Part shown: in pieces, positions 1 through 29,993 of the stretch
Layout of the letters: every line of letters begins with the position of its first letter
Position numbering within the stretch: position 1 is the first letter of the stretch
Virus record (IMG/VR): IMGVR_UViG_3300042691_036444
Coordinates: 1 to 29,993 of that record
Strand: one strand, 5' to 3'
From: a virus
DNA: 29,993 nucleotides
Position numbers and translations under genes: made by a program
The notes under the pieces: model-generated
What the model saw: the letters and a program-made list of their open reading frames with translations, nothing else
What the model was told of the DNA's origin: nothing
The model's database searches: none

Positions 1-21
1 GTCCAGTTCCTGAAATTTCAA
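1..21 (-). CDS. Possible 5' end of a divergent gene leaving the window on the left
   Basis: On the - strand a TTG at 21-19 opens a frame of seven codons (MKFQELD) to the window edge. A strong Shine-Dalgarno-like AGGGAGGAG (complement of 28-36) lies 6 bases upstream. On the same strand an AT-rich stretch further upstream (complement of about 48-58, TATTAT-like) could be a -10 box, although I found no good -35. The product cannot be identified from seven residues. If real, the phage late operon starts next to a divergently transcribed gene. The support is mainly the ribosome binding site. Confidence 0.35.
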
Positions 22-122
22 GTTCGTCTCCTCCCTAAATTTGTTGATCGATAATATAAGAGAACAAACAACACTCCAAGCTCATGTGAAGAAGCAATTA
101 AATGCGATATTATGATCGGTAA

Positions 123-140
123 GTATGCCTCACGTCATAC
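123..140. promoter_or_regulatory. Short dyad in the leader upstream of the terminase genes
   Basis: GTATG (123-127) and CATAC (136-140) form perfect 5-base inverted arms around 8 bases. The dyad sits in the AT-rich region between the possible divergent gene and the small terminase gene, where an operator could lie. Arms this short can arise by chance. No convincing -35/-10 pair for the + strand operon was found in 22-195, and nothing else was seen there. Confidence 0.2.
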
Positions 141-195
141 AGAAAAATGTTTGATTAGCGGCTGAATTAAACTGCGTTCTTAAGGCCTAAAAATC

Positions 196-741
196 ATGGG
201 AGTATCCATCCGCGCTTACGCAAGGCATCGCGGCGTGAGCCACGTTGCTGTGCTCAGAGCTGCCAAGGCCGGTCGTATCACCTTGGAAGCCGACGGCTCG
301 GTAGACCCGGCAAAAACTGACGCATCCTGGGAACGCAGCACAGAGCCAAAGCGAGAAAGCCAGACGCCTGCGAAGCTGAAACCCGTTGCTGACGCGGCGG
401 TGGGATCTGTTCGCGAGACGCTGAAAGAACAGGGCCTGCCCGCTAGCGGGAATGTCACCTTCGTGCAGGCCAGAACGGCCCATGAGATCGCCAAGGCCCA
501 TCTCGCACGACTGCGCCTGCAACGCATGAAGGGCGAACTCGTCGACCGACCAAGGGCAAGCGCGCTGGTGTTCCGCCTTGCTCGTGAGGAGCGAGACAGC
601 TGGATCAACTGGCCTGTGCGTGTCGCAGCCCTCATGGCAGCCGAGCTTGGCGTCGAGGCTCACCAGATGCAGAAGGTTCTGGAAGCCCATGTCCGATCTC
701 ACCTCGCCGATCTCGCCGAGGTTAAGTTTGAACTCAGATGA
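196..741 (+). CDS. Phage terminase small subunit-like DNA-packaging protein
   Basis: This 181-residue protein lies directly upstream of the large terminase gene, the usual place for the small subunit that recognises phage DNA and recruits the motor. The first 35 residues (IRAYARHRGVSHVAVLRAAK) look like a helix-turn-helix of the Nu1/MerR-like kind. A variable linker follows, then a helical, charged region from about residue 90 (ARTAHEIAKAHLARLRLQRM) typical of oligomerisation and terminase-contact segments. The ATG is preceded by AAGG at a long spacing of about 10 bases. The 3' end overlaps the start of the large subunit gene. The family is recognised from general pattern and position rather than a diagnostic motif, so the role is likely but not proven. 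Confidence 0.7.
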   Translation: MGVSIRAYARHRGVSHVAVLRAAKAGRITLEADGSVDPAKTDASWERSTEPKRESQTPAKLKPVADAAVGSVRETLKEQGLPASGNVTFVQARTAHEIAKAHLARLRLQRMKGELVDRPRASALVFRLAREERDSWINWPVRVAALMAAELGVEAHQMQKVLEAHVRSHLADLAEVKFELR

Positions 742-2707
742 GCTCATTGATTTTGATGGAGGCGAGGAGTTCTCACGAGTTTGGCGCGATGGTCTGACCC
801 CTGATCCCTCGCTTACGGTTTCGCAATGGGCAGACCAGCACCGCATGTTGAGCGCGCGAGCATCCGCTGAGCCCGGTCGGTACAGAACGGATCGCACGCC
901 TTATATGCGCGACATAATGGATGCGCTGTCGCCATCGCAAGCAACGCGGCGCGTAGTGTTCATGAAGGCGGCGCAGGTTGGAGCCACAGAAGCGGGTAAT
1001 AACTGGATTGGCTATGTCATCCATCATGCGCCTGGCCCCATGTTGGCGGTGCAGCCCACAGTTGAACTTGCCAAACGCTTTTCACGCCAGCGCATCGATT
1101 CACTGATCCAGGAGAGCCCAGCACTTCGAGAACGCGTCAAACCGGCGCGTGCACGCGATGCCGGTAATACCGTTCTATCCAAGGAGTTCCCTGCAGGTTT
1201 GCTCGTCATGACGGGCGCCAATAGCGCGGTGGGTCTGCGTTCCATGCCCGCGCGCTACCTGTTTCTTGATGAGGTCGACGCCTATCCCCCTTCTGCTGAC
1301 GAGGAAGGTGATCCCGTCGCTCTGGCTGAGGCTCGCACGAGAACATTCTCATGGCGCAGCAAAGTCTTTCTGGCGTCCACACCAACAATCCACGGGCTGT
1401 CGCGGATCGAGCGCGAATTTGAAGCCTCTGACCAACGGCGCTTTTTCGTGCCGTGCCCCTATTGCAACCACGAACAGGCTCTCAAATTCGAGCGACTCCT
1501 TTGGGAAAAGGGAAAGCCTGAGAGCGCGCGCTACCATTGCGATGCCTGTGATGGGGAAATCCACGAGCATCACAAGACGCAGATGTTGGCCAAGGGCGAA
1601 TGGATCGCGACAGCGCAATCCAGCGATCCCGCGACCATCGGGTTTCATCTGTCGGCGCTCTATTCGCCGGTCGGTTGGCTCAGCTGGGTCGATATTGCGC
1701 GGGCCTGGGAAGCCGCACAATCCAATGATGAAGCCAAGCGCAGCTTCAAGAACAGCATGCTTGGCGAAACTTGGATGGAAACTGGCGAAGCGCCAGACTG
1801 GCAAAGGCTGTACGACCGCCGCGAGCAATGGAAGACAGGCACAATCCCCAGCGGCGGGCTTTTTCTCACTGCAGGCGCCGACGTTCAGAAAGACCGCATC
1901 GAATTATCGATCTGGGCATGGGGCCGAGATCTCACAAGCTGGTTTGTCGATCACATCATCATTGATGGTGGTCCTGAGCATGCAAGCACTTGGGCGGAAT
2001 TAGCGTCTGTGCTGGATCGCAGCTGGCCACATGCACATGGAGCCAGATTGGGGCTGGCGCGCCTTGCGATCGACACGGGTTATGAGGCGCCCGCTGTTTA
2101 TGCCTGGTCCCGCCAGATGGGTCAGGGCCAGGTCGCCCCAGTCAAAGGCGTTGATGGATTTAACCGCGCTGCCCCGGTCATGGGGCCAAGTTTTGTCGAT
2201 GTAACGGAGAACGGGCGCAAGCTGCGGCGTGGGGTGCGTCTTTGGACGGTCGCGGTCTCGACCTTCAAGGCTGAGACCTACCGTTTCCTGCGCCTTGAGC
2301 GCCCGACAGACGAAGACATCCTTGCTGGAGCAAAATATCCAGCGGGCTTCGTTCACTTGCCCTCTGGGCTGGAAGCCGAGTGGGTCAAGCAGCTTGTCGC
2401 CGAGCAATTGGTGACCATCAAGACCAAGCGTGGGTTTCAGAAGCTGGAATGGCAGAAACTTCGCGAGCGTAACGAGGTTCTTGATTGCCGTGTTTATGCA
2501 AGAGCCGCCGCATGGATAGCGGGGGCCGATCGTTGGTCAGACGAGAAGTGGCGGGATCTGGAGGATCAGGTCGGCAATGCGCCAGCCAGCATCTGCGAAG
2601 GTGAAGCCATAATGAGTGACGCAGGCGTCCTCGCGCGGCAGCCGCCAACTGGCGCACGGCGGCGCTCGAACTGGCTTGGCGTGCAAAACAAGGGATGGCT
2701 TCGATGA
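728..2707 (+). CDS. Terminase large subunit, GpA family
   Basis: This is the packaging motor ATPase and nuclease that pumps DNA into the prohead and cuts it. From the TTG start the protein has 659 residues. A Walker A-like KAAQVGATE lies at residues 80-88 and a Walker B LFLDEVDAYP around 178-187. A zinc-ribbon-like pair (CPYC at 243-246 and CDAC at 271-274) precedes the C-terminal nuclease half. This architecture is that of the lambda GpA family. I prefer TTG 728 because GAGG (718-721) lies 6 bases upstream and the usual N-terminal sequence (DGLTPDPSLTVSQWADQHR) follows. An ATG at 689 is also in frame but has a poorly spaced GGAAG and would overlap the small subunit gene by 53 bases. The stop overlaps the gpW-like gene (ATGA). 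Confidence 0.93.
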   Translation: MNSDELIDFDGGEEFSRVWRDGLTPDPSLTVSQWADQHRMLSARASAEPGRYRTDRTPYMRDIMDALSPSQATRRVVFMKAAQVGATEAGNNWIGYVIHHAPGPMLAVQPTVELAKRFSRQRIDSLIQESPALRERVKPARARDAGNTVLSKEFPAGLLVMTGANSAVGLRSMPARYLFLDEVDAYPPSADEEGDPVALAEARTRTFSWRSKVFLASTPTIHGLSRIEREFEASDQRRFFVPCPYCNHEQALKFERLLWEKGKPESARYHCDACDGEIHEHHKTQMLAKGEWIATAQSSDPATIGFHLSALYSPVGWLSWVDIARAWEAAQSNDEAKRSFKNSMLGETWMETGEAPDWQRLYDRREQWKTGTIPSGGLFLTAGADVQKDRIELSIWAWGRDLTSWFVDHIIIDGGPEHASTWAELASVLDRSWPHAHGARLGLARLAIDTGYEAPAVYAWSRQMGQGQVAPVKGVDGFNRAAPVMGPSFVDVTENGRKLRRGVRLWTVAVSTFKAETYRFLRLERPTDEDILAGAKYPAGFVHLPSGLEAEWVKQLVAEQLVTIKTKRGFQKLEWQKLRERNEVLDCRVYARAAAWIAGADRWSDEKWRDLEDQVGNAPASICEGEAIMSDAGVLARQPPTGARRRSNWLGVQNKGWLR

Positions 2708-2913
2708 GCTGGACACAGGCAGAGCTTGATGCGCTGAAGACGGCCTATGCTTCGGGCACCCTGCGCGTCAGCTACGAAGGCAAGACCGTCGAATATGCGG
2801 GCGCAATGGATTTGCTGTCGCGTATCCGCACCATCGAGCGAGAGATGGGGGCCAACACGAGAGACAGGCTGCCGGTCGCGGGGCTGGCAGGCTTTTCACG
2901 GGGTGAGCGATGA
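2704..2913 (+). CDS. gpW-like head-tail joining protein
   Basis: A 69-residue protein between terminase and portal genes, matching lambda gpW in size and position. The pattern TQAELDALKTAYASGTLRVSYEGKTVEY, followed by a helix, is typical of the family (helix, beta hairpin, helix). In lambda, gpW stabilises packaged DNA and completes the portal vertex for tail attachment. An ATG at 2695 is in frame, but the AAGGG ends directly at it. ATG 2704 has that AAGGG at 9 bases and overlaps the terminase stop (ATGA), so it is the better start. The 3' end overlaps the portal start by 4 bases. Confidence 0.8.
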   Translation: MSWTQAELDALKTAYASGTLRVSYEGKTVEYAGAMDLLSRIRTIEREMGANTRDRLPVAGLAGFSRGER

Positions 2914-4403
2914 AACCCCCTCTGCCATGGTTCGACCGTGCGCTTGGCGCCCTTGCCCCAAGAACAGCTTTGAAACGTGCGCTGGCTCGCCAAAGCTTCG
3001 AGGCGCTGTCGCGCGGCTATGATGGCGCGGCCAAAGGACGGCGAACTGACGGCTGGCGGGCAGCCGGGACTTCAGCCGACACGGAGGTCGCCAATGCCAG
3101 CGCCTTGCTGCGTGACCGGATGCGCGATCTCGTGCGCAACAATCCACACGCCGCCAAAGCCATCTCGGTTCTCGTCAACAATATCGTGGGCTCTGGCATC
3201 ATTCCGCGCGCTGCCAGTGGCAACGAAAAGCTTGATGCTGAAGTCAACCGGCTTTGGGCGCTTTGGTCAGCGCGCTGCGATGCTGACGGGCAACTCGATT
3301 TTCTCGGGCTTCAAACTCTTGCCTGTCGGCAGATGATCGAAGCTGGCGAGGTCTTGGTACGTCGCCGCCCCCGGCGCGCAAGCGATGGCCTTGATGTTCC
3401 GCTCCAACTGCAACTCCTTGAAGCAGATATGCTAGATGGCGGGCGTAACGGCGACCTTGCCGACGGAGGGCGCATTGTTCAAGGCGTTGAATTCGACGCC
3501 ATAGGACGGCGCCGCGCCTATTGGCTTTATGCCCAGCATCCCGGCGACAATGCAGTCAGCTTGAAGCGCAGGATCGACAGTCTGGCGATACCTGCTGCAG
3601 ACATTCTGCACCTCTATGAAAAGCAGAGATTGCAGGTGCGGGGTGTTCCCTGGGGCACGCCCGTCATGCGCACACTTCGGGATCTCGACGATTGGACGCA
3701 AGCAGAGCTTGTGCGCAAGAAGACTGAGGCCTGCGTTGTTGGCATCGTCCTCGGCGCCGACGAAAGCGATCAAGGCATAGCCCCCTCTGTCGTGGATTCC
3801 GACGGCAATCGAGTCGAGCAATTTGAGCCTGGCCTTATCGCCTATGCGCGCGGTGGCAAGGACATCCGCTTCAATCAGCCCGCCACCACCGCCGGGGTCG
3901 GGGAATGGATGCGCGGACAGCTCCATATCGTCGCTGCTGGCTTTCGGATGCCCTATGAACTGCTGACGGGTGATCTCAGCCAAGTGAACTATTCCTCCAT
4001 CCGCGCGGGGCTTGTCGAGTTCCGGCGGTTGATCGACGCCGTGCAATGGCAGCTCTTCGTTCCAATGTTCTGCCAACCAAGCTGGGACTGGTTCACCGCT
4101 CAAGCCTGGGCGGCGGGCCTATTGCCCCAGCCCAAGATCGCCGTTGAATGGCAACCACCGCGCTTTGAGGCTGTCGATCCATTGAAAGACGCCATGGCGG
4201 ACCTTCTGGCCATGCGTTCGGGGACCATGACATTGGCGCAGGCGATTGCGCGCCAAGGCAACAACCCTGACGCGGTCATCACGGAAATCGCTGCGATGAA
4301 CGCAAAGATCGACGCTCTCGGCATCATCCTCGATAGCGATCCAAGGCGCGTCACCAAGACCGGCATTTTGCAAGCCGATCACCAGACGCTCAACTCCAAC
4401 TGA
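2910..4403 (+). CDS. Portal protein, lambda family
   Basis: A 497-residue protein in portal position, with the family's typical segments: the N-terminal arginine-rich region, NNPHAAKAISVLVNNIVGSGI (about residues 80-100), DFLGLQTLACRQMIEAGEV, LLEADMLDGG, the RGVPWGTPVMRTLRDLDDW stretch and the late MPYELLTGDLSQVNYSSIR motif (about 350-370). In this family, twelve copies form the DNA channel at one head vertex and bind terminase and head-tail connectors. The ATG overlaps the gpW-like stop (ATGA) and follows GGGTGAG. Length and order fit the family, with no sign of damage. Confidence 0.95.
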   Translation: MKPPLPWFDRALGALAPRTALKRALARQSFEALSRGYDGAAKGRRTDGWRAAGTSADTEVANASALLRDRMRDLVRNNPHAAKAISVLVNNIVGSGIIPRAASGNEKLDAEVNRLWALWSARCDADGQLDFLGLQTLACRQMIEAGEVLVRRRPRRASDGLDVPLQLQLLEADMLDGGRNGDLADGGRIVQGVEFDAIGRRRAYWLYAQHPGDNAVSLKRRIDSLAIPAADILHLYEKQRLQVRGVPWGTPVMRTLRDLDDWTQAELVRKKTEACVVGIVLGADESDQGIAPSVVDSDGNRVEQFEPGLIAYARGGKDIRFNQPATTAGVGEWMRGQLHIVAAGFRMPYELLTGDLSQVNYSSIRAGLVEFRRLIDAVQWQLFVPMFCQPSWDWFTAQAWAAGLLPQPKIAVEWQPPRFEAVDPLKDAMADLLAMRSGTMTLAQAIARQGNNPDAVITEIAAMNAKIDALGIILDSDPRRVTKTGILQADHQTLNSN

Positions 4404-4414
4404 AAGGTTCCAAC

Positions 4415-6397
4415 ATGAGTGGAACAATTGAGCTCCCGGCTCTGCGCCGGGCGGCTGACCTATTGCCAGCGACGATCAATGAGGAAGACCGCTCAATTGA
4501 AGTTGTCTGGTCGACCGGATCGCGCGTCAGGCGCCAGCCCTTGTTTGGTGAGCCCTTTGACGAGGAACTCAGCATGGATCCGGCAAGCGTCAGGCTTGAG
4601 CGATTGAATGCTGGTGGACCGGTTCTGAAAGTCCATGATACCCGTTCGCTCGACAGCGTGATTGGCTCGGTCATTCCTGGATCAGCGCGCGTTGATAATG
4701 GTCGCGGCATTGCGCGCGTTCGCTTCAGTGATCGCGAAGACGTTGCGCCCATCTGGTCCGACATCAGCGGCGGCCATATCCGCGCGGTTTCGATTGGCTA
4801 TCAGGTTCATCGCTACGACGTGACGCGCTCAGCCAATGGCCCGGAAGTCTGGCGCGCAGTCGATTGGACTCCGTTTGAAATCTCCGCCGTTCCGGTCGGC
4901 GCAGACCCGGCCGCCGGTTTTCGCTCAATCGACCCTTTGAGCCCCTGCCTCGTGAAACGAGACGAACCCCACTCTGAAAATTCACAAACTGTGAGGACTG
5001 CCATGGAAGAGAATATGCCTGTTTCGACCCAGCCCTTGGCCCCGCAGCCCGAAGCTGCCGTGCGCATGATTGAAACAACCGTGCCTGAAAAGCCTGCAGA
5101 GGACACCAAGGCCCTCGTCGTTCGCGCCCAAAGCGCAGAACGCGAACGTGTCGGCACGATCTATGATCTGGCCAGTCGCCTTGGACTCGAGCGCACTTTT
5201 GCCGAAGACATGGTTCAGCGTGGGGTCAGTCTTGAAGAGGCGCGTCGGGTTATTCTCGACAAGGTCGCAGACACGTCTGAACAGACGCGGACGTTCCCGC
5301 ATGTATCGACGCCCTTGGGTGGACGCGATGAGCGGGTTACGCGCCGTGAGGCCGTCTCCAATGCGCTTTTGCATCGCTATAGCCCTACTCTCTTTTCTCT
5401 CAGCGAGCCCGCACGTGAATATCGCGGCATGACTTTGCTCGAATTGGCGCGTGAGTTCCTCTCCACCTCTGGCGTCAATGTGCGCGGCATGTCGCGTGAT
5501 GAAATCGCAACCCGTTCGCTTCACTCCACTTCGGATTTCCCTGAGGTGCTGGCAGCGGTGACAAACAAAACTCTTCGCCAGGCCTATGATGTCTATCCAC
5601 GCACGTTCGTTCCTCTTTGCCGTCAGGTCTTGGCGACCGACTTCAAGGCCATGAACAGGGTTCAGATTGGTGAGGCTCCACAGCTCCTGAAGGTGAATGA
5701 AAGCGGCGAATTCAAGCGTGGCAGCATTGCAGAATCCAAGGAAAGCTATCGCCTGGAAACCTACGGCCGTGTTGTCGGCATCACGCGTCAGGTTCTGATC
5801 AATGACGACCTTGATGCCTTCACGCGTATTCCGGCCATGTATGGCACTGCCATCGCAACGCTCGAGAGCGATGTCGTCTGGGCTGTCATCACTGCCAATG
5901 CTGTCATGGCGGACGGTGTTGCGTTGTTCCACGCGAGCCATAAAAATCTGGCGCCAACCGGTAGCGCCTTGAGTGTTGGGGCGATTGCCGAAGGGCGAAC
6001 CGCAATGGCCAAGCAGACGGGGCTCGATAAGAAAACCGTTCTGAATATCCGCCCCAGCTACCTCGTTGTGCCTGCAGCGCTTGAATTGACGGCAGAGCAG
6101 CTCATTGCGCAAAACCTCGTTCCTGCGCGCACGGGTGACGTTGTTCCCCAATCGATCCGCACCATCATCCCGATCTCGGAACCGCGCCTCGATACGATCA
6201 GTGCGACGAGTTGGTATCTCGCTGCAAATCCTGCTCAGATCGACACGATCGAGTACGCCTATCTTGAGGGGCAACAGGGCGCCTACATCGAAACGCGTAA
6301 TGGCTTTGATGTCGATGGCGTCGAAATCAAATGCCGTCTCGACTTCGGGGCAAAGGCCATTGACTGGCGTGGTCTTTACAAAAACGCGGGCGCGTAA
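4415..6397 (+). CDS. Prohead protease/major capsid protein fusion
   Basis: One 660-residue chain joins a capsid maturation protease to the capsid subunit. Residues 1 to about 175 look like an HK97-type prohead protease: H74 (in LKVHDTRS), S126 (HIRAVSIGYQ) and E155 (WTPFEISAVPVGADP) fit the His-Ser-Glu triad by order and spacing. A linker follows (about 180-290) with a charged helical part resembling a scaffold or delta domain. From about 330 the chain resembles a Mu gpT-like/HK97-fold major capsid protein (GRVVGITRQVLINDDLDAF, FHASHKNL). Protease-capsid fusions are known in alphaproteobacterial phages; self-cleavage probably releases the capsid domain. The ATG follows AAAGG at about 8 bases. 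An intrinsic terminator lies just downstream. Confidence 0.92.
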   Translation: MSGTIELPALRRAADLLPATINEEDRSIEVVWSTGSRVRRQPLFGEPFDEELSMDPASVRLERLNAGGPVLKVHDTRSLDSVIGSVIPGSARVDNGRGIARVRFSDREDVAPIWSDISGGHIRAVSIGYQVHRYDVTRSANGPEVWRAVDWTPFEISAVPVGADPAAGFRSIDPLSPCLVKRDEPHSENSQTVRTAMEENMPVSTQPLAPQPEAAVRMIETTVPEKPAEDTKALVVRAQSAERERVGTIYDLASRLGLERTFAEDMVQRGVSLEEARRVILDKVADTSEQTRTFPHVSTPLGGRDERVTRREAVSNALLHRYSPTLFSLSEPAREYRGMTLLELAREFLSTSGVNVRGMSRDEIATRSLHSTSDFPEVLAAVTNKTLRQAYDVYPRTFVPLCRQVLATDFKAMNRVQIGEAPQLLKVNESGEFKRGSIAESKESYRLETYGRVVGITRQVLINDDLDAFTRIPAMYGTAIATLESDVVWAVITANAVMADGVALFHASHKNLAPTGSALSVGAIAEGRTAMAKQTGLDKKTVLNIRPSYLVVPAALELTAEQLIAQNLVPARTGDVVPQSIRTIIPISEPRLDTISATSWYLAANPAQIDTIEYAYLEGQQGAYIETRNGFDVDGVEIKCRLDFGAKAIDWRGLYKNAGA

Positions 6398-6425
6398 GCG
6401 GTCCGCAATTCACCATCTGAAAGTC

Positions 6426-6450
6426 AGCGGCCTTGTGCCGCTATTTTTTT
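6426..6450 (+). terminator. Intrinsic terminator between capsid and cement genes
   Basis: A 6-base GC-rich hairpin (AGCGGC, loop CTTGT, GCCGCT) is followed by A and seven T. It sits 29 bases after the capsid stop codon and just before the AGGAG of the next gene, inside the late operon. It would lower transcription of downstream genes relative to capsid unless an antiterminator is present. Confidence 0.85.
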
Positions 6451-6468
6451 GAACAGGAGACCACTCCC

Positions 6469-6804
6469 ATGAAAAATGCTTCACAGCCCGGGCGTAATAT
6501 CCCCCTTCCAGCCCCCTATGCCGTTGCCTCGGGCGACGGACTTCTTGTTGGCGCGATCTTCGGCCTAGCGACAGGTTCAGCTGGCGCAGGTGAAAGCGTT
6601 GAAACAACGCTGGTTGGTGTGTTCGACATCAAAAAGACGGCGTCACAGGCTTGGGCCATCGGCGACAAGATTTATTGGGACAATGTTGCGAAGGAAACCA
6701 CCAAGACCGCCACCAACAATACCTTGATTGGGGCCGCTATCGAGCCGGTGGGCAATAGCGCATCGGAAACGACTGGTCGCGTTCGCCTCAATGGCAGCGT
6801 CTGA
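6469..6804 (+). CDS. Capsid cement/decoration protein, DUF2190-like
   Basis: A 111-residue protein directly after the capsid gene, with the features of DUF2190 proteins: an N-terminal NIPLPAPYAVASGDGLLVG, a beta-rich VETTLVGVFDIKK, WAIGDKIYWD and a final IGAAIEPV...GRVRLNGS. This family covers small beta-barrel proteins that decorate or stabilise heads. The ATG at 6469 has AGGAG (6455-6459) at 9 bases. An in-frame upstream TTG at 6433 lies inside the terminator hairpin and is rejected. Role inferred from family and position. Confidence 0.82.
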   Translation: MKNASQPGRNIPLPAPYAVASGDGLLVGAIFGLATGSAGAGESVETTLVGVFDIKKTASQAWAIGDKIYWDNVAKETTKTATNNTLIGAAIEPVGNSASETTGRVRLNGSV

Positions 6805-6832
6805 AGGTTCTTTGTGACCAAGCGAGGCGACA

Positions 6833-7135
6833 ATGATGGATGAAGATATGCCCGGCGATGGTCCGGTAACACACTGGAGCATCGACCGGCGTATCCCATT
6901 GGCGCTGATCGTCACTTTGCTCGTTCAATTCAGCGGCTTTATCTGGTGGTTCTCTTCTGTTGAGTCACGCTTGACGATGAAAGAGCAGCGCCTTGCCCGC
7001 GTCGAGCAGCGCCTTGATGATGATCAGCGGGCCATTGCAACGATCGGAGAGCGCCTCGCTCGAATTGAAGAACGTTCCAATGCGCAGATTGATTTACTCA
7101 AGCGGATAGAGCAACGCCTTGGGGATCGTCATTAG
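6833..7135 (+). CDS. Small membrane protein with coiled coil, in head gene cluster
   Basis: A 100-residue protein with a cytoplasm-type N-terminus (about 1-20), one clear transmembrane segment (PLALIVTLLVQFSGFIWWF, about 22-40) and a C-terminal coiled coil with heptad-like RLARVEQRLDDDQ, ERLARIEERS and LLKRIEQRLG. GAGG (6824-6827) supports the ATG. It resembles the i-spanin or holin-accessory architecture, yet it lies between the cement and head-tail joining genes, far from the lysis cassette. It could act at the membrane (exclusion, accessory lysis) or as a minor virion component. No family assigned. Confidence 0.75.
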   Translation: MMDEDMPGDGPVTHWSIDRRIPLALIVTLLVQFSGFIWWFSSVESRLTMKEQRLARVEQRLDDDQRAIATIGERLARIEERSNAQIDLLKRIEQRLGDRH

Positions 7136-7449
7136 TGAGCGTCTTCGATACGGCTGTTCAGGCGTTGTTTCGCGATCCCAACATCACCGAAGACGCTCTT
7201 TGGCGACCAAGCGGGGTTGGTGCTGGCATTGCCATTCGGATCATTCGCATTCGGCCACAAGCTGAGTTCGATATTGGCGGCGTGAAGCTTGTTCAGGACA
7301 ACGTTCTGTTTGATGTCCCTGCGGGAATGGCCCCAACCATTGATGAGAACGACACAATTGAGGCTGCCGGCGAAGTGTTCAAGATTCAGTCGCCGCCAGT
7401 GCGCTCCATGAGCGGCCGAATTTGGCGGGTCGATGTGAGGCATTTGTGA
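7135..7449 (+). CDS. Putative head-tail joining protein (gpFII-like)
   Basis: A 104-residue protein beginning with GTG that overlaps the preceding stop by one base (TAGTG), with GGGGA about 9 bases upstream. Its start (FDTAVQALFRDPNITEDALWRPSG) and beta-rich middle (IRIIRIRPQAEFDIGGV, VPAGMAPTIDENDTIEAAGEVFKI) recall lambda gpFII-type attachment proteins. These sit at the connector and mediate tail docking. Size and position agree. The sequence match is by pattern only. Confidence 0.7.
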   Translation: MSVFDTAVQALFRDPNITEDALWRPSGVGAGIAIRIIRIRPQAEFDIGGVKLVQDNVLFDVPAGMAPTIDENDTIEAAGEVFKIQSPPVRSMSGRIWRVDVRHL

Positions 7450-8150
7450 AAATCAACGTCAGCATCAACGGGGATCTCGCCAAGATCCTGGCGGCCGACG
7501 CAAAGGCCGCTGAAGGTGCTGTCACAGCTGCTGTTCGCAAAGTTGGCGATGGCCTCAAGTCAGAATTGCGTGCTCAAGTCGCAGGTGCGGGTCTTGGGCG
7601 GCGTCTTGCGAATGCTGTGCGGTCCAATATCTATCCTGAAAAAGGTGAGAGCCTGAGTGCTGTAGCCTTTGTCTATGCGCGCCCTGGTAAAGGCGGCCAT
7701 GGGGGCGCGGCGAATATCGTGGCGGCTTTTGAAGATGGATCTCTTATCCGGGCAAATGGTGGAACGTATCTCGCGATCCCAACCGAACATGTCCCGATGA
7801 AATCATCCCCGCGCCGCCCCATGACGCCCGCTGAATTGAAGGCAAGCGTCAAATCAGGCGGCTTTGGGAAAGAACTCAAGATAGTGCCGACCAATAAGCA
7901 AGGCGTCGTGTTGCTCGTGATGCCTGTTATCCGCTCAGCAAACGGAAAAGGTCTGCGCCCAGTCACTCCTCGGCACATATCAGCGGGCCAAGCACAGGAA
8001 TGGGTCGCAATGTTCATTCTGGTTCGGCAGGTGCAAATGCCACGTCTTCTGGATTGGAAGACGCCCGCTGAAAACTGGGGCTCTCGCTTGGAGGGAATCG
8101 TTCTTTCCGAATGGGAGGCGCGAGAGAGCGCAGGACGCAATGGTGAGTAA
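7446..8150 (+). CDS. DUF6441-like phage connector/tail completion protein
   Basis: A 234-residue protein with the pattern I associate with DUF6441 of alphaproteobacterial phages: an N-terminal KINVSINGDLAKIL, AAVRKVGDGLKSELRAQV, GAGLGRRLANAVRSNIYP and NGGTYLAIPTE. The position between a head-tail joiner and the tail terminator suggests a role like that of minor tail protein Z or another connector protein; the exact function is unknown. The GTG at 7446 overlaps the previous stop (GTGA) and has GAGG (7437-7440) at 5 bases. An upstream TTG or GTG in frame near 7422 would only lengthen an overlap. Confidence 0.72.
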   Translation: MKINVSINGDLAKILAADAKAAEGAVTAAVRKVGDGLKSELRAQVAGAGLGRRLANAVRSNIYPEKGESLSAVAFVYARPGKGGHGGAANIVAAFEDGSLIRANGGTYLAIPTEHVPMKSSPRRPMTPAELKASVKSGGFGKELKIVPTNKQGVVLLVMPVIRSANGKGLRPVTPRHISAGQAQEWVAMFILVRQVQMPRLLDWKTPAENWGSRLEGIVLSEWEARESAGRNGE

Positions 8151-8562
8151 GAGAGAACAAGTGTTGCTAGCCCTGCTGGCACAACTGCGATCCATTCCCC
8201 TCGTCAAGGTTGAACGCAACCGAATGCGGCCTGAGCGTGTGCCGCCTGAAGGCCTTCTGATCCTTAGGGACGGCGACTTGGGCGAACCTGAGGTTTTGCT
8301 CTCTCCACTGATCTACGTCTGGACCCATAGCGCACGGGTGGAAGTCTATTCGGGCTCTGCTGACCCCGATGCTCATATGGATGCTCTTCTCATCTCGCTT
8401 GGCGAGGCGCTCAACGCTGACACTTCCCTCGGCGGCCTGGTCGATCTCATGGAGATTGGATCGCCGGATTTTGACGGCGCTGCCCCAGACGGTGGATCTG
8501 ACATCAAGGCGGCAGTCGTGCCGATCCGGCTCAACTACGAGACCTCACAACCACTCACCTGA
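8140..8562 (+). CDS. Putative tail terminator protein (gpU-like)
   Basis: A 140-residue protein with an N-terminal helix (KREQVLLALLAQLRSI), a strand-rich core (EGLLILRDGD, SARVEVYSGSADPDAHMDALL) and a C-terminal VVPIRLNYET. This is the usual layout of tail terminators that cap the tail tube and define its upper end. Relatives in alphaproteobacterial phages have often been mislabelled acyl-CoA transferase. It precedes the tube gene, as in many siphophages. The ATG at 8140 has AGGA (8132-8135) and overlaps the previous gene by 11 bases; the GTG at 8143 is a close alternative start. Confidence 0.72.
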   Translation: MVSKREQVLLALLAQLRSIPLVKVERNRMRPERVPPEGLLILRDGDLGEPEVLLSPLIYVWTHSARVEVYSGSADPDAHMDALLISLGEALNADTSLGGLVDLMEIGSPDFDGAAPDGGSDIKAAVVPIRLNYETSQPLT

Positions 8563-8609
8563 CCACTCGCCCACCTTGGGCGTCTTGATTGATATGAAGG
8601 AGAACCGGC

Positions 8610-9560
8610 ATGGCGCTTGGTTTTGGTGCGAACGCGCGCCTGATCGCAGCATATGAAGCAACCTACGGTACGCCACTTTCTGATGGCTATCATCGGCTTG
8701 GATTCTCTCGCTACGGATTGTCAGCAAGACAGCAGTTGATCGACAATGATCTCTTGGGTGAGGGCCGTGATCCGGCTCCCGCCGTTCTTGGCGCACTTAC
8801 CTGCGATGGCGAAGTCGTCGTTCCCTGCGATGCTCGCCAGATCGGGTTTTGGCTCAAAGCTCTATTGGGTGATCCCACAACGACCGGCACAACCAATTTC
8901 ACCCACACGTTTCAGTCCGGCGGCGCCACCATCCCAAGCCTGTCCCTCCAGGCGATCAACCCGGATATTCCGCTTCGTCGGACACATTTTGGCGCGCGCG
9001 TCGACAGTCTCACCTTGCCACTGCGCCGTGACGGCTTGACCTCAGCAACCATGTCACTGATTGCGCAGGGTGAGAGCACGGACAGCGTTGATCGGGATGT
9101 CACGCCCACTGCCTATACGCCACTGCGCTTTGGCTCCTTTCAAGGAACGGTGAAACGCGATGGCGCAGCACTTGGGCGTGTCGTCTCTGCCGAGATTGTC
9201 TATCGCAACGGCCTGGATCGCATTGAGACCATCCGCTCAGACGGCCTGATCGACAGCGTTGAGCCGACCGTCGCCTCCTGCACCGGCAATGTGGTGGTGC
9301 GCATCGACGGGACAAATCTCATTGAGGCCGCGACCGCAGGCACGCCCATGGAATTGGAGTTTGGCTACGTCCGCGACGCCAACACGAGCCTGATCTTCTC
9401 GGTCCATGAGGCCGTCTTGTCACGCCCCTCCGTACCCATCGAAGGCCCCTCAGGCATTCAAGTCACCTTCGAGTTCCGAGGCGCCAAGGATCCAGTCCTT
9501 GGCCGGATGATGACCACCGTTCTCAAAAATAACATCGCAGCCTATGGAGTGACCCCATGA
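8610..9560 (+). CDS. Major tail tube protein
   Basis: A 316-residue protein following an excellent AAGGAG (8 bases before the ATG). Its N-terminus (ANARLIAAYEATYGTP) and the beta-rich repeats (CDARQIGFWLKALLGDP, TFQSGGATIPSLSLQ, FGARVDSLTLPLRRDG) fit the phage tail tube family seen in many Proteobacteria. It would polymerise into the tube through which DNA passes. The place directly upstream of the tail chaperone gene is the conserved siphophage order. The stop overlaps the next start (ATGA). Confidence 0.88.
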   Translation: MALGFGANARLIAAYEATYGTPLSDGYHRLGFSRYGLSARQQLIDNDLLGEGRDPAPAVLGALTCDGEVVVPCDARQIGFWLKALLGDPTTTGTTNFTHTFQSGGATIPSLSLQAINPDIPLRRTHFGARVDSLTLPLRRDGLTSATMSLIAQGESTDSVDRDVTPTAYTPLRFGSFQGTVKRDGAALGRVVSAEIVYRNGLDRIETIRSDGLIDSVEPTVASCTGNVVVRIDGTNLIEAATAGTPMELEFGYVRDANTSLIFSVHEAVLSRPSVPIEGPSGIQVTFEFRGAKDPVLGRMMTTVLKNNIAAYGVTP

Positions 9561-9919
9561 TCCGCCTTGGATTGAAACAGGAGCCCGAATGGCTCGACCT
9601 TCTGCCGGACGTGCGCATCAAGGTCCGCCCCTTTACCACCGCCCTGTTCTTTGCAGCCCAAACCGCCATGGCCAAAGCGCCAGCAGCTGACGAGGTCGAG
9701 GCAGAACTTGTTGACGCCATCCGGGGGCTCGCCTTCATCAAGGCCCTTGCGCGTCTGGCCATCTTCGAATGGGAGGGCGTGGGCGATGCCAAAGGGGACG
9801 AAGCAAAGGTAGAGCCCGAGGCAATCGATGCTCTCATGGATATCTGGCAGGCAGCTGCAGCCTTTGAGCGTCTCTACGCGCGGCCTCTGTCTGAGATGGA
9901 TGCGGAAAAAAACGTCTGA
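9557..9919 (+). CDS. Tail assembly chaperone, short form (gpG-like)
   Basis: A 120-residue helical, acidic protein between tube and tape measure genes, the position of lambda gpG. The N-terminal half (GLKQEPEWLDLLPDVRIKVR, FTTALFFAAQTAMAKAP) matches tail assembly chaperones that coat the tape measure protein during assembly. The frame ends with GAA AAA AAC GTC TGA, which contains the slippery heptamer described separately. A share of ribosomes would therefore make the longer product. Translationally coupled to the tube gene by ATGA. Confidence 0.85.
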   Translation: MIRLGLKQEPEWLDLLPDVRIKVRPFTTALFFAAQTAMAKAPAADEVEAELVDAIRGLAFIKALARLAIFEWEGVGDAKGDEAKVEPEAIDALMDIWQAAAAFERLYARPLSEMDAEKNV

Positions 9920-10230
9920 GCGCCAGGGCCGAATGGCACTTCGGGGGCGGCCCGAATTATTGCGCCGCCTGCCCTGAGCGCTGTGAAGACTGCCCCTACC
10001 TTCGTGAACTCCCCGCAACCGTCGAGGGATGGGAGGTCTGGGATGTTCTGGAGCGCTGCGCCGGGCAATTGCGCATCGGCCCGGCAGGCCCTGTGGCGCT
10101 CGACTTCCTGGCTGTCTTTGAAATGTCTGGAGCACTTGGACATAGCCGTATGGCGCTGGCCGAGTTCCTGCCTGCGGCTGAGGCCGGTCTCATACGCGGT
10201 CTCATGCGGCGCATGACCAAAGCTGAATGA
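9557..10230 (+). CDS. Tail assembly chaperone, -1 frameshift product (gpGT-like)
   Basis: Slipping back one base at 9907-9913 joins the short form to a -1 frame running from CGT at 9913 to TGA at 10228-10230. This adds about 104 residues for a total near 223. The added T-domain begins RLSARAEWHFGGGPNYCAAC and contains a cysteine cluster (CAACPERCEDC, residues about 135-145), then EGWEVWDVLERCAGQL and a helical end. The -1 frame is open only from 9895 and has no usable start codon before 10069, so frameshifting is the natural way to express it. This reproduces the lambda G/GT logic, in which the T part binds tail tube subunits. The extension fills what would otherwise be a gap of about 340 bases. 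Seen directly: heptamer and open frame. Inferred: actual frameshifting. Confidence 0.82.
9907..9953 (+). promoter_or_regulatory. Programmed -1 ribosomal frameshift signal
   Basis: The heptamer A AAA AAC (9907-9913) is in the correct phase, with zero-frame codons AAA and AAC, and lies 3 bases before the zero-frame stop. Twelve bases downstream, GGGCCG (9926-9931) pairs perfectly with CGGCCC (9948-9953) around a 16-base loop, a plausible stimulatory stem. Confidence 0.8.
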
Positions 10231-10262
10231 CGCAGGCAAGATGAGAATGAGGGAGGTTGCAC

Positions 10263-13200
10263 TTGGCCAGTCGTAACATCTCTGTTCGCCTCCAGGTCGA
10301 GGGCGGCGCATTCAGAGCGGAACTGATCGAGGCTGGGCGCACAGGCCAGGAAGCGCTCAAACAAATTGAGGTGGGCGCCCGCGAAGCATCGGCGGCGCTT
10401 GAAAAGACCGGCGCCTCCGCGCAAAAAGCGGACCGTGATCAGCAGCAACTCACCCGTTCGGCTGAGAGGCTGAAGCGTCAATATACTGAGGGCTACCAGG
10501 CAGCGAAGGAGCAAAGCCGCGCCAGTGAGCTGCTGGGCAAAGGCGTCCTGACGCAAACTGAATATGCGAGCGTGCTTGAGGGAATTGGCCGTAAATATGT
10601 AACGGCCAATGCAAATGCCCGCGCATTCGGGCAGTCGGTCGAACAGCAAGGGCAAAAAGTCAGGGCCACCGCGTCGCAGATGGCGCAGTTGCAGCCCCAG
10701 CTCAACGACATCTTCACGACCCTGACGACGGGCATGAGCCCGCTGACCATCGCCCTACAGCAGGGCCCGCAGATCACGCAGATCTTTGGAGGCATCGGCG
10801 GAACGTTTCGGGCGATACCGCCAGTGGCGCTTGCGGCAGCGGCAGCCATTGCAGCTGTTGGCATTCCGCTTGGCATCATCTTGTCGCGCGCTTTAGACCT
10901 GGCATCCCAGTCACGCGCCTTCAATGTTGCCCTTGCCTCTATGGGGTTGCAAGGGCAGACAACCGCAAACCAGCTTGGTGAGCTCGTTGAAAAACTCCGT
11001 GATGTCGGGGTCGCGCGTGATGAAGCAAGGTCAACTGTTACGACTCTCGTTCGCACGCCCGAACTTTCTGTCGCAGAGATACCCCGCCTTGCGGGCATGG
11101 CGCCTGATCTTGCTGCGGCGACTGGCGCCACAACCTCGCAGGCCGCTCGCCAACTCGCCGACGTTGCTACCGGCGGTTATGATGCGATCATCAAACTCGA
11201 TCGCGCTCTCAGTGGGTTCCTGAACCCCTCGCAGCGCGAAAACATTCGTCTTCTCAGCCAGCAGGGCGAGAGCACCGCCGCCTACAAGATCGCCATTGAC
11301 GCTTTGGAGGAGCGCATCAAGGGGCTGAACGATCAGGCCCTGTCCCCGACCCAAAAATCGCTAAATGATATTGGCCGCGCTTGGGATCGTCTGGTCGATA
11401 ATCTGGCAAAAGGCGCTGTTGGCCGCGTCACCCTCTCCATCGTGGAAGGCAAGATTAGCGGTGCCGCCAATTTGATGGCGCCGTCAAAACCACCTCTGCG
11501 TGATCACATTGGGGATGCAGAAGACGCTTTACAGCGTGCGATCGAACGGCTCGAAAAGTTCAACAACGAAACCCGCCGTTACCGAGATCCCAATGCCGAA
11601 GTCTTCATTCCCGGGTTCAGCTTTGGCGCGCCAAACGCTGTCCGGGTGCAATTGCAGGCCGAGGTCGAAGCGGCGCGAACCGAATTTGAGCGCTTGAACG
11701 AAGCTTCTGCGCGCGCGCAAGAGCAAGGCAAGCAACTCGCTGCGCAGGCAGAAAACCCCAGTGGCGGCATGGGTTCTCTTGGCGACCGAACGATCCGCGA
11801 AGAAACCGCACGCCAGATTGCTGATCTCGAGACACGACGCCGCCTCGACAGCCTGACCCCGGCGGCCCGGCCCCAGGCGGAAGCGGAAATCCAGGCGGAA
11901 CTTGCCGCACGCGAGCGCAACCTCAATGCAATTGAGGCTGAAGCGCTCAAAAGAGCCATGGTCGGCAATGTCATTGCTGATCAAAAGCGCCAATACGCCG
12001 ATCTCACGCGCGAAATGGAGCTCCAAAGTAAGACGGCGCTCGATGTTGCGGCGGCTTATGGCCAAGGATTGACGGCGGTTATGCGGGCGGAAGCTGCGCG
12101 TACCGCAGAGCTTGAAAATCTGCGAAGCGGCATTGATGCGACCGCACGTGCGGAGGAAATTCTCAAGAACAAGGTAGCCGAAACAGCCGAAGCTCAGGCC
12201 CGCGCTGCATTGCAGGCGCAGGAGGCGGCCGATTCAGCCAGACGTATTGCAGGCGCCGAAGCTGGTGGTGCTGCAGCGGTGGCGCGCGCCCAGGCATCCG
12301 AGCGAGCCCTGTCAGCTACCAGAGAAGCGCGCGCTGCGCTTGGCGCCGCTACAGGCAATTCTGAAGCAGCTTTGCGCAAAAGCATCGAAGATACGACCCG
12401 CGCCATAGAGGCCCAATCATCTGCGGAGCGCGCGGGACAAGTTCTTCGCGAGCAGCGCGTCGCCACCAATGATCTCGTGATCGCAAATCTTGAAAAGGAA
12501 GCTGCCGCTACGAACAATGCGACCGAGCGCCGTGCGCGGGAACTCGCAGTTGAACGAGAGCGCCGTCTTCTGGCCCAAAAAGACAAATTCGGGGCCATCG
12601 ATCCAACATTGACCGCAACACAGGATGCAGCTGCGGCGCTGCGCGAGCAGGCGCGCTACTTCAACGATATTCGTGATCAGGCAAAGACCATCGCGAGCGA
12701 CATTTCGACTTTTCTTGTCGATGGCTTCGTCAACGCGGGCAAGGCTGGCAAGAGCGTCTTCGCCAATCTGGCTGATGGCGCAGTTGGCCTCTTCAAACGC
12801 ATGGCGGCGAAAATCGCAGCCACCCTGATCGAGCAGAAGTTCATTTTGCCGATTACGACGCAAATCGTTGGCGCGTTTCCAGGTCTCTTTGGTGTCGTCG
12901 CCCCGCAAGCCGCCGCTGGGGCCGCAAGCACTGCTGCAGGAGCCGCTGCTAGCAGTGGAGGCATTTTCGACGGACTTGGAAAATGGTTCTCAGGGCTTTT
13001 TGGCGCAGGCCATGATGGTGGCCTTGTTGGCCTTGCGCCATCCCACGTTCGCAGCGTCGCCTATGCCGCCTTTCAAGGAGCGCCCCAATATCATACCGGC
13101 GGCATGCTTGGTCTGCGCCCCGACGAAGTCCCCTTCGTTGGTCTTCGCGGCGAAGAAGTTTTGACGCGCTCAGATCCGCGCCATCGCTGGAATGCTGACT

Positions 13201-13436
13201 GGATGAAGCAGGCGCCATCGGCAGGCGGAAATTCTGACGTTCAGGTTCATGTCTATGACATGCGGATGGGCCGGGACCAGCCGCCTGCGCGCACCGAACA
13301 AAAACGTGGACCGGATGGACGCAAGGAGATCTCTGTCTTCATCGAGGAGAAAATTGAGGACGCTATTCGAAGCGGCAGGCTCGATCGCGCGCAAGCCGAA
13401 ACGTATGGCACGCGCCGCATGACAAAACGGGTCTGA
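10263..13436 (+). CDS. Tail tape measure protein
   Basis: A 1057-residue protein whose length would set tail length. The N-terminus (ASRNISVRLQVEGGAFRAEL) leads into long alanine-, glutamate- and glutamine-rich coiled coils. A hydrophobic segment lies near residues 180-210 (ALAAAAAIAAVGIPLGIIL). Long coiled-coil regions cover about 400-810. The C-terminal part has a glycine/alanine-rich hydrophobic stretch and the typical end YHTGGMLGLRPDEVP, then LRGEEVL. The best start is TTG 10263, with GGGAGG (10251-10256) 6 bases upstream. The TTG at 10257 directly abuts that site and cannot use it. By analogy with known tape measures it is exported into the cell envelope during DNA ejection. Confidence 0.93.
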   Translation: MASRNISVRLQVEGGAFRAELIEAGRTGQEALKQIEVGAREASAALEKTGASAQKADRDQQQLTRSAERLKRQYTEGYQAAKEQSRASELLGKGVLTQTEYASVLEGIGRKYVTANANARAFGQSVEQQGQKVRATASQMAQLQPQLNDIFTTLTTGMSPLTIALQQGPQITQIFGGIGGTFRAIPPVALAAAAAIAAVGIPLGIILSRALDLASQSRAFNVALASMGLQGQTTANQLGELVEKLRDVGVARDEARSTVTTLVRTPELSVAEIPRLAGMAPDLAAATGATTSQAARQLADVATGGYDAIIKLDRALSGFLNPSQRENIRLLSQQGESTAAYKIAIDALEERIKGLNDQALSPTQKSLNDIGRAWDRLVDNLAKGAVGRVTLSIVEGKISGAANLMAPSKPPLRDHIGDAEDALQRAIERLEKFNNETRRYRDPNAEVFIPGFSFGAPNAVRVQLQAEVEAARTEFERLNEASARAQEQGKQLAAQAENPSGGMGSLGDRTIREETARQIADLETRRRLDSLTPAARPQAEAEIQAELAARERNLNAIEAEALKRAMVGNVIADQKRQYADLTREMELQSKTALDVAAAYGQGLTAVMRAEAARTAELENLRSGIDATARAEEILKNKVAETAEAQARAALQAQEAADSARRIAGAEAGGAAAVARAQASERALSATREARAALGAATGNSEAALRKSIEDTTRAIEAQSSAERAGQVLREQRVATNDLVIANLEKEAAATNNATERRARELAVERERRLLAQKDKFGAIDPTLTATQDAAAALREQARYFNDIRDQAKTIASDISTFLVDGFVNAGKAGKSVFANLADGAVGLFKRMAAKIAATLIEQKFILPITTQIVGAFPGLFGVVAPQAAAGAASTAAGAAASSGGIFDGLGKWFSGLFGAGHDGGLVGLAPSHVRSVAYAAFQGAPQYHTGGMLGLRPDEVPFVGLRGEEVLTRSDPRHRWNADWMKQAPSAGGNSDVQVHVYDMRMGRDQPPARTEQKRGPDGRKEISVFIEEKIEDAIRSGRLDRAQAETYGTRRMTKRV

Positions 13437-13441
13437 CCGCC

Positions 13442-13798
13442 ATGACCAACCTCGTCTGGCCCTCAGGCCTGCCCCAACGCCCAAGCCTCAGTGGCTACCA
13501 AGAGCGTTTTGCGGAGACGGCACTGCGCACGCCCATGGAAGCGGGAGCCGCCAAGCTTCGCCAGCGTTTTACGGCGGCGCCCCGCCAGATCGAAGTATCC
13601 TTCCGCATGACAGCGGCGCAGGTGGCGTTGATGCGGGTCTTTTATGAAGAGACGCTAGGCGGCGGCACACTCCTCTTCGACTGGATCCACCCTAGAGGCG
13701 GCGGCAGTTCTTCGTTTCGCTTCGTTGAGGCGCCCCGCGTTTCCACCACATCTGCAACTCTATTCTCGGTCACAGCCAAGCTCGAGGAGCTGCCTTGA
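13442..13798 (+). CDS. Minor tail protein, gpM-like position
   Basis: A 118-residue protein directly after the tape measure gene. Pattern: WPSGLPQRPSLSGYQERF, a charged KLRQRFTAAPRQIEVSFRM, then FYEETLGGGTLLFDWIHP and a strand-rich end. The logic (tail ruler partner with a G..FDW..P motif) recalls phage minor tail proteins of the lambda gpM type, and the place is the same. It would belong to the tail tip complex. Assignment rests on position and loose motif likeness. The stop overlaps the TTG start of the next gene. Confidence 0.62.
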   Translation: MTNLVWPSGLPQRPSLSGYQERFAETALRTPMEAGAAKLRQRFTAAPRQIEVSFRMTAAQVALMRVFYEETLGGGTLLFDWIHPRGGGSSSFRFVEAPRVSTTSATLFSVTAKLEELP

Positions 13799-14262
13799 GA
13801 AACCTGTCTGCCGAGGCGACCAGAGCCGGTCACGATCAACAGACCGACAAGGTCTGGATCGTCCTTTTAGAAATCACGGCAACCGGTTTGAGCACGCCAA
13901 TCCGTATCGCCAGCGACAACAGGGATGTCGTGCATCAGGGTTGGACCTTCATCGGATATCCTTTTGAGGTCGAGCTCCCGCCTGAAAGCCCCGACCGCCC
14001 CATGATTGCGCGGATCAGGATCGATAACACCGAGCGGCTCATCGTGAATGAGGTGCGCACGATCAGTGAGCCTCCGACCGTCGCGCTCAAAGTCGTCCTT
14101 GCCGATCAGCCTGACACGATTGAAGTGGAATATGCCGGGATGCGACTTCGCAACGTCACCTGGGATCAGGGCGAAATTTCCGGCGATCTCGTCTACGAGG
14201 ATATCCTCTCCGAACCAGTGTGCGAGCAAATGACGCCAGCGCGGTTTCCGGGCGCGTTCTGA
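13795..14262 (+). CDS. DUF1833-like minor tail protein
   Basis: A 155-residue protein with the features of DUF1833: a strand-rich N-terminus (VWIVLLEITATGL), YPFEVELPPESPDRP, ARIRIDNTERLIVNEVRTI, VLADQPDTIEVEYAGM and the end PARFPGAF. DUF1833 genes occur just upstream of NlpC/P60 genes in alphaproteobacterial phages, in the lambda gpL position, so a tail tip hub role is likely. It starts with TTG 13795, which overlaps the previous stop (TTGA) and has GAGGAG (13784-13789) at 5 bases. The stop overlaps the next start. Confidence 0.78.
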   Translation: MRNLSAEATRAGHDQQTDKVWIVLLEITATGLSTPIRIASDNRDVVHQGWTFIGYPFEVELPPESPDRPMIARIRIDNTERLIVNEVRTISEPPTVALKVVLADQPDTIEVEYAGMRLRNVTWDQGEISGDLVYEDILSEPVCEQMTPARFPGAF

Positions 14263-14681
14263 TGTCAGCTTTGCCAGATTGGACGCATCATTACATCGGA
14301 CTTCCCTTTCGAGAAGGCGGGCGCGAGCGCACGGGTCTCGACTGCTACGGCTTACTGCGCCTTGTCATCAATGAACGCTTTGGCGGAAACATCCCTGAAT
14401 ATGAAGGCATCGCCTATCGAGGGGGCGATGATGCGGATTTTCTCGCTACGCTGATGGACGAGCGAATTCGCTTTTGGACGCCCGTTCGTATTGGGGACGA
14501 GCGCCCGGGAGACGGAATTCTGCTTCGCGTCATGGGCCGCCCGATCCATGTCGGCATCGTCATCGCTCCGGGCCTGATGCTCCACATCGAGAAGGACTGC
14601 GATAGCCTCATCGAGCGCTATTCAACCGGATCTCGCTGGGAGCGTCGCATTCTAGGGTTCTATCGTCATGCCTTTCGATAG
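14262..14681 (+). CDS. NlpC/P60-family tail peptidase (gpK-like)
   Basis: A 139-residue cysteine peptidase that probably cuts cell-wall peptide stems during entry as part of the tail tip. C28 in GLDCYGLLRL is the predicted nucleophile. The RPIHVGIVI stretch supplies the conserved His, and LMLHIEKD supplies a further polar residue or structural His. The length fits a minimal NlpC/P60 domain without the JAB domain found in lambda gpK. I take the ATG at 14262, which overlaps the DUF1833 stop (ATGA). An in-frame GTG at 14220 would lie inside the upstream gene and adds residues unlike the family. The 3' end overlaps the TipJ gene by 14 bases. Confidence 0.88.
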   Translation: MSALPDWTHHYIGLPFREGGRERTGLDCYGLLRLVINERFGGNIPEYEGIAYRGGDDADFLATLMDERIRFWTPVRIGDERPGDGILLRVMGRPIHVGIVIAPGLMLHIEKDCDSLIERYSTGSRWERRILGFYRHAFR

Positions 14682-17600
14682 CCTTGTCCCCCCGGATCCG
14701 GTGCGCTGGACACTGGTGGCGCGCCCCTTCTCGACTGACCGGCAAGAAATGCTCACGCCCTGCGGGCTGACCCTTGCCCAAATGCTTGAGCTATCCGACC
14801 TACCGCAGCGCTACTGGCCATATATTCAGGTCTTCGTTGATGATGAGGAGGTGCCGCGCCAATGGTGGCGACAGGTGCGTCCAAAGCCAAAAGCCCGCCT
14901 GTTTGTGCGGGTGAATGCCATGGGCGGCGGCGGTGGGGGCAAGAACCCTCTCGCCATCATCGCCTCCATCGCCGTCATTGCCTTTGCTGCCTGGGCGGCC
15001 CCCATGCTAACCGCAGCGATCTTTGGCGTCGAGGCGGCCGCCGTCAGCGCCGCCGGTGTCTTCACTGCCATGGGCCTGACCAAGCTCGTGATTGCAGGCG
15101 CGATCACCATGATCGGTTCGTTGCTAGTCAATGCGATTGCACCAACCCCCAAACCTGTTGCAGACGCAGGTCTCACCAACCCCGCGTTTTCGATCACCGG
15201 CACGTCTAACCGCCTCAATCCCTATGGCGCCATTCCGCGTGTGCTCGGCCGCAGGCGTCTCTTCCCCGTCCTTGCCGCAAAACCCTATACGGAGACCGTG
15301 GGCAACGAGCGCTACATGCGACTGCTTCTGCTGGTCGGCTATGGCCCCCTCGATATCGATGATCTCAGAATTGGAGCGACCCCTATCAGCGCATTCGACG
15401 GTGCCGAGGTCGAGATCCGCGAGGGTTGGGCCAATGATCCCGCCATCACGCTCTATACGCAGCGGATCGAAGAAGACCCCCTCTCAATCTCGCTCACCGT
15501 GGCTGGGGGCTGGCGGACCATCACCTCGCGTCAAGGCGCACGAGAAATCAGCCTCGATATCTCCTTTGATCGGGGGCTTGCTTATTACAATGACCAAGGT
15601 GGGCGCTCGAACGCGACCGTTGTTTTCGAGGCGCAATACCGCAAGCTCGGCGCTGCAAATTGGGAAGCGATACCCTGGAAACCCGATGGCGACGCGGGGT
15701 TCGAGACGGCGGGCGTCATTACAATCACCGACCAATCCTCCTCGCCGGTACGACGGGGCGGTCGCTTCAGCACGCCAGAAGTCGGCCAATATGAAGTCAG
15801 GCTTCGTCGCACGTCTGCTGACGCCACAAGCCAGAGGCTGATCGACACCGCCACAGCCTCGGTGCTGCGCACCATCACCGATAATGCCCCTGTCACCATG
15901 CAGGGACTGTCGATGATCGCCCTGCGGCTCAAAGCCTACGAGCAGATCAATAACCAGTTGCAGCAAATCAGCTGTGTGGCGACGTCCTATCTGCAGGTTT
16001 GGAATGGAGCGGACTGGTCGTGGGAACTGAGCCGGAATCCCGCTTGGGCGTATTGCGATATTCTGCGCCGTCGCGGCGGGGCTGAGCTTATCCCGGATGG
16101 GCGGATTGATCTCAGCGCCATCAAGGAATGGGCGCAGGCCTGCGATAGCTTGGCTACTGATGGCTCAGCGCGCTGGGTCTTTGACGGCGTGATCGAAGGG
16201 GGATCGGTTGTCGACGCCCTGCGGGATATCTCGTCCCATGCGCGGGCGCGTTACGGCCTGCGGGACGGCAAACACTCAATCGTCCGGGACATTCCCCAGA
16301 GCGTCCCGGTCCTGCACATCACGCCGCGCAATTCCTACGGCTATTCCGGACGCAAACAATTCATCGACATGCCCCACGCCCTCAAGGTCCGATTCATCAA
16401 CCCGGACAAGGAATGGCAGGAGGACGAGCGGATCGTCTATGCAGATGGATATGGCGCTGAGAACGCCGAGCGCTTTGAAACCGTCGACATGATGGGCTGC
16501 ACCAGCCCAGAACAAGCATGGCGTGAGGGTCGCTATCACCTTGCCGTCGGCAAGCTCCGCCCAGAAACCCATGAGGTCTTTCAGGACGTCGAGGCGCTGC
16601 GGGCGACCGATGGCGACCTCGTCATGTTCGCACATGACGTCATTCTCGTGGGACTCGGCTGGGGCCGCATCAAGGCGCTGATCCTTGATGAGGGGATGGT
16701 GAGCGCCCTGCAGCTTGATGAGCCAGCCAATATGGCAGCAGGCAAAAGCTATGCGCTACGCATTCGCCGGGCCGATGGGTCAAGTCAGGTTCTGCCGCTC
16801 GTAACTTTGCAAGGTAATAACCACGCCGTCACTCTGGCGACAGCGCTTCCCCAGAGTCTTGCGCCTGAACCCGGCAATCTCTTCCAGTTCGGGGAATCTG
16901 GACGCGAAGCTGCGCCCATGCTGGTGAAGGGGATCGAGCCAGGCCCCAATCTCAGCGCCAAATTGATCCTGATCCCTGCCGCGCCCGCCGTGCATGATGC
17001 CGATAGTGGCCTCATCCCGGATTTCGACAGCTACATTACCCGTCCCGCGAAGATCGAATTGGCGCGGCCTCCTGCCCCGCATATCTGGTCGGTGGTGTCG
17101 GACGAGAGCGTTCTGGTGCGCGGCCCTGATGGTCGTTCAAGCCCGCGTATCCTTGTGCGCCTCTATCCCCCGGCATCAAGCGCCGTGAACCCGCCCGAGG
17201 GGATCGAAGTACGGCTTCGCCAAAGCGAAAGCGCTGGTCCCTGGTCAGCTATTCCCACACAGCCAGCTGATACTCTGATCGTCGGTGTGCAGCCCGTCGA
17301 GGACGGGGTCAGCTATGATTTGCGGCTGCGCTTTGTCAGCGCCTCCGGCATTGCCTCGGATTGGACCGAGGTGCTGGGCCACCGTGTAGTCGGGCGCACG
17401 ACCCCGCCCGGTGGCGTGACTGGCTTTGGCGCTGAACGCCGCGCTGATGGCGTGCAGCTGAACTGGGAGCCCGTCTCAGCCCTGGATCTCGTCGGCTACG
17501 AGATCCGCGAGGGTTCGGCTTGGGATGGCGGAAGCGTCGTTACGACCAGATACCGTGGCACCACACTCTTTGTGGCGCTCACCGACGCCAGCGAGCGCTT

Positions 17601-18777
17601 CTTCCATATCAAGGCGATCGATGAGGTCGGCCTCTTCAGTCAGAGCGCAGCTAGCGTATCAGCCGCCGTATCCGCGCCAACCGCCGTGACAGTCTTTGAC
17701 GTGATCCCGCAGGGCGATCATGTGCGGGCGTCATGGGAGCCGGTGGATGGAAGCGGCATTGAATATGAGCTTCGGGCAGGCCCGACGTGGGGCACGGGAC
17801 GGTTCGTTGGCCGCGCAGCTGGTAATAACCTTGTCGCGCTATGGCCCATTCGCGATGCCATCGACGAGACCTTCTGGATCAAATCGGTGTCATCAGCGGG
17901 CCTCTATAGCGACATGGCTGCGGTCTCAACCACCCGTCTTGCGCCCCTCACTGGCAGAAACGCTGTGCTTACAAGCGACCGGCAAGCCCTGAACTGGATG
18001 GGCGTCCAACAGGGAATGGAAGTCATTGGCGGTAATCTCCTCGCCTTGGCGCGCTCGAATGGCGCAAACCTGCCACGCGGGGAATATGTGTTCCCCGTTG
18101 ATCTCTCCCGCTCCTGGCGGGCGCGCAATTGGGTGGATGCGCGCATCGCAACGGCCCCTGCCAATGATCTGACCTGGGCTGACGCAACCTTCCGCTGGGA
18201 GGATAGCGAGGCTGCATCCGCCTGGTTGCCGCTGGGCGATGTTGATGGCGCGACACTGCGCAGCCAGATCTCGATTGAGGCTGCCATACCGAATGATCTC
18301 ATTGAGGGGTTCCGTCTGGCGGGCAATGTCACGGGCGTCAAAGGAATGGCGGCGAGCCAAGCACTCAACCTTGGCTATGCTCCCGCGCGCTTTGATCAAG
18401 GCGTACGTGTTGGCAACGGCACAAAGGCAAAGTGGCCGGTGAATATCCCATCGGAGTTCTCAAGCACTTTCGATGTTCGCCTTGATACTCTGCTCGACGA
18501 GCCCATCGTTTATCTGGCGCTGACTGGCGACAAGGGAGCCTTGCGTCTCATCTGGTCACCCGACATCGGCGCCTTTGCACTTGAAGACGATTACGGGCGG
18601 CGTGTGGTCACGCCTCTTGTCCGGCGCGCTGGTGACCTCATCACCTTTGGCATCTGCCAGACGCCAACCATGCGTCGTCTCTTCGCTGCATCAATCCAAA
18701 CCGGTGTTATCGCCTCGGGATCCGAGCCCTTCACACCGCTAGGCGCTTTTACCAGCGCACAGCTTCACCCCGCATAG
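14668..18777 (+). CDS. Tail tip attachment/host specificity protein, TipJ (gpJ-like)
   Basis: A 1369-residue central tail tip protein. Residues 1-80 form an N-terminal domain. A GGGGGG stretch (86-91) is followed by a long hydrophobic region (about 95-165), as in TipJ proteins that fuse a gpI-like part. The next section (GAIPRVLGRRRLFPVLAAKP) begins the conserved gpJ core, which runs to about 800. Two fibronectin type III-like modules follow at about 911-1000 and 1000-1092. A C-terminal, probably receptor-facing region (1092-1369) contains a W-rich motif (1166-1186) also found at the start of the fibre protein at 19283. It would bind the host receptor and organise the fibres encoded next. Translationally coupled to the peptidase gene. 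Confidence 0.92.
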   Translation: MPFDSLVPPDPVRWTLVARPFSTDRQEMLTPCGLTLAQMLELSDLPQRYWPYIQVFVDDEEVPRQWWRQVRPKPKARLFVRVNAMGGGGGGKNPLAIIASIAVIAFAAWAAPMLTAAIFGVEAAAVSAAGVFTAMGLTKLVIAGAITMIGSLLVNAIAPTPKPVADAGLTNPAFSITGTSNRLNPYGAIPRVLGRRRLFPVLAAKPYTETVGNERYMRLLLLVGYGPLDIDDLRIGATPISAFDGAEVEIREGWANDPAITLYTQRIEEDPLSISLTVAGGWRTITSRQGAREISLDISFDRGLAYYNDQGGRSNATVVFEAQYRKLGAANWEAIPWKPDGDAGFETAGVITITDQSSSPVRRGGRFSTPEVGQYEVRLRRTSADATSQRLIDTATASVLRTITDNAPVTMQGLSMIALRLKAYEQINNQLQQISCVATSYLQVWNGADWSWELSRNPAWAYCDILRRRGGAELIPDGRIDLSAIKEWAQACDSLATDGSARWVFDGVIEGGSVVDALRDISSHARARYGLRDGKHSIVRDIPQSVPVLHITPRNSYGYSGRKQFIDMPHALKVRFINPDKEWQEDERIVYADGYGAENAERFETVDMMGCTSPEQAWREGRYHLAVGKLRPETHEVFQDVEALRATDGDLVMFAHDVILVGLGWGRIKALILDEGMVSALQLDEPANMAAGKSYALRIRRADGSSQVLPLVTLQGNNHAVTLATALPQSLAPEPGNLFQFGESGREAAPMLVKGIEPGPNLSAKLILIPAAPAVHDADSGLIPDFDSYITRPAKIELARPPAPHIWSVVSDESVLVRGPDGRSSPRILVRLYPPASSAVNPPEGIEVRLRQSESAGPWSAIPTQPADTLIVGVQPVEDGVSYDLRLRFVSASGIASDWTEVLGHRVVGRTTPPGGVTGFGAERRADGVQLNWEPVSALDLVGYEIREGSAWDGGSVVTTRYRGTTLFVALTDASERFFHIKAIDEVGLFSQSAASVSAAVSAPTAVTVFDVIPQGDHVRASWEPVDGSGIEYELRAGPTWGTGRFVGRAAGNNLVALWPIRDAIDETFWIKSVSSAGLYSDMAAVSTTRLAPLTGRNAVLTSDRQALNWMGVQQGMEVIGGNLLALARSNGANLPRGEYVFPVDLSRSWRARNWVDARIATAPANDLTWADATFRWEDSEAASAWLPLGDVDGATLRSQISIEAAIPNDLIEGFRLAGNVTGVKGMAASQALNLGYAPARFDQGVRVGNGTKAKWPVNIPSEFSSTFDVRLDTLLDEPIVYLALTGDKGALRLIWSPDIGAFALEDDYGRRVVTPLVRRAGDLITFGICQTPTMRRLFAASIQTGVIASGSEPFTPLGAFTSAQLHPA

Positions 18778-18786
18778 GAGATCAAC

Positions 18787-19278
18787 ATGAAGATCAGCAT
18801 TGCCGACCTTCTGGCCCTGCTTGGCCGGAAGGCGGATGGAGACCGCTTTTGCCTGCATGGACGCCTCGAATCCCGGCTCGTCAGGCCTGATGGCACGACC
18901 ATCCTGCGCGTCAAAGACAACCTCATCGTAGATGCGGGCTTTAGCTTCGTCGCACAGTCTATTGGCGCATCGACGGGACGGCCCGGCGTGATGAGCCATA
19001 TCGCTGTTGGCACCGGCACTACGGCTGCGGCTACCGGCAACACGGCGCTTGTCACGGAAATAGCCCGAAAAGCTGCGACCTTCTCTCATACTGTAGGCAC
19101 CAAGGTCTTCCAGTTCGAAGCAACCTTCAATGCTGGCGAAGCGACGGGCGCAATCACAGAGGCTGGCGTGCTCAATGCCTCTTCCGCCGGAACCATGCTT
19201 GATCGTGTGGTCTTCGCGGTCATCAACAAAGGCGCGGATGACACGCTCACGCAGCGCTTTACCTTCACAATGAGCTGA
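18787..19278 (+). CDS. Small tail fibre-associated protein
   Basis: A 163-residue protein with AGGAG just before the ATG. The middle and end have the form seen in a common group of phage tail proteins: VKDNLIVDAGFSFVAQSIGA, MSHIAVGTGTTAAATGNTAL, FNAGEATGAITEAGVLN and DRVVFAVINKGADDTLTQRF. These proteins are strand-rich and sit between the tip protein and the fibres, perhaps forming a fibre base or adaptor. No enzymatic motif seen. Role inferred from position and pattern. Confidence 0.72.
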   Translation: MKISIADLLALLGRKADGDRFCLHGRLESRLVRPDGTTILRVKDNLIVDAGFSFVAQSIGASTGRPGVMSHIAVGTGTTAAATGNTALVTEIARKAATFSHTVGTKVFQFEATFNAGEATGAITEAGVLNASSAGTMLDRVVFAVINKGADDTLTQRFTFTMS

Positions 19279-19282
19279 TGCG

Positions 19283-20464
19283 ATGACCACTACGATCACT
19301 GCTACCTCGGGCGCTGATTACGTCTGGAGCAGCGCGTCGTTTACGTGGGATAGCGCGGAGAGTGGCAAGGGTTGGGCTGACGCCTCTGCAACAAGTTTTG
19401 TGGGCGTAGAAAACGCGATCCTTGCCTTCTCCGCTCTGGAGGCTCGCCAACCCCTTGCAGTTCGCAGTGAGGCAATCGCACTTGCCGATGCCCGCCAGCA
19501 ATCAGCCACCGGCGCTCGATCCGAGGCCCTGCGGATCGCGGAAACCTACATCGATCTCATCGCTTTTGTGCTGAAGGTCGTTGAATCCTTTGCGCTCTCT
19601 GAACTCTCTGGCAAGCAGCTCCTTCCAAAACCTGCTGCTGAAGCATTTACCTTGAGAGACGCAGGAACGCGCCAGGCATCGAAAGCAGTTCCTCAATTGC
19701 TTGGGATCACCGACGCGAGATCTGGCTTCGCACAGCGCCTATCTGCAGAAACGGTCTCGCTTACTGAGCGCAATATACGTCTCGGGCTCATTCCAAAATC
19801 AGAGACCCTCGGGCTTACTGAATCCAGACGTACATCTATGCAGCCAGATGCGCGTCAGTCTTTGACGCTATCTGAGACCTACACGGACATCATCGGCTTC
19901 ATCCTTCAGATCGCAGAAGCGTTCGCCGTTCTAGATCGAACGAGCCGCGCGCAAACCCATCTCTCCAAGGAGCAACTCGCCTTCCTTGATCGTCTCCTGC
20001 GCGCTAGCAACGCTGTGATTGCCGATCTTGCCTTTCGGACGACCCCGCTCGACGACGAAGGCTTTGCAACCCTGGTTGCACAAAGCAGGCCTCTTGGCTT
20101 CAGCGCTTTCCGAGATCTGACACCCGGTGATTACGAATATGCCAAGGCGCTCGTTCGCCTCATTCTGGAAGCGCCCATAACAACAGCCAACCGCGTTGCG
20201 CTGTCAGAGGCGCGTTTGAATATCGACGTGCCTGATGTGCGCGATCGAGGAACCGTCGCAGTCGCCGCTACCGGAACGGTCGTCGCCTTCAACCGCGTCT
20301 TCAATGCGCCTCCGGAAATCCAGGCGACATTCAAGAGCGGCACCATCCTGGCGATCCCCCAGATAGGGGCCATCACGACCACCGCCTTCGAAATCTCACT
20401 GATCACCCCAGATACACGAGCGCCAGTCGCGGGCAATGCGAGCTGGTCTGCCGAAGGCTATTAG
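19283..20464 (+). CDS. Repetitive tail fibre protein with internal duplication
   Basis: A 393-residue protein. The N-terminus has a W-rich motif (residues 11-31, VWSSASFTWDSAES) also seen in the C-terminal part of the TipJ protein. Residues 50-245 consist of loosely repeated units of the type E-x-hydrophobic-x-L-x-[DE]-x-R, within which a block of about 70 residues is duplicated (62-131 and 173-241). The last 70 residues (about 322-393: VAFNRVFNAPPEIQATF, AFEISLITPD, ASWSAEGY) look like a compact beta-rich fibre tip or carbohydrate-binding domain. The ATG is 4 bases after the previous stop. A host-recognition fibre is the best guess. Confidence 0.72.
   Translation: MTTTITATSGADYVWSSASFTWDSAESGKGWADASATSFVGVENAILAFSALEARQPLAVRSEAIALADARQQSATGARSEALRIAETYIDLIAFVLKVVESFALSELSGKQLLPKPAAEAFTLRDAGTRQASKAVPQLLGITDARSGFAQRLSAETVSLTERNIRLGLIPKSETLGLTESRRTSMQPDARQSLTLSETYTDIIGFILQIAEAFAVLDRTSRAQTHLSKEQLAFLDRLLRASNAVIADLAFRTTPLDDEGFATLVAQSRPLGFSAFRDLTPGDYEYAKALVRLILEAPITTANRVALSEARLNIDVPDVRDRGTVAVAATGTVVAFNRVFNAPPEIQATFKSGTILAIPQIGAITTTAFEISLITPDTRAPVAGNASWSAEGY
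19466..20005 (+). repeat. Internal duplication of about 111 codons in fibre gene
   Basis: Residues 62-131 (19466-19675) and 173-241 (19799-20005) align at an offset of 110-111 residues. The clearest pair is ETYIDLIAFVLKVVESFAL (87-105) and ETYTDIIGFILQIAEAFAV (198-216). The flanking SEAIALADAR/SETLGLTESR and the later D126/D236 segment follow at the same offset. The copies have diverged at the DNA level. Confidence 0.7.
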
Positions 20465-20478
20465 AGCGGGAGAATCCC

Positions 20479-21504
20479 ATGGCCCAAACCTACCCCGACA
20501 TTCCCTCAACCAAAGCCGTCAGGGACAGTCGTCAGGACATTCTCGACCGCGATGAGGCTGTCCGGTCAGCCTTTTCGGGAACGACCTATCCGAGCACAAA
20601 TCTCGTCATCGGCATGTTCTGCTTCCGCACTGACCTGGGGCAGCTTTTCGAATTGACCGCTACCTCCCCGGTGACGTGGACACGCCTTCCGTTGGGTGTT
20701 CCGGTGCCTCTCAATCAAGGCGGTACCAGCGCGACTGACGCAGCAACCGCACGCACCAATCTTGGCCTTGGCGCCCTAGCAGTCAAAAGCACCGTGGCGG
20801 CGGCGGATATTGATAACGCCGCGATCCAGACGGCAAAGCTACAGGACGCCTCTGTCACCACAGCCAAAGTCGTCGATGCCAATATTACAACGGCGAAGAT
20901 CGCTGATAGCGCCATTACAAGCGCCAAGATCGCCGACGGCACGATCACTACCGCTGATTTAGCGGCCCAGACCATCACAGACATTCGCGCAGGCGTTGAC
21001 GTCTCAAGCCGTGTTGCAAAGTCTGGAGATACGATGACCGGCACGCTGAGCGCGCCAAACCTCATTTCAACAGGAACGGTGCGATCTGGCGCAACCGGCG
21101 ATAACGCGAGATCAACGGGTTTCAAAATCGCTGATGGGTCAGATATCGGCGAACTCAACAGATCCAACCAGTATTACGACGACCGCATCAATAACTGCAC
21201 GGGATACCTTCCCAACGGCAATTGCCTAGCCAATGCGCAGTGGACGCCACCGAATGGCAACTGGTGGACCTGGGGTCTGGGCCTTGGCCCCGCCAATCCC
21301 AGTGGCTTCGATTTCGCCGGTGGCTCCAGTGTCGCTTATCAAGCTGTAACAGTTGGCCTCGTCTATACCGCCTATGCTTTGACTGCCGATGAAATCGGCG
21401 GTGGCGAATATCATCGCACCTTCAACAACTGCAATTGCGGCGGACTGAATTGCTACACCAATTGCAACTGCAATTGCGACTGTAATTGTAACTGCAATTG
21501 CTGA
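20479..21504 (+). CDS. Tail fibre protein with C-terminal Asn-Cys repeat tail
   Basis: A 341-residue fibre protein with GGGAGA before the ATG. Order of parts: an N-terminal attachment region (1-75); LNQGGTSATDAATARTNLGL (78-97), a motif common in phage tail fibres; five to six 10-residue repeats (111-170); SRVAKSGDTMTGTL (177-190), another classic fibre motif; a W-rich C-terminal domain with C240 and C249; and a final tail from residue 316 made almost only of Asn and Cys. The tail has ten cysteines at 318, 320, 325, 329, 331, 333, 335, 337, 339 and 341. Nothing in the standard fibre families I know explains this tail. The genes that follow encode two modifying enzymes, so I propose that the tail is their substrate. 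Fibre identity is well supported; modification is inference. Confidence 0.88.
   Translation: MAQTYPDIPSTKAVRDSRQDILDRDEAVRSAFSGTTYPSTNLVIGMFCFRTDLGQLFELTATSPVTWTRLPLGVPVPLNQGGTSATDAATARTNLGLGALAVKSTVAAADIDNAAIQTAKLQDASVTTAKVVDANITTAKIADSAITSAKIADGTITTADLAAQTITDIRAGVDVSSRVAKSGDTMTGTLSAPNLISTGTVRSGATGDNARSTGFKIADGSDIGELNRSNQYYDDRINNCTGYLPNGNCLANAQWTPPNGNWWTWGLGLGPANPSGFDFAGGSSVAYQAVTVGLVYTAYALTADEIGGGEYHRTFNNCNCGGLNCYTNCNCNCDCNCNCNC
20809..20988 (+). repeat. Ten-residue repeats in fibre shaft
   Basis: Residues 111-170 read as six consecutive decapeptides, of which five match well: IDNAAIQTAK, LQDASVTTAK, VVDANITTAK, IADSAITSAK and IADGTITTAD. The consensus is hydrophobic-x-D-x-x-[IV]-T-T-A-K. 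Such regular repeats suggest a trimeric beta-type shaft. Confidence 0.85.
21424..21501 (+). repeat. Asn-Cys codon repeat at the fibre C-terminus
   Basis: The last 26 codons consist of AAC/AAT and TGC/TGT alternation broken by GGCGGACTG, TACACC and one GAC. Both synonymous codons of Asn and of Cys are used, so the repeat is held at the protein level and is not just a recent DNA slippage product. The stop codon follows the last Cys directly. Confidence 0.9.
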
Positions 21505-21516
21505 TTGGAGCCGACA

Positions 21517-22329
21517 ATGCAAATCTATCAGATCAACCGAAAAATCATGCCGTTCAGTTCGGCCATACAAATTGAAAAGGATATCTTGAAGATCTCTGCG
21601 AGATGGAAGTCGCAAGATAAAAAGCCTATCTCTCAGTCATATAATCTAGCCGAAATAATCGGTCGATATTCTGAGGATCACGGCTGCATCGCGCTTTGCT
21701 ATACACCCAGATTCAAAGACGAGCTCGTGTGGCACGAAACAACACGGTTCACCTATGGTGAGCGGATTTCCTCCGATCGTTCTTATTCTTCGATGATGCA
21801 GGACGGCCTATCGATCAACGACACACCTCAAAAACGTGGCCGCCATAATGCCGCTTCGCCCGCAGCGATACTCAAACAACGATTGGATGCGACACCCGTC
21901 CTTTATCTTCTAACGCCTGCGCGAGGATGTTCCGTCAACAACTCAATCATCGTCTTTCACGGTGTGGATCCAGATCCAGGCATTCCGGAAGAATTCCGAA
22001 CAACTCACTCGTTGAGCGTGGATGGAAACATACAGGCTCCACCAATGATGCCCTCACTCAAGATGTTTCTGGAAAGCTGGCTTCCAATAGCCATTGGAGG
22101 ACCAGACTTAATTCCGGCCGATCAAACGGCGAAATACCTCCTCACCAATATGCAGGGTGGTGAAATATACCTTGAGGCCACTGGCGGGATCTTGAATCGG
22201 TCTCGCGCCAAAAACGGTCAACAAGTGCTCCTCGACACGCGTGGCTTGGAGACTGGCGAAGAGATCACGATCAAGGCCGGATACAAATTCTGGCCGGGGA
22301 TCTCTCAAAAAAAGATCGCAATCATATGA
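21517..22329 (+). CDS. Unknown protein in the fibre-modification cassette
   Basis: A 270-residue protein I do not recognise. GGAG (21507-21510) lies 6 bases before ATG 21517, so this start is preferred over a TTG at 21505 that abuts the fibre stop. The N-terminal part holds GCIALCYTPRFKDELVWHE; the middle has a low-complexity TPQKRGRHNAASP linker (about residues 100-112); the C-terminal third (YLLTNMQGGEIYLEATGG, then VLLDTRGLETGEEI) looks strand-rich. No signal peptide or membrane segment is seen. Base composition is visibly more AT-rich than in the neighbouring structural genes, which suggests separate acquisition. It is 12 bases from the fibre gene and overlaps the oxygenase gene (ATGA), so it is co-expressed with both. 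It could be a fibre chaperone, an accessory binding protein for the modifying enzymes, or another fibre part. Confidence 0.78.
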   Translation: MQIYQINRKIMPFSSAIQIEKDILKISARWKSQDKKPISQSYNLAEIIGRYSEDHGCIALCYTPRFKDELVWHETTRFTYGERISSDRSYSSMMQDGLSINDTPQKRGRHNAASPAAILKQRLDATPVLYLLTPARGCSVNNSIIVFHGVDPDPGIPEEFRTTHSLSVDGNIQAPPMMPSLKMFLESWLPIAIGGPDLIPADQTAKYLLTNMQGGEIYLEATGGILNRSRAKNGQQVLLDTRGLETGEEITIKAGYKFWPGISQKKIAII

Positions 22330-22958
22330 GCGTGATCAGTCTCTGGCCGACGAATATCTGGGCTGAAAATTTAACCGGCATATTGTCGTCGGAGGGATTT
22401 GCTAGGCTGATCGCAATCGGTGACGAATATGAGGCCGCACATCCTCGTGCCCATAAGCCAGCTGCAATGCGCGGGGGACCTGAGGTCAGCTATAATCTTT
22501 TGAAAGACAACCGACCCGAAGCCGTCACCTTCAAGGCGATACTCGCTGAGCGTATGCGGCGTCTTGCTAATGCTGAGGGTTTTGAGGCGGACACAGAATT
22601 TGAAGCGGTCTGCGCCCTTCGCCGCTTTGGGCCGGGAGAATATGCCAAGCCTCATAACCACAGAAGCGTGGATTACGTAGCCGTCCTTTGGCTGTGCCTG
22701 GAGCAAACTGACGATCGAGGCGACCGCCACCAACTGCCCGCCGGAAACCGCCTCCACTTGATTGATCCGATTGCAGCTCGCTCCCGCTTTCTCAATCACA
22801 CGATGCTGCATGCGATACGCCCCTTACCCGGGCTCCTCGTTATTCACCCGGCTCACATCTTCCATACCAGTGAAGTCAATTTGGGGCGTACGGACACTGT
22901 AGCTCTCGTGACCAACATTCGCGTCATCGATCCGGCGCGCCATTACATCCAACTCTAG
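22326..22958 (+). CDS. Predicted 2-oxoglutarate/Fe(II)-dependent oxygenase
   Basis: A 210-residue protein resembling the phage-associated 2OG-Fe(II) oxygenase family (TIGR02466-like). The N-terminal VISLWPTNIWAENL matches the family's start. H110 and H112 in KPHNHRSVDYVAVLWL, D147 in LIDP, and H177/H180 in HPAHIFHTSEV supply candidate iron ligands. R188 in LGRTDTVALVTNIRV fits the 2OG-binding position just before the last strand. Such enzymes typically hydroxylate amino acid side chains, including Asn and Asp, using O2. The start overlaps the previous stop (ATGA); the next gene begins 8 bases after the stop. Given its neighbours, I infer that it acts on the Asn-Cys tail of the fibre. The exact iron ligands are uncertain. 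Confidence 0.78.
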   Translation: MSVISLWPTNIWAENLTGILSSEGFARLIAIGDEYEAAHPRAHKPAAMRGGPEVSYNLLKDNRPEAVTFKAILAERMRRLANAEGFEADTEFEAVCALRRFGPGEYAKPHNHRSVDYVAVLWLCLEQTDDRGDRHQLPAGNRLHLIDPIAARSRFLNHTMLHAIRPLPGLLVIHPAHIFHTSEVNLGRTDTVALVTNIRVIDPARHYIQL

Positions 22959-22966
22959 AGAACCCA

Positions 22967-24340
22967 ATGACCGAAAATCTCGAATACCGGCTCGTGATGG
23001 CGGGCCGGAACGGCTATCTGCGCGAGCTTCTCTATCAGCCCCACGTATCATCGCTTATTTGGGCAGATACTGGTGAGCCCGTTGCCCTTTCGCCCGTCGG
23101 CACAAGCTACGATCATTCGGCACCTACTTGGACAACTGCCCACCCCGTCTCCCCCGACAATCCCGCAGTCAAGAGCCGGGATATCCGCACATTGAAGATC
23201 CAGATGGGGCTCAAGTGCAATTACGCCTGCTCCTACTGCAATCAGGCGTCCCAACCCCATGAAGTCCAGGGTGACATTGGCGATGTCCAAACCTTCCTGC
23301 GCAATCTCCCGCTGTGGTTCGATGGCGGAACTGATGGCGAAGGAAGCGGCGTTCGTATCGAATTTTGGGGCGGGGAACCCCTAGTCTACTGGAAAGTGTT
23401 TCGCGTGTTGGCAGGAGCCTTGCGCTCCGCTTATCCAAAAGCGCGCTTCAACATCATCACAAACGGTGCCTTGATCGACGACGACAAGATCGAGTTCCTA
23501 GACACTCTGGGCTTTAGCGTCGGCATCAGCCACGACGGCCCGGCCATGCGTTTCCGTGGTCCTGACCCCCTTGATGATCCGACCCAACGCTCCGCGATCC
23601 GCCGTCTTTACGATCGATTGCGCCCTTGGGGGCGAATTGGCTTCAATGCCGTGCTTCACAAGCACAACACCTCCCTTGCTCAGGTTCGAGCTCATATCGC
23701 CGAGCGTCTTGGTGTGCCCCAAGATGATCTCCAGCTTTCGACCGAAGAGATACTGCTGCCCTACGACGCAGGCGGTGTGGCGCTCTCCCCTACAACCGAT
23801 GACGAGCATCGCGACTATCGGGAGGCGATCTTCTGGGAACTGGTCAAGGGCCAAACGATGTCGGTCTCGACGATGCGCTCCAAGATCGACGAATTCTTCC
23901 GGTCGATTGCTCAACAGCGTCCCTCATCAACGCTCGGCCAAAAATGCGGCATGGATCGACCAAGCGATCTGGCCGTGGACCTCAAGGGCAATGTGCTGAC
24001 GTGCCAGAATACGAGCGCTTCCACCAAGCACCGGATTGGCGGCATTGAGGCCTTTGAAGACATCCGCCTGACTACAGCGCATCACTGGACCACACGGGCT
24101 GAGTGTTCGAAGTGTCCGGTCGTACAGCTGTGTCAGGGTGCCTGCATGTTCCTAGAGGACGATCTCTGGACCCAGGCTTGCGACAACAGCTTCACCCACA
24201 ACCTCGCGGTCATGGCGGCATCTCTCTACTGGCTGACACGCCTTGTACTCGTTGAGATCGAAGGCACCGTCATCCGACGAGATGGATTGCCAACACGGAT
24301 CCCGGTCATCAGGGCTCCAGCCGACACCGTCTCAGCCTAA
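22967..24340 (+). CDS. Radical SAM/SPASM protein, putative peptide maturase
   Basis: A 457-residue enzyme. The radical SAM motif CxxxCxxC is C84, C88 and C91 (GLKCNYACSYCNQ). The GGEP motif is at 135-138 (FWGGEP). The C-terminal SPASM motif is complete: C327, then G341 with C346 (GNVLTC), C380-x2-C383-x5-C389-x3-C393, and C405. This predicts one SAM-binding and two auxiliary iron-sulfur clusters. SPASM enzymes modify peptides and proteins: thioether crosslinks, other crosslinks, epimerisation, or formylglycine in anaerobic sulfatase maturases. The first 70 residues may recognise the substrate. It is the last gene before a strong terminator, so it belongs to the tail fibre unit. The likely substrate is the Cys-rich fibre tail (inference). 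Sulfatase maturation is unlikely because no sulfatase gene is nearby. Confidence 0.9.
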   Translation: MTENLEYRLVMAGRNGYLRELLYQPHVSSLIWADTGEPVALSPVGTSYDHSAPTWTTAHPVSPDNPAVKSRDIRTLKIQMGLKCNYACSYCNQASQPHEVQGDIGDVQTFLRNLPLWFDGGTDGEGSGVRIEFWGGEPLVYWKVFRVLAGALRSAYPKARFNIITNGALIDDDKIEFLDTLGFSVGISHDGPAMRFRGPDPLDDPTQRSAIRRLYDRLRPWGRIGFNAVLHKHNTSLAQVRAHIAERLGVPQDDLQLSTEEILLPYDAGGVALSPTTDDEHRDYREAIFWELVKGQTMSVSTMRSKIDEFFRSIAQQRPSSTLGQKCGMDRPSDLAVDLKGNVLTCQNTSASTKHRIGGIEAFEDIRLTTAHHWTTRAECSKCPVVQLCQGACMFLEDDLWTQACDNSFTHNLAVMAASLYWLTRLVLVEIEGTVIRRDGLPTRIPVIRAPADTVSA

Positions 24341-24344
24341 TCCG

Positions 24345-24368
24345 CCCGCCACCACGGCGGGTTTTTTT
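24345..24368 (+). terminator. Intrinsic terminator ending the tail/modification unit
   Basis: CCCGCC, loop ACCAC and GGCGGG form a perfect 6-base GC stem followed by seven T. It starts 4 bases after the radical SAM stop codon and separates the modification genes from the lysis cassette. Confidence 0.92.
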
Positions 24369-24387
24369 ATATCCATGGGAGAAAGTC

Positions 24388-25053
24388 ATGACAGCAACAA
24401 ACAACCGGACCGGCACGCCCCCACGCGGAATTCGCAATCACAACCCCGGAAATCTCCGCCGTTCCTCCGATCCCTGGCAAGGTTTAGCGAAAGACCAGAC
24501 AGATCCCGAATTTTGTCAGTTTGCTGCGGCGAAGTGGGGGATCCGAGCTTTGGCGCGGACCCTCATTGCTTATCAGGACCGGTGGGGCCTCAAAAGCGTG
24601 AAGCGCATTATCTCCCGCTGGGCGCCGCCTAACGAGAATGACACGGGAGCCTACGTGAAAGCTGTGGCCGAAGCGGTTGGAGTCTCTCCTGACGAGCCCA
24701 TCGATACCCACGACTATAAAATATTGAAGCCACTTACGCTCGCAATTATCCGTCATGAGAATGGGCAGCAACCCTACACGGATAGCGAGCTTGATGCGGG
24801 ACTGGTCCTAGCAGGGGTCGAGCCGCCACAGAAGCCCCTTGCTCAAACCCGCACAGTGAAAGGTGGACAGGTTGCTGCCGGTGCAACGCTGCTCGGTCTT
24901 ACTGCGGAAGCAGTCAAAGACATTGAGCCCGCCGTTCCCCTGCTACAGACGGCTCTTCTGGCTGCACCATGGGTTGTTGGTATCACCGCGCTCCTTGGTA
25001 TCGGCTACATGATCTGGGCACGGATTGATGACCGTCGCCGGGGGCTGCGATGA
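24388..25053 (+). CDS. Lysozyme-like protein with C-terminal membrane segment (endolysin candidate)
   Basis: A 221-residue protein. The N-terminal RGIRNHNPGNLRRSSDPWQG (13-32), FAAAKWGIRALARTLIAYQD and a later YVKAVAEAVGV match the lysozyme-like virion/P5-type family that cleaves peptidoglycan. From about residue 155 a linker leads to hydrophobic stretches. The main one (187-211, TALLAAPWVVGITALLGIGYMIW) is a clear transmembrane segment followed by RIDDRRRGLR. There is no separate holin gene in the window, and the two spanin genes follow directly, so a lysis role is likely. The C-terminal segment could anchor the enzyme or help permeabilise the membrane. GGGAGAAAG precedes the ATG; the stop overlaps the next start (ATGA). 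Confidence 0.8.
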   Translation: MTATNNRTGTPPRGIRNHNPGNLRRSSDPWQGLAKDQTDPEFCQFAAAKWGIRALARTLIAYQDRWGLKSVKRIISRWAPPNENDTGAYVKAVAEAVGVSPDEPIDTHDYKILKPLTLAIIRHENGQQPYTDSELDAGLVLAGVEPPQKPLAQTRTVKGGQVAAGATLLGLTAEAVKDIEPAVPLLQTALLAAPWVVGITALLGIGYMIWARIDDRRRGLR

Positions 25054-25289
25054 TCACACTCATCGGACAAATCCTCGCTCCCTTTGCCCTTCGCTTGGCA
25101 GGCTTGGCCGCAGTCATCGGTGCGATCCTGGCAGTTTTGCTCGGTGCCCGGCAGGCTGGCCGCAATGCCGAGCGCGTCGCGCGCATGCGCAAAACACTGG
25201 AGATCCAACGTGAGCAATTGGAAGCAGCTGCTGCTCGTCCTCGTGATCGCGGCGAGCTTATTGAGCGGATGCGTGAGCGGAGGTTTTGA
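25050..25289 (+). CDS. Inner-membrane spanin (Rz-like)
   Basis: A 79-residue protein with an N-terminal transmembrane segment (LRLAGLAAVIGAILAVLLGA, about 14-33) and a charged, helical periplasmic part (RNAERVARMRKTLEIQREQL). This is the architecture of i-spanins, which join the outer-membrane partner to fuse both membranes at the end of lysis. It is shorter than lambda Rz. The start overlaps the endolysin stop (ATGA), and the o-spanin gene starts inside it in another frame. Confidence 0.82.
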   Translation: MITLIGQILAPFALRLAGLAAVIGAILAVLLGARQAGRNAERVARMRKTLEIQREQLEAAAARPRDRGELIERMRERRF

Positions 25290-25437
25290 CACCCAGGCAT
25301 GTATTCCGCTCGCAAAATATGACCAGCGTTTTTTGGATCGTGCTCAAAAAGAGATCAAACAGCTGCCGCAGGGGTCCGCGATCGAAGAAATGCTAAGCGA
25401 TTACGCCGTGTTACGTGCGCAGAACAACAGGTGCTGA
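25210..25437 (+). CDS. Outer-membrane spanin lipoprotein (Rz1-like), GTG start
   Basis: A 75-residue lipoprotein. From GTG 25210, MSNWKQLLLVLVIAASLLSG is a signal peptide ending in the lipobox LSGC, with the lipidated C21. GGAG (25199-25202) lies 7 bases upstream. The mature part is short and helical. The gene starts within the i-spanin gene in the +1 frame and ends 148 bases beyond it, a typical overlapped spanin pair. It would be the o-spanin partner in outer-membrane disruption. An ATG at 25084 in this frame gives no signal peptide at its start and is rejected. Confidence 0.86.
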   Translation: MSNWKQLLLVLVIAASLLSGCVSGGFDTQACIPLAKYDQRFLDRAQKEIKQLPQGSAIEEMLSDYAVLRAQNNRC

Positions 25438-25473
25438 ATATCACGAGACCAATATCGCCTCAGTACAGTTTTA

Positions 25474-26385
25474 TTAATTTAAGGGCCTCCGCTCGTCCTC
25501 AATCTCCGGATCAATAGTTTGGGCCGCCCTTAGTCGCCAGAATTCAGCTGCATCTAAATCTTGCGTTACCCCCTCGCCATGCTCATAAATGTGAGCAAGG
25601 CTTAACATGGAGTGCTTCAATCCGGCTTCAGCGCCTTTGTGAAACCAGTACGCCGCTTTTTCCAAATCGCGGTGTGTAGCATCGGGGTGAGCTAAACACG
25701 CACCAACGTTCTGCAATGCAGTTGGAATGCCACCATCCGCAGCAATCATATAAAATTCGATAGCCTTATCTATACTTTTCTCTACGCCTTTGCCGCGCTC
25801 GTACATTATGGCTAGGTTGTTAGCAGCGTACGCGTCGCCTTGCTCTGCTGAATCTTTGTAAAGATCGTGTGCCAAGTTGAGATCGCGTTCAACCTCAACT
25901 CCTTCCGAATAGTAGATTGCTAAACGACGTTGCGCGAGCGCTGAGCCGCCTTTTGCCGCTTGCCAATAAGCAGGGATCGCAAGATCGTGGCGACGTTCAC
26001 CAAGTGCGCCACCCGCAAACAGCTCTCCAAGCAGCGCAGAACACTGAACATCGCCAAGCTTGCTGCCTTCAAAAAAATATTCTGCTGCTTTTTGAGCCGA
26101 CTTCTCAACCCCCATACCATAGAGAAAAATCATACCCAATCCGTAGAAGGCGTCTGGAAATTCGCTTTCTGCAGCTTTCTCTAGCCAGAACTTAGACCGA
26201 CTAGGATCGGGTTCCGGGCAGAAGAGGAGCATATTGCCAAGCACCGATTGCACGAAGGAAATGCCTTCACCCGCAAGTTCTTCAAGTATCGCGAGAGCTT
26301 CATCGCGATGTCCAGCCTGGTACAGTTTCAGGGACTCTTGGTAGCGCGCTGCATTTCGTGAATCGATATCGTTGGACCCTGACAT
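25474..26385 (-). CDS. Sel1-repeat (TPR-like) protein
   Basis: A 303-residue protein built of Sel1-like repeats of about 36 residues: AFYGLGMIFLYGMGVEKSAQ, ALAQRRLAIYYSEGVEVERD, AYAANNLAIMYERGKGVEKS and SMLSLAHIYEHGEGVTQDLD are clear units. These alpha-helical solenoids bind proteins and often work as adaptors in signalling or with secreted proteases. No signal peptide is seen, so it is probably cytoplasmic. It lies 43 bases downstream of the HtrA-like protease gene on the same strand, so the two may form an operon. It runs convergently to the phage lysis genes and is more AT-rich by eye. Whether it belongs to the phage or the host chromosome is unclear. Confidence 0.9.
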   Translation of the reverse strand: MSGSNDIDSRNAARYQESLKLYQAGHRDEALAILEELAGEGISFVQSVLGNMLLFCPEPDPSRSKFWLEKAAESEFPDAFYGLGMIFLYGMGVEKSAQKAAEYFFEGSKLGDVQCSALLGELFAGGALGERRHDLAIPAYWQAAKGGSALAQRRLAIYYSEGVEVERDLNLAHDLYKDSAEQGDAYAANNLAIMYERGKGVEKSIDKAIEFYMIAADGGIPTALQNVGACLAHPDATHRDLEKAAYWFHKGAEAGLKHSMLSLAHIYEHGEGVTQDLDAAEFWRLRAAQTIDPEIEDERRPLN

Positions 26386-26428
26386 TTTTCGTCTCTCTGC
26401 CCGATGCCTGTACCCTCAATTTTCTGCC

Positions 26429-27706
26429 TTATCGTATCTTTCCATTCTCGTTAATGACAAAGACGTCACGCACTTCAAGTGTCCGAACGAAAAAATCATA
26501 GCGCCCACTGATCATTGTAAAACGCGGGTAGCGGACAATGACCTCGACATCACTCCCTTCGCGGTCTTTGAGCGCTGCAAGAATGTCTTCAGGGCTCTTC
26601 ACTGTAACGCCATCAATCGAGAGGACTTGATAGCCTTCACGAAACTGCGCCTGCTCTGCAACCGAGGCATCATCGAGAAACTGAATCCACATTACGGTAG
26701 GATCGTAGCCTGTGACCGTAGACCGGCCAATGACCATGCCCGACACATGAACACCCAACCGCTTCACCGGATCACGCCGCGTCAGCGCTGCGAGTTCTAC
26801 ACTTTTGGTTTCCTTGCCTCGACGGATCTGCACTTGAACGGGACCGCCGCCCCGGAAATAGCTAACGAAGCGAGTCGAGAAGCGTGCTGTTTCGTCACCA
26901 TTGACACCAAGGATGCGATCTCCCGGCTTCAGCATGTCGGCCCAATCGCCATCAGATTGCGCAACAACAAGTTCGCGTTCCTTCGAAGTCGTTGCGAACG
27001 TGACCGGAAGAACCGGCGGTGATGGATCTTTGCCTTGTTTGAGCAGGCTCAGGATGTTGCAGGCTTGCTTAGAGGGGACTGCGAAGTTCAAGCCCTCAGA
27101 CACAGATTTGCTAAATCCTGACGCGTTCACGCCAACGACGATCCCAGATTGCGCATCAATGAGAGCGCCACCTGAATTGCCTGGGTTAAGTGCAGCATCT
27201 GTCTGAAGGCTTTCTTCTCCCTCAAGAGACTTTGTGCCGCTGATAATCCCTCGGGTCGCTGTGTAGTCCAATCCCCAGGGGTGCCCAAAGGCGATGACTG
27301 GCAAGCCCGCTGCGGGCTCACCCACACACTTCATTTCGGCGACAAGCGCCTCAGCGGGGATGTTTGCGGGGTCTACTCGCAGAACAGCCAAATCCAGATG
27401 GTTGTCGACGTAGATTTTCTCTACCTTTGAATAGGGACGGTCCTTGAAGCTCACCCGGACAGTGGATGGTGACTTCCCGGCTACGTGTGCATTCGTGAGG
27501 ATCCAGCCACGCTCGCGGTCCACCAAAAAGCCGGAGCCCCGCCAAGTCCCCTTCTTTTCGTTACCAAATGAGTAATCTACCGCCGTGGTAATTTTGACGG
27601 TGTACCGACCAGCCGCCTCGATCACGTCGTTAGCCAGCGCGGGCTGAATTGCTTGTGTAGCAATAAGCGTTGCGAAAATTGAACCTATGCCAAAAGACCG
27701 AATCAT
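26429..27706 (-). CDS. Secreted HtrA/DegP-like serine protease with two PDZ-like domains
   Basis: A 425-residue protein with an N-terminal signal peptide (about 1-25, FATLIATQAIQPALA). The trypsin-like domain carries the triad H74 (LTNAHVAG), D105 (HLDLAVLRV) and S178 (NPGNSGGAL). Two PDZ-like modules follow (about 235-312 and 318-405: WADMLKPGDRILGVNGDE, EGYQVLSIDGVTVKSPEDIL). It would work in the periplasm on misfolded or specific proteins. The start is supported by a G-rich site (complement of 27714-27718) 7 bases upstream of the ATG. It is shorter than housekeeping DegP (about 470-500 residues) and may have a specialised role, perhaps with the Sel1 protein. No phage link is visible. Confidence 0.92.
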   Translation of the reverse strand: MIRSFGIGSIFATLIATQAIQPALANDVIEAAGRYTVKITTAVDYSFGNEKKGTWRGSGFLVDRERGWILTNAHVAGKSPSTVRVSFKDRPYSKVEKIYVDNHLDLAVLRVDPANIPAEALVAEMKCVGEPAAGLPVIAFGHPWGLDYTATRGIISGTKSLEGEESLQTDAALNPGNSGGALIDAQSGIVVGVNASGFSKSVSEGLNFAVPSKQACNILSLLKQGKDPSPPVLPVTFATTSKERELVVAQSDGDWADMLKPGDRILGVNGDETARFSTRFVSYFRGGGPVQVQIRRGKETKSVELAALTRRDPVKRLGVHVSGMVIGRSTVTGYDPTVMWIQFLDDASVAEQAQFREGYQVLSIDGVTVKSPEDILAALKDREGSDVEVIVRYPRFTMISGRYDFFVRTLEVRDVFVINENGKIR

Positions 27707-27929
27707 CTACATGCCCCCGTTTTCCAGATCATTGGGGGACGTAGACTTTGCCGCAAGACACCTGTGCCCATCACCCCGCTGTTAGCGATTCAATACCTTA
27801 CGGGGATGACAAATTTTGACACGCCTCCCGCTGAGAATATGGCCGAGCCATTACAATATAAGTTTCGTCTGCATGACATTTCAGACTGTAAGCGCGGTCG
27901 AGATTACGGGCGTCTGATTTATCCGTTGG
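27707..27929. other. Intergenic region upstream of the protease gene
   Basis: These 223 bases hold no credible gene. The - strand promoter for the protease should lie here. A weak candidate is TTGCGG, 17 bases, AATGAT, just upstream of the start. A short separated dyad (CCCCG/CGGGG around 27775-27815) is also visible. Nothing decisive. Confidence 0.3.
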
Positions 27930-28871
27930 TCAGCTTGCAGTTTGCTGAGGTCCCTCTTGCCCCGCCTCCCATTCCGCATAGGTGTTGCCATCCGGCAATT
28001 TCCATAAGGTGCGCCCATTCGCGCTCGCACCAATGACTGCTGCTGCGGCGGCCGAGGGTGAAGAAAAATTGTAGCTACTGGTGAATACCAGAAAATCAAT
28101 ATCGCGCCGGAGCACGCCCTTTTCGAGTAGTGTTTCCCGAATGGCTGCCGTCGCCTTTGGTACAGTTGGTGTTGCACGGGCCCGGGCCTTTGATCCCTCA
28201 GCCACGACGAACTCTCCGGACGAGCCAACCACCATTTTAGCAGCGTATCCTTCTCCTATGAAAGAGAATACCACTGAACCGCAACTGGCTGGTTGAGTGA
28301 CGTTGGGGCCAAGGTCAAACGAATCCTGTGCGCGTCCTTTCATCTCGCGGAACAGATCCCATCCGAGCGCTCCGACCAAAGTCTTTGTCTGATCGACGAA
28401 CTCGTCCATGTCGACGCGATCCTGAAGTGGCAGCTTACCTGCATCATTAGAGGGTCTTTTGCTATTTGGAATGGACCACCGAACACTGCTACCTATGTTG
28501 CGGATAAGCGACGACTCTACATATCGAGCATGACTTTTCGTAAGGTTCTCATCCTTGCTGATCAGTACAACCGTATCTGTCCAGAAGCCTTTGGCGTCTC
28601 GGCCAGACTCATTCGAATTATGGTAAGAGAGCCGTGCGCCAACGCCCTCCGACTCGCCAATATAAGCAAGTTGCCTGTCCTGATGATTTTCATCTGCCCC
28701 GATTAGAATATAGACACCAGGCCGCTCGATTTCTGGAAACGTCTCACGCACACGCCGCAACTGATTGCGACGAAAGGCAATAGCCTGGATCGTAGACATA
28801 GAAATCTGGGCAACACGTATCCCGCTTGGATCTCCATCGAGAAGGAAAATGTTGATCGAGCGGGGCTTCAT
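27930..28871 (-). CDS. GIY-YIG nuclease-like protein with C-terminal DUF4357
   Basis: A 313-residue protein. The N-terminal SINIFLLDGDPSGIRVAQI is typical of this family. The GIY-YIG domain follows: GVY at 52-54, YIG at 70-72 (AYIGESEGVGARL), R80 and the metal-binding E119 (YVESSL), all expected catalytic positions. The C-terminal SAAAAAVIGASANGRTLWKL (about 273-292) marks a DUF4357 domain. Proteins of this type often occur in restriction and defence loci. The start overlaps the stop of the type III restriction gene by 4 bases (ATGA), so they are co-transcribed, and it may be a nuclease partner of that system. Confidence 0.88.
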   Translation of the reverse strand: MKPRSINIFLLDGDPSGIRVAQISMSTIQAIAFRRNQLRRVRETFPEIERPGVYILIGADENHQDRQLAYIGESEGVGARLSYHNSNESGRDAKGFWTDTVVLISKDENLTKSHARYVESSLIRNIGSSVRWSIPNSKRPSNDAGKLPLQDRVDMDEFVDQTKTLVGALGWDLFREMKGRAQDSFDLGPNVTQPASCGSVVFSFIGEGYAAKMVVGSSGEFVVAEGSKARARATPTVPKATAAIRETLLEKGVLRRDIDFLVFTSSYNFSSPSAAAAAVIGASANGRTLWKLPDGNTYAEWEAGQEGPQQTAS

Positions 28872-29993
28872 TTTGCAGCACCAATAGACGAAGATCGGCT
28901 GAGGCCGACGACCGCCATGAGCTTCCCGTAATCCGTGACAACATCATACCGCACCGCGTCACCGGACACGCGCCGTCCTATTTCATCGAAAAACTTCCGT
29001 GCGCAGGCGATCTTGGTGGACTCAATCTCGCGTAGCTTGAGCGAGGACATTGTCCCCTTAGTCTCGGCAACGAAGTAGATGTGCTTGACAGTGCCGACCT
29101 TGAACGAGATTGCCCAGTCCGGGTTGTAATCGCCGACAGGTGTCGGAATCAGGAACCCGCGGGGGAGCTTCGCGTAGACGACGACCTCGTCGCTCGTATC
29201 AAGCTCCTCCACGAACCGCCGTTCGATGTCCGAGTCCGTGACAACGTAATCATAGACATGGTTTTTCAGTTTTGAGCCAACCTTGGAGAAGTCCTGACCT
29301 GACTGGCTGGCCGTGAATATGTCGACGTCGTATCGGTCCTCGACACCGTCATAGGCCAGGCACTCAACGACCATTGTCGCCTTCTGCTCGGAGATGATCC
29401 TGGACGTCTCGGCAATGAAGTGTTCGGGGTTCTGGCGGAACTGAGCAAAGATGCTTGGCGCCATCCCGGTGAGGATTTCCGCAACGGTCCGGCGGGTTAA
29501 ATGGGCGTTTTCGGCGATCTTGCCCAGCAGGTCATACTTCACCTGCGAATAGACGGACCCGCCGCTCTCGGTGGTTGTATTGGTCACCTTGAACCCGTCG
29601 CCTGCCTTGAGCTGATCGTCCGTTATGTCATCGCTCTGAATGCCTGTTTGGACCGTGTACTGCAGCGGCGTGACACGGAGCTGGCTATCGAGCGCGCCGA
29701 CGCACTTGCGAACGAGCTCGTCGGAATCAAACTCCACCCGATAGACGGCCTTGCGGTTGATCCGGCCCCAGAGCTCCTGAAATTCCTTCTTGTCAAAGTT
29801 AGCGTTCAGAGGATTGGTCTTCGGCTTCCGGCCGTCTTCAACCTTGGGCAATTGGGCGTCGCTGAAAACGCTGTCGATCAGCTGGAAGACCTGATCGGCA
29901 TAGGGCTTCAGATCTTCCGGAAGCGCCGCCAGCGTGCCTGCGGTTTTGGCCTCGTGGTAGCCGGCCGCAATCTGGTCAGTGTCATCGGTGTAG
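28868..29993 (-). CDS. Type III restriction enzyme Res subunit, C-terminal part (runs off the window)
   Basis: An open frame of 375 codons ends at 28868 and continues beyond the right edge. An internal TTG at 29851 is not the real start, because the frame stays open upstream to the edge. The C-terminal domain has a PD-(D/E)xK nuclease signature: YNPDWAISF, then FVAETKG about 16 residues later, as in type III Res endonuclease domains. The preceding region (NFDKKEFQELWGRINRKAVY) also matches Res proteins. Res cuts DNA after ATP-dependent motion, with a Mod methyltransferase usually encoded upstream; neither the helicase part nor Mod is visible here. It overlaps the GIY-YIG gene, forming a defence operon. 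Confidence 0.88.
   Translation of the reverse strand, partial: YTDDTDQIAAGYHEAKTAGTLAALPEDLKPYADQVFQLIDSVFSDAQLPKVEDGRKPKTNPLNANFDKKEFQELWGRINRKAVYRVEFDSDELVRKCVGALDSQLRVTPLQYTVQTGIQSDDITDDQLKAGDGFKVTNTTTESGGSVYSQVKYDLLGKIAENAHLTRRTVAEILTGMAPSIFAQFRQNPEHFIAETSRIISEQKATMVVECLAYDGVEDRYDVDIFTASQSGQDFSKVGSKLKNHVYDYVVTDSDIERRFVEELDTSDEVVVYAKLPRGFLIPTPVGDYNPDWAISFKVGTVKHIYFVAETKGTMSSLKLREIESTKIACARKFFDEIGRRVSGDAVRYDVVTDYGKLMAVVGLSRSSSIGAAK

Follow-up and report, generated by a model that had tools for sequence, protein, structure and literature searches.

A candidate virion-protein maturation cassette: the Asn-Cys tail of a phage fibre and its partner radical SAM/SPASM enzyme

QhpD is a SPASM enzyme that cross-links cysteines within a protein subunit, the gamma subunit of quinohemoprotein amine dehydrogenase, and not in a free peptide. 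The ranthipeptide maturase PapB forms Cys-Asp/Glu thioethers at spacings of 0-6 residues (PMC9413430), and genome mining has uncovered 'Cluster 59', in which repeated Asp-Cys peptides lie beside a radical SAM enzyme of unknown product (PMC9062424). Radical SAM cassettes have also been noted, without explanation, in pelagimyophages, within the cluster for host recognition (PMC7029224), as have the 12 radical SAM genes of a T4-like virus (PMC5332604). Here we consider a four-gene unit in a 29,993-nt window of the virus record IMGVR_UViG_3300042691_036444. Genes for a tail fibre, protein X, a Fe(II)/2-oxoglutarate (2OG) oxygenase and a radical SAM enzyme follow each other in this order on the + strand, with spacings of 12, -4 and 8 bases, and an intrinsic terminator (24344..24362, +) followed by a T-run closes the unit; the coordinates thus bear out the arrangement described in the initial annotation. 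We put the probability at roughly 75% that this is a virion-protein maturation cassette, in which the downstream radical SAM/SPASM enzyme modifies the X-Cys tail of the fibre (X here being the residue before each Cys).

The presumed substrate is a tail fibre protein of 341 aa (20479..21504, +). Residues 102-194 match PHROG tail fibre families (3e-14) and the gene lies between those for a gpJ-like host-specificity protein and an endolysin, so that both the profile matches and the place in the tail module mark it as a phage tail fibre. Its last 26 residues, NNCNCGGLNCYTNCNCNCDCNCNCNC (21424..21501, +), are the presumed modified segment, a CxC tail that is conserved in hundreds of viral loci. The initial annotation had described an end with ten Cys, nearly all in Asn-Cys pairs, and we indeed count nine Asn-Cys and one Asp-Cys. 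Cys accounts for 0.6% of the window's remaining phage coding sequences, and the chance of finding ten in 26 residues is ~2e-16. A DNA-level repeat or slippage artefact was ruled out by codon diversity and by the excess of synonymous over non-synonymous change relative to a second locus, L256: across tails, NCNCNC is encoded in 46 of the 64 possible ways with mixed synonymous codons, and over 20 tail codons the window differs from L256 by four synonymous and no non-synonymous changes. The fibre bodies that carry the tail vary from ~60 to 726 aa and the tail module persists. X is Asn, Ala or Asp in 93% of the X-Cys pairs; Ala, found in 17% of them, is hard to accommodate in a strict Asn/Asp beta-carbon thioether, and a C-alpha thioether could serve. 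Hint domains are joined to some tails, that of Achromobacter phage JWF among them, and imply self-cleavage. Tail-only tblastn against named phages gave no match, in a search where low-complexity filtering may mask the tail.

The coupling of tail and enzyme holds in both directions. Tail-seeded loci were selected among viral loci by the DNA pattern of the tail only, with an in-frame C-terminal motif, either four pairs or NC-x-T-NCNCNC, followed by 3 kb or more of sequence. A same-strand gene of the radical SAM/SPASM family lay no more than 6 kb away in 90/90 of these loci (44 non-redundant enzymes at 90% identity) and in 29/35 loci with stop-anchored tails ending only in NCNCNC, as opposed to 0/96 out-of-frame controls with the same DNA pattern; starting from the enzyme, an upstream CxC tail was present in 102/110 loci, prophages of cultured bacteria among them, and none of these counts is independent, since the loci are related. 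The six short NCNCNC tails lack an enzyme in the available sequence of virus records that may be fragments, and the eight tail-less enzyme loci are mostly broken or rearranged. Tails without enzymes and enzymes without Cys tails, two of the observations that had been named beforehand as speaking against the idea, are almost absent. Downstream of the enzyme, the search for a further CxC ORF gave 0/219. Tail gene and enzyme gene are adjacent in some loci, 10-19 bp apart, and both are retained where the intervening genes differ or vanish; the minimal system is the tail plus the radical SAM enzyme. Its carriers include contigs of siphovirus-like and of large marine phages, alphaproteobacterial and betaproteobacterial prophages, such as those of Limnohabitans sp. 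and Rhodoplanes tepidamans DSM 9987, and some contigs binned as other phyla. The radical SAM enzymes of Thermus phage Cumys and Campylobacter phage CPt10 showed no adjoining NC tail and were dropped as members.

The radical SAM/SPASM maturase itself (457 aa; 22967..24340, +) scores above the cut-offs for PF04055 (radical SAM) and TIGR04085 (SPASM), and belongs to phrog_1802 (E 7.8e-55, residues 58-432). It contains CX3CX2C plus CX9-15GX4C...CX2CX5CX3C...C, the canonical SPASM pattern here being C327-X13-G-X4-C346 / C380-X2-C383-X5-C389-X3-C393 / C405. The label 'seven-Cys SPASM' was thus correct, and these seven Cys, together with the three radical SAM Cys, C84, C88 and C91, do not vary among 110 non-redundant enzymes, the most distant at 24% identity. 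Among NCBIfam models, the closest are those for maturases of peptides or proteins, of the nif11 rSAM, PapB and QhpD type (QhpD model TIGR03906, 1.4e-18). Scores stay well below the cut-offs for the PapB ranthipeptide maturase (NF047865, 67.8 vs 340 bits), the SCIFF/CteB maturase (TIGR03974, 45.6 vs 425 bits) and the anaerobic sulfatase-maturating enzyme (anSME; TIGR03942, 48.1 vs 349 bits). In a fold search CteB ranked first, followed by anSME, ChlB, TigE and SuiB, with EpeE also among the relatives; this kinship to thioether-forming SPASM enzymes and the RiPP-like reading are both consistent with the interpretation in the initial annotation. AuxI has only three invariant Cys in this family, which is compatible with a site that binds a substrate thiolate. 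The predicted structure lacks RRE-like helices over its first 70 residues, which tells against the proposed cassette as regards substrate recognition. In Sulfuritalea, a chromosomal relative has HlyD and a C39-peptidase ABC exporter as neighbours, a setting of the bacteriocin/RiPP export kind.

The two genes in between are less constant. The oxygenase (210 aa; 22326..22958, +) is of the PF13759/phrog_81 kind, with 18.5 bits against a PF13759 cut-off of 27 and a phrog_81 match at 4e-9; a homologue from the same cluster passes the PF13759 cut-off (30.1 bits), and two His are invariant across the cluster. Although the initial annotation had treated it as an equal partner, gene clustering ruled it out as a core component: the linked cluster is present in 56/156 loci and any 2OG family in 69/156, and elsewhere the slot is filled by unrelated oxygenase families or by nothing. 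The 2OG oxygenase is an accessory. Its presence had no significant relation to tail Asn content (p 0.10), and tail Asp was somewhat lower with it (p 0.0015, by a statistic that ignores relatedness), a difference on which we base no claim. Protein X (270 aa, ATG start; 21517..22329, +) has no Pfam, NCBIfam or PHROG match; its cluster recurs in 86/156 distinct loci, as a frequent accessory or tail protein. The AlphaFold model (pLDDT 84.7) combines an unassigned N-terminal fold with an Ig/PKD-like C-terminus, and a fold search matched only this C-terminal domain and uncharacterised phage proteins.

In the mechanism that we propose, the fibre, or a different small tail protein in the case of other phages, would end in an X-Cys ladder over its last 10-30 residues, X being mostly Asn, with Ala and Asp as well. 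From a gene 0-3 kb downstream would come the enzyme that modifies this tail, still in the cytoplasm of the host and ahead of lysis; that the tail is what it acts on we regard as very likely. The probable chemistry would be radical H-abstraction on residues beside Cys with subsequent capture by the thiolate of Cys, which would leave a row of small thioether rings; we hold the odds of a thioether product to be even. Such rings would stiffen the tip and prevent oxidative scrambling of its thiols, and the tip rather likely contacts the host. Where present, 2OG oxygenases might hydroxylate the tail or the fibre, and hydroxylation of the tail is a tentative element of the scheme, as is the change in receptor binding or stability that the initial annotation suggested for the tip. 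For a subset, self-excision of a C-terminal Hint domain would leave the ladder as the exposed C-terminus.

The same ladder might serve another end, as a metal- or Fe-S-binding element resembling metallothionein, with the radical SAM enzyme acting elsewhere or inserting or repairing the metal site. Metal-thiolate sites typically have CxC spacing, and metal is present at the tips of some phage spikes. A metal site could do without a radical SAM enzyme, whereas tail and enzyme are paired almost obligatorily, and metal binding does not call for the preferred Asn, Ala or Asp ahead of Cys; we consider this reading unlikely. Conversion of the tail Cys to formylglycine, with reactive aldehydes binding host amines covalently, is disfavoured by Q347, which in a profile alignment occupies the position of the catalytic Asp277 of anSMEcpe (next after Cys276); 92% of the family have Gln there. 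An equivalent of Cys261, the additional AuxI ligand of anSMEcpe, is missing as well and no CxPxR-type motif surrounds the tail Cys, so that this outcome appears very unlikely even though anSMEcpe is the second-best fold family and the homologue in Achromobacter phage JWF bears the annotation 'anaerobic sulfatase-maturating enzyme'.

There is a smaller but appreciable chance that the enzyme installs a modification other than a thioether, such as epimerisation, cyclopropane or C-C bonds, or thiolation. EpeE and TigE, which have other products, are also fold relatives, and TvgB, whose substrate is a tandem repeat, has a 2OG oxidase as its partner (PMC9062424). Against this stand Cys as the constant element of the repeat, thioether-forming CteB as the closest fold, and the three-Cys AuxI described above. 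That both genes merely ride one fibre cassette, with no enzyme-substrate relation, seems highly improbable: phage tail cassettes are swapped as blocks and related loci inflate the counts, but tail and enzyme persist through changes or loss of the intervening genes and with different fibre bodies, and the out-of-frame control was empty.

With the maturation cassette as the preferred reading, the fibre tips by which phages recognise their hosts are probably modified chemically, perhaps through cross-links, by the phages' own enzymes. A search of open-access literature brought up no account of (NC)n phage tails or of radical SAM enzymes that mature fibres, and a virion-building route of this kind is apparently undescribed. 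To our knowledge, there is no example of radical SAM chemistry building part of a virus particle. If the reading is true, such chemistry makes part of the virion, and there would be a reason for the radical SAM cassettes, so far unexplained, that marine T4-like phages carry in their host-recognition regions. The chances are about balanced that these loci represent a widespread, so far undescribed virion maturation class, in which exposed C-terminal fibre ladders would become poly-thioether tips through dedicated radical SAM enzymes. In this class, hydroxylases would tailor the tips, and Hint self-cleavage would complete them in some lineages. Peptide-stapling chemistry could likewise draw on this natural library of tails and enzymes.

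Among known systems, RiPPs share with the cassette a gene-encoded substrate that adjoins its maturase, here with bidirectional linkage. Their leader is removed and the product released, whereas this tail belongs to the fibre protein, and the Hint domain that could cut is C-terminal and restricted to some tail proteins. CteB, the SCIFF maturase, and PapB, both thioether-forming SPASM enzymes, likewise combine a radical SAM domain with a seven-Cys SPASM domain and a repeated Cys-containing substrate. They differ in acting on a short leader-core peptide instead of a virion fibre C-terminus, and the phage enzyme has no visible RRE; PapB is moreover described as requiring a carboxylate, unlike a tail with Asn, Ala or Asp as X. 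TvgB resembles the phage system as a radical SAM enzyme that acts on a tandem repeat (TVGG), and its gene cluster likewise encodes an Fe/2-oxoglutarate oxidase (PMC9062424); it differs in forming cyclopropylglycine on Val in a cellular RiPP with transporter and peptidase. The anaerobic sulfatase-maturating enzyme has the same radical SAM/SPASM fold and targets Cys or Ser of a large protein, and is set apart by its catalytic Asp (Gln in the phage enzyme) and additional AuxI Cys. 'Cluster 59' matches in its tandem X-Cys pairs adjoining a radical SAM enzyme, a likeness at the level of the published description; it is described as peptide, recombinase and radical SAM enzyme, with no tail fibre or phage mentioned. 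QhpD, finally, is a SPASM enzyme that likewise places Cys cross-links inside a protein subunit, although with Asp/Glu as acceptor and in a subunit of a redox enzyme instead of a virion protein.

The unit that had drawn attention in the initial annotation was borne out at the level of layout. In the rightward tail module of the window, an IMG/VR virus record of 29,993 bases, a 1059-aa protein at 10257-13436, named tape-measure-sized from its size and place only, is followed by small tail proteins, a gpJ-like protein (14668-18777; PF24801, PF13550) and two more tail genes. The unit lies between these tail genes and an endolysin gene (24388-25053; phrog_873). It comprises the fibre gene (20479-21504), whose repeat region gives the match to PHROG tail fibres, a gene for a 270-aa protein termed X (21517-22329), a 2OG oxygenase gene (22326-22958) and a radical SAM/SPASM enzyme gene (22967-24340). 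The genes are spaced by 12, -4 and 8 bases, and the unit is closed by a terminator (24344-24362). Past the lysis genes, on the right, the minus strand at 25474-29851 encodes a Sel1-repeat protein, a trypsin/PDZ (DegP-like) protease, a GIY-YIG + DUF4357 protein and a RE_endonuc restriction-type protein, which could be prophage host flank or accessory/defence genes.

The fibre ends in NNCNCGGLNCYTNCNCNCDCNCNCNC, a ladder of Asn-Cys (once Asp-Cys) pairs with ten Cys in the last 26 residues, while the remaining phage proteins contain 0.6% Cys (chance ~2e-16). In the closest relative, a prophage-like stretch from a Beijerinckiaceae MAG (L256; enzyme 91% identical), 4 of 20 compared tail codons had changed, all four synonymously; the tail of another locus, L004, showed seven synonymous and two non-synonymous changes. 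Since, in addition, all loci together use 46 of the 64 codon combinations that can encode NCNCNC, we conclude that the ladder is maintained as protein and not as a DNA repeat. Ladders contained 3 to 11 Cys, and the residue preceding Cys (892 pairs) was Asn in 599 cases, Ala in 148 and Asp in 84. The fibre bodies bearing them ranged from about 60 to 726 aa, and blastp single linkage gave five small groups and one large group, the latter joined partly through common fibre repeats.

The co-occurrence of tail and enzyme, a check proposed in the initial annotation, was examined in both directions. Starting from the enzyme, 442 relatives were confirmed among viral contigs, and nearly all of the best 80 of these with sufficient upstream sequence were preceded on the same strand by an ORF that ends, or nearly ends, in a CxC ladder. 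In a pooled set of viral and bacterial-genome loci, each offering 4 kb or more of upstream sequence, such an ORF was present in 102/110. Among the eight exceptions, three had truncated enzyme ORFs (L319-L321, with L320 keeping a degenerate tail, NCNCDRNCGC), one adjoined transposase genes (L312), two were apparently rearranged (L293 and L304) and one differed in context (L310). The last, a chromosomal relative in Sulfuritalea (L268:1584-7344), directly follows a C39-peptidase ABC exporter and HlyD, which is a bacteriocin/RiPP export setting; this enzyme is possibly a true RiPP cousin, for which no precursor was found.

For the reverse direction, viral contigs were scanned with tail-only DNA patterns, independently of the enzyme, and loci were counted if the motif was in frame, at most 30 residues from the ORF end and followed by at least 3 kb of sequence. 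In 90/90 of these loci a same-strand gene for the enzyme lay no more than 6 kb away. The tail-seeded loci are interrelated, with 44 distinct enzymes among them at 90% identity. A looser scan for three stop-anchored pairs (NCNCNC-stop) gave 28/35 directly and 29/35 after a family-profile search of one record (L452). In the records of the other six the enzyme was not found: L340 (a very short ORF), L413, L416 and, as the main exception group, a family of 202-aa proteins with NCNCNC at the end (L420, L435 and L453). In control loci, where the pattern falls outside the ladder-encoding frame, the enzyme was found in 0/16 (first set) and 0/80 (second set). A seventeenth first-set control, L103, did have the enzyme; its pattern sits where the contig ends, which fits a genuine tail cut short.

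Clustering of the genes between fibre and enzyme over 156 distinct loci revealed X in 86, a PF13759-type 2OG oxygenase in 56, a PF13640-type oxygenase in 9, an extra radical SAM gene in 14, and in 17 another oxygenase-like family, assigned by motif only (invariant HxD, H and R, without a Pfam match). In some loci fibre and enzyme genes are 10-19 bases apart with no gene between. Because the intervening genes vary or are absent, the minimal unit is the tail plus the radical SAM enzyme, with oxygenases as recurring accessories. The central idea of the initial reading, that the radical SAM enzyme matures the fibre tail, was thus supported; the oxygenase was overstated, since any 2OG oxygenase occurred in 69/156 loci. 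The recurrence of non-homologous oxygenases in one slot suggests that hydroxylation, of whatever target, is useful. Fatty-acid-desaturase-type proteins were rare; three loci (L066, L189, L213) carry tandem PF00487 genes of this type between ladder protein and enzyme, by sequence a further oxygenase kind in the same slot. Two others (L092, L142) have 3-4 radical SAM genes beside a small ladder protein, and in L049 (6145-6312) and L058 (5777-5944) a small ORF 3' of the enzyme ends in SLLDSCKCKPKCKCKECKCK, with Cys at every second residue and Lys replacing Asn.

In a minority of loci, including Achromobacter phage JWF, a Hint domain (PF05203) and its preceding Cys directly follow the ladder; such intein-like fusions were seen in L082 (6727-8178), L140, L150, L158, L177, L204, L223, L235, L271-L273 and L275. 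Self-cleavage by Hint/intein domains is established chemistry, and these fibres are therefore predicted to cut themselves just after the ladder, which would again become C-terminal. In L097, L220 and L249 the ladder precedes a C-terminal domain beginning (I/V)ICT(K/E)L; a Pfam search of the L220 and L249 proteins gave no match.

All ten cluster Cys, three of the radical SAM motif and seven of the SPASM domain, were invariant in a set of 110 non-redundant relatives whose identity goes as low as 24%. Because the nearest NCBIfam models (nif11-peptide rSAM, PapB and QhpD type) were all far under cut-off, the enzyme forms a separate family. Its AlphaFold model (pLDDT 94.9, pTM 0.92), in which the first 70 residues contained no RRE-like helices, matched CteB best in a Foldseek search of the PDB (5why, 1e-13), followed by anSMEcpe, ChlB, TigE and SuiB. 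An anSME-like formylglycine product is disfavoured, because the catalytic Asp277 of anSMEcpe (beside Cys276) aligns with Q347, and the extra AuxI ligand of anSME, Cys261, has no counterpart. The three invariant Cys left at AuxI would leave one ligand site free, and in this the enzyme would resemble CteB, for which substrate thiolate binding at an open AuxI site was proposed. The ladder modification is most likely thioether formation: in the cytoplasm, before lysis, a ladder Cys thiolate would be held at AuxI while a radical is generated on a neighbouring residue. Ala is tolerated before Cys, which favours C-alpha (sactionine-like) chemistry or skipped units. The gain would be a rigid, oxidation-proof tip; left unmodified, the ladders would expose ~30 free thiols per fibre, if trimeric, to oxygen after lysis.

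In the open-access literature searched we found no paper describing a phage fibre ladder with radical SAM maturation. Radical SAM genes without an explained role have been reported in pelagimyophages, as cassettes within the host-recognition cluster (PMC7029224), and, twelve of them, in one T4-like virus (PMC5332604). Our loci include big marine-type contigs (e.g. L081, 171 kb) encoding the enzyme and small ladder proteins, and such pairs may explain those genes. The nearest conceptual precedent is a system of repeated Asp-Cys peptides, product unknown, adjoining a radical SAM enzyme and a recombinase (PMC9062424).

Follow-up and report, generated by a model that had tools for sequence, protein, structure and literature searches.

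The chemistry of SPASM radical SAM enzymes cannot be predicted from their fold or from sequence similarity (PMC6231123). The published SPASM motif is a seven-cysteine pattern, CX9-15GX4C-gap-CX2CX5CX3C-gap-C (PMC6231123), and the described enzymes differ in how the auxiliary iron-sulphur cluster AuxI is held. AuxI is fully ligated in anSME (by C255, C261, C276 and C330), SuiB and PqqE, CteB has an open AuxI site that is bound by a substrate cysteine, and for AlbA and RumMC2 only seven cysteines or three AuxI ligands have been counted (PMC6231123, PMC8172795). PeaB/QhpD is a SPASM enzyme that forms thioethers in a full protein rather than in a peptide (PMC8172795). Small peptides and a few enzymes are the known substrates of radical SAM maturation; we found no paper that describes it for virus particles. 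In pelagimyophages, radical SAM cassettes have been described within a host-recognition cluster near the tail fibres (PMC7029224).

The locus described here lies in a 29,993-base IMG/VR record, the whole of which was analysed and is referred to below as the window; its open reading frames were called by a simple rule. The late region is lambda-like, with a terminase gpA, a lambda portal and a capsid protein recognised by Pfam, and a tape measure protein and J recognised by PHROG. Downstream of J, two genes (18787-19278 and 19283-20464) are followed by a tail fibre, a helper, an oxygenase-like gene and a radical SAM gene, all arranged head to tail and either overlapping or a short gap apart; the radical SAM gene closes the run that starts with the fibre. 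The features needed here are these:

14668 to 18777, + strand: central tail fibre J or baseplate hub (phrog_31, 3.6e-129)
18787 to 20464, + strand: the two genes between J and the fibre, given as context (phrog_5417 for 18787-19278; homologues in relatives)
20479 to 21504, + strand: tail fibre or adhesin of 341 aa, the proposed substrate (PHROG tail-fibre matches; syntenic with relatives)
21424 to 21501, + strand: C-terminal alternating-Cys tail of the fibre, NNCNCGGLNCYTNCNCNCDCNCNCNC, the proposed modification site (sequence; recurrence in relatives)
21505 to 22329, + strand: conserved helper, 274 aa from a TTG start (ATG at 21517), with an Ig-like C-terminal domain and an N-terminal part without a PDB match (helper cluster in relatives' loci; fold searches)
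22326 to 22958, + strand: 2OG-Fe(II) oxygenase-like protein of 210 aa (phrog_81, 4e-9; PF13759, 0.0027, below cut-off; relatives)
22967 to 24340, + strand: SPASM radical SAM enzyme of 457 aa, phrog_1802 (profile, fold and conservation evidence)
23216 to 23239, + strand: CX3CX2C motif (C84, C88, C91), ligands of the SAM-binding [4Fe-4S] cluster (sequence motif, conservation)
23945 to 24181, + strand: SPASM seven-cysteine region, C327 to C405 (TIGR04085, motif spacing, conservation)
24344 to 24362, + strand: terminator-like hairpin followed by a T-run, the end of the cassette (sequence)

The hairpin is GC-rich and stands directly 3' of the radical SAM stop codon, and lysis genes begin at 24388. 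The reading frames at 25050-25437 overlap, contain a lipobox-like LLSGC and look like nested Rz/Rz1 spanin genes. Beyond them, on the minus strand, 25474-29992 has a lower GC content and encodes a Sel1-repeat protein, an HtrA-like protease, a GIY-YIG/DUF4357 protein and the terminal part of a type III restriction endonuclease; this segment resembles host chromosome, so what the record holds may possibly be a prophage's right end. Among relatives in bacterial genomes the closest (L200), with 91% identity and the same fibre tail, comes from a Beijerinckiaceae MAG, from which the host is likely to be an alphaproteobacterium of that kind.

The radical SAM frame is bounded exactly by 22967 and 24340 and opens with ATG. 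Its product contains ten cysteines in all (C84, C88, C91, C327, C346, C380, C383, C389, C393 and C405), arranged as CNYACSYC and then C-x13-G-x4-C ... C-x2-C-x5-C-x3-C ... C, and the spacing of the last seven is an exact fit to the published SPASM motif (PMC6231123). All ten are invariant across 189 distinct relatives (the last positions are gapped in one or two members), and an eleventh conserved cysteine, sought in the same alignment, was not found; a pattern kept to this degree is not a product of chance. The CX3CX2C motif, a Pfam PF04055 score of 34.4 bits against a gathering score of 29.5, and a matching fold, the last resting on a confident AlphaFold2 prediction (pLDDT 89.5, pTM 0.89), place the protein in the radical SAM superfamily. 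The exact cysteine spacing, the NCBIfam SPASM model TIGR04085 (35.5 bits, cut-off 27) and conservation across the 189 members place it in the SPASM subfamily, and the phrog_1802 profile (187.8 bits, E 7.8e-55) places it in that family. No PqqD/RRE Pfam match was found in the enzyme, and residues 1-65 form mainly three strands in the model, in which a canonical RRE is not evident. A sequence-only reading had claimed a complete seven-cysteine SPASM gene at this site, and that claim held. It had also claimed that nothing nearby resembles a sulfatase, a quinohemoprotein or a classical RiPP precursor other than the fibre, and this held as well: the searched ORFs of the window include no sulfatase or quinohemoprotein genes.

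By its own terms, that same reading would be refuted if the enzyme fell clearly within a family whose substrate is known and unrelated, and no such placement was seen by HMM cut-offs or by phylogeny. No NCBIfam equivalog cut-off was approached by the phage family, the best score being 71 bits against 519. In the tree, the family, together with the second enzymes described below and divergent phage forms, is split by a 98/97 branch from all references, which comprised PqqE, anSME, PeaB, HxsB, a nif11 maturase and other SPASM proteins; several of these are long branches, and the relations among the references are unsure. Identity with PqqE is rejected on this branch. For the other described enzymes the scores are far short: 48.1 bits against 349.45 for anSME (TIGR03942), 66.8 against 453 for PeaB/QhpD (TIGR03906), 67.8 against 340 for the ranthipeptide maturase PapB (NF047865), 45.6 against 425 for the SCIFF maturase CteB (TIGR03974) and 40.5 against 370 for HxsB (TIGR03978); the nif11 maturase was rejected on HMM cut-offs, the tree or both. 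Further points count against individual candidates. The alignment and the 189-member conservation show seven SPASM cysteines, not the eight of anSME, with no equivalent of C261; no quinohemoprotein genes (peaA, qhpC or peaD) were found in the window; and the tail carries X-C repeats, not the CX3D of the PapB substrate. CteB is rejected even though it is the best match to the enzyme model (Z 21.9 over 346 residues, rmsd 4.2, model residues 2-425). ChlB (19.1), TigE (18.7), anSME (18.6), EpeE (14.1) and PqqE (11.8) follow with lower Z scores. The thioether maturases PapB, PeaB and SCIFF are among the best-scoring NCBIfam models, all below cut-off. Two plasmid SPASM radical SAM genes, from Bradyrhizobium and Mycetohabitans (L288, L289), are directly followed by a tryptophan 7-halogenase and group with PeaB in the tree.

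The fibre encoded three genes upstream ends in an alternating Asn-Cys repeat, the longer stretch reading ...EYHRTFNNCNCGGLNCYTNCNCNCDCNCNCNC before the stop codon, and the linkage of such tails to the enzyme is shown in both directions. In the forward direction, viral contigs were queried with the enzyme, giving 442 relatives, from which only the 80 best were carried forward, and loci with at least 4.5 kb of upstream sequence were scored for a motif of (X-C)3 or longer. The motif was found upstream on the same strand in 56/58 viral loci and on the opposite strand in 0/58; among forward loci in bacterial genomes it was found upstream on the same strand in 51 of 65, and on the opposite strand in none. 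The reverse scan used the DNA pattern (AAYTGY)4 alone, which favours Asn-rich tails, and returned at least 120 stretches. The count was made on the 72 proteins with a C-terminal NCNCNCNC for which either the enzyme was found or 5 kb of downstream sequence was available: a same-strand enzyme lay no more than 7 kb downstream in 71, and in the remaining one (L089) it lay at 7.04 kb. It is likely that hundreds of other phages keep the enzyme and a Cys-tailed protein together. The late structural unit, which the sequence-only reading had called an unusual place for such an enzyme, is the rule for this family and not an oddity, so that remark was only half right; its view of the fibre as the sole plausible substrate is supported, and strengthened by the two-way association. 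That said, the tail is absent from the 4.5 kb window in two viral loci (L029 and L068) and in 14 of the 65 bacterial-genome loci, the latter mostly divergent members, and no explanation was found. One of these bacterial loci, from a Bacteriovoracaceae genome (L228, 6287-12911), encodes, besides its family member, another radical SAM enzyme and a glycosyltransferase, and shows a weak match to PqqD; with this gene content, the wider enzyme family may possibly include non-phage peptide systems. No description of the enzyme-tail pair was found in the open-access PMC literature searched, which did not include bioRxiv or subscription papers, so a prior description is not excluded; the nearest reports were those on radical SAM genes of Campylobacter phages (PMC2853527) and of pelagimyophages (PMC7029224).

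The proteins that carry the tail fall into 12 groups without detectable similarity outside it, ranging from proteins of 67 aa to fibres of more than 700 aa, which leaves the tail and the enzyme as the common factors. In the forward sets, the X residue is Asn in about 67% of cases, Ala in 20% and Asp in 10%. The codons vary synonymously (AAC/AAT, TGC/TGT) and the Asn and Cys residues are retained, which indicates that selection acts on the protein; on this ground a microsatellite origin for the repeat is rejected. The presence of a Cys-rich candidate precursor beside the enzyme, recurrent in the loci, is a RiPP-like trait. Several carriers stand out for other reasons. The window fibre and those of L042, L061 and L212 share a pre-tail domain with a recurring NC...NGNC...PNGNWWTWG and extra cysteines, perhaps a common tip domain. 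In Bradyrhizobium hipponense (L271, 5342-5806), a tandem pair of proteins, one of 77 aa with the ending NCACDCNCACGK and one of 72 aa with the ending ACACDCNCNCGK, lies near a family member, and in five loci (L123, L138, L145, L177 and L193) two or three small X-Cys-tailed proteins stand in tandem before the helper, oxygenase and radical SAM genes. Two further phages (L128, 1517-6597, and L089, 3051-11662, both on the minus strand) encode a protein of 67-79 aa ending ...HTHIF[YF]DDYSTACNCNCNCNC. In L128 it is followed by several radical SAM proteins, two of them strong phrog_1802 matches and one a divergent family member, in a multi-enzyme cassette that also encodes a phrog_36229 protein.

No function for proteolytic release of a small product was found in the window; some relatives have Hint domains after the repeat. 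In the Achromobacter phage JWF fibre (L002, 4727-6178), an internal X-Cys repeat leads directly into CFPAGT, with which a Hint domain opens (PF05203, 3e-12), and the same layout is seen in L042, L061, L212, L217-L219, L223 and L250, the Hint-like domain starting with C[FV]PAGT or VPEGT. In L061 and L250 the Hint profiles fall short of cut-off, and L042 has no Pfam match, so those three calls rest on the sequence motif. Hint domains are known to cleave themselves, and self-cleavage in these loci would turn the X-Cys repeat into a free C-terminus. A repeat that runs straight into a Hint domain would then be independent support for a free, processed tail as the functional product, an inference in which cleavage is assumed from knowledge of the family.

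The other genes of the run also recur. Neighbour clustering placed the helper cluster in 98 loci; scored across 121 loci, the helper was present in 86 and absent from the searched 3.5 kb in 35. Its residues 193-274 form an Ig-like domain (Z up to 9.8), PDB fold searches with its N-terminal part gave no match, and its close viral relatives are uncharacterised. Oxygenase-like proteins are found in 61/121 loci; several of their clusters have PF13759 or PF13640 matches, most of which fall slightly short of cut-off, and one was assigned solely on an HxD...H...R-like motif. In 19/121 loci there is a second, shorter SPASM-like enzyme, and 41/121 have neither it nor the oxygenase. This second enzyme, of about 335 aa, is encoded immediately upstream of the main one and forms its own clade (L004 6977-7999, L109 7139-8137, L049 3818-4825 and others).

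Four of the seven SPASM cysteines are assigned to AuxII and three to AuxI, an inference from sequence alone. When the phage enzyme is aligned with anSME, its C327 is paired with C255 and it has no counterpart of C261, which gives it a thioether-type AuxI pattern, though a non-Cys fourth ligand such as the invariant D330 is not excluded. This pattern, taken with a cysteine at every second residue of the tail, makes Cys-to-carbon thioether cross-linking the most likely chemistry. The best fold match, to CteB, is in line with this, but CteB, ChlB, TigE and anSME all share the fold of the phage enzyme, which weakens it as evidence of chemistry. That the enzyme acts on the Cys tail of the fibre is very likely, an inference from genomic linkage. 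We lean toward a thioether as the product, an inference of its own, as no product has been observed.

The explanation that we modestly favour overall, its chemistry again inferred, is that the enzyme is a thioether maturase dedicated to the (X-Cys)n tail in which the phage's adhesin ends. A tail cysteine would probably bind the open site of the AuxI cluster, the 5'-deoxyadenosyl radical would generate a carbon radical on a neighbouring Asn, Ala or Asp, and Cys-to-carbon thioether bridges would then be closed along the tail, producing a compact, reduction-proof tail-fibre tip. The adjacent 2OG-Fe(II) oxygenase, or the second SPASM enzyme in other phages, may introduce further modifications, and the helper may assist folding or delivery. 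A role in host adsorption or tip stability, inferred from position only, could as easily prove wrong as right.

The alternative that survives best, though clearly less likely, keeps the tail as substrate and changes the chemistry; Asn epimerisation as in polytheonamide, conversion of Cys to formylglycine as by anSME, or another cross-link all remain possible. The fold of the enzyme is common to anSME and EpeE, and the combination of alternating Asn, a radical SAM enzyme and an Fe(II)/2OG oxygenase is reminiscent of the poy cluster. EpeE and PoyD use a cysteine as hydrogen-atom donor. With no conserved extra cysteine to donate a hydrogen atom, epimerisation becomes less likely, and formylglycine formation is less likely because AuxI lacks the fourth cysteine of anSME and TIGR03942 is far below cut-off. 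More generally, a cysteine at every second residue points to cysteine chemistry.

A second alternative, very unlikely, is that the tail is a metal- or Fe-S-binding tip of a trimeric fibre, the enzyme having only an indirect effect or modifying a different virion protein, for instance the helper. Within a trimer, the cysteines of an alternating XC strand could face inward, T4 gp37 with its His/iron needle offers a parallel for a metal tip, and the helper does co-occur with the enzyme in most loci. Metal binding, however, needs no dedicated SPASM enzyme, and in 35/121 loci the helper is missing from the searched 3.5 kb whereas tail and enzyme are almost inseparable. The weakest alternative, an auxiliary metabolic or host-takeover gene that lies near the fibre by chance or through lysogenic conversion, draws on the many radical SAM genes of Campylobacter phages, which were read as metabolic (PMC2853527). 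It is all but excluded, and a host metabolic gene in particular is rejected, because tail and enzyme are associated both ways on the same strand, within a compact run of genes, across many contigs, several phage types and several host groups.

A bolder version of the maturase reading can be put forward, for and against which the case seems evenly balanced. Tailed phages may own a general, modular system for the covalent tailoring of virion adhesin tips, in which a transferable (X-Cys)n tag on unrelated adhesins would be served by a dedicated SPASM enzyme and a helper, together with either 2OG oxygenases or second SPASM enzymes, with Hint self-cleavage in some cases, giving a cross-linked tip for adsorption or envelope penetration. 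If the maturase reading is true, many phages make their receptor-binding tip by radical and oxygenase chemistry, unexplained 'auxiliary' radical SAM and 2OG oxygenase genes of phages would be accounted for, the X-Cys repeat would serve as a sequence tag for locating substrates, and there would be a new route to cross-linked protein tips.

Among known systems, CteB, the SCIFF or thermocellin maturase of the ranthipeptide class, resembles the phage enzyme in its fold, in having, by sequence, three Cys ligands on AuxI and in a Cys-rich substrate encoded nearby; it differs in that the phage candidate substrate is the end of a 341-aa virion fibre and not a small peptide, and in that the phage enzyme has no clear RRE. 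The model of PapB, the freyrasin maturase and another ranthipeptide enzyme, matches 27/27 scanned family members, and repeated substrate cysteines with acidic or amide partners are common to both systems, but the phage repeats are X-C where PapA has CX3D, and the candidate substrate is again an adhesin. The HMM of PeaB/QhpD, the quinohemoprotein amine dehydrogenase maturase, matches the phage enzyme over its full length. With anSME the phage enzyme shares the SPASM fold, and differs in lacking a fourth AuxI cysteine and in having no sulfatase here; in GenBank the homologue from Achromobacter phage JWF is labelled anaerobic sulfatase maturase, which is likely to be wrong. The Achromobacter phage 2-1 record cites phrog_1802 with the JWF protein as its match, and the phrog_1802 entry itself, 'radical SAM domain-containing protein', supplies a name only, with no substrate and no mention of the Cys tail to which the family is linked here.
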